From assembly GCA_040881685.1 (NCBI GenBank), contig JBBECS010000001.1:1-48511 (forward strand): a stretch of 48,511 nucleotides of DNA, given 5' to 3'. Below are positions 1 through 48,511 of this stretch, piece after piece (position 1 is the first letter of the stretch; the number at the start of each line of letters is the position of its first letter). Both the position numbers and the translations under genes were made by a program. The notes below the pieces were generated by a model. That model did no database searches and had not been told where the DNA came from. It worked only from the letters and a program-made list of their open reading frames with translations. This stretch comes from Acidimicrobiia bacterium. GTDB taxonomy: Bacteria; Actinomycetota; Acidimicrobiia; IMCC26256; PALSA-555.

Positions 1-265
1 CGTCGTCGCAAGTCGACAGCTGCCAAGAAGGCTCCGGCCAAGCGCCGGCGTCGTAAGTCGACTGCGAAGAAGGCGCCCGCGAAGCGTCGCCGTCGTCGCA
101 AGTCGACAGCTGCCAAGGCTCCGGCCAAGCGTCGGCGTCGTAAGTCGACTGCGAAGAAGGCGCCCGCGAAGCGTCGTCGTCGCAAGTCGACAGCGGCCAA
201 GGCTCCGGCCAAGCGCCGGCGTCGTAAGTCAACGGCGAAGAAGGCTCCGGCCAAGCGTCGTCGTC
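1..265 (+). repeat. Tandem 42-45 bp coding repeats of the basic tail
   Basis: About six near-identical direct repeats encode the 14-15 residue basic unit. Neighbouring copies alternate between AAKAPAK and AKKAPAK endings, so the array looks like duplication of a two-unit block. Such arrays expand and contract easily, so tail length probably differs between strains. Confidence 0.8.
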
Positions 266-279
266 GCAAGCGCAGCTAG
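1..279 (+). CDS. hupB: Histone-like DNA-binding protein, C-terminal basic tail only (5' end outside window)
   Basis: The reading frame is open from base 1 to the TAG at 277-279. The visible 92 residues are six tandem copies of a 14-15 residue unit of the form RRRRKST-A(A)K(K)-APAK, ending in RRRRKRS. Such Lys/Arg/Ala/Pro tails are typical of the C-terminal extension of actinobacterial HU (HupB) and of H1-like proteins, where they bind DNA non-specifically and compact the nucleoid. The globular HU domain would lie upstream of the window and is not seen, so the hupB name rests on the tail plus the nearby cofC and gpsA, which also neighbour hupB in mycobacteria. A histone H1-like protein is the main alternative. 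A strong hairpin follows the stop. Confidence 0.7.
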   Translation, partial: RRRKSTAAKKAPAKRRRRKSTAKKAPAKRRRRRKSTAAKAPAKRRRRKSTAKKAPAKRRRRKSTAAKAPAKRRRRKSTAKKAPAKRRRRKRS

Positions 280-296
280 TCAGCTCAGCTCTCCGA

Positions 297-322
297 CAGA
301 GGGGCCCTTCGGGGCCCCTCTG
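297..322 (+). terminator. Terminator hairpin after the histone-like gene
   Basis: A perfect 11-bp stem (297-307 with 312-322) encloses a TTCG tetraloop, 17 bp after the stop codon. Only a weak T-run follows. It is the clearest intrinsic-terminator-like structure in the window. Confidence 0.75.
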
Positions 323-439
323 TTCGCGTGATGGGGGAGGCGGGCCTCCCCCGTCGGCCCCCTCCGGCGCAACTTGTACCGAGTGGAAGTGGTCGAGGGC
401 CGGGCAAGCTGGCGCTCGGGCGCGCCGATCGATTCCGCC

Positions 440-1171
440 TTAGAGCTCTTGGATCCTTTTGAAGGCTTCGGCGAATTCGATGCCCGCTTCCTTGCCTGCC
501 GTTCTTGCCTCTTCTTTGATCCGAGATTCGAAGGATTTCCGTTGGGTGTCGGCTTGGTCGGAGGCGGGGTCGATCCCCATGGTGGAGTGCCACTGGGTCT
601 TGTGCTCCAGGAGGGCTGCGATCTTCGTCTCGAGGTGGCCGGCGATGTCCTCGTGGTGGTCGATGACTTCGGGTTCGAAGAGCAGGAGGGTGGCCGGGCG
701 GTGGGGCTGACCGCGGTCAGGGAAGAAGTGGGGGTCGCGGGCGGCGACGATTGCGTCGATCGTGAGGTATCCCGCGGCGCGGTGGTCGGGATGGAGGCGG
801 TACCGCTTCCACGGATCATGGCCGAGCACCACTTCGGGCCGGACATCGCGGAGCGCGGCGCTGAGCTCGCCGCGCTCGCAGAGCCCGTCCTGGAGCTCTC
901 CGTCGACGAAGTCGAGGAAGTGGACGGCCTTGATGCCGAGAGCGTCCGCCGCGGCTTCTTGCTCCTCGCGTCGCGTGGCGGCGAGCTCACCGAGGTCGGC
1001 GCCGGGATCCCAGCTCCCCTTCGATCCATCGGTCAGCACACAGAGGTGAACCTCGGAACCGGCCGCAGCCCACTTCGCGAGCGTGGCGCCACAGCCGAAC
1101 TCGACATCGTCGGCATGTGCGCCGATCGCCAGGGCGCGGCTCGGCACCGGAAGATCCTGCGTGCCGCTCAC
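440..1171 (-). CDS. LmbE/PIG-L family zinc deacetylase
   Basis: This 243-residue protein carries the PIG-L/LmbE signature: an AHADD metal-binding motif near residues 18-22 and a later HPDH motif. The family removes N-acetyl groups from GlcNAc-type or pseudodisaccharide substrates (BshB, MshB and Mca relatives). I chose the GTG at 1171 because it overlaps the cofC stop in a GTGA 4-bp overlap and places the conserved core about 12 residues in. Longer upstream starts would run through cofC. Translational coupling to cofC suggests one transcript, but no F420-related deacetylation is known to me, so the substrate is unassigned. The C-terminus is rich in charged helix-forming residues. Confidence 0.8.
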   Translation of the reverse strand: MSGTQDLPVPSRALAIGAHADDVEFGCGATLAKWAAAGSEVHLCVLTDGSKGSWDPGADLGELAATRREEQEAAADALGIKAVHFLDFVDGELQDGLCERGELSAALRDVRPEVVLGHDPWKRYRLHPDHRAAGYLTIDAIVAARDPHFFPDRGQPHRPATLLLFEPEVIDHHEDIAGHLETKIAALLEHKTQWHSTMGIDPASDQADTQRKSFESRIKEEARTAGKEAGIEFAEAFKRIQEL

Positions 1172-1770
1172 CGCACCGGGCTGGACGATCCCAGGTAGTG
1201 CAGATCGTCGGGGATGTCGACATCCACGGTGAGGTCCGGCGGCCGGAGCACGCGTGCTTCGACACCGAGGCGTTGTGCCTCCGCGAGATGCCGCTGGAAC
1301 GAGCCCGGTCCGTACGCGAACCGGAAACCGAGATCGGTCGGCACCGAGAGCACGTTGGTGCCGTCCTCGCGGTGACACGGAACGAGCACCACCACCGGCA
1401 GTTCGAGGTCGGTAGCCAGAGGCGCGAGCGTGCGAGCGCGTGGGAGGTCGGCATGCGCGATCACCGCCCGAACGAGGCCGGATCCGAGCAAACGCTGTGT
1501 GCCCGCCGCGGCGGCGCCGTCGAGGCTGCCGGGATCGTCGATCACTTCGGTCCCGCGCTCGTCAGCCCAGGCGCGCACTTCAGGAGCGCTGGAGACGACG
1601 AGCACCGGCATCGCAGCTGCCGCGTCGACGACCCGGTCAGCCATCTGACGTAGGGCGGCAGCGCGCGCGTCCTCATCAAGGTGATCAGCGAGTCGCGCCT
1701 TCGCTCCGACGAACGACCGGATCGGGACGACAACACCGACGCGCAAACTCGGCGCGACCGCTCCAGTCAT
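1168..1770 (-). CDS. cofC: 2-phospho-L-lactate / phosphoenolpyruvate guanylyltransferase (F420 biosynthesis)
   Basis: The 200-residue protein opens with the nucleotidyltransferase motif VVVPIRSFVGAKARL, the CofC/FbiD form of the G-x-x-x-P-x-K loop. It keeps the DLP motif (AHADLPRA) and a C-terminal VDVDIPDDL segment. CofC transfers GMP from GTP to phospholactate or PEP, giving the activated side-chain precursor of coenzyme F420. Length matches the family (about 200-215). ATG 1770 is preceded by a -10-like TAGCAT on the minus strand (1785-1780), nine bases upstream. It is the first gene of a two-gene unit with the LmbE-like deacetylase. An F420-type oxidoreductase at 45.2 kb is a possible user of the cofactor. 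Confidence 0.88.
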   Translation of the reverse strand: MTGAVAPSLRVGVVVPIRSFVGAKARLADHLDEDARAAALRQMADRVVDAAAAMPVLVVSSAPEVRAWADERGTEVIDDPGSLDGAAAAGTQRLLGSGLVRAVIAHADLPRARTLAPLATDLELPVVVLVPCHREDGTNVLSVPTDLGFRFAYGPGSFQRHLAEAQRLGVEARVLRPPDLTVDVDIPDDLHYLGSSSPVR

Positions 1771-1778
1771 GGGCTGCG

Positions 1779-1785
1779 TATGCTA
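1779..1785. promoter_or_regulatory. Bidirectional -10 element between cofC and plsC
   Basis: TATGCTA reads as TATGCT on the plus strand, seven bases before GTG 1792. On the minus strand it reads as TAGCAT, nine bases before the cofC ATG at 1770. The two hexamers share five of their six positions, so one melted region could serve both genes. Confidence 0.5.
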
Positions 1786-1791
1786 CCGGCC

Positions 1792-2514
1792 GTGGAGCCG
1801 GCCTACGCCTTCCTGCGCGGCGTCCTCGTACCCCCGCTGCACCTCGGCATGCGTTGGACATTCGAAGGAATCCAGCGCGTGCCGGTGCATGGCCCGGCGA
1901 TCCTCGCGAGCAACCACGTGTCGTATCTCGACCCGCTCGTCCTGGGCTATCTCGCTCACAAGCGGCACCGGAAGGTGCGCTTCCTCGCCAAGCGCGAGCT
2001 CTTCGACAAGCGAGGTGTGAGCTGGTTCCTTCGGCACGCCCACCAGATCCCGGTTGCCCGCAACACCTCGGACGCTTCCGGTTCGCTCGACGCCGCGGTC
2101 GACGCACTCCGAGAAGGGGAGTGCGTCAGCGTGTTTCCCGAGGGCACCATCTCGCTCGACCTCGAGCCGATGGCGGGCAAGACCGGAACAGCCCGGCTCG
2201 CGGCGATGAGCGGTGTGCCGGTCACACCGATCGGACTCTGGGGTGCTCAACGGATCCTCTTCAAGGGCCAGAGCCCGAGATGGCGACGGGGCATCGCCGA
2301 GACCGTGGTTGTCGGCGGGCGCGTGCGCGTCGGCCCCGAGGAAGACGTGTACGAGGCGACCGATCGGATCATGCATGCCATCGCGGCATGTGTCGCACGG
2401 GCGAGGGAGATCTATCCGCAGCAACCCCGTCGGGGCGAGGGCGACTGGTGGGTGCGCGCGCCAGAGACCGCTGTCGTCCGCCCCACTGTCCGCGGTGACG
2501 CGGTCGTGGAGTGA
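1792..2514 (+). CDS. plsC: 1-acyl-sn-glycerol-3-phosphate acyltransferase
   Basis: This roughly 240-residue PlsC-type acyltransferase has the catalytic NHVSYLD box (HX4D) and the FPEGTIS box that binds glycerol phosphate. The family acylates lysophosphatidic acid to phosphatidic acid at the inner membrane face. I favour GTG 1792 because a TATGCT -10 ends seven bases before it, fitting a leaderless mRNA. ATG 1780 is in frame too but overlaps that -10. gpsA starts 4 bases after its stop, so the pair probably makes and acylates glycerol-3-phosphate together. The C-terminal 30 residues are basic and poorly conserved. Confidence 0.85.
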   Translation: MEPAYAFLRGVLVPPLHLGMRWTFEGIQRVPVHGPAILASNHVSYLDPLVLGYLAHKRHRKVRFLAKRELFDKRGVSWFLRHAHQIPVARNTSDASGSLDAAVDALREGECVSVFPEGTISLDLEPMAGKTGTARLAAMSGVPVTPIGLWGAQRILFKGQSPRWRRGIAETVVVGGRVRVGPEEDVYEATDRIMHAIAACVARAREIYPQQPRRGEGDWWVRAPETAVVRPTVRGDAVVE

Positions 2515-2518
2515 CGCC

Positions 2519-3532
2519 ATGAGCGTGAAGGCGTGTGTGGTGGGAGCCGGCTCATGGGGAACGACGGTGGCTGCACTCATGGCGGAGAACGTCGACGTGA
2601 CCCTGTGGGCACGCGACGCTGACCTTGCGGCGCGTCTCGATGCCAACCATGAGAACGACCGCTACCTGCCTGGGATCCGCATTCCGGACCGAGTGCGCGC
2701 GATGCATGACTTGAGCGCAGTGTGCAGCGAGGCGGATGTGGTGGTGATCGCCGTGCCGAGCCACGGCTTCCGTGACGTGCTGAGCGCAACGGCGGGATCA
2801 ATCGCAAACGACGTCCCGGTCGTGAGCCTCTCGAAGGGCGTCGAGCAGGGAACGTACCTGCGCATGACCGAGGTGGTCGCCGACGTGCTCACTGAGCACG
2901 ATCCCGGTCGGATCGGTGTCCTGACCGGCCCGAACCTCGCACGCGAAGTGGCGGAAGGTCAGCCGACGGCGTCGGTCGTCGCGATGGTCGACGAGGATGC
3001 CGCGCGCGAGCTGCAGCAGGTGTTCATGACACGCACCTTCCGCGTGTACACGAACCCCGACGTGATCGGGTGTGAGATCGCGGGGGCGCTGAAGAACGTG
3101 GTGGCGATCGCGGCTGGGATCGCGGCCGGACTCGGCTACGGAGACAACACGAAGGCCGCGCTGATCACGCGAGGCTTGGCTGAGCTCGCGCGCCTGGGTG
3201 TCGCGCTCGGCGGTGACCCGCTTACCTTCTCCGGTCTTGCCGGGATGGGGGATCTCGTCGCCACGTGTACGAGTGAGAAGAGCAGGAACCGGTTCGTGGG
3301 CGTGGAGCTGGGGAAGGGGCGCAGCCTCGACGACGTGCTCGCGGAGATGAGCATGGTCGCCGAAGGCGTGAAGAGCACTCGATCGGTGCTCGAGCTCGCC
3401 GCGCACCACCGGGTCGACATGCCGATCGCCGGCTTCGTCGGCGCCGTCCTGTACGAAGGCGCGCGGCCTGCCGATCTCGTGCCGTCGCTGATGCTCCGCG
3501 AGGCGAAGCCCGAGCTCCACGGCATGCGGTAA
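2519..3532 (+). CDS. gpsA: Glycerol-3-phosphate dehydrogenase [NAD(P)+]
   Basis: The 337-residue protein shows the full GpsA pattern: the N-terminal Rossmann motif VVGAGSWGTT, the SLSKG and LTGPN segments, the catalytic Lys region GALKNVVAIAAGI, the GDNTKAALITRG segment and the C-terminal GDLVATCTSEKSRNR signature. It reduces dihydroxyacetone phosphate to sn-glycerol-3-phosphate, the phospholipid backbone precursor. Length is normal. ATG 2519 follows the plsC stop by four bases, so the two are probably one operon. An unknown gene follows after nine bases. Confidence 0.95.
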   Translation: MSVKACVVGAGSWGTTVAALMAENVDVTLWARDADLAARLDANHENDRYLPGIRIPDRVRAMHDLSAVCSEADVVVIAVPSHGFRDVLSATAGSIANDVPVVSLSKGVEQGTYLRMTEVVADVLTEHDPGRIGVLTGPNLAREVAEGQPTASVVAMVDEDAARELQQVFMTRTFRVYTNPDVIGCEIAGALKNVVAIAAGIAAGLGYGDNTKAALITRGLAELARLGVALGGDPLTFSGLAGMGDLVATCTSEKSRNRFVGVELGKGRSLDDVLAEMSMVAEGVKSTRSVLELAAHHRVDMPIAGFVGAVLYEGARPADLVPSLMLREAKPELHGMR

Positions 3533-3541
3533 CGAGGCCCG

Positions 3542-4702
3542 GTGCTGGTCGGCACTCTGGGCAACCGTCACCGCGCCGCCGTGGACGAGCGTGGTGTCGT
3601 CTCGCCGACGCACACCGGTTGGGACCTCGACTGGTGGATCGGCGCCGACGACCGCTGGCGGGTCCCGCACCGCGAGACGGCCGTTCGCCAGGGCCTGGTC
3701 GACGGTGCGCCCATTCCGCAGACGGCGATGCGAGTGCCTGGGGGAGATGCGGTGCAACGCGTCTACGGCGTCGTCGCCGACGGTGACCCGATCGTGGTCG
3801 AGGTCGAGAACGCGTCTCCTGCCCCGTTCGTGGTGGCATTGGTGATCCGAGGCGCGCGCGACATTGCGCTCGACGGATCGACCGTGATGGTCGACGGGTG
3901 TCCGGCGCTCGTGTCGACCCGAGCACCGTCACGCTGGGCGCATGCCATCGGGCGCAGCACCGAGGTGGAGGTGCTCTCGGGCGCAGCCCGCGCCGGGCCG
4001 TTCCCACGGGTTCGCCATCGCAGCGGCCGGGTGGAGGCGACGTTCCTGCACCCGATTCCGCATCGCACCTCTCTCCGCGTTGCGCTGCTCGGCCGACGCG
4101 ACGCCATGCCGAAGGACGTTCGTGCGCTTCCCGACGCGGCCACGGTCGCACGGGGTTGGCGAATCCAGCTGGACCGGGGAATGCGGGTGGATCTGCCCGA
4201 CCCGGCGCTCGTCGACGCGGCACGCGCGGCGTGCGCCGAGGCACTGCTCGGGGCTACCGCTCGTGTACCCGACGAGAACGCGGTCGCCGCACTCGAAGAC
4301 TGGGGGTTCGACTCGGAAGTCACGGCCTCATGGACGCGCCTCTCGGGGCGCCAGCGCCGCCGCGCTGCTCGACGCCCGCAAACATCCTCGTCGTGGGCGG
4401 ACGTGTGTGCCGCCCGCGAACGCAGCGCCGCATCCCTGCTGCTGGCATTGCGTTCGTTCCTCGTGCACGAGGGAGACGACGTGATCACGCTTCTCGCCGA
4501 CCTCCCGGACGACTGGCGGGGAGGGTCGATCGAGGTGCACGGCGCGCCAACCAGACGCGGTCTGGTCTCCTACGCAGTGCGGTGGCACGGCGACCGGGCC
4601 GCGGTGCTCTGGGACGGACCCGGTGGCGTGACCGTGCGCGCTCCGGGCTTGGACGCGAGATGGTCGAGCACTGACCCTCGCGGCGAGGCGCTGCTCGCCT
4701 GA
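3542..4702 (+). CDS. Protein of unknown function, beta-sandwich-like N-terminal half
   Basis: The 386-residue protein starts at GTG 3542, nine bases after gpsA, probably as the third gene of the plsC-gpsA unit. I do not recognise the family. The N-terminal third (LVGTLGNRHRAAV, then TGWDLDWWIG) and the ENASPAPFVVALVIRG segment look like beta-sandwich strands found beside carbohydrate-active domains. The C-terminal part has a helical segment (LLLALRSFLVHEGDDVITLL) followed by strands with WHGDRAAVLWDG. There is no signal peptide, membrane segment or obvious catalytic motif. It converges on the GH38 mannosidase with 17 bases between stops, so a role in glycan metabolism is possible but only inferred from position. 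Confidence 0.65.
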   Translation: MLVGTLGNRHRAAVDERGVVSPTHTGWDLDWWIGADDRWRVPHRETAVRQGLVDGAPIPQTAMRVPGGDAVQRVYGVVADGDPIVVEVENASPAPFVVALVIRGARDIALDGSTVMVDGCPALVSTRAPSRWAHAIGRSTEVEVLSGAARAGPFPRVRHRSGRVEATFLHPIPHRTSLRVALLGRRDAMPKDVRALPDAATVARGWRIQLDRGMRVDLPDPALVDAARAACAEALLGATARVPDENAVAALEDWGFDSEVTASWTRLSGRQRRRAARRPQTSSSWADVCAARERSAASLLLALRSFLVHEGDDVITLLADLPDDWRGGSIEVHGAPTRRGLVSYAVRWHGDRAAVLWDGPGGVTVRAPGLDARWSSTDPRGEALLA

Positions 4703-4719
4703 CGCACGGCGCGCGCGCG

Positions 4720-7455
4720 TCAGTCGAGCCGCAGCGTGGCGATCTCCCACGGGCGCAGCGGCAAGCCGCCTTCGAAGGGTTCGACGGGTCGCCCCAGCAG
4801 ATCGACGATCCAACCCCGCGTTGGCGCGTCGTCGTGTTCCACCGCAGCCATCGTCGGATCAGGTGATGCGTTGAACACCCTGACCACCACGCCGGCGCCA
4901 TCGCGCACGACGGCGCTCACCTGCGCCCCGTCGACGCGGAGCGCGCGGCCGGTCGGCGGACGGTGCGCGCCGGCCACGCCGCCACCGCGAACGCGTTCCA
5001 GCGGGATCAGGAGCTCGTCGGCCGCGGCGTACAGGTCGGCATCGCGCCAGTTGCCCCGATGGGGAAGCACGGCGTAGTCGAAGGTCAGCCGCCGCTGGAG
5101 CTGGGGCCCTTCGAGCGGATCGGGTGGGCCGGCGGGGTTCGGGCGCAGCGCGGGCTCGGTACGCGAGAGGTAACCGGTCGCGCGGAGCAGGGTGAGCGCA
5201 AGCTCGCGCCCGCCTTCGACAACCTCGAACTCGAGGAGCCCGTCGTGCAGCAAGGCGAGGCCGGCTGCGCCGTCGGAGCAGTCGACGAAGCGCCGCGACA
5301 CGAAGGTTGGAAGTCCGGCTTCATGGGGCCCGCCTTCCGCGTCGAGCCCGCGATGAACGACCGCGAATGCGCATTCGGCGTCGCTCCCGGCGACAGCCGT
5401 GGGCAGCGGGAAGTGAGCGCGCAGGCGGTGATCGCGTGCTCCGTTGCTGAGCTCGGCGTGCACTCTCACGAACCGCTCGTTCGGGCGGAGCTCGAGCTCT
5501 GTGCGCACGTCGACCCGGATCGCCTCGTCGCTTCGCTGCGTGCACTGGCGCTCGTCGCCGAGCGCGAAGGCCGGCCAGTCGTACGACCGCTCGACGAGCA
5601 GCCGGGCTCGTACCGGACCTTCGTCGAGAACGGTCACCCGGACCTGCACCGGCGCGTCGACAATGCGGTCCTGGGCTGGTGGTGAGTAGTTGTAGGTGTC
5701 GCCACCGTCGCCACCGTCGACGAGCCGGTCGAGGCCCGCGACCTCGACGCCGTCGCTCGTGCGGATGGTGAACGTGCCGTCGGTCGGATCGACGTGAACC
5801 TCCAAGTGCTCGTTCGCCATGGAGTGCCCGCTCGCACGGAGCGATGTCGTCGGACCATCGCCGTCGACCGCGCGATAGGCGCGCCATCCAAAGCCTGGGA
5901 CCGGGTCGGCGGCGAACACGAACTCTCTTGCCGGTGCCCGGAGCTGACGGAAGCGGATCGTCGCGCCTGTCTCGCCGAGCGCGAGCAGCTCCTCTCGGGT
6001 CTCTTCGAGATCGACGACCGGCTCGCCGGGGCTCGCAGCGTCGAACACGTACTCCCACTCGTCATCGCAGATCTGGCGACGGGTGACGCGAGCGATGCGC
6101 GCGCCGGCGAAGTCCGGTCCTCGCATGAGCTCGAGCACCCAACGCACCTTCTGGCCGGTGATCACGGTGTTGAAGCCCTCGCCGCCGACGGTTCGGAGCA
6201 CCTGTGCGGGGCACGTAGTCCCGTCATCGGCCTCGAAGTGGAGCGGGCCCTCACCGGCCACGAAGCCGTGCACGAGACCACCGCGGTCCGCGCGAGTGGG
6301 GTTCACCACGATCGTGGAGCCCGGTGCCGTGTCGACCTCGGTCGCGAGGCGGTGCATGGCGTCACGCGTCAGCGCGTCGCCGATGTGGCGTGCCTCCTGA
6401 TAACGAACGGTGACTGCGTCGACCACCTCATCGTGGCTACACGCGCACGAGGAGTCGTGCGCGCTGTTGAGCACGAGGTTGCGCCAGCCCATGCGCAGGA
6501 GCGCGTCGGGATAGCGCCCCGTGTCGAGGAAGAGCGCGCTGATCGGCTCGGCGCGGCGCTCGATCGCACGTTCGGCCGCGGCGCAGGCCTGATGCACATC
6601 GACCCGGTTCGACGCGACACCCATGAGCACGTTGGACCGCGCCCCCGAGCGGAGCTCACCAGCCCAGGTCCCGATACCTTCGGTGGGTTGTGTGGGCAAC
6701 AGCTCACCGAGCGACGTCACCTCGAAGCGGTAGTCGTCCTGGATGGCGTTCGCCTCGGCGACGACGCGCCCGAGCCACGGCTGCGGCAGCTGATGGTCAG
6801 TCCCGTTCATGAGCAGCATCGCACCGCCGTCGAGGCGCGCCGCACCGAGCTCCTGCTCGTACCCGCGAGCCCGGGCGACCAGAGCCTTCGCATCGTCGGG
6901 AAGGTCACGCCCGTTCGAGTAGGAGCCGTAGAGGTACTCGGCGCGCACGCGGGACCCATCGGGTGCCTCCCACCAGAACGCAGTGCTGTCGATCGCCGCC
7001 GGAACGCCGCGCCACACGACCGCGTGCCCGAGGCCGGCGAGGCGCAGGATCTGTGGCATCTGTGCGACGTGCCCGAACATGTCGGGGAGGTATCCGACGG
7101 GCATCGCGCCGCCAAGCTCCGCGGCGCGGGTATTTCCCATCTGCAGATCCCGCACGAGGGTCTCGCCCGACACCATGAACTCGTCCATCAGGATCATCCA
7201 CGGACCCACCTGCACGCGTCCGCTCGCGACGAGCCGTGCGATCCGTGCCGCGGCTTCGGGGCGGATCTCGAGATAGTCGTCGAGGACTGCCGTCTGCCCG
7301 TCGAGCAGGAAGCGGGCGTAGGAAAGGTCGCGTTCGAGGAGATCGAGGAGCGAGTCGAGCAGCGTGACGAGTCGCACACGCAAGACCTGGAACGGCGCGT
7401 ACCACTCGCGGTCCCAGTGCGTGTGCGGCACAATCGCCACCGTCACCGGCGCCAT
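4720..7455 (-). CDS. Glycoside hydrolase family 38 alpha-mannosidase
   Basis: The 911-residue protein has the GH38 architecture: an N-terminal (beta/alpha)7 catalytic domain, a three-helix linker and C-terminal beta-sandwich domains. The zinc motif HTHWDREW spans residues 11-18, the likely nucleophile is D125 in GYLPDMFGH, and the later zinc-site histidine lies in NSAHDSSCACSHDEV. GH38 enzymes remove alpha-mannosyl residues by a retaining mechanism. There is no signal peptide, so it is probably cytosolic and acts on imported or recycled mannosides. ATG 7455 is six bases after a minus-strand TAGGCT (7467-7462), pointing to a leaderless message. Length is typical for bacterial members. Confidence 0.92.
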   Translation of the reverse strand: MAPVTVAIVPHTHWDREWYAPFQVLRVRLVTLLDSLLDLLERDLSYARFLLDGQTAVLDDYLEIRPEAAARIARLVASGRVQVGPWMILMDEFMVSGETLVRDLQMGNTRAAELGGAMPVGYLPDMFGHVAQMPQILRLAGLGHAVVWRGVPAAIDSTAFWWEAPDGSRVRAEYLYGSYSNGRDLPDDAKALVARARGYEQELGAARLDGGAMLLMNGTDHQLPQPWLGRVVAEANAIQDDYRFEVTSLGELLPTQPTEGIGTWAGELRSGARSNVLMGVASNRVDVHQACAAAERAIERRAEPISALFLDTGRYPDALLRMGWRNLVLNSAHDSSCACSHDEVVDAVTVRYQEARHIGDALTRDAMHRLATEVDTAPGSTIVVNPTRADRGGLVHGFVAGEGPLHFEADDGTTCPAQVLRTVGGEGFNTVITGQKVRWVLELMRGPDFAGARIARVTRRQICDDEWEYVFDAASPGEPVVDLEETREELLALGETGATIRFRQLRAPAREFVFAADPVPGFGWRAYRAVDGDGPTTSLRASGHSMANEHLEVHVDPTDGTFTIRTSDGVEVAGLDRLVDGGDGGDTYNYSPPAQDRIVDAPVQVRVTVLDEGPVRARLLVERSYDWPAFALGDERQCTQRSDEAIRVDVRTELELRPNERFVRVHAELSNGARDHRLRAHFPLPTAVAGSDAECAFAVVHRGLDAEGGPHEAGLPTFVSRRFVDCSDGAAGLALLHDGLLEFEVVEGGRELALTLLRATGYLSRTEPALRPNPAGPPDPLEGPQLQRRLTFDYAVLPHRGNWRDADLYAAADELLIPLERVRGGGVAGAHRPPTGRALRVDGAQVSAVVRDGAGVVVRVFNASPDPTMAAVEHDDAPTRGWIVDLLGRPVEPFEGGLPLRPWEIATLRLD

Positions 7456-7461
7456 GCCGCC

Positions 7462-7471
7462 AGCCTAGGGT
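7462..7471. promoter_or_regulatory. Bidirectional -10 element between the mannosidase and HAD phosphatase genes
   Basis: In AGCCTAGGGT the plus strand reads TAGGGT (7466-7471) and the minus strand TAGGCT (7467-7462), sharing the central TA. Both hexamers lie 4-7 bases from start codons within a 20-bp gap, leaving no room for separate promoters. Confidence 0.5.
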
Positions 7472-7478
7472 CTCGGTG

Positions 7479-8135
7479 GTGGACCTCGACTTCGAGCGCA
7501 CCGCGGTCTTCGTCGACTTCGACGGGACGATCACGCAGGCCGACTCCGGTGTGTACTTGCTGGAACGCCTCGGAGATCCTGCGTGGCGCGAGATCAGCGA
7601 CACGTACGCACGCGGGGAGATCGGGAGTCGCGAGTGTCTGCTCGACGAGTGGGACCTGCTCCCGCACGATGAAGCGACGTTGCGAGCGGTCGCGCGAGAG
7701 GTCGAGTTGGATGCCGGCTTCGTCCCGCTGCTCGACGCGTTCCACGCCGCCCGCGCGCGGGTCACGGTCGTCTCCGACGGGTTCGGCTTCTACGCCGAGG
7801 AGGTCTGCGCGTCGAACGGTGTGCCGGTCCTCACGAACCGGGTCGACTGGGCCACGGGAGATCTCCAGTTCCCCCACGAGGACCGCTGCTGCCCGTGCTC
7901 GACCTGCGGGATCTGCAAGCAGGCGCCGATCAAGGAAGCGCAGCACCTCGGGTTTACCACCGTGCTCGTGGGTGACGGCACGAGTGACCGGAAGGCGGCC
8001 TTGCTCGCCGACGTCGTATTCGCCAAGGGGCCGTTGGCGCGGTGGTGCGCACTGAATGGGGTGGCCCATGTGCCGTTCGACACACTGTCCGACGTGCAGC
8101 GCTTGCTGCTCGCACAAGGTGCGGTGCACGAGTGA
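7479..8135 (+). CDS. MtnX-like HAD-IB phosphatase with a cysteine cluster
   Basis: The HAD nucleophile motif VFVDFDGTIT is near the N-terminus, motif II is VTVVSDGFG and motif III/IV is LVGDGTSDRKAA. This is the pattern of the MtnX (2-hydroxy-3-keto-5-methylthiopentenyl-1-phosphate phosphatase)-like branch. The insert contains five cysteines within ten residues (CCPCSTCGIC), more than the CGxCK usually seen, and could bind a metal. GTG 7479 is seven bases after the TAGGGT -10; GTG 7476 just before it is an alternative. No other methionine-salvage gene is nearby, so the true substrate is open. The next gene overlaps by four bases (GTGA). Confidence 0.8.
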   Translation: MDLDFERTAVFVDFDGTITQADSGVYLLERLGDPAWREISDTYARGEIGSRECLLDEWDLLPHDEATLRAVAREVELDAGFVPLLDAFHAARARVTVVSDGFGFYAEEVCASNGVPVLTNRVDWATGDLQFPHEDRCCPCSTCGICKQAPIKEAQHLGFTTVLVGDGTSDRKAALLADVVFAKGPLARWCALNGVAHVPFDTLSDVQRLLLAQGAVHE

Positions 8136-8557
8136 GGATCGCGTTCGGGTCCGACGAGCGAACGCCGCTGACGGACGCGGTCGCCACCGATCTCGAATCG
8201 CGCGGGCACGAGGTGATCGCAGTCGGGCCACCGGCCGACGAGGACAAGCAGTGGGCGCAGGTCGGGCGCGAGGTCGGCGAGCTCGTTGCCACCGGCGCGT
8301 GTGACACGGCCGTGCTCTTCTGCTGGACGGGTACCGGAGCGTCGATTGCCGCCAACAAGGTGTCTGGCGTGCGTGCCGCGCTCTGCACCGACGCGGCCAC
8401 GGCCGAGGGCGCGCGCAAGTGGAACGACGCCAACGTCCTCGTGATGGGTCTGCGTCTCACCTCACCGGAGGTCGCGCACGAGATGCTCGACGCGTGGTTC
8501 ACGACGGAACCCGAGCCGTCGGAGCAGGAAAACATCGCTGGCCTCGAGCCTTCCTGA
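8132..8557 (+). CDS. RpiB/LacA/LacB family sugar-phosphate isomerase
   Basis: The 141-residue protein matches the RpiB/LacAB fold: an AFGSDERTPL start, then LFCWTGTGASIAANKVSGVRAALC, holding the active-site cysteine and anion hole of RpiB, and the NDANVLVMGLR segment. RpiB-type enzymes interconvert aldose and ketose phosphates such as ribose-5-P and ribulose-5-P. GTG 8132 overlaps the HAD phosphatase stop, giving a coupled isomerase-phosphatase pair. That pairing suggests a phosphorylated-sugar salvage or detoxification step, by inference. It could be a true RpiB or a LacAB-like enzyme of different specificity. Confidence 0.8.
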   Translation: MRIAFGSDERTPLTDAVATDLESRGHEVIAVGPPADEDKQWAQVGREVGELVATGACDTAVLFCWTGTGASIAANKVSGVRAALCTDAATAEGARKWNDANVLVMGLRLTSPEVAHEMLDAWFTTEPEPSEQENIAGLEPS

Positions 8558-8575
8558 GCGGCCCCGGGAACGGAT

Positions 8576-8589
8576 GTCACGCGCGTGAC
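8576..8589. promoter_or_regulatory. 14-bp perfect palindrome upstream of the small ORF
   Basis: GTCACGCGCGTGAC is a perfect inverted repeat 48 bp before the GTG of the 38-residue ORF. It could be an operator or the 3' hairpin of the preceding gene. Its half-sites are in the opposite order to a CRP site. Confidence 0.3.
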
Positions 8590-8637
8590 GTTCGCGCGGT
8601 CAGAAGAGCAGGACCGCGACAACCGAAAGGAGGCCCC

Positions 8638-8754
8638 GTGACAGGACTGCGCAAGATCGGCAGCAAGCTGCGCTGGTGGGGCCGCGGGCTGGTCTGGCAG
8701 CTCCCCGAGCAGCCGTACCCCAGCGACCACCCGTGGGACCTGCGTCGCCACTGA
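8638..8754 (+). CDS. Small 38-residue basic/aromatic protein
   Basis: GTG 8638 is preceded at four bases by AAAGGAGG, one of the strongest Shine-Dalgarno sequences in this window, where most other genes appear leaderless. The 38-residue product is rich in Trp, Arg and Pro (LRWWGRGLVWQLPEQPYP) and ends DHPWDLRRH. It has no membrane segment or signal peptide and I recognise no family. The strong ribosome site and a terminator-like hairpin at 8776-8806 support a real, well-translated gene. It could be a small regulatory or nucleic-acid-binding peptide, but nothing in the sequence fixes a function. Confidence 0.6.
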   Translation: MTGLRKIGSKLRWWGRGLVWQLPEQPYPSDHPWDLRRH

Positions 8755-8775
8755 TCTCTTGATCTGATACCGGCC

Positions 8776-8806
8776 GCCCACCGGCCGTCCCCGCCGCCCG
8801 GTGGGC
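8776..8806. terminator. Possible terminator hairpin after the small ORF
   Basis: Nine complementary bases (8776-8784 with 8798-8806) enclose a 13-base loop, 22 bp after the small-ORF stop. There is no T-run, so termination is only plausible. Confidence 0.4.
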
Positions 8807-8826
8807 CGACGGCTACGTTCGGCCGG

Positions 8827-9486
8827 GTGACCGTCACCCCCACGCTGCGGCTCGAACGACGGTGCTGGCAGGCGGGCGAGCGGGTGGTCGTCGGGATCGA
8901 CGAAGTCGGGCGTGGTGCCTGGGCCGGCCCCGTCACGGTGGCCGCGGTAGTCCCCGCCCCCGAGCACCTGCGGGGGGTGCGCGACTCGAAGCAGCTCCTG
9001 CCCGACGAGCGGACGCGGGTCGCCGCCAACGTGCGCGAGTGGGCCCTCGCCATCGGCGTGGGCCACGCGTCGCACGAGGAATGTGATGCGCTCGGGATGA
9101 CCGCGGCGCAACGGGTTGCCGGGCACCGCGCGCTCTCGATGCTCGCCGCCCAGGGGTACGAGCCCGATCGGGTCATCCTCGACGGCAACCACGACTACCT
9201 GCGCCTGGGCAATCGGTGCACGCTGGTTGTCAAAGGTGACACCTCGGTGCTCGCGGTGGCGGCGGCGTCGTGCGTGGCCAAGGTGACTCGCGACGCGCTC
9301 ATGCGCGAGGAGGCGCAGCACTACCCGGCGTACGACTTCGAGTCGAACGTCGGCTATCCGGCGCCGGTCCACAAGGCCGCGTTGCGCGGGTACGGGCCCA
9401 GCGCGATCCACCGTCGGACGTGGATCTTCATGGATGCGCTCTGCTGGCCGGGGATGCCGCCACCCCCCGGCCGCCTGTTCGCATAG
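8827..9486 (+). CDS. rnhB: Ribonuclease HII
   Basis: The 219-residue protein carries the RNase HII signature GIDEVGRGAWAGP (catalytic D25 and E26), the RDSKQL motif with its Asp, and VILDGN. It cleaves the RNA strand of RNA-DNA hybrids and single ribonucleotides in DNA. Length is typical. GTG 8827 lies seven bases after a TACGTT -10 (8814-8819), so translation is probably leaderless. The C-terminal PPPPGRLFA tail is unremarkable. Confidence 0.93.
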   Translation: MTVTPTLRLERRCWQAGERVVVGIDEVGRGAWAGPVTVAAVVPAPEHLRGVRDSKQLLPDERTRVAANVREWALAIGVGHASHEECDALGMTAAQRVAGHRALSMLAAQGYEPDRVILDGNHDYLRLGNRCTLVVKGDTSVLAVAAASCVAKVTRDALMREEAQHYPAYDFESNVGYPAPVHKAALRGYGPSAIHRRTWIFMDALCWPGMPPPPGRLFA

Positions 9487-9500
9487 CGTCTCTGCTAACC

Positions 9501-10070
9501 ATGGTGATGGACCTCCCTGAGCTGCATGCCCGCTCGCTGGATGCGGCGCGCCCGGCCATCGCCGGCGTCGCCGCTGACCAGTGGAGCCGCGACTCGGTGT
9601 GCGACGGCTGGGACGTGCGCACGCTGGTGAACCATGTCGTGTCGGGCAACCTGTGGGTGCCCGAGCTGGTGGCGGGCAAGACCATCGAAGAGGTCGGGGA
9701 CCGTCTCGACGGCGACATGCTCGGCGACGACGCTGTCGCCGCGTACGACGCGTCAGCCGATCTGGCCGCGGCCGCGTTCAAGGCCGACGGCGCGATGGAG
9801 CGTCCGGTCGCGGTCTCCTACGGACCGGTCCCGGGCGAGGTGTACTGCGGCCACCGCTTCATCGACGTGCTCATCCACGGGTGGGACGTCGCCGAGTCGA
9901 CCGGTCAGGACACCAACCTGCCGCTCGACCTCGTCGAGGCATGTTGGGAGGTCGTCGAGCCGCAGCTGGCCGACCTCGGGGGCAGTGGCGCCTATGGGAC
10001 GCACGTCGACGCGCCTGCCGACGCCGACCTCCAGACGAGGCTCCTCGCAGCCCTCGGTCGTCGCGGCTAG
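9501..10070 (+). CDS. TIGR03086-type DinB/mycothiol-isomerase-fold metal-binding protein
   Basis: This 189-residue protein has the N-terminal helical bundle of the DinB/MDMPI superfamily: CDGWDVRTLVNHVVSGN with a metal-ligand His, then CGHRFIDVLIHGWDVA with two more. The pattern matches the TIGR03086 family common in mycothiol-producing actinobacteria. Some relatives are mycothiol-dependent isomerases or transferases; most are uncharacterised. The window also encodes Mca, so mycothiol is probably present. Start ATG 9501 gives the expected domain length. The next gene follows after 13 bases behind an AGAGAGGA ribosome site. Confidence 0.75.
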   Translation: MVMDLPELHARSLDAARPAIAGVAADQWSRDSVCDGWDVRTLVNHVVSGNLWVPELVAGKTIEEVGDRLDGDMLGDDAVAAYDASADLAAAAFKADGAMERPVAVSYGPVPGEVYCGHRFIDVLIHGWDVAESTGQDTNLPLDLVEACWEVVEPQLADLGGSGAYGTHVDAPADADLQTRLLAALGRRG

Positions 10071-10083
10071 AAGAGAGGACGGC

Positions 10084-10449
10084 ATGGGCCAAGAGATCAC
10101 TGTCAACGCGCGCCCCGGAGCGTCGCCCGACATCCGCATCTTCGACTGCAACCGTTCGCTGACGGGCATGGCGATCGAGCGCTACGCGTCGATGGACGAC
10201 GCCAAGGGCAGTCGGGCCCCCGACGTGCTCGCCAACCGGCTGCTCGGTCTCGGCGCGACGCGCGTCACCATCTACTCCAGCGACGTGATCGTCGAGGCGC
10301 CGGCCGAGAAGTGGGCCGCCCTCGAGCCCAAGGTGATCGAGACGATCCAGCACCTCTTCGGCTTCTACGGCGACCAGGCTGGCTGGTCCGACGAATCGCT
10401 GCGGGCGATGGGCGTCGAGCCCCTCCCGCGCCCGGAGCCCACCGCCTGA
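10084..10449 (+). CDS. Nfu N-terminal-domain-like small protein
   Basis: The 121-residue protein has AIERYASMDDAKGS followed by DVLANRLLGLGATRVTIYSSDVIVEAP and a helix ending IQHLFGFYGD. That arrangement resembles the NifU/Nfu N-terminal domain (short helix, VxxVxxxxDxIxV strand pair, WxxLxPxVxExI helix). The Cys-rich C-terminal domain that carries Fe-S clusters in Nfu proteins is absent, so it is not itself a cluster scaffold. It may assist Fe-S or cofactor delivery, by inference only. It probably forms an operon with the TIGR03086 gene upstream. Confidence 0.6.
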   Translation: MGQEITVNARPGASPDIRIFDCNRSLTGMAIERYASMDDAKGSRAPDVLANRLLGLGATRVTIYSSDVIVEAPAEKWAALEPKVIETIQHLFGFYGDQAGWSDESLRAMGVEPLPRPEPTA

Positions 10450-10470
10450 CGCGCTCCCGTTTCTTGCGTA

Positions 10471-10486
10471 TCGAACGTATGTTCGG
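10471..10486. promoter_or_regulatory. LexA (SOS) box of imuA'-imuB
   Basis: TCGAACGTATGTTCGG matches the actinobacterial SOS box TCGAAC-N4-GTTCGA at 11 of 12 defined positions. It ends 11 bp before the imuA' ATG and abuts a TAGAAC -10-like hexamer, so bound LexA would block the promoter. Confidence 0.88.
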
Positions 10487-10497
10487 TAGAACGGGGT

Positions 10498-11163
10498 ATG
10501 GCCCTGGCCTCCTTCCCCCGACGTGACGGCGAGGCCCGCGCACGCCTGGAGTCGGTAGGGCGCCGAGCCACGCCGGTCACGCTCGCACGCGACCGGTCCA
10601 TCCCCGTGCCCGGCGATCTCGGTGCGCTGCTCCCCGGCGGTGCACTGCGGCGCGGGACCACTCTCATCGTCGCCGGGGCGATCGGCGGTGGCGCTACTTC
10701 GCTCGCGCTCGAGCTCGCGGCGACCGCCACGGCCACCGGCGAGTGGGCCGCGGCCGTCGATCTCGACGGCACCCTCGGTGCGGAGGCCGCCGCGGCGGTG
10801 GGCGTCGCGCTCGACTGCTTCGCCGTGATCCGACGGTGCCCGCCCGCCCGCTGGGCCACGGTGGTCGCCGCGCTGCTCGAAGGAGTGAGCCTCGTGCTTG
10901 CGGAGGTGCCCCGAGGTGTCGCAGCCGGTGACGCCCGCCGTCTCGTGGCGCGCGCCCGTGAGCGCGGCAGCGTGCTCGTCGCCCTCGAGATCGATGCGCG
11001 CTGGCCGGCCGATGCCGCGTTGCGGCTCCACGCTGCGGGTGGCGTCTGGCACGGGCTTGTACCTGGCGCGGGCTTACTTGCCGGTCGCGCGCGGTCGGTG
11101 CGAGTGGAAGGCCGGGGAGAAGCTGCACTCGCCCGCACGGGCGTGCTCGCCCGCGTCAGCTGA
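10498..11163 (+). CDS. imuA': ImuA'-like mutasome accessory protein (RecA-like)
   Basis: The 221-residue protein has the compact RecA-like fold of ImuA'/ImuA: a P-loop-like segment at residues 60-70, then acidic strands (AVDLDGTLG, SLVLAEVP) and a positively charged C-terminus. The P-loop reads GAIGGGATS, with Ala66 where the Walker A lysine should be, so ATP binding is probably lost. ImuA' acts with ImuB and DnaE2 in SOS-induced error-prone translesion synthesis. The LexA box 11 bp upstream and imuB one base downstream make the assignment firm despite low expected sequence conservation. Confidence 0.85.
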   Translation: MALASFPRRDGEARARLESVGRRATPVTLARDRSIPVPGDLGALLPGGALRRGTTLIVAGAIGGGATSLALELAATATATGEWAAAVDLDGTLGAEAAAAVGVALDCFAVIRRCPPARWATVVAALLEGVSLVLAEVPRGVAAGDARRLVARARERGSVLVALEIDARWPADAALRLHAAGGVWHGLVPGAGLLAGRARSVRVEGRGEAALARTGVLARVS

Positions 11164-11164
11164 G

Positions 11165-12829
11165 GTGAGCGGAAGAGCTGAGCGCACGTTCGCGCTCTGG
11201 TGCCCGGCCTGGGCAGTGGCGACCGCGTGCCGCACCGATCCCGCACTCACCGGTGCGCCCGTCGCGGTGGTCGAGCGGGGAAAGCGCGGTCTGGTGGTCC
11301 GCGCCGCGTCGGTGGAGGCGCGGGCCGATGGCGTGACCGTGGGCTTGCGGCGGCGGGAGGCGGAAGCCCGTTGCGCCGGGCTGGTGGTGGTCGACGTCGA
11401 TCTCGCGGCCGAGGCGCGCACGTTCGAGGCAGTGGCGCGGGCGATGGATCCGATCACGCCCGGGGTCGTGCTCGAGCGCCCGGGCGTGCTCACGTTCCCG
11501 ACTCGGGGCCCGTCGCGCTACTTCGGCGGTGACGAAGCGCTGGGCACGCGGGTGCTGGAGGCGGTCGCTGCCACTGGCATCACGAGCGCGCGCGCGGGGG
11601 TTGCCGACGGGAGGTTCGCGGCCCGTCTCGCGGCCCGCATCGCCGGCCCTGCGAGAGCGCGTGTCGTGGCCCCCGACGGGTCGGCGATGTTCCTCGCACC
11701 CTGGCCGGTGAACGTGCTCCAAGGAGTGGTGGACGGCGGTGAAGAGCTCGTGTCGCTGCTGGCGCGGCTCGGCATCCCCACGTTGCGCGACTTCGCCGCG
11801 CTTCCCGCGTCGGCGGTGCTGGCCCGCTTCGGTGCGAAGGGCGCACGGGCCCGTTGTCTCGCCCTCGGGCTCGACGAGCACGCGGCGCCACCCGCGCCGC
11901 CACCTCCCGACCTGGTGGAGACGTGTGAGCTCGATCCGCCTGCGACGAGAGTGGACGAGGCCGCGTTCGCCGCGAAGGGTCTCGCCGATCGCCTGCTTGG
12001 GCGGCTCGAGGCGCTCGGGCTCGCGTGCACGCAGGTCGTGGTGGAGGCCGAGACCGAGCACGGCGAGTCACTCTCACGTTGCTGGCGTCACGAGGGTGCG
12101 CTCACCCCCGCCGCGCTCGTGGCGCGCGTCCGCTGGCAGCTCGACGGATGGCTGACCTCAAAAGGAGGTCTGTCGGGTGGGCTCGCGTTGGTGCGGCTTG
12201 CACCGGACCGGGTCGTGCCCGCGACCGGTCGCCAGCTCGGCTTCTGGGGCGGTGACGCCGCGTCACAGGATCGGGCCGACCGCGCCCTGGCGCGGCTCCA
12301 GGGGATGCTCGGTCACGGCGGGGTGGTCACCGCGGTGCTCGCCGGTGGCCGCGCGCCTTCCGAGCGCGTCCGATGGGTGCCATGGGGCGAACCGCGTGAT
12401 GACGCGGCGACCGCGGGTGCGGAAGCACCGGCCTGGCCGGGCGCGATCCCCGGTCCCGCTCCCGCGCGAGTGCACGCACCACCGTTCCCAGCCGAGCTGC
12501 TCGATGCCGACGGTTCCCCCGTAGCGGTGTCGGGTCGCGGTGAGGCCACGGCTGCGCCGGCGCGTCTCCGGTGCGACGCGCTGCCCGAAGGTGGGGGTGC
12601 GATCACCGCGTGGGCCGGTCCGTGGGCTCACGACCTGCGCTGGTGGGACCTAGATGATGGTCGCACTCGCTACGAGCCGGGATACCCGGCTCGCGGGCGC
12701 TCGTCGCTCCACGTGACCCGACGCCGGCGCGCGCTGTGGCAGGTAGTGGTGGGTGAGGACGATGACCAGGTCGCGTGCCTCGTGGTGGTCGAGGCCGGGC
12801 GCGCGGGTGTCGAGGCGATCTACGACTGA
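11165..12829 (+). CDS. imuB: ImuB, catalytically inactive Y-family polymerase-like mutasome scaffold
   Basis: The 554-residue protein has the Y-family fold but lacks the metal-binding acidic residues: the first motif reads ALWCPAWAVA and the later one GPSRYFGGDE rather than DxDxF and SxDE. The beta-clamp-type motif QLGFWGG is at residues 357-363, followed by the family-typical GGRAPSERVRWVPWGE. ImuB bridges the clamp, ImuA' and DnaE2. GTG 11165 follows the imuA' stop by one base. The C-terminal segment at residues 500-515 is encoded by a palindromic repeat (12662-12709), inserted between RWWDLDDG and the conserved strand ALWQVVV. Confidence 0.93.
   Translation: MSGRAERTFALWCPAWAVATACRTDPALTGAPVAVVERGKRGLVVRAASVEARADGVTVGLRRREAEARCAGLVVVDVDLAAEARTFEAVARAMDPITPGVVLERPGVLTFPTRGPSRYFGGDEALGTRVLEAVAATGITSARAGVADGRFAARLAARIAGPARARVVAPDGSAMFLAPWPVNVLQGVVDGGEELVSLLARLGIPTLRDFAALPASAVLARFGAKGARARCLALGLDEHAAPPAPPPPDLVETCELDPPATRVDEAAFAAKGLADRLLGRLEALGLACTQVVVEAETEHGESLSRCWRHEGALTPAALVARVRWQLDGWLTSKGGLSGGLALVRLAPDRVVPATGRQLGFWGGDAASQDRADRALARLQGMLGHGGVVTAVLAGGRAPSERVRWVPWGEPRDDAATAGAEAPAWPGAIPGPAPARVHAPPFPAELLDADGSPVAVSGRGEATAAPARLRCDALPEGGGAITAWAGPWAHDLRWWDLDDGRTRYEPGYPARGRSSLHVTRRRRALWQVVVGEDDDQVACLVVVEAGRAGVEAIYD
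12662..12709 (-). repeat. Short palindromic element (copy 1) inside imuB
   Basis: A perfect 9-bp stem (12673-12681 with 12685-12693) flanks an ATA loop. Read on the minus strand it matches the dnaE2 copies at the loop, inner stem and the flanking CGCnCTCGCT block. It encodes 16 in-frame residues (RTRYEPGYPARGRSSL). Confidence 0.7.
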
Positions 12830-12851
12830 TGACCGGAGGTAACGTCCGACC

Positions 12852-13166
12852 ATGAGCGCACAGTCCACGATCCAGCTCGAGCGGGCATCCAAGTTCATGG
12901 ACCGCATCCGCAAGTACCAGGTGTTCGTCGACGCCGAAGAAGTCGGCACCATCAAGAACGGCGAGTCAGTGAGCTTCCCGATCGCGCCGGGTCGTCACGA
13001 GGTCGTGCTCCTGATCGACTGGGCCTCGTGCCCGCCCGTCACGATCGATGCGAAGCCGGGCGGCACCGTGCGCATGGCCTGTCGCCCAAAGGCCAATCCG
13101 CTCAACGCGCTCTACTACGTCCTCTTCGCGCGCGAGAAGTATCTGGAGCTCGACGTCATCGGCTGA
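12852..13166 (+). CDS. Small PEGA-like domain protein of unknown function
   Basis: The 104-residue protein has a beta-rich centre, YQVFVDAEEVGTIKNGES followed by FPIAPGRHEVVL, which is the PEGA-type pattern (short beta-sandwich with a GxxxI-PxGxHxV core). The end is LYYVLFAREKYLELDVIG. There is no signal peptide or strong transmembrane helix. A GGAGG ribosome site lies 12 bases before ATG 12852, and the gap to imuB is 22 bp, so it may be cotranscribed with the mutasome genes. No function can be given. Confidence 0.6.
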   Translation: MSAQSTIQLERASKFMDRIRKYQVFVDAEEVGTIKNGESVSFPIAPGRHEVVLLIDWASCPPVTIDAKPGGTVRMACRPKANPLNALYYVLFAREKYLELDVIG

Positions 13167-13187
13167 CGTCGATCGCCACTGCGGTGG

Positions 13188-13194
13188 GAGACTC
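13188..13194 (+). promoter_or_regulatory. GAGACTC start-proximal motif (phosphoesterase gene)
   Basis: GAGACTC is followed by five bases and ATG 13200. The identical arrangement occurs before ATG 15336 and ATG 22022, so it may be a variant -10 element. Confidence 0.35.
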
Positions 13195-13199
13195 CGCGC

Positions 13200-15296
13200 A
13201 TGCCGGAGGGAGAGGTCGTCGAACGCGGGAGCGGCGTCCCGCTCGCGAGCATTGTCGTGAGCGACGGCTTGGCAGTTACTCGCACGGGTGACGATGGCTC
13301 GTTCTCATTTCCCGATCGGGCCGATGCGGAGTTCGTGTTCGCGACGGTGCCGTCGTCGCACCTGGCGCTGCAGCCCGGCTGGTTCGCCAACGTGCGAGAC
13401 GGCGACACCGACACGATCCAGATCGAGCTCGATCCCCGGCCAGAGGGAGCGTCCGACGGCTGCACGTTCGTGCAGGTCACCGACCTTCACGTCTCGGTCG
13501 ATGAGGGGGCGCGCCTGCGCCCGATGATCGAGGCGGGGGTTGTTTCGCCGCCTGGCATCGCCGTGACGGGAGAGGTGAGCGCGGCGGAGCTCCGAGAAGA
13601 CCTCGAGTTGATCGTCGAGCGCGTCCAGCCCGACTTCATCGCAGCGACCGGCGACCTCGCCGACTACGGCCAACCCGAAGAGCTCGATGCGTACCGCGAG
13701 GCGATCACCGGGCTCGGCGCCCCGGTGGCGAGCGTGCCCGGCAACCACGATCACCTCTCGGTGCTGAGCCGGGAGTCCATCGAAGGGTTCTTCTCGACGT
13801 GGAAGCAAGAGGACACGCCCGACCTCGGTCCCGGCGAAGCCTTCCAGAAGGCCGTGTTCGGCGGTGACTGGCGTCGGGCAGCGTCGGGTCGCGTGCCGTG
13901 GGTAGAAGTGATGGGTCCGCTGTACTACTCGTTCGACTGGGGTGACGTGCACTTCGTCGCGTACGACGGCGAAGGACTACGTCGGTACGGAGACGACTAC
14001 CCGCAGGACGAATGGCTGGCGAACGAATTCGCGCTGGTCGAGCCAGGCACTCCCGTGGTGGTGCTCACGCACTTTCCGGAGACCGCCGACTTCTACCGGT
14101 CACGCTTCGGAACAGTGCGGCTCGTCGCTTCATTGAGTGGGCACTGGCACGGCACGCGCCTGTGGCGTGACGGCGAAGCGCAGCACTGGACCAGCTCGAC
14201 GCTCGGCTTTGGCGGCATCGACTACACGCCGCGTGGTTACCGGGTCATCGAGGTCGATGCGAACGGCGCAAGATCGTGGTGGGAGACGGTCGAGGCCCCG
14301 CGACCGCGCACCGCGCGCGTGTGCGGCGCGGCCGTGTCCGGTGAACGGATGGTGGTCGCGCTGGAGGAACCTGACGCGTCAGGCGCGATCAGCGCGGTCG
14401 GCTCGTGGTCGGAACCGTTGGCGGCGGCGGCGCGCGGTGGTGTCGTGGCAGCGAACGGAACGCTCTACGCCCTGGACTCAGGGTCGACGGTGCGGGCGTT
14501 CGACGCCGCCAACGGTGACGTGCGCTGGTCGCGCGAGCTCGGGGATCGGTCGGTTCGCTGGATGCTCGGAGCACTGGCAGCGAGCGGGGACCGTGTGTAC
14601 GTCGGGAGCGCGATCAGCGTGCACGCGCTCGACGCCCGCACCGGCGACGAGATCTGGCGTCGTGACATCTCGCCGGACGACTGGGCCGCGAGTTGGAGCG
14701 GCGTGACCGCCGATGACGAGATCGTCGTCGTCGGCGCGGTGAACGATCACCTCCATCTCGCGGCATTGGAAGCCGGCACCGGCGAGGTTCGCTGGCTCCA
14801 CGAAGGGCGCGACATCGCCGGCGTCAGCGCGACCCCGAGGATCCTCGAGGATCAAGTCTTCGCGGCGCGCGCCCCCGGTTGGCTCCAGGCGTTCGAACGG
14901 GGCGACGGCAAGATGCGGTGGGAGGCCCCGCTTGACGACGCCTGGCCAGTCGCGCTCGCGGCCGCCCGCGGCCGCGCATTCGTCCGCAGCTCCAGCGGCA
15001 CGATCACTGCCCATGATGTGACCGATGGGAGCACTCAGTGGACGTGTGCGCTCGGTCCGGGTCTTCGCGCTGCGCGTCCGTACTCCAGAACAACCGGTGG
15101 TGCGCGTCTCCCGCTGGTCGTCTTCGGTCCGTACGTCTGGACGGGCGCCACCCATGAGCTCGTCGGCATCGACCTCGAATCCGGCGAGATCGTGAGTCGA
15201 ACCGACGCAGGTGGTGAGGTGGCGACTGTCCTCGGCGATGGCCCGAGTGTCTGCGCGGTCACCGTCGACGGACGAGTGGTGCGCGCCGCCCGCTGA
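13200..15296 (+). CDS. Calcineurin-like metallophosphoesterase fused to a PQQ-type beta-propeller
   Basis: The 698-residue protein has three parts. Residues 1-80 resemble a carboxypeptidase-regulatory-like beta-sandwich (GSGVPLASIVVSDG, DDGSFSFP). Residues about 88-360 are a binuclear-metal phosphoesterase with VTDLHVS (D95, H97), GDLADYG, GNHDH, THFP and GHWHGT. Residues about 390-698 contain six or seven PQQ-like propeller repeats (LYALDSGSTVRAFD, VHALDARTGDEIW, ITAHDVTDGSTQW). Related phosphoesterases hydrolyse phosphate mono- or diesters, including cyclic nucleotides in some families. No signal peptide is visible at ATG 13200. The two cyclases immediately downstream make a cyclic-nucleotide link conceivable but unproven. 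Confidence 0.82.
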   Translation: MPEGEVVERGSGVPLASIVVSDGLAVTRTGDDGSFSFPDRADAEFVFATVPSSHLALQPGWFANVRDGDTDTIQIELDPRPEGASDGCTFVQVTDLHVSVDEGARLRPMIEAGVVSPPGIAVTGEVSAAELREDLELIVERVQPDFIAATGDLADYGQPEELDAYREAITGLGAPVASVPGNHDHLSVLSRESIEGFFSTWKQEDTPDLGPGEAFQKAVFGGDWRRAASGRVPWVEVMGPLYYSFDWGDVHFVAYDGEGLRRYGDDYPQDEWLANEFALVEPGTPVVVLTHFPETADFYRSRFGTVRLVASLSGHWHGTRLWRDGEAQHWTSSTLGFGGIDYTPRGYRVIEVDANGARSWWETVEAPRPRTARVCGAAVSGERMVVALEEPDASGAISAVGSWSEPLAAAARGGVVAANGTLYALDSGSTVRAFDAANGDVRWSRELGDRSVRWMLGALAASGDRVYVGSAISVHALDARTGDEIWRRDISPDDWAASWSGVTADDEIVVVGAVNDHLHLAALEAGTGEVRWLHEGRDIAGVSATPRILEDQVFAARAPGWLQAFERGDGKMRWEAPLDDAWPVALAAARGRAFVRSSSGTITAHDVTDGSTQWTCALGPGLRAARPYSRTTGGARLPLVVFGPYVWTGATHELVGIDLESGEIVSRTDAGGEVATVLGDGPSVCAVTVDGRVVRAAR

Positions 15297-15323
15297 TCGA
15301 CTCGCGCCTTCCACCATCGGTGC

Positions 15324-15330
15324 GAGACTC
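15324..15330 (+). promoter_or_regulatory. GAGACTC start-proximal motif (first cyclase gene)
   Basis: GAGACTC precedes ATG 15336 by five bases, in the same geometry as at 13188 and 22010. Confidence 0.35.
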
Positions 15331-15335
15331 CTCCG

Positions 15336-18125
15336 ATGCCTGGGGCCGGGGGGCTGCCCACGGGAACGGTCACGTTCCTGTTCACCGATCTTGAGGGTTC
15401 AACGCGTCTCTGGGAGGAGCACCCCGAGGCGATGAAGGACGCGCTCGCGCGTCACGACGAGCTGCTGCGGAGCGCCGTCGAATCGCACGGTGGCCACGTC
15501 GTGAAGACCACGGGTGATGGCCTCCATGCCGTATTCGCTACTGCCGAGCAGGCGGTCGCGGCGGCGGTGGCGGGACAAGGAGCGCTCTCCGGAGTCGACG
15601 GTCCCGAAGGACCGTTGCGCGTCCGCATGGGTCTGCACACGGGCGCAGCTGACGTCCGAGACGGTGACTACTACGGCGGTGCGGTGAACCGCGCCGCGCG
15701 AGTGTCAGCGGCCGGGCACGGTGGACAGGTGCTCGTCTCACACGCGACCGAGGAGCTGATTCGTGACGACCTCGGTGACGGCCTGGCGCTCGTCGATCTC
15801 GGGGAGCACCGACTGCGCGACCTTGCGCGCCCGGAGCGCTTGTTCCAGCTCGCCGCGCCCGGGATGCCACGTGAGTTCCCGCCCGTCCGCTCGGTTGACG
15901 CCTTTCCCGGCAACCTGCCGTCGCAACTCACCTCGTTCGTCGGGCGCGACGACGAGCTGTCCCGAGTTGGCAAGGCGCTCGACGAATCTCGACTTGTCAC
16001 GCTGATCGGTGTTGGCGGCGTCGGCAAGACGCGCCTTGCCACGCAGGTGGCAGCTGAGGTGCTCCCGCGCTTCGCCGACGGTGCATGGTTGTGCGAGCTC
16101 GCGGCTGCCAGCGACGCCGAAGCGATGGTGCAGGTCGTGGCGGCGACGCTTGGCGTCCAACAGCACCCGAACGTCTCGCTCGAAGAGAGCATCCTGGAGT
16201 ACCTGCGGACCAAGCAACTGCTCTTGGTGCTCGACAACTGCGAGCACCTGCTCGCGGACGCGGGTGGCCTCGCCGAGGGGGTGTTGCACCGATCCGATGG
16301 CGTGCGCATCCTCGCGACGAGTCGAGAGGGCCTCGCTGTCGAGGGTGAGCAGGTGTGGCCCCTGCGGTCGTTGCGGACGCCGACATCGACCTCCACCGTC
16401 GAGGTCGTGGCGAGCGCGGCGGCGCGGCTCTTCATCGAGCGCGCGCAGGCTGCCGCGCCCGGGTTCGATGTGGATGATGCCAATGCCGCCGCAGTCGCCG
16501 AGATCTGCAAGCGCCTCGACGGCATCCCGCTCGCGATCGAACTCGCGGCGGCACGCGTCTCCGCAATGAGTCCGACCGAGATCGCTGCGCTGCTGGACGA
16601 GCGCTTCCGCCTGCTCACCGGAGGTCGTCGGACGGCGGTCGAACGGCACCAGACACTGCGCGCCACGGTCGACTGGTCCTACTCGTTGCTCGAGCCCAAC
16701 GAGCGCTTCGTGTTCGACCGACTCGGTGTGTTCTCAGGCAGCTTCGACAACGCGGCCGCCTCAGCCGTCGTGACCGGCGACGGGATCGAGCACTGGGATG
16801 TCGTCGACGCGATGGCGGGTCTCGTCAACAAGTCGATGGTCAACGCCGAGAAGACCTCCGAGGACACCACGCGCTACACAATGCTCGAGACGCTCCGGCA
16901 GTACGCACGGGAGCAGCTCGACGAGCACGATGCGTCAGACGACTGGCGGCGTCGCCACGCGCAGCACTATGCGGCCCTTGCCGAGCAAGCAGGGCGTGAG
17001 CTCGTCGGCCGAAGGGAGCTGGCCGCTCGTCGTCGCGTCCAGACCGAGCTCGACAACCTGCGCGCCGCCGTGACGTGGGCGCTCGACAGCACGCTCGACG
17101 AAGACGTGGAGCTTGGCGTGGGCATCGTTGCCGAGCTGTCGTACGAGGCGACGTGCAACGTGGCCAGTGGTATTGGGGCCTGGGCGGAACGTGCCGTCGA
17201 AGCGGCTCGCCGGTCGACATCGGAGCGGCGGCGCGCCGTGCTGGGCGCGGCCGCGTATTACCTGCACCAGGGTCTCGGCGACTTTCCGCGCGCTCGCCAA
17301 CTAGCGCTTGAGGCGGTCGAGGAGGGATTCGTCGCCGATGCGCCGGGCGGTTCGATCGCGGAGACGACGCTCGGGATGAGCTACATGGCCGCCGGCGAGC
17401 GCGAGCTCATGCTGGAGGTGATCGCCAACATCCATCGCCGTCTCGATGAGGGTGGCGAGGACCTGTTCGTCCGCTCAGCGTTGCACTCGTCGACTGCGGC
17501 GATGCTCACGACGATCGGTGACTGGAACATGGCGCGGGTTGAAGCATCAGCCGGTCTTGCCACCGCGCGTCAGATCCAGAACCCGACCTGCCTCGCGCTG
17601 GCCCTCTTCGCAGTGGGCTGGACCAACTCCGGTGACGACCCGGGTGCCGCGCTTGCCGCGTACGAAGAGAGCATCGCGCTCACTCGTGCGGGAGCCGTCG
17701 ACGGCGCATTCGGCGCGGCGTTGAGCCAGGCCGCGCAGCTCCGCGCACATGCCGGTGACGCAAGAGGATCATTGGAGGGGCTGCGCGAGGCCATTACCTA
17801 CTCCCACGAAGTCGGCGATCACATGAACTTCATCAACGCGGTCAATCGCGGCATCCAGATCGTCGGTCTCCTCGGGAACCCGGTCGCCGCGGCGACGCTC
17901 TCCGGCGTCATGAAGGGCGACTTGCTCGAAGCGTTCCCCGTGTACGAGCTGAGGGACTTCGAGGGCCGTGGCCAACAGGCCGTCCAGGATCAGGTCCGCA
18001 GCGAGCTGGGTGATGACGTCTACAGCGCCGCAATGGCGCGCGGTACCGCGATGTCGTACGACGAGATCGTGGCGTACGTCCTCGCGGAGATCGATCGCAT
18101 GCTCGCCGAGTTGGACGATGCCTGA
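15336..18125 (+). CDS. Class III adenylate cyclase-STAND ATPase-TPR signalling protein (copy 1)
   Basis: The 929-residue protein opens with a class III cyclase domain. Metal-binding D18 (FTDLEGST) and D61, the substrate-selecting pair K57 and D111, and transition-state N118 and R122 (AVNRAAR) are all present, which predicts an active, ATP-specific enzyme. A STAND/NB-ARC ATPase follows, with Walker A GVGGVGKT at 225-232, Walker B LLLVLDNCEH and the ILATSRE motif, then a long TPR-like helical region. There is no LuxR-type HTH at the C-terminus, unlike the related mycobacterial cyclase-ATPase-LuxR proteins. It ends in a conserved MSYDEIVAYVLAEIDRML helix shared with the next gene. Confidence 0.88.
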   Translation: MPGAGGLPTGTVTFLFTDLEGSTRLWEEHPEAMKDALARHDELLRSAVESHGGHVVKTTGDGLHAVFATAEQAVAAAVAGQGALSGVDGPEGPLRVRMGLHTGAADVRDGDYYGGAVNRAARVSAAGHGGQVLVSHATEELIRDDLGDGLALVDLGEHRLRDLARPERLFQLAAPGMPREFPPVRSVDAFPGNLPSQLTSFVGRDDELSRVGKALDESRLVTLIGVGGVGKTRLATQVAAEVLPRFADGAWLCELAAASDAEAMVQVVAATLGVQQHPNVSLEESILEYLRTKQLLLVLDNCEHLLADAGGLAEGVLHRSDGVRILATSREGLAVEGEQVWPLRSLRTPTSTSTVEVVASAAARLFIERAQAAAPGFDVDDANAAAVAEICKRLDGIPLAIELAAARVSAMSPTEIAALLDERFRLLTGGRRTAVERHQTLRATVDWSYSLLEPNERFVFDRLGVFSGSFDNAAASAVVTGDGIEHWDVVDAMAGLVNKSMVNAEKTSEDTTRYTMLETLRQYAREQLDEHDASDDWRRRHAQHYAALAEQAGRELVGRRELAARRRVQTELDNLRAAVTWALDSTLDEDVELGVGIVAELSYEATCNVASGIGAWAERAVEAARRSTSERRRAVLGAAAYYLHQGLGDFPRARQLALEAVEEGFVADAPGGSIAETTLGMSYMAAGERELMLEVIANIHRRLDEGGEDLFVRSALHSSTAAMLTTIGDWNMARVEASAGLATARQIQNPTCLALALFAVGWTNSGDDPGAALAAYEESIALTRAGAVDGAFGAALSQAAQLRAHAGDARGSLEGLREAITYSHEVGDHMNFINAVNRGIQIVGLLGNPVAAATLSGVMKGDLLEAFPVYELRDFEGRGQQAVQDQVRSELGDDVYSAAMARGTAMSYDEIVAYVLAEIDRMLAELDDA

Positions 18126-20874
18126 CCTCCCGACCGGCACGGTCACGTTCCTCTTCACCGATCTCGAGGGCTCGACACGCCTGTGGGAAGAGCGCGCCGA
18201 GGCAATGAAGGACGCGCTCGCGCGCCACGACGAGTTGCTGCGCGCGGCGGTTGAGGCTTGCGAGGGTCATGTCGTCAAGACGACCGGTGACGGCGTCCAC
18301 GCCGCGTTCGCCGATCCAGTGCACGCGATCGATGCTGCGATCGCCGGACAGCGTGCGCTCGACGAGGCGGTGATCGACCCGCCGCTGCGAGTGCGCATGG
18401 GCATTCATACCGGTCCGGCGGAGCCCCGCGATGGGGACTACTACGGCAGCGCTGTGAATCGAGCGGCGCGTCTCATGTCAGCCGCACACGGCGGCCAGAT
18501 CGTGGTCTCGCTCGCCACCGAGGAGCTCGTTCGCGACGACCTTTCGGCGGGGATCGAGCTCATCGACCTCGGCGAGCACCTGCTCCGCGACCTCTCCCGC
18601 TCGGAACGCATCTTCCAGGTCGTCGCTCCTGGGCTCCACGAAGACTTCGCGCCGCTTCGCTCCATCGACACCGCGCCCGGGAACCTCCCCGCACAGCTGA
18701 CGTCGTTCATCGGCCGCGGCGAGGAGCTGCACGAGATTGCCGTGGAACTCGAGAAGAACCGGCTCGTGACGATCACTGGAGCTGGTGGCGTCGGGAAGAC
18801 GCGCCTCGCCATGCACGTCGCCGCGGAGGTCCTGCCCCGTTACCGCGACGGGGCATGGCTGTGCGAGCTCGCGCCAGTGGTCGATGCCGACGAGATGCAC
18901 CAAGTGCTGGTTGCAACCCTCGACATTCAACCGCGAGCCGGTGTGTCCCTCCTGGACAGCATCTGCGACGCGCTACGGACGAAGCACGTACTCGTCATCC
19001 TCGACAACTGCGAGCATCTACTCCGCGCCGCGCGAGATCTCATTGGGCGGATCCTGGCGTCCTGTCCTGACGTGCGCGTCCTGGCTACGAGCCGGGAAGG
19101 GATCGGAATCGCGGGCGAGCAGGTGTGGCCCTTGCGGTCACTCGACATACCGGAGAGTGCTGCCGCACACGAGGTGGCCGAGGCGGAGGCGGCGGTCCTC
19201 TTCATGGATCGGGCTCGATCAGTGCGCCCCGGGTTCGTGATCGACGCCGGCAACGCGGCAGCAGTGGCGGACATCTGCCGTCGATTGGATGGCATCCCGC
19301 TGGCGTTGGAGCTGGCGGCTGCGCGCATGGTTGCCATGTCGCCGGCAGATGTGGCGACCCGACTCGACGAACGCTTCCGATTGCTGACCGGTGGGCGAAG
19401 CGGTGCGGTCGAACGCCATCAGACGCTTCGCGGCGCCCTCGAGTGGTCGTACTCGCTGCTCGATGCTCGAGAACAATGCGTCTTCGATCGATTGTCCGGC
19501 TTCTCAGGCACGTTCGATGCCGCCGCAGCCGAGGCGGTGGTTACCGGTGGGGGAGTCGAAGGCTGGGATGTGCTCGACGCCCTCGGTGGCCTCGTGGCGA
19601 AGTCGATGCTCATCGCTGAGCCCTCGGATGACGGCACGATGCGGTATCAGCTGCTCGAGACCATGCGGCAATACGCGGCGGAGCAGCTCGAGGAGCACGA
19701 CGATCCTGATGCGTGGCGCCGCCGGCACGCCGAGCACTACAGCGCGGTCACAGAGGAGGTCGCACGCGGCATTCGGGGTCCTGACGAAGGCCGCTACCGG
19801 CAACAGCTTCTCGCCGAGATCGACAACGTCCGTTCGGCGGTGCAGTGGAGCAACGACGCTGCCGACCGCACAGACGCCGAGCTCGGACTGAGGATCATCG
19901 CGGCGCTGTCCTACGAGGCGTCTTTCAACCGCCCTCTGGGTGTTGGCGTTTGGGCAGAGCGCGCGGCGGAGCGCGCCGAGCGGTCCACCGAGGGCAGACG
20001 GTCTGACGTCTTGAGTGCCGCCGCGAGTAGCGCCCTTGCGCGCGGTGACGTTGATCTGTGCGCCGTGTTCGCAAACGCAGCGCTGGAGCACGGCCCGCAA
20101 GCGGACAGCTGGTCCCCGAGCCTCCCGTATCTGGCGCTTGCGTATCGCGCCCTGACCGTGGGAGCTCACGACGAGATGCGCTCGGTGATCGCGGACTGGC
20201 GTCGGACGTTGGAGTCGATCGACGCCGACGACTTCCAGCGGGCGAGCGGGTACTGGACGTGGGCTGCATTCGGCTCGCTGTTCGGTGACCCGCAAGCTCT
20301 GGAAGACGCCCGCGCCGCGACGACGGTCGCGCGCAAGTCCGGCAATCCCACTGCGATCGGAAACAGCCTTCACGCGCTCGGCATGGCGCTCGCCCGAAGT
20401 GACCCGGATGAAGCGCTTGCGGTACTCGAGGAGGCCGCGACCGTCAAGATGGTGTCCGGCAAGTCGAACTTGCTGGGCAATGCGTATGCGCTGATCGCAC
20501 AGCTGCGAGCGCGTCGAGGTGAACGATCGGCAGCGCTCGAAGCCCTGCGCTTCTCGATCGCGCACTTGGACGAAGCCGGTGACAAGCCACAGTTCCTCGG
20601 CACGATCGACTGGGCCGTGGTGATCTTCCGCCTCTTCGAGGAAGACGAGGCCATGGCGGTGACGGCGGGCGTGGCGATCGACGGTCCGCTCGCGGTCCTG
20701 AACAACTTCCCCGGAGTGCCGAGGCACGGAGACCCGGCGTTGAGCAAGGTCGAGGCGCGCCTCGGTGCCGAGCGGTATCGGGAGCTAGTGGCACAGGGTG
20801 CGGCCATGTCCTATGACGAAGTCGTGCAGTACCTGTTCGCTGAGATCGACCGGATGCTCGCTGAGACGAGTTAG
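18118..20874 (+). CDS. Class III adenylate cyclase-STAND ATPase-TPR signalling protein (copy 2)
   Basis: The 918-residue paralogue of the preceding gene starts at ATG 18118, overlapping its stop by eight bases. All cyclase residues are intact: D15, K54, D58, D107, N114 and R118. The Walker A is GAGGVGKT and Walker B VLVILDNCEH. The cyclase and ATPase parts align almost residue for residue with copy 1, whereas the TPR region has diverged strongly, suggesting the copies sense different partners. Overlapping translation makes equal co-expression likely, and class III cyclases work as dimers, so a heterodimer is possible. An HTH is again missing. Confidence 0.88.
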   Translation: MPDLPTGTVTFLFTDLEGSTRLWEERAEAMKDALARHDELLRAAVEACEGHVVKTTGDGVHAAFADPVHAIDAAIAGQRALDEAVIDPPLRVRMGIHTGPAEPRDGDYYGSAVNRAARLMSAAHGGQIVVSLATEELVRDDLSAGIELIDLGEHLLRDLSRSERIFQVVAPGLHEDFAPLRSIDTAPGNLPAQLTSFIGRGEELHEIAVELEKNRLVTITGAGGVGKTRLAMHVAAEVLPRYRDGAWLCELAPVVDADEMHQVLVATLDIQPRAGVSLLDSICDALRTKHVLVILDNCEHLLRAARDLIGRILASCPDVRVLATSREGIGIAGEQVWPLRSLDIPESAAAHEVAEAEAAVLFMDRARSVRPGFVIDAGNAAAVADICRRLDGIPLALELAAARMVAMSPADVATRLDERFRLLTGGRSGAVERHQTLRGALEWSYSLLDAREQCVFDRLSGFSGTFDAAAAEAVVTGGGVEGWDVLDALGGLVAKSMLIAEPSDDGTMRYQLLETMRQYAAEQLEEHDDPDAWRRRHAEHYSAVTEEVARGIRGPDEGRYRQQLLAEIDNVRSAVQWSNDAADRTDAELGLRIIAALSYEASFNRPLGVGVWAERAAERAERSTEGRRSDVLSAAASSALARGDVDLCAVFANAALEHGPQADSWSPSLPYLALAYRALTVGAHDEMRSVIADWRRTLESIDADDFQRASGYWTWAAFGSLFGDPQALEDARAATTVARKSGNPTAIGNSLHALGMALARSDPDEALAVLEEAATVKMVSGKSNLLGNAYALIAQLRARRGERSAALEALRFSIAHLDEAGDKPQFLGTIDWAVVIFRLFEEDEAMAVTAGVAIDGPLAVLNNFPGVPRHGDPALSKVEARLGAERYRELVAQGAAMSYDEVVQYLFAEIDRMLAETS

Positions 20875-21054
20875 GTGAGCCCGAAAGCGCCACGATCACC
20901 TTGGCCGCGACCGCGGCGGGCGGGCGATCGACGCCGATGATGATCGCGTCGTTCGGGATCTCGAGCGCTTCGATCTGCGAAGGGAGCAGCGACGCCGGCG
21001 CGATGACCGGTGGCTCACAGCGCCATCATGGCGCGCGGTGCACGACGCGCGACT

Positions 21055-21100
21055 TCGAACGCTCAACTGTCGGAAATGTATCGCTCAGTTGAGAGTTCGA
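21055..21100. repeat. 15-bp inverted repeat, one mismatch, 16-base loop
   Basis: TCGAACGCTCAACTG at 21055-21069 pairs with 21086-21100 except at one position. The arms begin with TCGAAC and end with GTTCGA like LexA half-sites, but they are far too widely spaced for one LexA dimer. Confidence 0.6.
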
Positions 21101-21115
21101 TACCAGCTCGCAAAG

Positions 21116-21137
21116 AATCTCAAAACTTTCTGAGATT
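21116..21137. repeat. 7-bp AT-rich inverted repeat
   Basis: AATCTCA (21116-21122) pairs with TGAGATT (21131-21137) around an eight-base AT-rich loop, 51 bp before the HNH gene. It could be an operator or an end remnant of a mobile segment. Confidence 0.4.
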
Positions 21138-21187
21138 TCTGCGTGACATCCGGCTTGACTGTCACACCACCCTGTCATCCTGAACGC

Positions 21188-21970
21188 ATGACGTTCGGGG
21201 AGATCGCCGCCGCGCTGCGAGAACGACTCGCGACGCTCGAGCCCGAGTGCTACTCGGGTGCTGACGCGGCGCGTCACGCCGAGGTCACCGCGGAGATCCG
21301 CAACCTCGGCGACACCGCCACGATCTTGCTCGCCAAGCGTGCCGCCGACACTCGTGCGTGGACTCGCGTCTCCCACGCTGCGTCGGCCGAGCAGTGGCTC
21401 GCCAACGTCTCGGGGACGTCCGAGCACACGGCTCGCGAGCAGCTCCTCACCGCGTACCGATTCGATGCCCTCATGATGCTCGCCGCGGGCGGTGCGCCCG
21501 CTGAACGGGCGAAGCGCCCCGAGCCGGTAGTACGGCTCAACGTCGGGCTGCAGTCACTCCTCGAGGGGCGCACGGTGGCGGGTGAGGTGTGCGAGATCCC
21601 CGGTGTCGGCCCGGTTCCGGTCGCGCACGCCCGCGAAGTGTTGCAACACGGCTTGCTCGAGCTCGTGATCTCCGACGGAGTCGACGTGCACAGCGTCGTC
21701 TCGACGACCCGCCACATCCCCAAGGCACTCAAGATCGCCGTGGATGCCCGCGACGGCGGCCGCTGCAAAGTCAGCGACTGCGACCACACCAGGGCAATCG
21801 AGCGCCACCACACGCTCGGCTTCGCGGAGCATCGGCTCACTACCTACGAGGTGCTCGGAGGCGTCTGTCCCGACCACCACGACCTCATCACGCACCGCGG
21901 CTACACGGTCATCGAGAACGACGACGGCACCTGGTCGCTCCGAGCGCCACCCCATACCAGCGCGGCGTGA
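21188..21970 (+). CDS. Compact 13E12-family HNH endonuclease-like protein
   Basis: The 260-residue protein has the 13E12/DUF222 C-terminal pattern: GEVCEIPGVGPVPVAHAREVL, LLELVISDGVDVHSV and a zinc-finger-like HNH domain (CKVSDCDHTRAIERHHTLGFAEH then GVCPDHHDLITHRGY), with the Cys and His ligands intact. The N-terminal 90 residues resemble the family's helical start. The long middle region of full-length members (usually about 400 residues or more in total) is missing, as if deleted in frame after about residue 95. Such proteins are abundant in actinobacteria and often linked to repeats. ATG 21188 was chosen; GTG 21143 is possible. Confidence 0.75.
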   Translation: MTFGEIAAALRERLATLEPECYSGADAARHAEVTAEIRNLGDTATILLAKRAADTRAWTRVSHAASAEQWLANVSGTSEHTAREQLLTAYRFDALMMLAAGGAPAERAKRPEPVVRLNVGLQSLLEGRTVAGEVCEIPGVGPVPVAHAREVLQHGLLELVISDGVDVHSVVSTTRHIPKALKIAVDARDGGRCKVSDCDHTRAIERHHTLGFAEHRLTTYEVLGGVCPDHHDLITHRGYTVIENDDGTWSLRAPPHTSAA

Positions 21971-22009
21971 CACGCCGCTCCGGGTCCGCGATTCGTCTCA
22001 GTGAGCGGT

Positions 22010-22016
22010 GAGACTC
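22010..22016 (+). promoter_or_regulatory. GAGACTC start-proximal motif (64-residue ORF)
   Basis: GAGACTC is five bases before ATG 22022, the third instance of this geometry, and supports this start. Confidence 0.35.
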
Positions 22017-22021
22017 GTGTC

Positions 22022-22216
22022 ATGTACGAGTACCTCATCCGCAACTGGACGAAAGGTCGGCATGAAGGTCGGTATCCGACGCTTGATGCTGCCTTGGCCG
22101 CGGTTCCCATGCGGTGTGCTGACCGCGACGAGTTCACAGTCTGGGAAGGGCATCGCTTCAACCGCGGTGATACCGCGAATGCAGTTTTCGATGGGCGGTA
22201 TCGGTCGGCGCGCTGA
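22022..22216 (+). CDS. Small 64-residue protein of unknown function
   Basis: The protein starts MYEYLIRNWTKGRHEGRYPTL and has alternating aromatic and charged residues (FTVWEGHRFNRGDTANAVFDGRY), consistent with a small beta-rich fold. I recognise no family. Start ATG 22022 is supported by the GAGACTC motif; GTG 22001 would add seven residues. It lies between the HNH gene and the dnaE2 SOS box, in the same direction. It has no signal peptide or Cys. Confidence 0.5.
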   Translation: MYEYLIRNWTKGRHEGRYPTLDAALAAVPMRCADRDEFTVWEGHRFNRGDTANAVFDGRYRSAR

Positions 22217-22243
22217 CCGGGATGCCGGGCCCTTCTTGCCCTA

Positions 22244-22259
22244 GCGAACATACGTTCGA
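22244..22259. promoter_or_regulatory. LexA (SOS) box of dnaE2
   Basis: GCGAACATACGTTCGA matches TCGAAC-N4-GTTCGA at 11 of 12 defined positions. A TAGGGT -10 begins at 22260, immediately after it, and dnaE2 starts 53 bp downstream of the box. Confidence 0.9.
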
Positions 22260-22312
22260 TAGGGTGCCCAGCCCGGCCCTTCGGGGTTCTGGGTCCTGGC
22301 GGAGTAGGGCCC

Positions 22313-25300
22313 GTGGAGCACGGCGCTGGCGAGCGGCCCGCAGGGCGGCGGTCGGGTATCCCGATCGCCGAGCGAGCGCGCCCAGAAGGTGGCTATGCCG
22401 AGCTGCACTGCCACACCAACTTCTCGTTCCTCGATGGTGCCAGTCACCCTGAGGAGCTGGTCGACGAGGCCGCGCGCCTCGGCTTGGCCGCGCTCGCGGT
22501 CACCGACCACGACGGGTTCTACGGGATCGTGCGCTTCGCGCTGGCCGCCGCATCAGTGGGGATGCCGACGGTGTTCGGCGCCGAGCTCACCCTCGACCAG
22601 ACGGCTGGGCCGCCGAACGGAGTCGCGGATCCGCCGGGGAACCATCTGGTGGTCCTCGCGGAAGGACCGCTTGGTCACGCCCGTCTCGCACGGGCGATCA
22701 GCGAAGGACAGATGGCGGGGGAGAAGGGCGCGCCGCGCTTCGTGATCGAAGCGCTCGCTGCCGCGTCACGCGCCGGTGTGCACCTCACTCACAACCGCAC
22801 CAGTGCGACGAACGACGCATGGCACGTGCTCACCGGTTGCCGCAAGGGACCGCTGGCGCGCGCGCTCCACGCCGAGGGTCCGGCGGCAGCTCGGCGCGCG
22901 CTCGACCACTTGACCGACGCATTCGAGCGCGACCGCGTGCTCGTTGAGCTGTGGGACCACGGCGATCCCCTCGACCGGCACCGCAACGACGCGCTCGCCG
23001 AAGTCGCGATCAGGGCAGGTGTCGATGTGATCGCCACCAACAACGTGCATTACGCCACACCGCAGCAACGCCAACTCGCTGCCGCGCTCGCGGCCATCAG
23101 ATCGAGACGTTCGCTCGACGAGATCGACGGCTGGCTGCCGGCATCGTCGTTTGCACACCTGCGCAGCGCGGCCGAGCAGCACCGGCGATTCGCGCGGTGG
23201 CCCGGCGCGGTCGAACGGACCGTCGACATCGCGCGCCAGTGCGCCTTCGACCTGCGCCTCGCCGCACCGAACCTCCCCAACCTCGACGTGCCACCCGGTC
23301 ACACCGACATGTCGTGGCTGCGCGAGCTCACCCGGCGCGGCGCCGCACGCCGCTACTCACCCAGTCACCCCGACCATGAGAAGGCGCAACGTCAGATCGC
23401 CCACGAGCTCGACGTGATCGAGCAGCTCGGGTTCCCCGGCTACTTCCTGCTGATCTTCGAGATCGTCGAGTTCTGCAAGGAGCAGGACATCTACTGCCAG
23501 GGCCGGGGGAGCGCCGCGAACAGCGCGGTTTGCTACGCCCTCGGCGTCACCAAAGCCGACGCGGTCGCGCTCGGACTGCTCTTCGAGCGGTTCCTGTCGC
23601 CCGAGCGCGACGGGCCACCCGACATCGACCTCGACATCGAGCACCAGCGAAGAGAGGAGGTCATCCAGTACGTCTACGACAAGTACGGGCGCGACCGCGC
23701 CGCGCAGGTCGCCAACGTCATCACCTACCGACCGCGCTCCGCATTGCGCGAGATGGCCAAGGTCGCGGGCCTCTCACCCGGACACGCCGATGCGCTCGCC
23801 AAGCAGGTGGACAGATGGGGGCGCGGTGACGATCCGTTGGCGGTGGTGGGGGAGAGCGGAGCCGAGCGGCCCGAAGGGCGGGGCCGGGTATCCCGGCCCC
23901 GAGCGAGCGCGACCATGGTGTTGGACCTGGCGACCCAGGTGCTCGACTTCCCGCGCCACCTCGGCATCCACTCGGGCGGCATGGTGATGGCCGACCGCCC
24001 GCTCGTGGAGTTCTGCCCGGTCGAGTGGGCTCGCATGGAGGACCGCTCGGTGCTCCAGTGGGACAAGGACGACTGCGCGTCCGCAGGCCTCGTGAAGTTC
24101 GACCTGCTCGGGCTCGGGATGCTCACGATGCTGCACATGGCCGTCGACCTGGTGCGTGAGCACGAGGGGATCGAGATCGACCTGGCCACGATCCCCCAAG
24201 AAGACGAGGTGTACGACCTGCTGTGCGCGGCCGACACGATCGGCGTGTTCCAGGTGGAGAGCCGCGCACAGATGGGCACGCTGCCGCGCCTTCGGCCGCG
24301 CACCTTCTACGACCTCGTGGTTGAGGTCGCGCTGATCCGCCCCGGGCCGATCCAGGGCGGCTCGGTACACCCGTATCTGCGCCGGCGCACCGGTGAGGAG
24401 CCCGTCACCTACCCGCACCCGATCCTCGAGCCGTGCCTACGCAAGACGCTCGGTGTGCCGTTGTTCCAGGAGCAGCTCATGCAGATCGCCATCGACGCGG
24501 CCGGCTTCACGCCGGGGGAAGCCGACCAGCTGCGCCAGGCGATGGGGTCGAAGCGCTCGAAGCAGCGCATGGCTGCGATGCACGACCGGCTGATGCAGGG
24601 GATGGCCGAGCGCGGGATCGACACCGACGCGGCCACCGACATCGCTCACAAGCTCGAAGCCTTCGCGCAGTTCGGCTTCCCCGAGAGCCACTCCGTGAGC
24701 TTCGCCTACCTCGTGTACTCGAGCTCATGGGTGAAGCTGCACTACCCGGCCGAGTTCGTGTGCGCGCTGCTCAACGCGCAGCCGATGGGCTTCTACTCGC
24801 CGCACACGCTCGTGCGTGACGCCGTTCGCCACGGGGTGCAGGCGCTCGGACCCGACGTGAACATCTCCCGCACGGACTGCACGCTCGAAGCACGCACGCC
24901 CGATGCGGGCCCGGTCGGTCGTCCGCGCAATGGGTGGCACGCCGACCCGTCCGAGCACGCGCTGCGCATCGGGTTGCGCTACGTGCGCGGACTCGCCGAC
25001 GCGCTCCTCGAGCGCATCGAGACGGCGCGTGAGGCCAGCGGAGCATTCATCAGCCTGGAGGACTTCACGCGCCGGACCAATGCCCCCGGTGACGCGCTCG
25101 AGGCGCTGGCCACCGCCGGCGCGTTCGGTTCCCTCGGCGTGGAGCGGAGAGAGGCGTTGTGGGCAGCGGGCGCGCTGCACGACGCCCGCCCCGGCACGCT
25201 CCCCGGCGTGATCACCGGGGTCGAGGCGCCTCCCCTGCCCGGCATGGAGCCGATCGACGAGACGAACGCCGATCTCTGGTCCACCGGCATGTCCACGAGC

Positions 25301-25663
25301 CGACACCCCACGGAGTTCGTGCGCGCTGCGCTCAGCGCCCGGGGCGCCGTCACCGCGGAGGCGCTCAGAGGGCTCTCCCACCGCACGGTCGTGGAGGTGG
25401 GTGGGATCGTCACCCACCGCCAGCAGCCGGAGACGTCCAAGGGCGTGGTGTTCATCAACCTCGAGGACGAGACCGGCCTCGTCAACGTGGTCTGCACGCC
25501 CGATGTGTGGAAGCGGTTCCGCAAGGTGGCCCGCACCTCACCCGCGCTGATCGTGCGCGGGATGCTCGAGCGTCAACAGGGCGTGATCAACCTGCTCGCC
25601 CACCGCATCGAAGCACTCGCTCTCCGCCCGGCCGCCCTCCTCAGATCGCGCGACTTCCACTAA
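22313..25663 (+). CDS. dnaE2: Error-prone DNA polymerase III alpha subunit DnaE2 (ImuC)
   Basis: The 1116-residue protein has the DnaE2 layout: PHP domain from residue 28 ([30 protein letters not shown]), palm/thumb with [15 protein letters not shown] and the catalytic [46 protein letters not shown], and a C-terminal OB fold ([29 protein letters not shown]). It is the polymerase of the SOS mutasome. GTG 22313 has GGAG nine bases upstream. Residues 7-22 and 518-533 are encoded by two copies of one palindromic repeat; the second lies in a variable loop between the LAKQVDRWG and [15 protein letters not shown] regions. It is about 9.5 kb from imuB. Confidence 0.95.
22331..22380 (+). repeat. Short palindromic element (copy 2) at the dnaE2 N-terminus
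   Basis: The stem 22347-22356 pairs with 22360-22369 around TAT (ten pairs, one G-U). It begins GAGCGGCCCG and ends CGAGCGAGCGCG like copy 3. It encodes residues 7-22 of DnaE2 ([16 protein letters not shown]), before the conserved PHP domain. Confidence 0.75.
23864..23911 (+). repeat. Short palindromic element (copy 3) inside dnaE2
   Basis: A perfect 9-bp stem (23880-23888 with 23892-23900) flanks TAT. Outer blocks GAGCGGCCCG and CGAGCGAGCGCG match copy 2, while the stem differs by paired changes. It encodes residues 518-533 ([16 protein letters not shown]), an insertion relative to the mycobacterial protein as I recall it. Confidence 0.78.
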
Positions 25664-25780
25664 CGGCGGCGCCGGAGGCGCTCGCAGTCGCTGGCGAGCG
25701 TCTCGAAGAGCGGCGCGGTGGCGAGGGGCCATGCCGCTCGTCACCAAGGAGACGAAGCCTGCGGAGTCGACCAAGGATGT

Positions 25781-25804
25781 GGTTCCCGGCGCCGAGCGAG
25801 CGCG
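25781..25804 (+). repeat. Partial palindromic element (right half only)
   Basis: GGTTCCCGG then CGCCGAGCGAGCGCG matches the right half of copy 2 (22356-22380) with about two gaps or changes. The left arm is not recognisable, so this is a decayed or truncated copy in the spacer between dnaE2 and the transporter gene. Confidence 0.45.
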
Positions 25805-25873
25805 ACAGGAAGGGGGATACCCTGACATCGCCGTCATGGAGATCAGAATGAACGAGCCTCCGAGTACAAACCA

Positions 25874-27112
25874 ATGCTGCGCCGCCTCCGCATCGTGCGG
25901 CGGTTCCTCGCGCTCGTCCGCGCGGACCCAGCCGGCTTCCGTGCTGGCTTCGTCGCGCACCTGCTCAGCACGGCAACCGGCCTCGCTGCCGGCGTAACGC
26001 TCGGCTCGATCACCGGCACCCTCGAACAGCTCCCCGGTCTCCTCGTTCTCGTTCCGGCAGCGGTCGGCCTGCGCGGCAACGTGTATGGCGCGCTCGGAAG
26101 TCGCCTGGGCACCGCGGTCGCGACGGGAACGTTCCGACTCTCCGCCCGGCGTGACACCGAAGTCGGGCAGAACCTGTGGGCGGCCGCCTCATTGTCCTTC
26201 GGTGCCTCGCTCCTGCTCGCGCTCGTGGCCAAGGGAGTGGCCGAGTCGTTCGGTGTGCGCAACGCCATGTCAATCGGCGACTTCGTGGTCGTGTCGGTGG
26301 TGGGCGCGCTCATCCCGACCGTGGTGGTGATGGCGATCACCGTGGGCGTCGCAGCACTGAGCGTGCGTCGTGAATACGACCTCGACAACGTCGCCGCGCC
26401 GGTCGTTACCGCGGCAGCCGACATGATCACGCTGCCCAGCCTGTTCCTGGCCGCCTTGCTGGTCATTGACGCGCCGCGCTGGCTCGTCGCCGCGCTGGCG
26501 ATCGCTTCGGCGGCCGCGACCCTGACCGCGCTCGTTGGCTGTTTGCGGAGCCATCTGCCGGTCCTGCGCCGTATCGCACGCGAGTCGCTCCCGTTCCTGA
26601 TCGCCGCGGGGGCCCTCAGCACGTTCGCTGGGGTCACCATCCAGTCGCGGTTCGATTCGCTCTCCGAGGAGCCCGCTCTCTTGATCGTGATCCCGCCGTT
26701 GCTCTCGTTGTCCGGCTCGCTAGCTGGCATCCTCTCGGCGCGCGTGGCCACCAAGCTCCACCTCGGTCTCGTCAGCCCCGACCGCTTCAGTCCTCGACCG
26801 GTCGTGGAGGACATCACGCTGGTCTACGTGATCGCGATCCCGATCTTTCTCGTGCTCGGGATCGCTGCCGACGTGATCGCAGCCGTGGCCGGGATCGCGA
26901 GCCCTGGCGTCTTCGAGATGCTCGCGCTCATGATGCTCGCTGGGATCGTTGCGACCGCGCTGTCGTGCGTCGTGGCGTACTTCGGGGCATTGCTGACCTA
27001 CCGACTGGGCTGGGACCCCGACAACAACGGCATCCCCATGGTGTCGTCGGCTTCCGACTTCCTCGGAGCGGCTTCACTCATGGTGTCTCTCGCAATACTG
27101 GGGCTGTCGTGA
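25874..27112 (+). CDS. MgtE/SLC41-type divalent cation transporter
   Basis: The 412-residue membrane protein has about ten hydrophobic helices in two pseudo-repeats. Each carries the SLC41/MgtE membrane signature: VPAAVGLRGNVYGALGSRL near residue 57 and IPPLLSLSGSLAGILSARV near residue 273. This family moves Mg2+ or related divalent ions. The cytosolic N and CBS domains of bacterial MgtE are absent. The next gene encodes a PhoU-TrkA_C protein, a partner often seen with this type of transporter in archaea and actinobacteria. ATG 25874 lacks a clear ribosome site or -10, so the start is less certain than the product. Confidence 0.8.
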   Translation: MLRRLRIVRRFLALVRADPAGFRAGFVAHLLSTATGLAAGVTLGSITGTLEQLPGLLVLVPAAVGLRGNVYGALGSRLGTAVATGTFRLSARRDTEVGQNLWAAASLSFGASLLLALVAKGVAESFGVRNAMSIGDFVVVSVVGALIPTVVVMAITVGVAALSVRREYDLDNVAAPVVTAAADMITLPSLFLAALLVIDAPRWLVAALAIASAAATLTALVGCLRSHLPVLRRIARESLPFLIAAGALSTFAGVTIQSRFDSLSEEPALLIVIPPLLSLSGSLAGILSARVATKLHLGLVSPDRFSPRPVVEDITLVYVIAIPIFLVLGIAADVIAAVAGIASPGVFEMLALMMLAGIVATALSCVVAYFGALLTYRLGWDPDNNGIPMVSSASDFLGAASLMVSLAILGLS

Positions 27113-27132
27113 AAAGAGGGAAGATGGAGAAC

Positions 27133-27182
27133 GAGCGGCCGCGGAGCCAGGGGAGTAGGTACCCTGGCCCGCAGCGAGTGAG
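27133..27182 (+). repeat. Palindromic element (copy 4) between two transport genes
   Basis: GAGCGGCC at the left, a GCCAGGG/CCCTGGC stem (27146-27152 with 27162-27168) and GCAGCGAGTGAGCG at the right match the flanks of the dnaE2 copies, while its core is GGTACC as in the long copies. It therefore links the two element types and ends 9 bp before the next start codon. Confidence 0.65.
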
Positions 27183-27191
27183 CGAAGGTTG

Positions 27192-28433
27192 ATGGACGAC
27201 AAACCTCCACGGAATCTCAAGGCCATGCTCGCGGAGGCGAAGGATTCCTCCGAGCTCATGGTCGACTTGGCATACGCGGCGCTCTTCTTCGGCGACGAGC
27301 ACATGGCTGCCGAAGTGCACGAGCTCGAGGAGCGCCTGAGCGGCCTCGTGCACGAAATGCGCGAGATCTGCATCCTCGCGGCGCGTTCCCCACACGACGC
27401 CGAGCAGATGTCGAGCGTCCTGCACGTGGTCGCCGCGATTGAGCGAATGGCCAACGGCGCGGAGGACATCGCGCGCATCGTCACGCACCGGTTGGGCATC
27501 CCGGCCGCGCTCGTCGCCGACCTTGCCGCGGCCGAAGAGGTCTCGCACCGCGTGCGCGTCCGTGCCGACTCCGCGCTCGCCGGACGCTCGCTCGCCGATG
27601 TCGAGCTGCCGGTGGAGGTCGGGATGCGCGTCGTCGCGATCCGACGCGGCAAGGAGTGGATCATCGACCCCGACGGCGACGAGGTGCTCGTGCCCGATGA
27701 CGTGTTGATCCTGCGCGGCCCGCCCGCGGGGATCGGTGAGCTCCGAGAGCTCGCGGGCGCGCCCGAGTGGCGCCCGCCTCAGGTCGAAGAGGATCCTGCC
27801 ATCACCGACCTCGATCGGGCCGTCGATGTGCTGGTCGAGATGAAGAACGTGTCCGAGGTGGCGATCGGCCTCGCCTACTCGGCCCTGCTGTTCAACGATC
27901 AGAGCCTGGCCGCGGAGGTGAACTCCCTCGGGGACCGGCTCGACGAGATGCGGGAACGGCTCGAGGTCTGGGTCCTACGCAGCGCGGCCAACGAGGTCGA
28001 CCCGTCGCCGCTGCGCGGCTTGCTGCACCTGGGTGGCGCGGCCGAGGAGTTGGGCGACGCGGCACAGCAGATGGTCTGGCTGATCGAAGAGGGTGAGGAG
28101 ATGCACCCCGTGCTCAAGATCGCGCTCGGCGACAGCGACGAGGTGATCGCGTGGGTGCCCGTGGCGTCGGGGTCCGCGCTCGAGGGCAAGACCCTCGCCG
28201 AAGCCCGGCTCGAGGTGGAGACCGGCTTCTATCTTCTCGCGATCCGGCGCGCAGGCCGATACGTGTACCGGCCGCGCGGTCACGTCCGATTCGAAGCCGG
28301 TGACGAGCTCATCGCCAGCGGACCTGACGAGGGCCAAGCCGTCCTGGCCGAGCGGTGTGGCTACCGGATCCTCGAGGATGACGACACCGGTGAGATCGAG
28401 CTGGTTCCCGCCGGCAGCGCGAAGGCTGAGTAA
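27192..28433 (+). CDS. Duplicated PhoU-TrkA_C (RCK_C) regulatory protein for an ion transporter
   Basis: The 413-residue protein is an internal duplication. Residues about 1-105 and 215-305 are PhoU-like helical bundles (DLAYAALFFGDEHMAAEVHELEERL and GLAYSALLFNDQSLAAEVNSL). Each is followed by a TrkA_C/RCK_C domain (ADSALAGRSLADVELPVEVGM ... DVLILRGPP; SGSALEGKTLAEARLEVETGF ... DELIASGPD). RCK_C domains bind small ligands or ions and gate transporters. It lies 79 bp after the MgtE/SLC41-like gene and almost certainly regulates it. A soluble cytosolic protein is predicted. A palindromic element occupies the gap before it. Confidence 0.82.
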   Translation: MDDKPPRNLKAMLAEAKDSSELMVDLAYAALFFGDEHMAAEVHELEERLSGLVHEMREICILAARSPHDAEQMSSVLHVVAAIERMANGAEDIARIVTHRLGIPAALVADLAAAEEVSHRVRVRADSALAGRSLADVELPVEVGMRVVAIRRGKEWIIDPDGDEVLVPDDVLILRGPPAGIGELRELAGAPEWRPPQVEEDPAITDLDRAVDVLVEMKNVSEVAIGLAYSALLFNDQSLAAEVNSLGDRLDEMRERLEVWVLRSAANEVDPSPLRGLLHLGGAAEELGDAAQQMVWLIEEGEEMHPVLKIALGDSDEVIAWVPVASGSALEGKTLAEARLEVETGFYLLAIRRAGRYVYRPRGHVRFEAGDELIASGPDEGQAVLAERCGYRILEDDDTGEIELVPAGSAKAE

Positions 28434-28451
28434 GCGACGCCTTCTCGCGAT

Positions 28452-28467
28452 CTGATCGGTAGCCTCC
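28452..28467 (+). repeat. 16-bp direct repeat, upstream copy, with -10 element
   Basis: CTGATCGGTAGCCTCC recurs with one mismatch at 28542-28557. Each copy contains TAGCCT, here at 28460-28465. The two copies bracket the long palindromic element, so this may be a second, more distal ctpE promoter. Confidence 0.6.
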
Positions 28468-28474
28468 AACACTC

Positions 28475-28555
28475 CCGCTCTCGGCGCTTCGCGCCGGGCC
28501 GCTCGGGCCTCGGCTACCAGCATCGCAGGGTACCTGCGATGCTGATCGCTAGCCT
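28475..28555 (-). repeat. Long palindromic element (copy 5) upstream of the P-type ATPase gene
   Basis: Read on the minus strand, this 81-bp unit matches the 80-bp unit at 48407-48486 at about 69 of 81 hand-aligned positions. It has an 11-bp perfect stem (28519-28529 with 28533-28543) around GTA and ends at the TAGCCT hexamer used by the downstream gene. Confidence 0.75.
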
Positions 28556-28557
28556 CC
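28542..28557 (+). promoter_or_regulatory. ctpE-proximal promoter within the second 16-bp direct repeat
   Basis: CTGATCGCTAGCCTCC contains TAGCCT at 28550-28555, six bases before GTG 28562. This is the leaderless geometry seen at many genes here. Confidence 0.55.
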
Positions 28558-28561
28558 CGGC

Positions 28562-30922
28562 GTGGCTGAACCGGCGCACCAGACTCCCGACACCGGTCTG
28601 ACTGATGTCGAGGTGCGTGACCGGATCGATCGTGGGCTGACCAACGAGACGAGCGAGCGCACGAGCCGGACCTACAGCGAGATCGTCCGCGCCAACGTCC
28701 TCACCCGCTTCAACGCCATCCTCGGCGTGATGCTCGTGGTGATCCTGAGCGTCGGCGAGATACAGGACGCCACGTTCGGCCTGATCCTTGTCGCCAACTC
28801 ACTGATCGGGATCATCCAAGAGGTCCGTGCCAAGCACCAGCTCGATGCGCTCGCGGTCACGGTCGCGCCCCGACTGCACGTGTTGAGGGACGGAACGACC
28901 ACCGAGCTGCCGGTGGAGTCGATCGTCCTCGATGACCTCTGCGAGCTGCGCACCGGCGACCAGGTTCCGGTCGACGGGATCGTGCGGTCGGTTGCCGGGT
29001 TGGAGATCGACGAATCGTTGCTCACGGGTGAGTCCGACGCGGTCGCCAAGGATCCGCAGGAGGAAGTGTTGTCCGGCTCCTTCGTCGTGGCCGGGTCGGG
29101 ACGCTTCCAAGCGACACACGTGGGTGGCGACGCCTATGCCCGCCGGCTCGCCTCCGAAGCGCGCCGGTTCACGCTCGTGAAGTCGGAGCTGGTGTACGGG
29201 ATCAACACCTTGCTGCGATACATCCAATACGCGCTCTTCCCGGTGACGGCGCTCCTCCTCTGGCGTCAGCTCGAGACCCGCGAGGTCGACGGTGCGCTCA
29301 CGAGCGTCGTCGCTGGCGTGGTCGGAATGGTCCCCGAAGGGCTCGTGCTGCTCACGAGCCTCGCCTTCGGGATCGCGACCGTGACGCTGGCGCGTCGCAA
29401 CGTTCTCGTGCAGGAGCTCCCAGCGGTCGAGGTGCTCGCGCGCGTAGATGTGGTGTGCCTCGACAAGACCGGCACCCTGACCGAGGGCGATGTGGTGTTC
29501 GACCGTCTTGAACCCGTTGGCTCCGACCTCGGTGAAGCCGAGCAGGCGCTGGGTGCGCTCGCGGCCGATGAGAACCGCAACGCGACACTGGGCGCGATCG
29601 CGCAGGCATTTGGCGACCCCGGCTGGACGCGAGTGTCGGTCGTCGCCTTCTCGTCGGCCCGGAAGTGGAGCTCGGCGACGTTCGCTGACCACGGCACGTG
29701 GGTCTTCGGAGCGCCCGAGATGGTCCTGGCCACGTCGGGTTCGGAGCACCCCGCTCGGCAGCGGTCCGATGAGCTGGCTGCCGCGGGCAACCGCGTGCTC
29801 GTCCTGGCGCGTTGCGGCAGCCCGATCGCCGGGGAGGTTCTGCCCGACGACCTCGAACCGGCGGCGCTCGTCCTGCTGGCCGAGCACGTGCGCCCCGATG
29901 CAGCCGAGACGCTGGCGTACTTCGCCGACCAAGGGGTGAGCTTGAAGGTGATCTCCGGCGACAACCCGCGCACCGTCGCCTCGGTCGCGCGCGCGGTCGG
30001 GTTGTCCGGTGCGGAGGACGTGATCGACGGACGCGACTTACCCGACGACCAAGACGAGCTTGCCGACGTTCTCGAGGGGCACTCCGTGTTCGGTCGGGTG
30101 ACACCGCAGCAGAAGCGGGCGATGGTCGGTGCGCTCCAGTCGAGGGGCCACGTCGTGGCGATGACCGGCGACGGCGTGAACGATGCATTGGCGCTCAAGG
30201 ACGCCGACATCGGTGTGGCCATGGGTTCGGGCGCCGCCGCGACGCGCGCCGTTGCCCAGCTCGTCCTGCTCGACAGTCGGTTCGCAACGATGCCTGGCGT
30301 CGTTGCCGAGGGTCGACGCGTGATCGCCAACATCGAACGCTCGGCCAACCTGTTCGTGACCAAGACGATCTATGCCGTGCTCCTCGCGCTCGCGGTGGTT
30401 GCCACCGGATGGCGATATCCGTTCCTGCCCCGCCACCTCACGATCGTGAGCACGTTCACGATCGGAATCCCCGGCTTCTTCCTCGCGCTCGCGCCCAACA
30501 AGCGGCGCTACATCCCCGGCTTCCTCGAGCGGGTGGTGCGGTTCTGTGTGCCCGCCGGTGTCGTTGCCGGAACCGCGTCGCTCGTCACCTATGCAATCGC
30601 CCGATACGAAGAGAACCTCACCTTGCGAGAGTCCCGCACGACCACGACGCTCGTGCTGGTCGCCGTCGGGCTCTGGGTACTCGTGATCTTGGCGCGCCCG
30701 TTCACTCTTTGGAAGGCGATGCTGGTCGGGACGATGGTGGGCGCGGTCGTGCTCATCCTCGTCATCGAGCCCGCGCGCGACTTCTACGCGCTCGAGCTCC
30801 CTGATTGGCGGATCGTCGGTGAGGCCGGACTGGTTGCCGGTGCCGCCATCCTCGTGCTCGAGGTCGGCTGGCGGGCGTCCCGCATCATTGGTTGGCGGAG
30901 GGATCCAGTCCCGGACGACTAG
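28562..30922 (+). CDS. ctpE: CtpE-like P-type cation-transporting ATPase
   Basis: The 786-residue protein has all P-type landmarks: LLTGESD in the actuator domain (about residue 155), phosphorylation site DKTGTLTE at residue 301 and TGDGVND in the hinge. Sequence blocks GLTDVEVRDRI, VRANVLTRFNAILGVMLV and SGSFVVAGSGRFQATHVG closely parallel mycobacterial CtpE, which is associated with Ca2+ uptake. About ten membrane helices are predicted. GTG 28562 follows a TAGCCT -10 by six bases, and a second TAGCCT lies 90 bp further up with a palindromic element between. Ca2+ is the best guess for the ion; Mg2+ or Mn2+ cannot be excluded. Confidence 0.88.
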   Translation: MAEPAHQTPDTGLTDVEVRDRIDRGLTNETSERTSRTYSEIVRANVLTRFNAILGVMLVVILSVGEIQDATFGLILVANSLIGIIQEVRAKHQLDALAVTVAPRLHVLRDGTTTELPVESIVLDDLCELRTGDQVPVDGIVRSVAGLEIDESLLTGESDAVAKDPQEEVLSGSFVVAGSGRFQATHVGGDAYARRLASEARRFTLVKSELVYGINTLLRYIQYALFPVTALLLWRQLETREVDGALTSVVAGVVGMVPEGLVLLTSLAFGIATVTLARRNVLVQELPAVEVLARVDVVCLDKTGTLTEGDVVFDRLEPVGSDLGEAEQALGALAADENRNATLGAIAQAFGDPGWTRVSVVAFSSARKWSSATFADHGTWVFGAPEMVLATSGSEHPARQRSDELAAAGNRVLVLARCGSPIAGEVLPDDLEPAALVLLAEHVRPDAAETLAYFADQGVSLKVISGDNPRTVASVARAVGLSGAEDVIDGRDLPDDQDELADVLEGHSVFGRVTPQQKRAMVGALQSRGHVVAMTGDGVNDALALKDADIGVAMGSGAAATRAVAQLVLLDSRFATMPGVVAEGRRVIANIERSANLFVTKTIYAVLLALAVVATGWRYPFLPRHLTIVSTFTIGIPGFFLALAPNKRRYIPGFLERVVRFCVPAGVVAGTASLVTYAIARYEENLTLRESRTTTTLVLVAVGLWVLVILARPFTLWKAMLVGTMVGAVVLILVIEPARDFYALELPDWRIVGEAGLVAGAAILVLEVGWRASRIIGWRRDPVPDD

Positions 30923-30934
30923 CGCCGGAAACGA

Positions 30935-31633
30935 CTAGATGGTCGTACCGACGAGGTCCCCGATGAGCGCCGCCGCGCCCATCGCCAGACCGCCGCCCGC
31001 GAGCACGCGAGCTGCCGCGCGACCCATCGGCGCACCGCCCAGCCGACCACCGACCGCGCCGGTGAGCGCGAGCAGGGCCAGCGCGACGCCGGCGACCACT
31101 TCGATCCGTCCGTCGGACGGTGCGGCGGCCGCGCCCCCGAGCGGCAACGACGCGCCGACCGCGAAGCTCCCAGCCGACACGAACGCGGCCTGCCACGGGC
31201 GCGCTCGCCCCGCGTGGTGTATGCCCAGCTCATCACGCAGATGCGCGCCGAGCGGATCTTCCGCGGTCAGCTTCGTGGCAACCTCTCGAGCGAGGGCCTC
31301 GTCGAGCCCGCGTTGGAGATAGATCTCGGTGAGCTCCTCGAGCTCGAGTTCGGGGGTGCGAGCAAGCTCACGACGCTCGCGTGCGATGTCGGCCCGTTCC
31401 GTGTCGCGTTGAGAGCTGACGGATACGTACTCACCCGCGGCCATCGACAGAGCGCCGCCCACGAGCGCGGCAAGGCCGGCCACGATGATCGAGCTGCGTG
31501 ATGCCGAGGCTGCGGCGACCCCGATCAAGATGCTGGCAGTCGAGACGATGCCGTCGTCCGCGCCGAGGACCGCCGCGCGCAACCACCCGATCCGTCGGAA
31601 GCGATGCCGCTCGCGATGCGGTCGTGGGATCAC
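30935..31633 (-). CDS. VIT1/CCC1 family Fe2+/Mn2+ transporter
   Basis: The 232-residue protein has the VIT pattern: first helix LRAAVLGADDGIVSTASILIGVA, second helix with GALSMAAGEYVSVSSQRDTE, a cytosolic metal-binding helical hairpin (ELEELTEIYLQRGLDEALAREVATKL) and three C-terminal helices. VIT/CCC1 proteins export or sequester Fe2+ and Mn2+. GTG 31633 overlaps the corA stop by four bases (GTGA), so the two are translationally coupled. Its 3' end converges on the CtpE-like gene with 12 bp between stops. Confidence 0.88.
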   Translation of the reverse strand: MIPRPHRERHRFRRIGWLRAAVLGADDGIVSTASILIGVAAASASRSSIIVAGLAALVGGALSMAAGEYVSVSSQRDTERADIARERRELARTPELELEELTEIYLQRGLDEALAREVATKLTAEDPLGAHLRDELGIHHAGRARPWQAAFVSAGSFAVGASLPLGGAAAAPSDGRIEVVAGVALALLALTGAVGGRLGGAPMGRAAARVLAGGGLAMGAAALIGDLVGTTI

Positions 31634-32649
31634 AGCCACTTTCGGCGCTTGAAGTACATGTAGAGCGGGAGGCAGAGCACCGCGATGACCCCAGCGATCC
31701 AGGCAAACCCAGCCTCCCAGCCCACCCCGGGCGCAGTTTGGAAGTTCATGCCCAATGCGCCGGTCACGAGGGTGGCCACGAGGAGGATGGCGCCCCACGC
31801 GGCGATCTTCTGTTGGACGAGGCTCATCTGGTTCGACGTGACCGCAAGGTCGGCGTCACGCAGGCCCGTGAGCACATCGCGTTGGGACTCAGCGAGATCG
31901 GCGACCCGCAGGACGTGGTCGTACAAGTCCTGGAAGTGCGCGAGCGCAGCCTCGCTGATGTCAGGGTCCTCGCGGCGCAAGAGCTGCCCGACGACCTCGC
32001 GCAAGGGCAGGGCGGCACGCCGGAACCGCAGGATCGCCTTGCTCAGATCGAACAGTTCACGCGGCCGGCCCCGTCGGATGCGATCGACGGTGTCGTCGAG
32101 CACGACCTCCTGCAGTGCGTCGAGGCGGTCGTCCACGGCGTCGCTCACGAGGAAGTAGCGGTCCACCACGCCGTCGAGCAGCGCCCAGAGCAAGAAGCCC
32201 TCGTCGGTCGTCCCTGGGTCTGTCCGCTGACGCTCGAAGGATCGGCGGACCACGCCGATCGGGTACAAATCGTGTTCCGGGTTCTCGGGACATTGACACA
32301 CCGACAACAACCATCCATCGCCGAACACCACATCGATCTCGCGGGTCACCAGCTCGACCGCGGCTTCGCCCTCGGTCTCTTCGAGGTCACCCAGGAGCTC
32401 GCAATCGTGGACCGCGACGTGGAAGTGATCTTCGTAATGGTCGAGCTTCGTGCGCTGCTCGCCGTGCTCGAGGTCCTCGACGATGAACTTGTGCAGCCGA
32501 AGCTTCGCGCCGAGCGTCTGAATCTCCTCTGCAGTTGGTCCTTCGCATTCGATCCAGAGCAAGGCATCAGGCTGGGTCTCGGGGAGCGCATCTATGTCGA
32601 CGGCTTGTGGCTCGTCGACGCCTTCGCGGTATCGCCAAGCGCGGATCAC
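31630..32649 (-). CDS. corA: CorA-type Mg2+/Co2+ transporter
   Basis: The 339-residue protein has a long acidic and helical cytosolic domain and two C-terminal membrane helices separated by the signature GMN (TGALGMNFQ near residue 295), ending in basic YFKRRKWL. CorA forms pentameric channels for Mg2+ and Co2+. GTG 32649 is six bases after a minus-strand TAGGCT (32661-32656), suggesting leaderless expression. The gene is the promoter-proximal member of corA-vit and is divergent from the acyl-CoA dehydrogenase. Length is typical. Confidence 0.92.
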   Translation of the reverse strand: MIRAWRYREGVDEPQAVDIDALPETQPDALLWIECEGPTAEEIQTLGAKLRLHKFIVEDLEHGEQRTKLDHYEDHFHVAVHDCELLGDLEETEGEAAVELVTREIDVVFGDGWLLSVCQCPENPEHDLYPIGVVRRSFERQRTDPGTTDEGFLLWALLDGVVDRYFLVSDAVDDRLDALQEVVLDDTVDRIRRGRPRELFDLSKAILRFRRAALPLREVVGQLLRREDPDISEAALAHFQDLYDHVLRVADLAESQRDVLTGLRDADLAVTSNQMSLVQQKIAAWGAILLVATLVTGALGMNFQTAPGVGWEAGFAWIAGVIAVLCLPLYMYFKRRKWL

Positions 32650-32705
32650 CCTTGGAGCCTATGGGACGGCCTACGCGACTGGCGGTCTCACGCTGCGGTC
32701 ACAAG

Positions 32706-32711
32706 TACGAT
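32706..32711 (+). promoter_or_regulatory. -10 element of the acyl-CoA dehydrogenase gene
   Basis: TACGAT ends seven bases before ATG 32718 and fixes this start by the leaderless spacing rule. Confidence 0.45.
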
Positions 32712-32717
32712 CCATCG

Positions 32718-34004
32718 ATGGCCGTCGACGCCCCAGAACAGACCGCGGACGAGCTGCGAGCGCAGACGTTGGAGTGGCTACAGAGCGAGCTGCCCAGCGG
32801 ATGGATGGAGGCGATCGACACCGACGACCGCGACGGTTGGACCAAGTTGCGCGCCGCTCTCGACTACTCGGCATGGTGCACGCGCTTCGGCGAGTCGGGC
32901 TTTGCGACACCGACGTGGCCGAAGGAGTACGGCGCCGGCCTGTCACTCAGTCCGGGTCAGGCGAAGCACGTCAACGACGCGCTGAACCACTACAAGGTGG
33001 CGCGGCCGTTCAACATCATCGGCATCGGCATGGGCGGACCCACCCTCATCACCTGGGGCACCGAGGAGCAGAAGCAGCAGCTCTTGCGCGGGCTCGCTAC
33101 GAACGAGGAGATCTGGTGCCAGTTGTTCTCTGAGCCGGGCGCGGGCTCTGACGTCGCCGGCCTTTCGACGCGTGCCGTGCGTGACGGCGACGAGTGGGTC
33201 GTCACTGGTCAGAAGGTCTGGACGACGCTTGCGCACCTCTCGCGCTGGGGAATGCTGCTCGCCCGCACGAACCCCGACGTTCCGAAGCACAAGGGGCTCA
33301 CGTACTTCGTGATCGACATGCACGCGCCGGGGGTGGAGATTCGTCCGCTGGTGCAGATCACCGGCGACGCTGAGTTCAACGAGGTGTTCTTCGAAGGCGC
33401 CAGGATCCCCGACGCGATGCGGGTCGGTCCCGAGGGCGAGGGCTGGCGCGTCGCGGTTACCACCCTGATGAACGAGCGCGTCGCCCTGTCCGGTGCGGGC
33501 TCTCTTTCGGGAGATGCCGTCGGCGGGAGCGCGATCGAGCGCCTGCTCGCTCGCCAGCAGGGTGTGACGGACCCGCGCCTGCGTCAGCGGCTCGCCCAGG
33601 CATACATCGACGGTCGCCTCATCCGTTTCAACAACCAGCGCGCGGGCGATCGACGCAAGCGCGGCGCCGAAGCGGGCCCCGAAGGGTCGATCACGAAGTT
33701 GATGCAGGCTGAGTACAACCAACGCCTCCAGAAGCTCGCGATCGACCTCGAGGGTGCACGCGGAATGGCGTGGGAGGGCCCGGAGCTCACCCACGTCAAC
33801 GAACGCGGCATGGCGTGGATGACCACCGACAGCGATGCCTCCCGTGACATCGCGCGCGGCTTCTTACGGGCGCAGGCGAACACGATCGAGGGTGGCACCT
33901 CGAACGTGATGCGCAACATCCTGGGCGAGCGCGTGCTCGGTCTCCCCAAAGAGCCCGACAGCTCGCGCGACCTGGCCTGGAAGGACGTGCCGCGCTCCGC
34001 GTGA
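32718..34004 (+). CDS. Acyl-CoA dehydrogenase family protein
   Basis: The 428-residue protein shows the ACAD fold: N-terminal helices, CQLFSEPGAGSDVAGLSTRA (the FAD-binding SEPxAGSD region), WVVTGQKVWTTLA, and a C-terminal helical domain with the IARGFLRAQANTIEGGTSNVMRNILGER motif typical of FadE-like enzymes. It oxidises an acyl-CoA at C2-C3, passing electrons to ETF. The extended N-terminus and DRRKRGAEAGPEGSITKL insert resemble the FadE17/FadE22-like actinobacterial group used in steroid or branched substrates, so a fatty-acid role is not certain. The following cyclase gene begins 13 bases after its stop. Confidence 0.88.
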   Translation: MAVDAPEQTADELRAQTLEWLQSELPSGWMEAIDTDDRDGWTKLRAALDYSAWCTRFGESGFATPTWPKEYGAGLSLSPGQAKHVNDALNHYKVARPFNIIGIGMGGPTLITWGTEEQKQQLLRGLATNEEIWCQLFSEPGAGSDVAGLSTRAVRDGDEWVVTGQKVWTTLAHLSRWGMLLARTNPDVPKHKGLTYFVIDMHAPGVEIRPLVQITGDAEFNEVFFEGARIPDAMRVGPEGEGWRVAVTTLMNERVALSGAGSLSGDAVGGSAIERLLARQQGVTDPRLRQRLAQAYIDGRLIRFNNQRAGDRRKRGAEAGPEGSITKLMQAEYNQRLQKLAIDLEGARGMAWEGPELTHVNERGMAWMTTDSDASRDIARGFLRAQANTIEGGTSNVMRNILGERVLGLPKEPDSSRDLAWKDVPRSA

Positions 34005-34017
34005 GACCGCTGGTGCT

Positions 34018-35070
34018 GTGAAGCGATCCCTCCAGCGGTTCCTGCGCCGACGTGGGGCGACTGCCGAGGAGATCGAGAACGCGGCCCGCCACGGCTATCT
34101 GTCGCTGCTCGTGCTCGACCGGGCCATCATGCCTGGCACCCAGCAGTACACGATCGCGGAGCTCGCTGAGCGCGCGGGCACCGATCTGGAAACCGCGCGG
34201 CTGCTGTGGCGCGCGATCGGTTTCCCCGACCTTGCCGAGGGGTTGCCCGTCTTCACCAAAGCGGATGTCGACGCGTTGCGCGCGTTCGTGGACCGGATCA
34301 AGACCAGCTCCGTGCTCGACTGGACGCTCGAGCGGGCGCTCTCGCAAGCCCGCGTGTTGAGTTCCTCCCTCGCCCGGGTCGCGGATTCAGAGACCGACGA
34401 GCTGACGCACTCAGCCCGTCTCGCCCGTGAAGCGGGGCTCGATGACGAGCAATTCGCACTGGCGATCGCAGAACGCCTCGACTTCGAGGCCATTGCCCGA
34501 CTGATCGACCACGCGCACCGGCTCCAGCTCCGCGCCGCGATCTGGCGTCGGTTGGCCGGAATCGATCCATCCACCCCGGGTGCGGTCACCGGTGCGGTCG
34601 GCTTCGTCGACCTCGTCGGTTACACCGCGCTGTCCCAAGACCTCGATGAGAGCGAGCTCGGAGCGCTCGTCGCACGGTTCGCCGACCTCACTCACGACTC
34701 AGTCGTGGGTCAGGGTGGGCGGATCGTGAAGACGATCGGTGACGAGGTGATGTTCGTGACCGACACCGCGAGTGCAGCCGCGGCGATCGCGTTGATGCTC
34801 ACGGAGCGTTCGAAGGAGGACGAGCTGCTTCCCTCGGTCCGAGCCGGTGTTGCGTACGGCCCGTTGCTCGCGCGCGAGGGCGACTACTTCGGACCGGTTG
34901 TGAACTTTGCCAGCCGCCTTACCGATCTGGCGCGCCCCGGGCAAGTGCTCGCATCGGGTGAGTTCGCCGACGCGCTCGCACCCGCGACGGGGATCCAAGC
35001 CCGCCGTCACGGCGTCCGGAGGCTCCGTGACATCGGTCGCGTCGAGGTCTTTCGCCTCGATCGCGCGTAG
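34018..35070 (+). CDS. Adenylate cyclase with an N-terminal Rv1264-type regulatory domain
   Basis: The 350-residue protein has a helical N-terminal domain (about residues 1-180; TIAELAERAGTDLETARLLWRAIGFP) like the autoregulatory domain of mycobacterial Rv1264, whose activity depends on pH. The C-terminal class III catalytic domain starts near 192. D198 and D242 bind metal, K238 and D289 select ATP, and N296 and R300 stabilise the transition state; all are present. It is a soluble cytosolic cyclase. GTG 34018 lies 13 bases after the acyl-CoA dehydrogenase, so they may share a transcript. It is the third intact cyclase in this window. Confidence 0.88.
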   Translation: MKRSLQRFLRRRGATAEEIENAARHGYLSLLVLDRAIMPGTQQYTIAELAERAGTDLETARLLWRAIGFPDLAEGLPVFTKADVDALRAFVDRIKTSSVLDWTLERALSQARVLSSSLARVADSETDELTHSARLAREAGLDDEQFALAIAERLDFEAIARLIDHAHRLQLRAAIWRRLAGIDPSTPGAVTGAVGFVDLVGYTALSQDLDESELGALVARFADLTHDSVVGQGGRIVKTIGDEVMFVTDTASAAAAIALMLTERSKEDELLPSVRAGVAYGPLLAREGDYFGPVVNFASRLTDLARPGQVLASGEFADALAPATGIQARRHGVRRLRDIGRVEVFRLDRA

Positions 35071-35077
35071 ACACGTC

Positions 35078-36562
35078 TCAGAGCTCGCAGCGCGCGCCGC
35101 GCGGCGGCATCTTGCGTTGGACGAGATAGCGGTCGACGGCGGTGTCGATGCAAGCCACGCCGGACAGATAGCCACCGTGCTGGGTGCTGTCGAGCGTCAG
35201 GACTCGTGAACCGCGCAAGCGCCGCTGGAGATCCAACGCACCCGCGTACGGTGTGGCCGGGTCGCGGGTGACGCCGACGATGAGCACCGGAGGCGCGTCT
35301 GTCGCCCGCACGTGACCGAGCTGCTCCTCCTTCCGGGGCGTCGGCAGTCTCGGGTCGCAACCCAGCGGTGAACCGGCGAACGCACGACCGAAGACCGGGA
35401 ACCGCTTGATGAAGTCGATGAACTTGGCTCGGAACTCGCTGAAGGAGACTCGTTCGACCGGTTGATCCGCGCACCGGATGACCCCGATCGCCTCGTGGAG
35501 GTTGTTGTAGGTGCCGTTCGGGGCACGCCCCGCATACCCATCGTTGAACAGGCGTAGGTATGTTCCGTCGCGGTCCTCCTCGGCGTCGCGCAGAGCTTGG
35601 CCAAGGTCGTTCCGACCCTGCTCCGAGTAGAGCGCGGCGAGCATCGCTACGTAGAACTCGGTCACCCCGACGGTGCGCCCATCGAGTGTGTCGAGAACAA
35701 GCCCATCCTCGAACTCGTCGCGCAGGCGGAACAGGCCTTCCCGAGGGTGCCCGTTCGAATAGAAGGGACAGTCGGGATCGCTCTCGCACGTAGTCACGAA
35801 GGTCTCGATGGCGTCCTCGAAGCCGCGGACGTTGCCACGCTGGTTTTGTTCGGGACTCGTGGACAGGTTGACCGCCGAATCGAGCACGAGTGCGCGGACG
35901 TTGCTCGGGAACTCTTGTGCGTACACCGCACCCAGCGTGGTGCCGTACGAGAAGCCCAGATATGTGAGCTTTGGGTCACCGAGTGCGGCCCGGAGGCGAT
36001 CCAGGTCGCGCGCGACGTTCCGTGTCCCGACGTGGGTGAGCCACTCGCCGTGCCGGTCGATGCACGCCCCCACCAAGTCCACGGAGAACACGGTGCCGTC
36101 GTAGTAGGCGGGGAGCTCGGACTGGCTGTCTGGGGTCACGTCCTCGGACCAGGCCCGGTCGAAGGTGGCGTCGTCAACACAATCGATCGGTCGCGAGCGC
36201 CCGGTACCGCGTGGGTCGAAGCTGACGATGTCGAAGCGCTCGCGGATCTCGGCGGGCAGAGACTGGTACGCGACCCGCAGCGAGTCGGTCCCGGGATCGC
36301 CGGGCCCGCCGTAGTTGACGACCAGGCTGCCGATCCGCGCGTCGGGGTTCACGGCTTGGCGCCGGATGAGGCTCATCCCGACCTGCTCGCCCTGGGGCAC
36401 GGCGTAGTCAACTGGCACATCGAGCGTCGCGCATTCGAAACCGTCGCGGCACCCGCGCCACGTGAGCGGTTCAACAGCTCCCGCGCCCGCTCGCGCGGCC
36501 GTGGTGCTCGACGCGAGCAGCGCCGCGACGAGCAAGAAAGCGGAAACGACGCGGCGCGACAC
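35078..36562 (-). CDS. Secreted TAP-type alpha/beta-hydrolase (peptidase S33 family)
   Basis: The 494-residue protein begins with a classic Sec signal peptide (basic MSRRVV, hydrophobic core, cleavage likely near ARAGA, residue 25). The alpha/beta-hydrolase triad is visible: nucleophile Ser in GFSYGTTLG, Asp in TRDPATPYAGAL and His in STQHGGYLSG, with oxyanion region NYGGPGDPG. This is the pattern of Streptomyces tripeptidyl aminopeptidases (SlpD/SlpE, TAP) and mycobacterial CaeA-like esterases. It should be exported; the exact substrate (peptide or ester) cannot be told. GTG 36562 follows a minus-strand TACAGT -10 (36574-36569) by six bases. Confidence 0.87.
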   Translation of the reverse strand: MSRRVVSAFLLVAALLASSTTAARAGAGAVEPLTWRGCRDGFECATLDVPVDYAVPQGEQVGMSLIRRQAVNPDARIGSLVVNYGGPGDPGTDSLRVAYQSLPAEIRERFDIVSFDPRGTGRSRPIDCVDDATFDRAWSEDVTPDSQSELPAYYDGTVFSVDLVGACIDRHGEWLTHVGTRNVARDLDRLRAALGDPKLTYLGFSYGTTLGAVYAQEFPSNVRALVLDSAVNLSTSPEQNQRGNVRGFEDAIETFVTTCESDPDCPFYSNGHPREGLFRLRDEFEDGLVLDTLDGRTVGVTEFYVAMLAALYSEQGRNDLGQALRDAEEDRDGTYLRLFNDGYAGRAPNGTYNNLHEAIGVIRCADQPVERVSFSEFRAKFIDFIKRFPVFGRAFAGSPLGCDPRLPTPRKEEQLGHVRATDAPPVLIVGVTRDPATPYAGALDLQRRLRGSRVLTLDSTQHGGYLSGVACIDTAVDRYLVQRKMPPRGARCEL

Positions 36563-36568
36563 AGGCGG

Positions 36569-36612
36569 ACTGTATCGGCCGTCGCGTCGGCGACCGATGC
36601 GAGCGATATCCT
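36569..36612. promoter_or_regulatory. Divergent promoters for the TAP hydrolase and mca
   Basis: Minus-strand TACAGT (36574-36569) serves GTG 36562 and plus-strand TATCCT (36607-36612) serves ATG 36622, each 6-9 bases from its start codon. Confidence 0.45.
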
Positions 36613-36621
36613 CGGCTTCGG

Positions 36622-37542
36622 ATGACGTCGCCCCTCGGGCCCCTCGTCGATCGCGATGGCAACCCCCTCTGCGTGCTCAGCGTGCACGCGCACCCCGACG
36701 ACGAAGCGTCGAAGGGCAGTGCGACGATGGCGCGCTATCACGACGAGGGGGTGCGCGCCGTGCTCGTGTGCTGCACCGGCGGCGAGGCTGGCGACATCCT
36801 CAATCCGGCGGTCGACACGCCAGACGTTCGTTCGAACCTTGCGAAGGTTCGCCTCCAAGAGCTCGAAGACAGCGCGGCCGCCATTGGCTATGACGTCGTG
36901 CACATGCTCGGGTATCACGACTCCGGGATGCCCGACACCGAGGTGAACGCCCGAACAGACAACTTCGCAAACGCGCCCCTCGACGAGGCGGTCGAACGGC
37001 TTGTCCGGATCGTGCGTGCCGAGCGACCGCAAGTGATCGTCACCTATGCCGAGGACCGGGAGTTCTATCCGCATCCCGACCACATCCGCGTCCACGAGGT
37101 CTCGGTGCCCGCGTTCGACCTGGCCGGCGATCCCGATCGCTTCCCCGACGCGGGGCCCGCGTGGCAGCCGTCGAAGCTCTACTACACCGGCTTCTCACGC
37201 CGCCGGGTGCAGTCCATGCACGACATCTTCATCCGCCGCGGCGAGGAGAGCCCGTACGCGCAATGGTTCGAGCGGGGGATGCCCGATCACGACGCCCACT
37301 TCACGACCTTCGTGGAGGTGGGCAAGTGGTTGCATCGCCGCCGGGCTGCGCTGCTCGCCCATCGCACCCAGGTCGATCCCGAAGGTCATTGGATGCGACT
37401 GCCCGACGAGGTCGTTCGCGAGGTGTTCCCGTGGGACGAGTACATCCTGGCCCGCTCGCGAGTCGGTGATGTCCCGCCACGCGACACCGAGGATGATCTG
37501 TTCGCCGGCGTACGCGAGAGCGACACGGCGTCCGTCACCTGA
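36622..37542 (+). CDS. mca: Mycothiol S-conjugate amidase
   Basis: The 306-residue protein has the Mca/MshB form of the LmbE fold: VHAHPDDEASKGSATMARY for zinc binding, LGYHDSGMPDTEVN, and YPHPDHIRVHEV with the third zinc ligand. Length and the DSGMPD segment fit Mca rather than MshB. Mca cleaves mycothiol S-conjugates into a mercapturic acid and GlcN-Ins, detoxifying electrophiles and antibiotics. ATG 36622 is nine bases after a TATCCT -10. A leader ORF and an SCP2-domain gene follow in the same direction. Confidence 0.9.
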   Translation: MTSPLGPLVDRDGNPLCVLSVHAHPDDEASKGSATMARYHDEGVRAVLVCCTGGEAGDILNPAVDTPDVRSNLAKVRLQELEDSAAAIGYDVVHMLGYHDSGMPDTEVNARTDNFANAPLDEAVERLVRIVRAERPQVIVTYAEDREFYPHPDHIRVHEVSVPAFDLAGDPDRFPDAGPAWQPSKLYYTGFSRRRVQSMHDIFIRRGEESPYAQWFERGMPDHDAHFTTFVEVGKWLHRRRAALLAHRTQVDPEGHWMRLPDEVVREVFPWDEYILARSRVGDVPPRDTEDDLFAGVRESDTASVT

Positions 37543-37550
37543 CCCGTCGG

Positions 37551-37556
37551 TACACT
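37551..37556 (+). promoter_or_regulatory. -10 element before the leader ORF of the SCP2 gene
   Basis: TACACT ends seven bases before ATG 37563, the same spacing as at the annotated leaderless genes, so the short ORF is the predicted first translated frame. Confidence 0.5.
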
Positions 37557-37562
37557 CGGTGA

Positions 37563-37655
37563 ATGCACGAGGCGACCGACCGCGCCGCAGGTACCCTGCG
37601 GCGCAGGGAGCCGGGGGCCGAACGCCCCGGCGCGCAGCGCCAGGAGTGGGGATGA
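37563..37655 (+). CDS. Possible 30-residue leader peptide overlapping the SCP2 gene
   Basis: ATG 37563 opens a 30-codon frame that runs through the palindromic element and ends in a TGA overlapping the next ATG (ATGA at 37652-37655). The product is Arg/Glu/Pro/Gly-rich (DRAAGTLRRREPGAERPG). The -10 spacing upstream and the stop-start overlap suggest translational coupling. It may equally be a non-coding leader; the peptide itself need have no function. Confidence 0.45.
   Translation: MHEATDRAAGTLRRREPGAERPGAQRQEWG
37570..37641 (+). repeat. Long palindromic element (copy 6) in the SCP2 leader
   Basis: A perfect 10-bp stem (37582-37591 with 37595-37604) flanks TAC. A second stem (37610-37616 with 37625-37631) and a third small one (37629-37641) follow. 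The first about 60 bp closely match the copy at 48407-48486, with paired stem differences. Confidence 0.75.
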
Positions 37656-38035
37656 AGTACCTGACGCAAGAGTGGCTCGACGAAGCGCGCGAGCACGCAA
37701 AGGACCAGCCAGAGCGCCCCGGCGCGTCGACAACGATCCAGTACGTCGTGACGGGTGGTCCCGACGGCGACATCAAGTACTACTGGGTGCTCGAGAACGG
37801 CAAGCTCCTCGAGTCGCAGCTCGGTGACATTGCCGAGCCCGAGATCACGATGACCTCGACCTATGACGACGCTGTGAGGATCCAGCAGGGCGAGCTCGAT
37901 CCGAACGCGGCCTTCATGCAGGGTCGCATGAAGGTGGCAGGCAACATGGGAAAGCTCATGTCGCTCATGCCGCTCACGATGTCCCCCGAGTACAAGGCCG
38001 TGCAGGAGAAGATCCGGGCCATCACGCAGTACTGA
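37652..38035 (+). CDS. SCP2 sterol-transfer family protein
   Basis: The 127-residue protein is a stand-alone SCP2-like domain: YVVTGGPDGDIKYYWVLENGKL, EITMTSTYDDAVRIQQGELDPNAAFMQGRMKVAGNMGKLM, the hydrophobic-tunnel motif of lipid carriers. Such proteins bind fatty acyl or sterol ligands in the cytosol. ATG 37652 has AGGAG eight bases upstream, unlike the leaderless genes around it, and overlaps the leader ORF stop. Its message probably starts near 37563, so the palindromic element would be in the transcript and could affect ribosome loading. Confidence 0.82.
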   Translation: MKYLTQEWLDEAREHAKDQPERPGASTTIQYVVTGGPDGDIKYYWVLENGKLLESQLGDIAEPEITMTSTYDDAVRIQQGELDPNAAFMQGRMKVAGNMGKLMSLMPLTMSPEYKAVQEKIRAITQY

Positions 38036-38055
38036 CCCGACGCCGCGCCGGTTCT

Positions 38056-38886
38056 TCAGACTCGTTGGAGCGCGCGCAGCTCGCGGTAGCCGATGAGCAC
38101 GGCTCCAGCACGGTCGATCAAGTCGGGCAAAGACGGATCCGTGCACAGGAACGCGTGGTCCTCGACGCGTCCGGCCCAGTCGGGATGTGACGCCCGCAGC
38201 TCATCGGTGTCGACAGCCGGGTGCAGGTACACCTCGGTGACACCGGAGCGCAGTTCGAACAGCGCGCGCTCGATGGGGTGACGGGCGCCAACCGGCGCGT
38301 AGAGCACGAAGTGGTCAGGGAAGACGACGCCCTCGGCTGCGGCGAGCTCACGGTACGGGAACCCCACGACGCGTTGCGCGCTCGTTGATCCCATCCGGAG
38401 CGGCAGGCCGAAATCCACCGCGAGCTCGAGGTAGACGTCGAAGAAGTCCGCCCGGAGTTGGAGCGCTCCCATGTGGCTGTCGAGATGGCTCACGTCGAAA
38501 CCCCAGAGGATCGCCCGTTCCACCTGGGCGCGCAGCTCCCGTCGCACCTCCTCGAGATCGGCGTGGTCCCAGGTGTCCTCGATCGTCCGGGGGAAGCCGC
38601 CGTCGCCGTCGAGCAGGCTCGGCGCTCGGGTGATCGGGCCCCAGCGGTACGTCTCCCACTCCGCGTTCAGCGTGAGGTGTACCCCGACATCTTCACCCCG
38701 GTACTGCGCAGCCGCGTCGCGGGCCCAAGGACACGTGATCATCAACGACGCGCTGGTCGCCATGCCGTTTCGCAGCGCGTCGTACACGGCGACGTTGGCG
38801 GAGCGGGTCGACCCGAGGTCGTCGCAGTTCACGATGAGTAGCTTCGTGTTGGGCGGGTAGCCCAGACGCTCGGCCAGCTCGGTCAT
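38056..38886 (-). CDS. ChbG/HpnK (YdjC-like) polysaccharide deacetylase family protein
   Basis: The 276-residue protein has the YdjC/ChbG layout: LLIVNCDDLGSTRSAN (metal-binding Asp pair), GVHLTLNAEW, HLDSHMGALQL (metal His) and a C-terminal EVYLHPAVD. Family members deacetylate N-acetylated sugars or hopanoid glycolipids. ATG 38886 lies only three bases after the thiolase stop, so it is the second gene of that unit. The substrate is not indicated by the neighbours. Confidence 0.82.
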   Translation of the reverse strand: MTELAERLGYPPNTKLLIVNCDDLGSTRSANVAVYDALRNGMATSASLMITCPWARDAAAQYRGEDVGVHLTLNAEWETYRWGPITRAPSLLDGDGGFPRTIEDTWDHADLEEVRRELRAQVERAILWGFDVSHLDSHMGALQLRADFFDVYLELAVDFGLPLRMGSTSAQRVVGFPYRELAAAEGVVFPDHFVLYAPVGARHPIERALFELRSGVTEVYLHPAVDTDELRASHPDWAGRVEDHAFLCTDPSLPDLIDRAGAVLIGYRELRALQRV

Positions 38887-38889
38887 GTT

Positions 38890-40079
<1,190 letters not shown>

Positions 40080-40159
40080 GCCTCGACCTCCTGTGCAGCT
40101 CTCGGTTCTGTGCTGTCACCCGATCGGTGAGTGACGCGTCGGCGAGGCTACCCCCGCCC

Positions 40160-40165
40160 TAACCT
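40160..40165 (+). promoter_or_regulatory. -10 element of the lipoprotein pair
   Basis: TAACCT ends seven bases before ATG 40172. A minus-strand TAGCCT (40150-40145) nearby may serve the thiolase with a normal leader. Confidence 0.45.
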
Positions 40166-40171
40166 GTCGCC

Positions 40172-40762
40172 ATGAAGAAGTCTGCGTTCCTCGTCGCCGC
40201 GGTGCTGGCTGCGGTGGTCTTGGCCTCGTGCAACGGCGACGATCCCAAGGTGAGCACCGGGGGAACGACGACCTCGTCGAGCGAGGCGACAACCACCGGC
40301 AGCGGGCCCTGCTCGCTCGCTGGCGCGACGACCGACGCCAAGATCGGCGCCGGCCCCGACACCGTCTCCCTGCACACCGATCTCCGCACCGGCAGTCAGA
40401 AGTGCGCCGACCGCGTCGTCTTCGAGTTCCGTGACGGAGCGGCACCCGCGTACACCGTCGAGTACCGCTCCGGTCCCTTCACGTTCGGCGAGTCGGGGAT
40501 GCCGCTCACCGTTCAGGGCAGCTCGTTCCTCGTCATCACCTTGCCCCATGCGTCGGGCGTTGACCTGAGCGACCCGGCGGCACCACAGACCTATACCGGC
40601 CCGGAGTCGATCGTGCCAACTGGTCTCGCTCACGTACGCGAGGTGCGGCGGCTGGAGGACTTCGAGGCCGTGCTCGTGTGGGTGATCGGTCTCGACAGCA
40701 CGAGACCGTTCACGGTTGGCGCGCTCACCGGTCCACCGCGGGTGTACATCGACATCGGTTGA
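40172..40762 (+). CDS. Putative lipoprotein, AMIN-like C-terminal domain (copy 1)
   Basis: The 196-residue protein has a lipoprotein signal (MKKSAFLVAAVLAAVVLASC; lipobox LASC, Cys20), a Thr/Ser-rich linker, then a beta-rich domain with ADRVVFEFRDGAAPAYTVEYRSGPF and VREVRRLEDFEAVLVWVIGLDSTRPFTV. The latter pattern is found in AMIN-like domains of actinobacterial envelope lipoproteins. It should be anchored outside the membrane. No enzyme motif is visible. The next gene is a longer relative. Confidence 0.75.
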   Translation: MKKSAFLVAAVLAAVVLASCNGDDPKVSTGGTTTSSSEATTTGSGPCSLAGATTDAKIGAGPDTVSLHTDLRTGSQKCADRVVFEFRDGAAPAYTVEYRSGPFTFGESGMPLTVQGSSFLVITLPHASGVDLSDPAAPQTYTGPESIVPTGLAHVREVRRLEDFEAVLVWVIGLDSTRPFTVGALTGPPRVYIDIG

Positions 40763-40763
40763 C

Positions 40764-41534
40764 GTGCGGCGCGCCGGACGACTTGTCGTAGCGATCACGC
40801 TCGTCGCGCTCTGCGCGTGCGGTGGCGGCTCGTCGTCCGACAGCGCGTCGGGCAAGGGCAAGAAGAACAGCACGCCCGCTCCCACGGGGATCTCGGCCGA
40901 CGACCCGGGGTGTCGGTACATCGTGGCCGGCACCGACGGTCGCGCCACGAATCCCGGTGGCGCGGTCGAGTACCTCAACACCGCAGTGGCCGAGCCATTC
41001 GCCTGCTACGACAAGGTGACGTTCAACTTCGCCCTGGACGAAGAGGCCGTACCCACGACGATCCCTGTTTCCACGACCGAGTCCACGGCATCGGTCACGT
41101 GCACACCGGCGTACACGGTGGAGTACCGCGAGGCTCCGTTTGGTCTGGAGGTGGACGGGAAGGGAGTGCCCACTTCGGTTGCGAGCTTCGATCAAGCCAA
41201 GGCAGTCCTCTACGTGGAGTTGGCGCCCGCGATCTCGGTCAGCACCTACGGAGCCCGTCCAGAGCTGGCATATCCCGGGAACCTCAAGCTCGCGTTCAAA
41301 GGCATGCACCACGTCGTGATGGTCGAATGGGTGAAGAACCTCCCCGAGGGCGAGCAGACCCCCGTCACCCCGCCAACCGTCGCTGGCGTCGCGCCGCTGC
41401 CACAGCGGGTCGTGTGGCTCATCGGACTCGATCGGAAGCGACCGTTCACGGTCGACTGCGCGACCGGGCCTCCACCCGGTACGACGTGCCAAGCGACCGC
41501 TTGTACGCACATGAGCGTGCTCATCATGAAGTGA
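40764..41534 (+). CDS. Putative lipoprotein, AMIN-like C-terminal domain (copy 2)
   Basis: The 256-residue paralogue starts at GTG 40764, one base after the preceding stop. Its signal ends in the lipobox LCAC, followed by a Gly/Ser-rich linker. The shared core is YDKVTFNF, PAYTVEYREAPF and RVVWLIGLDRKRPFTVDC. It has extra cysteines (CDKV region, CTPAY, TTCQATACTH) that could form disulphides outside the cell. Tandem duplication with divergence is likely. It ends one base before the convergent oxidoreductase stop. Confidence 0.75.
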   Translation: MRRAGRLVVAITLVALCACGGGSSSDSASGKGKKNSTPAPTGISADDPGCRYIVAGTDGRATNPGGAVEYLNTAVAEPFACYDKVTFNFALDEEAVPTTIPVSTTESTASVTCTPAYTVEYREAPFGLEVDGKGVPTSVASFDQAKAVLYVELAPAISVSTYGARPELAYPGNLKLAFKGMHHVVMVEWVKNLPEGEQTPVTPPTVAGVAPLPQRVVWLIGLDRKRPFTVDCATGPPPGTTCQATACTHMSVLIMK

Positions 41535-41535
41535 G

Positions 41536-42489
41536 CTAGGTCACGAGCACGATCTTGCCGAGCTTGGCGCCCGCGGCGAATCGCTCGTAGGCGGCCGCCG
41601 CGTCGGACATCGGGATCTCTGCCGCCACGGGGACCTCGATGGCGCCTCGTTCGAGCAAGGGGAGCACGGCGCGCTCGATGGCACGAGCCGCAACGGCTTT
41701 GTCTTCATGGGAGCGGTTGCGAAGCGTCGAGCCGTGCACCCGCGCTCGCTTGCCCATGAGCGTGAACAGGTTGAGCTCGGTGCTCGCGCCGCCGCCCACG
41801 CCGATCACCGCGATTCGGCCACCGGAGTCGAGGGCGTCGAGGTCGGCAGGAAAGTTCGGGGCGCCGACGAGTTCGAGCACGACGTCGAACGGACCGTGAT
41901 CGGCGAAGGAGTCAGGCGCGATCACCTCCACCGAGCCGCAGGCGCTCCCGATCTTGGCAACCGCGGCGCGCAGATCAGCATTGCGGACGGTTGCGACGAC
42001 TCGAGCTCCGACGCACGCGGCGAGCTGCACGCCCGCGATCCCGACTCCTCCCGCCGCGCCGTGCACGAGCACCCGTTCACCCAGACTCAATCCGCACTGG
42101 GTGAACAATGCATCGTGCGCGGTCGTGAACACCTCGGGGAAGCCACCGGCTTGCGGCCAGGCGACCTCCCCAGGCACAGGGAGTGCATGACGCTCGTGCA
42201 CGATCGCCAGCTCGGCTTGGCCGCCGCCACCGATGACGGCCATCACGCGGTCACCGGCGGTGAAGCGGGCGACGCCCGGCCCGGTGGCCACGACCTCGCC
42301 CGCGAGCTCGAGTCCCGGGATGTCGGCCGGAACCCCGGGAGGCGCTGGGTACAGCCCGCGTCGCTGGATCATGTCGGCGCCGTTGAGTCCGGCACCGCGC
42401 ACCGCGATCAGGAGCTCTCCATCCCCTGGTACCGGGTCGGGGTGCTCCTGCCAAGTGATCTCGCCGTCGACGATCGTCACCGCGTTCAT
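41536..42489 (-). CDS. Quinone oxidoreductase-type MDR (zinc-free) dehydrogenase
   Basis: The 317-residue protein has the quinone oxidoreductase pattern: VRGAGLNGADMIQRRGLYPAPPG near the N-terminus, IPGLELAGEV, and the NADPH-binding motif VHGAAGGVGIAGVQLA. The structural and catalytic zinc ligands of alcohol dehydrogenases are absent, as in the PIG3/QOR group. It probably reduces quinones or enones with NADPH. ATG 42489 is divergent from the following small gene with 24 bp between them. Length is typical. Confidence 0.88.
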   Translation of the reverse strand: MNAVTIVDGEITWQEHPDPVPGDGELLIAVRGAGLNGADMIQRRGLYPAPPGVPADIPGLELAGEVVATGPGVARFTAGDRVMAVIGGGGQAELAIVHERHALPVPGEVAWPQAGGFPEVFTTAHDALFTQCGLSLGERVLVHGAAGGVGIAGVQLAACVGARVVATVRNADLRAAVAKIGSACGSVEVIAPDSFADHGPFDVVLELVGAPNFPADLDALDSGGRIAVIGVGGGASTELNLFTLMGKRARVHGSTLRNRSHEDKAVAARAIERAVLPLLERGAIEVPVAAEIPMSDAAAAYERFAAGAKLGKIVLVT

Positions 42490-42513
42490 GAAGGACGTCT
42501 ACCGTCGATGGTG

Positions 42514-42876
42514 ATGGGGTCGCAAGGCGCGCTCGCATTCGTGGACGACGACGGCGAAGAGGTGGTGCTCGACTCTGAGGAGGCTGGCTCGTTGCTCACC
42601 CTCACGGCGGGCCTCGACGCGGCGACCGTGTCGGCCTGTCCGGGGTGCCGCAGCCGCGTGCTCGCGTGCGTGGCGCTCGTCGATCTCCTCGAGGACGCAC
42701 CGCCGCACCCGCGTGCCCGGGAGATCATGGAGCTCGCCGATGACGCCCCCACCCTGCATCTGTACGTGCAGGACCTCGCGACCGAGTGCGCGCACGTCAG
42801 TTGGCGTGATCCGGGTTCCGCGGAGTGGGCGGAGGCGTTGGAAGACGTGCTCGACGATCCTCCCGCCTTGCGGTAG
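42514..42876 (+). CDS. Acidic 120-residue protein of unknown function
   Basis: The product is strongly acidic with two cysteines in CPGCRS, followed by RVLACVALVDLLEDAPPHPRAREIMELADDAPTLHLYV. No family is recognised; conserved-looking spacing suggests a small alpha/beta protein. ATG 42514 is eight bases after TACCGT (42500-42505); ATG 42508 is in frame but too close to that hexamer for leaderless use. It ends two bases before the stop of the convergent DsbA-like gene. Confidence 0.65.
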   Translation: MGSQGALAFVDDDGEEVVLDSEEAGSLLTLTAGLDAATVSACPGCRSRVLACVALVDLLEDAPPHPRAREIMELADDAPTLHLYVQDLATECAHVSWRDPGSAEWAEALEDVLDDPPALR

Positions 42877-42878
42877 CG

Positions 42879-43466
42879 CTAGTTCGGCACCGTCGGGCGC
42901 TTGAACTCATTCAAGCCCACCCAGTCGAGCAAGTCGAGGACGCGCTCCACGTCATCGGCGCGGTCCCGCTCCATGAAGCGCACGAAGGCCGCGTTCTCGC
43001 CTTCGATGAACGTGGGCACGCCGAAGACACCCCAACGGTCGACCGCTTGGGTGTGCTCCTTGGCGAGCGTGGCCAGAGATTCCCCGCCGTGCACGTGGTC
43101 GGCAACCGCGTCCGGATCGACGCCGGCCGACGCTACCGCCTCGCGCAGAACGTCTTCCTTGCCCAGCTTCTTTGCGTGCTCGTGACGGGCGGCGAAGAGG
43201 GCAAGGTGCGCGTCTACGAACTGCTCGGGGAAGTGGTCACGCACGGAGATGCCATAGAGCAACGCCAGCACACCCGTGCCCCGCTCGCTCGGGTCTCGTT
43301 CCCAGACCGGTGCTTCGCCTTCGGGCACGTGGATCTGATCCAGCGAGAACGCGTGCGGACGGGCCTCGATGTCGGCGCCACCGCGAACCGCGGCGATGAC
43401 GGAGGCGTGACCGTTGTACGCGAAGGGGCAGCGGTAGTCGAAGGTGACGGCGAGCTTGCGGGTCAC
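42879..43466 (-). CDS. DsbA-family / HCCA-isomerase-like thioredoxin-fold protein
   Basis: The 195-residue protein has a thioredoxin-fold start (KLAVTFDYRCPFAYNG) and the C-terminal cis-Pro segment VFGVPTFIEGENAAF, as in DsbA/FrnE and 2-hydroxychromene-2-carboxylate isomerases. Only one cysteine is in the active-site position (CPFA, not CxxC), which argues against a disulphide oxidase and for a GST-kappa or isomerase-like role, perhaps with mycothiol. There is no signal peptide. GTG 43466 has an AGGAGG ribosome site five bases upstream. Confidence 0.8.
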   Translation of the reverse strand: MTRKLAVTFDYRCPFAYNGHASVIAAVRGGADIEARPHAFSLDQIHVPEGEAPVWERDPSERGTGVLALLYGISVRDHFPEQFVDAHLALFAARHEHAKKLGKEDVLREAVASAGVDPDAVADHVHGGESLATLAKEHTQAVDRWGVFGVPTFIEGENAAFVRFMERDRADDVERVLDLLDWVGLNEFKRPTVPN

Positions 43467-43528
43467 GGGGCCTCCTGGTGAACGGCCCAACCTACTTCTT
43501 GGTCGCGCTCCGCGGCTCCGCGCCGGAG

Positions 43529-44056
43529 TCAGAACCGCGACTTCACTGCTTTCCCGAGCACGAGCCCGAGCGCAGCTCCCGCGGCCACGTCGGAGGGATG
43601 GTGCATGCGCGTGTACACGCGACTCGTGGCAACCAGGGCTGCAAGCGAGAAGTAGAAGGGGCCAGCACGCGTTCCCTTCGATAGCAGGACAGCGCACATG
43701 AATGCGGTGGCCGCATGCCCGGACGGGAACGACGAAGTGATCGGTCGGCGCATCCCGTAGGGGAGCGGGTCGTCGTTCGTGAAGTGCTCGGGAGGTCGAA
43801 CGCGACGGAACAGCGACTTCACGAAGCCGTTCGTGAGCGCCGACTCGAATCCCAGCATCTTGCTGAAGTGCAAGGCGTATCCGGGTTCCCCGCGTCGGAT
43901 AGCGCGCGCTGCACCGAGCGCGTGCCAGAGCAACCCGTGATCGGCTGCGCTCGACAGCCTGTAGAACAAGCGATCCAACGCGTCACTGCGGTATCGCTCC
44001 AACTGCTTCTCGATCGACTCGTCGAGAGCGTGCACGCGGTCGAGGAAGTCGCCCAT
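43529..44056 (-). CDS. PAP2-type (type 2 phosphatidic acid phosphatase) family protein
   Basis: The 175-residue protein has the three PAP2 motifs: KSLFRRVRP (K-x6-RP), FPSGHAATAF (PSGH) and SRVYTRMHHPSDV (SR-x5-H-x3-D). It has about three or four hydrophobic segments and should sit in the membrane. PAP2 proteins dephosphorylate lipid phosphates such as phosphatidate, undecaprenyl or decaprenylphosphoryl sugars; relatives act on arabinogalactan precursors. ATG 44056 is eight bases after a minus-strand TAGGCT (44070-44065), so I prefer it to upstream GTG or TTG codons. Confidence 0.87.
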   Translation of the reverse strand: MGDFLDRVHALDESIEKQLERYRSDALDRLFYRLSSAADHGLLWHALGAARAIRRGEPGYALHFSKMLGFESALTNGFVKSLFRRVRPPEHFTNDDPLPYGMRRPITSSFPSGHAATAFMCAVLLSKGTRAGPFYFSLAALVATSRVYTRMHHPSDVAAGAALGLVLGKAVKSRF

Positions 44057-44078
44057 GCGCACCAAGCCTACCGAGGGG

Positions 44079-44912
44079 TCACGCGAGTGGCAGCGCCGGC
44101 TCGATCATCGTGCCCGGACCACGGAGCTCTGCCGCGTCGATCGGATCGCCCCCGAACGCGGGGCAGTACGCCTTGAACGCGCACCAGTCGCAAAGTTTGC
44201 TGGGGCTCGGCCGGAAGTCGTCGCGAGCGCACGCGCGCGTGATCGCATTCCAGAGCGCAGAGGTGCGGCGTTCGACACCGCCGACCGTCTGCTCGCTCGT
44301 CGTGGCGATGATCGCCTCCGGCTTCTTGAGATAGAAGAGCTGCACGCGCGCCGGTCGCCGCCCGAGCATCTGCTCGCAGAGCAGTGCGTAGATGTGCACG
44401 CCGCTGAGGCTCTTGCCTTCGAACCGCTCGGAGGGCACGCCGCCGGTCTTGTAGTCGGTGACGACGAGCTCGCCGTCGGCATCGAGTTCGAGGCGGTCGA
44501 TCACGCCGCGCAGGCGCGCCTCGCCGACCCGAGCCTCGAGCTTGAGTTCGAGGCCGATGGGTCGCACGGTGGTTGGGTCCTCGAGCTCGAAGTAGCGCTG
44601 CACCAGCGTCTCGGCATCCTCGTGGAACTGCGCCCATTCCTCTTCGCTCAGCTCGAGCTCGCTGAACTCGGGATCGGTCGAGAACTCGGCGCGGGCTCGG
44701 TCGAGGTCGGCACGTGCGGCGTCGATGGTGCGGTCGTTCGGCGGCCGACACATCAACAGCTCCAGGGCACGGTGCACGAGCGTGCCCTTGGAGGCCGGCG
44801 CCGACGGTGGCTCGGGTAGGCGCTCGAGGTAGGAGAACCGGAACGCGAGCGGGCACTCCTTGAATGCCGCGCACGAGCTCGGCGAGAGGGAGTACGGCAA
44901 CGCTCGGCCCAT
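44079..44912 (-). CDS. RecB-like PD-(D/E)XK nuclease with probable Fe-S cluster cysteines
   Basis: The 277-residue protein has LSPSSCAAFKECPLAFRFSY at the N-terminus, KGTLVHRALELLM, the nuclease core GVIDRLELDADGELVVTDYKTG (Asp and Lys catalytic residues) and a C-terminal CDWCAFKAYC cluster. This is the RecB-family/AddB/Cas4-like nuclease pattern in which N- and C-terminal cysteines hold a 4Fe-4S cluster. No helicase part is present, so it is a stand-alone exonuclease, common in actinobacteria. No cas genes are nearby. ATG 44912 is seven bases after a minus-strand TATCGT (44925-44920). Confidence 0.85.
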   Translation of the reverse strand: MGRALPYSLSPSSCAAFKECPLAFRFSYLERLPEPPSAPASKGTLVHRALELLMCRPPNDRTIDAARADLDRARAEFSTDPEFSELELSEEEWAQFHEDAETLVQRYFELEDPTTVRPIGLELKLEARVGEARLRGVIDRLELDADGELVVTDYKTGGVPSERFEGKSLSGVHIYALLCEQMLGRRPARVQLFYLKKPEAIIATTSEQTVGGVERRTSALWNAITRACARDDFRPSPSKLCDWCAFKAYCPAFGGDPIDAAELRGPGTMIEPALPLA

Positions 44913-45190
44913 ACGTCGGACGATAAACCCGGGGTGTGACAGTCGTGCGGATCTGGCGCGTGCTGGACGCTGGCTGGCGCGCCGGAGGTTGCTGCGGGGC
45001 CCGGGGGACCGCCACGCCTCGTGCTGCCCCTCGCCGCCCTCGCTGCGCTCGGGCCGGCTTCGGTGCCGCAAATGCGGCGTGGCGACCCCCCTTGCCCCCG
45101 CCTTGCTTCGCTCGGCGGCGGTTCGGCCACGCGCAGACTTGGATCGGTACGCTGCCGATTGGCGGTCCGTTGAAGAAAGAAGAAGTGGAC
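44913..45190. other. 278-bp divergent spacer, no convincing gene
   Basis: The plus frame of the downstream gene stays open across much of this spacer, but its Arg/Ala/Pro-rich translation looks non-coding. A 9-bp inverted repeat (45010-45018 with 45076-45084) and a 6-bp hairpin (45065-45078) could fold the leader. The minus-strand -10 of the nuclease gene lies at 44920-44925. Confidence 0.5.
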
Positions 45191-46201
45191 ATGAAGGTCG
45201 ACAGTGGGATTCCTGGGGTGGGGATCGAGGAGATTGTTTCGGTTGCTCGGGAGCTCGAGGAGATGGGGTATGACGGGGCGTTCACTGCTGAGACGAACCA
45301 CGACCCGTTTCTGCCGTTGGTGATTGCTGCTGAGCACACGGAGAGGCTCGAGCTCGGGACGAGCATTGCGGTGGCGTTCGGGCGCAACCCGATGACGCTT
45401 GCGAACATCGGGCACGATCTCCAGCTCCTGTCGAAGGGGCGCTTCCGTCTGGGGCTCGGAAGCCAGATCAAGGCGCACATCGAGAAGCGGTTCTCGATGC
45501 CGTGGTCGCACCCGGCGGCACGCATGCGCGAGATGATCCTGGCGATGCGCGCGATCTGGGCGTGCTGGAACAACGGCGAGAAGCTCGAGTTCCGCGGCGA
45601 GTTCTACAACCACACGCTCATGACGCCGTTCTTCGACCCGGGGCCGAGCCCCTACGGCCCTCCGTCCATCCAGCTGGCCGCGGTCGGCGAGCTCATGACC
45701 GAAGTCGCCGGCGAGGTAGCCGACGGCATCATCCTGCACGGGTTCACCACCGAGCGCTATGTGCGCGAGGTTACGCTGCCAGCGCTGGAACGGGGATTCG
45801 CGAAGGCTGGCAAGTCGCGTGCCGACTTCGACATCTCCGGACCGTTGTTTGTCGTCACCGGCACGAGCGACGAGGAGATCGAGCGAGCCCGCGAGGGGAC
45901 GAAGCAACAGATCGCGTTCTACGGGTCCACCCCGGCGTATCGCGGTGTGCTCGAGCTCCATGGCTGGGGCGCGGCGCAGGACGATCTCAACAAGATGTCC
46001 AAGCAGGGCAAATGGGTGGAGATGGGCGAGCTGATCGACGACGAGATGCTCGAGACGTTCGCCGTCGTCGCGGCGCCGGAGGACGTGCCCAAAGCGCTGC
46101 TCGCCCGCTACGGCGACCTCGTCAACCGACTTTCGTTCTACGCGCCGTACCGCAGCGACCCGGAGCGTTGGAAGCAGGTGGTCGCCGGCTTCAAGCAGTA
46201 A
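45191..46201 (+). CDS. F420-dependent luciferase-like (LLM) oxidoreductase, TIGR03617-like
   Basis: The 336-residue protein has the bacterial luciferase-like barrel: VARELEEMGYDGAFTAETNHDPF, LELGTSIAVAFGRNPMTLAN, GRFRLGLGSQIKAHIEKRF and the C-terminal substrate cap. The pattern best fits the TIGR03617 group of F420-dependent enzymes found in F420-producing actinobacteria, agreeing with cofC in this window. It probably reduces or oxidises an organic substrate with F420 as hydride carrier. ATG 45191 is preceded by a purine-rich GAAAGAAGAAG stretch. The first 30 codons use more GGG, GTT and GCT than the rest of the gene. Confidence 0.85.
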   Translation: MKVDSGIPGVGIEEIVSVARELEEMGYDGAFTAETNHDPFLPLVIAAEHTERLELGTSIAVAFGRNPMTLANIGHDLQLLSKGRFRLGLGSQIKAHIEKRFSMPWSHPAARMREMILAMRAIWACWNNGEKLEFRGEFYNHTLMTPFFDPGPSPYGPPSIQLAAVGELMTEVAGEVADGIILHGFTTERYVREVTLPALERGFAKAGKSRADFDISGPLFVVTGTSDEEIERAREGTKQQIAFYGSTPAYRGVLELHGWGAAQDDLNKMSKQGKWVEMGELIDDEMLETFAVVAAPEDVPKALLARYGDLVNRLSFYAPYRSDPERWKQVVAGFKQ

Positions 46202-46216
46202 GGAGGCGCCCCGCCC

Positions 46217-47671
46217 TCACTGGTTCGGGTGGGGCGGCGCCGCGGTGCGCTCCTCGTGATACTCCTCCTCGACGTTCACCGACCAGATGTCGTGGTGCGC
46301 GCCGAAGATGTTCTCAACGGAGAGCATCGCGGTGTACATCGAGTGATCTTGGTTGTTGTAACGGTGCATCCCGTTGCGACCTACGGGATAGATGTTCGGT
46401 GCGTGCTGCTCGATCCATCCGGCGAGCGTTGCCACGTTCTCCTTGTAGACCGCGTCGTACATGGGGTACGCCTTGGGCATCCGTACGACGTAGCCGGCTT
46501 CGACTCGTGAGGGATCAGCGAGCAGCCCGATCGCGCACAGCTCGCGCTTGCCCTGCTCGATGAGGTCGGCGTCGGCCTTGGTCCACATGTGGTCGCCCTC
46601 GTTCACGAAGAACTCGAGCCCGAGGCAGGTACGACCGTCCTTGACCAAGTAGGGCGACCAGCTCCCGAAGTTCTGGATCCGCCCCACCGCGACGCTCGCG
46701 TCGTTGATGTAGATCCAGTTGTCGGGGAACCCGTCTTCCTCGGGGAGGACGAGGGCCACGGTGATGAAGTCGCGGTAGCGGAGCCCGTCGGCCGCGGCAA
46801 CGACGTCTGCCGGGACCGGCGGGTCCATCGCGCGGAGCAGCTCACCGATCGGCATCGACGAGATCACATCGGTGCACGGATAGCGGGCCGGCAAACCTTC
46901 GGTGAGCGCGGTCACCGCGACGGCCCGCCCGTTCTCGTGCTCGACCTTCGTGACCTTGGAGTCGAAGATCACTTTGGCGCCGTTCGCGGTCACGAGCTCA
47001 GTGCAGCGCTCCCACATCATCCCGGGGCCGTACTTCGGGTAGTTGAACTCCTCGATCAGGCTGGTGACCTGCTTCGCCTTGTCGGCCTTTCGGCGGATGC
47101 GCTTGGGCTTGAGGGCTTCCCACACCGCGCGGAACAGGGAGAGGTTCTTGATGCGCTGGGCGCCCCAGTCGGCCTGGATCTCGGTGCACGGGACGCCCCA
47201 CACCTTCTCGCTTTGGGTCTTGAAGAAGTGTCGGTACAGCCGCCAGCCGAATCGCGAGGCGACGAAGCCTTCGAGCGTGGTCTTGTCCTTCGGGGGATGG
47301 ACCCGGACCCACAGGTACGACATCACGCAGCGCACCGCTTCGATCGGTCCGAGGTTGCGGAGCGCGTTCATGGCCGAGATCGGGTAGTCGTAGAACTTCC
47401 CGCGGTAATAGATGCGGCTCAGACGGGGCCGACGCAGGAAGTCTTCGGGCCCCAGGATCTCGAACCAGAGGTCCTCGACCGGCTGCACCTTGGTGAAGAA
47501 GCGATGACCCCCGATGTCGAAGCGCCAGCCGTCGCGCTCGGGTGTGCGACTGATGCCGCCGACGACGGTGTCGGCCTCGAGGATGGTGCTGGGTACCCCG
47601 CGCTTCGTGAGCACGTATGCCGCGGTGAGTCCGGCAGGCCCCGCGCCGATGATGACGATTTCCTCATCCAT
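46217..47671 (-). CDS. FAD-dependent oxidoreductase, amine-oxidase/UGM-like
   Basis: The 484-residue protein opens with the dinucleotide-binding motif VIIGAGPAGLTAAYVLTKRG and GGISRT, followed by FDIGGHRFFTK and a C-terminal FAD-contact region (HRYNNQDHSMYTAM). It resembles the actinobacterial group between protoporphyrinogen oxidase and UDP-galactopyranose mutase, often found with cell-surface glycan genes, and has no signal peptide. ATG 47671 was chosen because it gives the FAD motif at residue 6. The hydroxylase-like gene lies 13 bases upstream, so both are probably one operon. Confidence 0.8.
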   Translation of the reverse strand: MDEEIVIIGAGPAGLTAAYVLTKRGVPSTILEADTVVGGISRTPERDGWRFDIGGHRFFTKVQPVEDLWFEILGPEDFLRRPRLSRIYYRGKFYDYPISAMNALRNLGPIEAVRCVMSYLWVRVHPPKDKTTLEGFVASRFGWRLYRHFFKTQSEKVWGVPCTEIQADWGAQRIKNLSLFRAVWEALKPKRIRRKADKAKQVTSLIEEFNYPKYGPGMMWERCTELVTANGAKVIFDSKVTKVEHENGRAVAVTALTEGLPARYPCTDVISSMPIGELLRAMDPPVPADVVAAADGLRYRDFITVALVLPEEDGFPDNWIYINDASVAVGRIQNFGSWSPYLVKDGRTCLGLEFFVNEGDHMWTKADADLIEQGKRELCAIGLLADPSRVEAGYVVRMPKAYPMYDAVYKENVATLAGWIEQHAPNIYPVGRNGMHRYNNQDHSMYTAMLSVENIFGAHHDIWSVNVEEEYHEERTAAPPHPNQ

Positions 47672-47684
47672 GGACGGGGAGTGC

Positions 47685-48398
47685 CTACGTCGAAGCCGGG
47701 AGGTGCGCGTGGATGTACGCGTCGAGCTCGGGCCCGCTCTCGAAGCTGCTGATGAGCGCGCAGCGGGTGGTGTCGCTCGGGTTGCAGACGACATGCCACA
47801 GGCGCTGAGTGTCGACGATGAACCGCGCCCCTCGATGCATCGGGATGTGGACCTCGGTGCGCTGGTCGGGCAGGCCGTCGTCGCCTTGCTCCATCAGCAC
47901 CATGAACGCACCCGGGTTCTCGGTGAGCTCGATCCACTGACGAACCACCCAACCCGTGGGCTCGGGGTTGAAGCGGTTGTTGTCGTCGCGGTGGATGTGA
48001 GGGAGCGCCTCCTCGTAGCTCTGGGGCTCGAGCTTGATCGTCCTGACCCGCCCGAAGTCGGCACCCACGTCGCGCACATGGTCGACGATCGTCGGGCAGC
48101 GCTCCGCGTTCGTTGTGAGCTTGCCGCCCTTGTCGGGGCGCTCGTCACCGGGCTTCCAGAAGCCCTGGCAGTCGAGCTCGCCGTCGGCGGTCGCGATCGG
48201 CGCGAAGTTCGTGTCACCGCCGCTCTTCCAGTCCATGTACTCGAGCGAGAGGAACTCCTCGTCGGGCACGACCGGCTCGGCGTCGGTCAGGACCACGAAG
48301 CCGCGCTCCTCGATCACGGGCAGCCGCAAGTGCTGCGTGTGCATCGGGATGTCGGTCGACCAGTGCGGCGTTTTCAAGAGGTCGGTGACGTGGGCCAT
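47685..48398 (-). CDS. Aspartyl/asparaginyl beta-hydroxylase-like 2-oxoglutarate/Fe(II) oxygenase
   Basis: The 237-residue protein has a double-stranded beta-helix pattern with the iron motif HIHRDDNNRF (His-x-Asp) and the distal His in TQRLWHVVCNPSD, followed by the Arg (TTRCAL) that would bind 2-oxoglutarate. Relatives hydroxylate Asp or Asn residues or small molecules. It is the first gene of a pair with the FAD oxidoreductase, so the two may modify the same surface or lipid-linked compound; that is inference. ATG 48398 is eight bases after minus-strand TAGCCT (48412-48407), which is also the left edge of a palindromic element. Confidence 0.75.
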   Translation of the reverse strand: MAHVTDLLKTPHWSTDIPMHTQHLRLPVIEERGFVVLTDAEPVVPDEEFLSLEYMDWKSGGDTNFAPIATADGELDCQGFWKPGDERPDKGGKLTTNAERCPTIVDHVRDVGADFGRVRTIKLEPQSYEEALPHIHRDDNNRFNPEPTGWVVRQWIELTENPGAFMVLMEQGDDGLPDQRTEVHIPMHRGARFIVDTQRLWHVVCNPSDTTRCALISSFESGPELDAYIHAHLPAST

Positions 48399-48406
48399 AC
48401 CCTTGA

Positions 48407-48486
48407 AGGCTACCGACCGCGCCGCAGGTACCCTGCGGTGCAGGTAGCCGGGGCCCGAGCGGCCCGGCGCTCCCCGCCGAGAGCGG
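48407..48486 (+). repeat. Long palindromic element (copy 7) upstream of the hydroxylase gene
   Basis: The 80-bp unit has a 10-pair stem (48419-48428 with 48432-48441, one G-U) around TAC, a second GC-rich stem near 48447-48469 and a GCCGAGAGCGG right end identical to the ctpE copy. Its left end AGGCTA is the complement of the TAGCCT -10 used by the gene at 48398. Confidence 0.78.
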
Positions 48487-48511
48487 ACTACAGGTCGAGG
48501 TCGCCGGTCGC

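What the first reader, a model, noticed from the sequence alone, without database searches (positions are those of the whole stretch)
15336..20874. Tandem adenylate cyclase-STAND-TPR paralogues with intact catalysis and no HTH
Two overlapping genes encode proteins with all six cyclase residues present, an intact Walker A and long TPR tails that have diverged much more than the catalytic parts. Well-known mycobacterial relatives end in a LuxR HTH and often have degenerate cyclases. Here the architecture suggests a STAND switch that controls cAMP output directly, with each copy sensing a different signal, perhaps as a heterodimer. STAND proteins also act in defence, so an alarm role is conceivable.
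Basis: partly seen in the sequence, partly recalled or inferred. Interest (0 to 1): 0.55.

Follow-up and report, generated by a model that had tools for sequence, protein, structure and literature searches.

The report
Paired sensor-gated adenylate cyclases, actinobacterial
Two neighbouring bacterial genes each join a probable cAMP-making enzyme to an NLR-like ATP switch and a fast-changing sensor tail; in relatives the enzyme half appears to be swapped between copies, so one output may be served by many different sensors.

Summary
A (15336-18125, 929 aa) and B (18118-20874, 918 aa) overlap by 8 bp. Each is a class III cyclase with all six canonical residues, an NB-ARC/STAND switch of AfsR type with intact Walker A, and a TPR-like solenoid; no HTH was found. 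A-B identity is 74% in the cyclase, 59-64% in STAND and 35% in TPR. Both AlphaFold models are confident. The chains end just before the point where some relatives, one in the same genome, continue into a LuxR HTH.

Most likely A and B are signal-gated adenylate cyclases whose output is cAMP, not DNA binding. Among fetched relatives, all 7 with an HTH lack the adenine-binding Lys, while 43 of 68 without keep it; but HTH arose only twice, so this is weak. Gating, product, heterodimers and sensing are inferred. Defence is not supported.

The unexpected part lies in relatives: cyclase and STAND halves have conflicting trees, with switch points at the interdomain linker in 4 of 6 comparisons (3 of 5 genes). 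One relative holds nine tandem copies, six with similar cyclases (80-92%) on unlike STAND-TPR halves. This points to recurrent exchange of the enzyme half. For A/B itself the evidence is only suggestive.

The parts
15336..18125 (+). gene A, 929 aa cyclase-STAND-TPR protein (P0001)
18118..20874 (+). gene B, 918 aa cyclase-STAND-TPR protein (P0002); start ATG at 18118
18118..18125 (+). 8-bp start/stop overlap of A and B (possible translational coupling, inferred)
15357..15851 (+). A class III cyclase domain (aa 8-172), hexad D18 K57 D61 D111 N118 R122
15861..15935 (+). A interdomain linker (aa 176-200), low pLDDT at 187-190; region where the halves switch partners in relatives
15936..16955 (+). 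A STAND NB-ARC core: NBD (201-345, Walker A at 16008-16034) and helical/winged-helix part (346-540)
16956..17933 (+). A TPR-type helical solenoid (aa 541-866)
17964..18122 (+). A C-terminal helices (aa 877-929, MSYDE motif); the protein ends just before the LuxR HTH of HTH-bearing relatives
18130..18621 (+). B class III cyclase domain (aa 5-168), same hexad
18631..18705 (+). B interdomain linker (aa 172-196), low pLDDT at 183-186
18706..19725 (+). B STAND NB-ARC core (aa 197-536, Walker A at 18778-18804)
19726..20682 (+). B TPR-type helical solenoid (aa 537-855)
20734..20871 (+). B C-terminal three helices (aa 873-918); no HTH family matched

Best explanation
A and B are signal-gated adenylate cyclases without a DNA-binding output. 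By analogy with MalT/PH0952 and AfsR, the resting protein would be held shut by NOD-TPR contacts with ADP bound. A ligand (small molecule, peptide or protein) on the fast-evolving TPR tail would let the STAND core take up ATP and open, freeing or pairing the cyclase domains so that they form the two-fold class III active site and make cAMP. cNMP-binding-domain proteins elsewhere in the genome could read it. The family evolves by duplicating whole genes, letting the STAND-TPR half diverge, and repeatedly exchanging the cyclase half at the flexible linker. SHOWN: domain order, canonical residues, predicted folds, no HTH found, TPR divergence, conflict of cyclase and STAND trees in relatives. INFERRED: ATP gating, how the cyclase is switched on, cAMP as product, different ligands for A and B.
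For: Domains and residues; models pLDDT 85.5 (B) and 86.6 (A); cyclase matches Ma1120 (A: Z 24.4, rmsd 1.5, 161 residues; B: TMt up to .93); B's STAND-TPR has PH0952 6mfv as top Foldseek row, and the family profile matches AfsR 8k60 (E 7e-28). Among fetched relatives, HTH-bearing 7 of 7 without Lys57; HTH-less 43 of 68 with it and 37 of 68 with the full hexad. Five cNMP-binding-domain matches in the genome. AfsR: NOD and TPR inhibit the N-terminal effector and ATP relieves it (PMC10936776, abstract and passages); PH0952/MalT autoinhibition (PMC6468293, abstract). Module exchange.
Against: No assay and no multimer model. 31 of 68 HTH-less relatives do not show the full hexad (one of them has an unreadable base), so lack of an HTH does not guarantee an active cyclase. 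HTH presence arose on only 2 lineages; the independent-pairs test has no power. ATP did not change the oligomeric state of AfsR (PMC10936776 passage), which speaks against opening acting through multimers in this STAND type. A's orthologs in two same-genus MAGs are broken frames, one also reading Trp for the catalytic Arg, and same-genus G001 has no close copy, so A looks dispensable in the genus.
Confidence: 0.6

Rival explanations
1. A and B work as an obligate heterodimer: the two cyclase halves pair across proteins, so cAMP is made only when both sensors are engaged (AND gate).
For: Adjacent, overlapping genes; cyclase 74% identical while TPR is 35%; B groups with A and A's orthologs in the cyclase tree (88/90) but with a different partner in the STAND tree, where {A,B,A'} is rejected p .0137.
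Against: Each protein has a complete hexad and could homodimerise. The two tests on the window pair do not survive correction for nine AU tests, and the switch point within B is poorly placed (18 against 10 informative sites). No complex was modelled.
Confidence: 0.25
2. Anti-phage or damage alarm: the cyclases report infection or stress and cAMP triggers a protective or suicidal response.
For: STAND proteins and Pycsar cyclases act in defence (recalled); weak PycC and mad8 matches (E 7e-6 and 6e-6 at best); tandem arrays, fast-evolving sensors and several broken copies resemble NLR gene clusters; location between two units with LexA-type boxes.
Against: The PycC match covers only about 70 residues of the cyclase core; neither direct neighbour (13200, 21143) has a PADLOC hit, and the one PycC hit among ten other window proteins is another cyclase; no exact LexA-type box at A/B; the cyclase gene lies opposite to the cassette in L054.
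Confidence: 0.12
3. The cyclase domain is a nucleotide-sensing or oligomerisation module and the main output goes through a partner protein (for example a separate DNA-binding protein), in the way the mclx paper suggests for Mclx2 and Mclx3.
For: Many relatives have lost Lys57 or other hexad residues yet keep the architecture (31 of 73 rows not intact, HTH-bearing rows included).
Against: A and B keep all six residues; STAND relatives with a transcriptional output carry it in the same chain (BTAD in L067-L070, GerE in L081).
Confidence: 0.15

Closest known systems
Mycobacterial CHD-(NB-ARC)-LuxR proteins Rv0386, Rv1358, Rv2488c (mclx genes)
   Same: N-terminal class III cyclase, AAA/NB-ARC in the middle; multigene family with pseudogenes (PMC4452763, passages; PMC3466318, passages)
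   Different: They end in LuxR HTH and two lack canonical cyclase residues; in A and B no HTH was found and the hexad is canonical. HTH-bearing copies with Gln57 cyclases also occur here among relatives (L046, L092, L129, L183)
AfsR (SARP-NOD-TPR, Streptomyces; PDB 8k60, 8jke)
   Same: Only solved chain, among the 60 rows shown, matched by the family profile over the whole STAND-TPR half (profile positions 184-851); effector fused at the same place as in the BTAD relatives L067-L070, which begin to match at A 183-192
   Different: N-terminal effector is a DNA-binding SARP domain, not a cyclase
MalT / PH0952 STANDs with TPR sensor (PDB 6mfv)
   Same: Top Foldseek row for B over NOD plus TPR, 765 columns, TMq .44
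   Different: No cyclase; MalT ends in LuxR HTH (recalled)
Mammalian soluble adenylate cyclase ADCY10
   Same: Cyclase followed by NTPase and TPR-like region (recalled, not tested)
   Different: Two cyclase domains in one chain (recalled)
Ma1120 (Mycobacterium avium adenylate cyclase)
   Same: Closest solved cyclase fold, 36-40% identity
   Different: Only its cyclase domain was compared; the solved chains hold no STAND-TPR half

Membership tests
class III nucleotidyl cyclase | PF00211 match and six catalytic residues | tested here: met
   (residue roles recalled)
class III nucleotidyl cyclase | makes cAMP as dimer | not testable with these tools
   no assay, no multimer model
STAND NTPase (NB-ARC / AP-ATPase type) | P-loop NBD plus helical and winged-helix subdomains with Walker A/B | tested here: met
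   PF00931 over cut-off in both, B only just; Walker A intact, LDNCEH Walker B region; NB-ARC and Apaf-1 matches
STAND NTPase (NB-ARC / AP-ATPase type) | ADP-to-ATP switch and multimerisation | not testable with these tools
   inferred from AfsR and PH0952 papers, which differ on multimers
TPR sensor STAND (MalT/AfsR type) | C-terminal TPR solenoid | tested here: met
   models (53, 59), AfsR and 6mfv matches (36, 58); Pfam TPR calls weak (8)
Mclx (cyclase-LuxR) | C-terminal LuxR HTH | tested here: not met
   no HTH family matches A or B, and both end before the HTH seen in 2 of 29 aligned members
Pycsar cyclase (PycC) | match to PycC models over most of their length, with an effector gene beside it | tested here: not met
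   only 69-70 residues matched by the best PycC model, E 7e-6 in A and 4e-4 in B; neither direct neighbour has a PADLOC hit

The most novel reading that the evidence does not exclude
A shared-enzyme, private-sensor network: within a cell the cyclase halves of many paralogous STAND-TPR receptors are kept alike by recurrent gene conversion or exchange at the linker, so that different receptors can pair through their cyclases and cAMP output computes combinations of signals, as paired NLRs do. A and B would be a two-member case, the nine-gene array of G015 the extreme.
Probability: 0.2. Interest if true: 0.78.

Novelty: new variant of a known kind. Interest (0 to 1): 0.5.

Why it matters
If right, it is a bacterial parallel to NLR receptor evolution in which the effector, not the sensor, is kept alike between copies, and it offers a simple in-vitro system (one protein, one small-molecule product) to ask how a STAND switch turns on an enzyme. 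It also adds relatives from the window's order to the cyclase-LuxR proteins that a 2012 survey of Actinobacteria found only in Mycobacterium (PMC3466318, passages).

Tried and rejected
Functional link to SOS mutagenesis: A/B lie between ImuB and DnaE2 here, a cyclase-STAND gene does so in L056, L057 and L054, and one lies near DnaE2 in L064. But exact LexA-type boxes stand only before ImuA' and DnaE2 in the window, the L054 copy is inverted, and in the 20 other gaps fetched (20 of 61 genomes) none of the five longest frames listed per gap matched A. I take it as cargo in a variable spot; the contents of those gaps were not annotated.

Phosphodiesterase partner: the upstream metallophosphoesterase-PQQ gene (13200-15296) is 39 bp before A, but no homolog at E<=1e-8 turned up in the loci of A's relatives; a 50-residue match lies in the G001 gap. 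Its cAMP-phosphodiesterase match is weak (E 9e-4).

HTH versus catalysis as a statistical rule: Fisher p .004 (6 of 6 HTH rows versus 25 of 68 without Lys57), but only two independent HTH gains, so the phylogenetic test cannot speak. The set is what I fetched, partly with an HTH-bearing query, not a random sample.

Rate differences alone as the cause of cyclase similarity: rejected for G015 and for L025/L056P2/L057P2, because relationships, not only distances, conflict. Assembly chimeras: the longest exact repeat is 52 bp for arr7-arr8 and 39 bp for arr7-arr4 (the maximum over all array pairs is 101 bp, arr2-arr4) and at most 30 bp between L055B and the other family genes compared. Unlikely, not excluded: these are draft assemblies in many contigs. 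The L080_224/L084 clade was not rejected by cyclase data (p .143). The same-genome excess of cyclase identity comes mostly from G015; G058, G029 and G040 go the other way.

Papers: searches listed no study of HTH-less cyclase-STAND-TPR arrays (listings and abstract starts seen; PMC2447327, PMC4452763, PMC7159879, PMC10936776 and PMC3466318 by passages, PMC6468293 by abstract). Of PMC2447327 the tool held 20,587 characters, with no text hit for NB-ARC outside the references, so a description there cannot be excluded. PMC7159879 passages concern other cyclase-bearing conflict systems.

Full report
OBSERVATION. A (15336-18125) and B (18118-20874) are real, co-directional and overlap by 8 bp. Pfam gives Guanylate_cyc and NB-ARC over cut-off in both (B's NB-ARC just) and no HTH. 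The canonical hexad reads DKDDNR in both and Walker A is intact. Pairwise identity is 74% (cyclase), 59% (NBD), 64% (rest of NOD), 35% (TPR); the last residues rise again to 67-75%.

STRUCTURE. AlphaFold models reach mean pLDDT 86.6 (A) and 85.5 (B). Runs under 50 are only 183-186 in B and 1-4, 187-190 and 868-878 in A, so the cyclase-STAND linker is loose in both. B's top Foldseek hit is the TPR-sensor STAND PH0952 (6mfv, E 6e-12), followed by Ma1120 cyclase (TMt about .9); Apaf-1 is also among the rows. For A, VIA-align gives Ma1120 Z 24.4 (rmsd 1.5, 161 aligned), an APPBP2 helical-repeat protein Z 24.4 (3.7, 317), NRC1 NB-ARC Z 23.7 (3.3, 309) and Rap pheromone receptors Z about 22 over 539-902 (5.4, 333). 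By sequence profile AfsR matches over the whole STAND-TPR half (E 7e-28). The C-terminus is three helices in B. In the alignment of 29 full-length members two (L081:13799-16705 from the same genome, and L042) continue into a LuxR HTH shortly after the point where A and B stop; GerE is found in 2 of 29.

FAMILY. At E<=0.001, B matches something in 55 of 61 genomes, own included, though many of these are only cyclase or only STAND matches. In a class-wide draw A has a match at E<=1e-120 in 52 of 247 genomes, own included. Named relatives with the cyclase half are mostly Acidimicrobiia and other Actinomycetota, Armatimonadota-type and Dehalococcoidia MAGs; Geodermatophilus and Nitriliruptorales records match in the STAND half only. 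So the architecture as such is common. The own genome has further copies: C11 (two, one with HTH) and a C35 copy split between frames, besides more distant cyclase genes.

OUTPUT. Of 86 distinct fetched sequences, 7 have an HTH by a profile built from three of them, and Pfam GerE confirms all seven (L081, L042 = L134, L118 = L135 by place, L129, L183, L092, L046). All 7 lack Lys57 (A, G or Q). Of 68 HTH-less sequences whose stop is in the locus, 43 keep Lys57 and 37 the whole hexad; one is unreadable at that site; 11 open-ended ones without an HTH seen were left out. This fits a split between cAMP-output and DNA-output members, but HTH arose on only two branches and the independent-pairs test cannot decide. 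Two of the HTH copies lacking Lys57 still score well as cyclases in Pfam. Four HTH copies read Gln57 with Asn or Thr at 111, recalling the unusual substrate mode reported for Rv0386 (only the title seen; residues recalled).

EXCHANGE OF THE CYCLASE HALF. G015 contig C165 is a run of nine intact, same-strand copies (1520-25730, gaps -4 to +85 bp). Copies 1, 5, 6, 7, 8 and 9 share 80-92% of the cyclase while their NBDs are 46-79% and TPRs 12-39% alike; copy 7 has the STAND-TPR of copies 2 and 4 (NBD 78-89%, TPR 41-45%) but the cyclase of copy 8 (92%, against 59% to copy 4). The nucleotide switch lies near codon 175-200. NBD and the rest of NOD go together in these comparisons, which serves as an internal control. 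Trees of cyclase (35 rows) and NBD-ARC (34 rows), taken from seven genomes out of the 73-row set, conflict. AU tests: cyclase data reject the STAND clades {arr2,4,7} (p 9e-5), {L075P2, L056P2, L078} (.0019), {L079, L055P2} (.034) and {B, L025} (.044), not {L080_224, L084} (.143). STAND data reject the cyclase clades {arr7,8} (1e-66), the nine-row G015 clade (1e-50), {L025, L075P2, L056P2} (1e-65) and {A, B, A'} (.0137). Eight of nine are below .05; five survive a ninefold correction, and neither window-pair test does. Best switch points in A numbering: copy 7 187 and 189 (two parent pairs), L055B (= L025 gene) 189, L057P2 179, L055P2 149 and, for B, a poorly placed 176 (interval 110-306): four of six comparisons, three of five genes, well placed at the linker. 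The same junction (A 183-192) is where BTAD relatives L067-L070 begin to match. Same-genome pairs have excess cyclase identity for their NBD identity (mean residual .073; 0 of 2000 label shuffles reach it), but 78 of 178 such pairs are G015; without G015 the mean is .025 against -.012 between genomes (no test run), the own genome is at .021 (6 pairs), and G058 (-.056, 10 pairs), G029 (-.041, 1) and G040 (-.014, 6) go the other way. Sample: 73 rows, 2556 pairs.

MECHANISM. The AfsR paper (abstract and passages) shows that NOD and TPR inhibit the N-terminal effector and that ATP binding lifts this, without a change of oligomeric state. The PH0952/MalT paper (abstract) describes TPR-NOD autoinhibition and ADP-to-ATP opening with multimerisation. 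With a cyclase in place of the SARP domain, opening would free or pair the cyclase halves. This is inference. The genome has five cNMP-binding-domain matches as possible readers.

SURROUNDINGS. The genes interrupt an ImuA'-ImuB...DnaE2 cassette: ImuA' and DnaE2 are over NCBIfam cut-offs, ImuB is a Y-family polymerase by Pfam IMS, named ImuB from its place. In L056, L057 and L054 a cyclase-STAND gene is in the same gap; same-genus G001 has a 5-kb gap and no close copy in the genome. See Noticed in passing.

NOVELTY. Parts and order are known kinds. What appears new is the HTH-less, catalytically canonical tandem form and the exchange of its enzyme half. Six literature searches listed no description, in a library that lacks most subscription papers.

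Noticed in passing
window 10472-25663: ImuA' and DnaE2 each have an exact CGAAC-N4-GTTCG box upstream (10472 and 22245), but about 9.5 kb with a metallophosphoesterase-PQQ gene, A, B and a 275-aa ORF (21143; HNH-like by my reading, no family over cut-off) separates ImuB from DnaE2; in other genomes where both lie on one contig this gap ranges from under 100 bp to several kb. The LexA reading of the box is recalled.
   Followed up: partly
L073 1520-20000 and L074 (G015:C165 1520-25730): Nine tandem cyclase-STAND-TPR genes fill nearly a whole 26.6-kb contig; copies 2, 3 and 4 have Ser for the adenine-binding Lys.
   Followed up: yes
L056 6488-9273, L057 2737-5650, L077, L082, L085: Several copies are broken by stops or frameshifts, including A's ortholog in two same-genus MAGs and a copy in the window's own genome (C35): birth-and-death turnover or sequencing error.
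   Followed up: partly
window 13200-15296: MetallophosN-metallophosphoesterase-PQQ propeller protein 39 bp upstream of A; the propeller has a weak AfsK match, curious beside an AfsR-type STAND.
   Followed up: partly
L092 8341-11784, L129 190-3615, L183 1333-4776, L046 1-3348: Cyclase-STAND-LuxR proteins with Gln57 cyclases (Rv0386-like, recalled) in relatives from the window's order, outside Mycobacterium.
   Followed up: partly
window 34018-35070: A further class III cyclase gene with a weak PycC match (E 4e-7).
   Followed up: no
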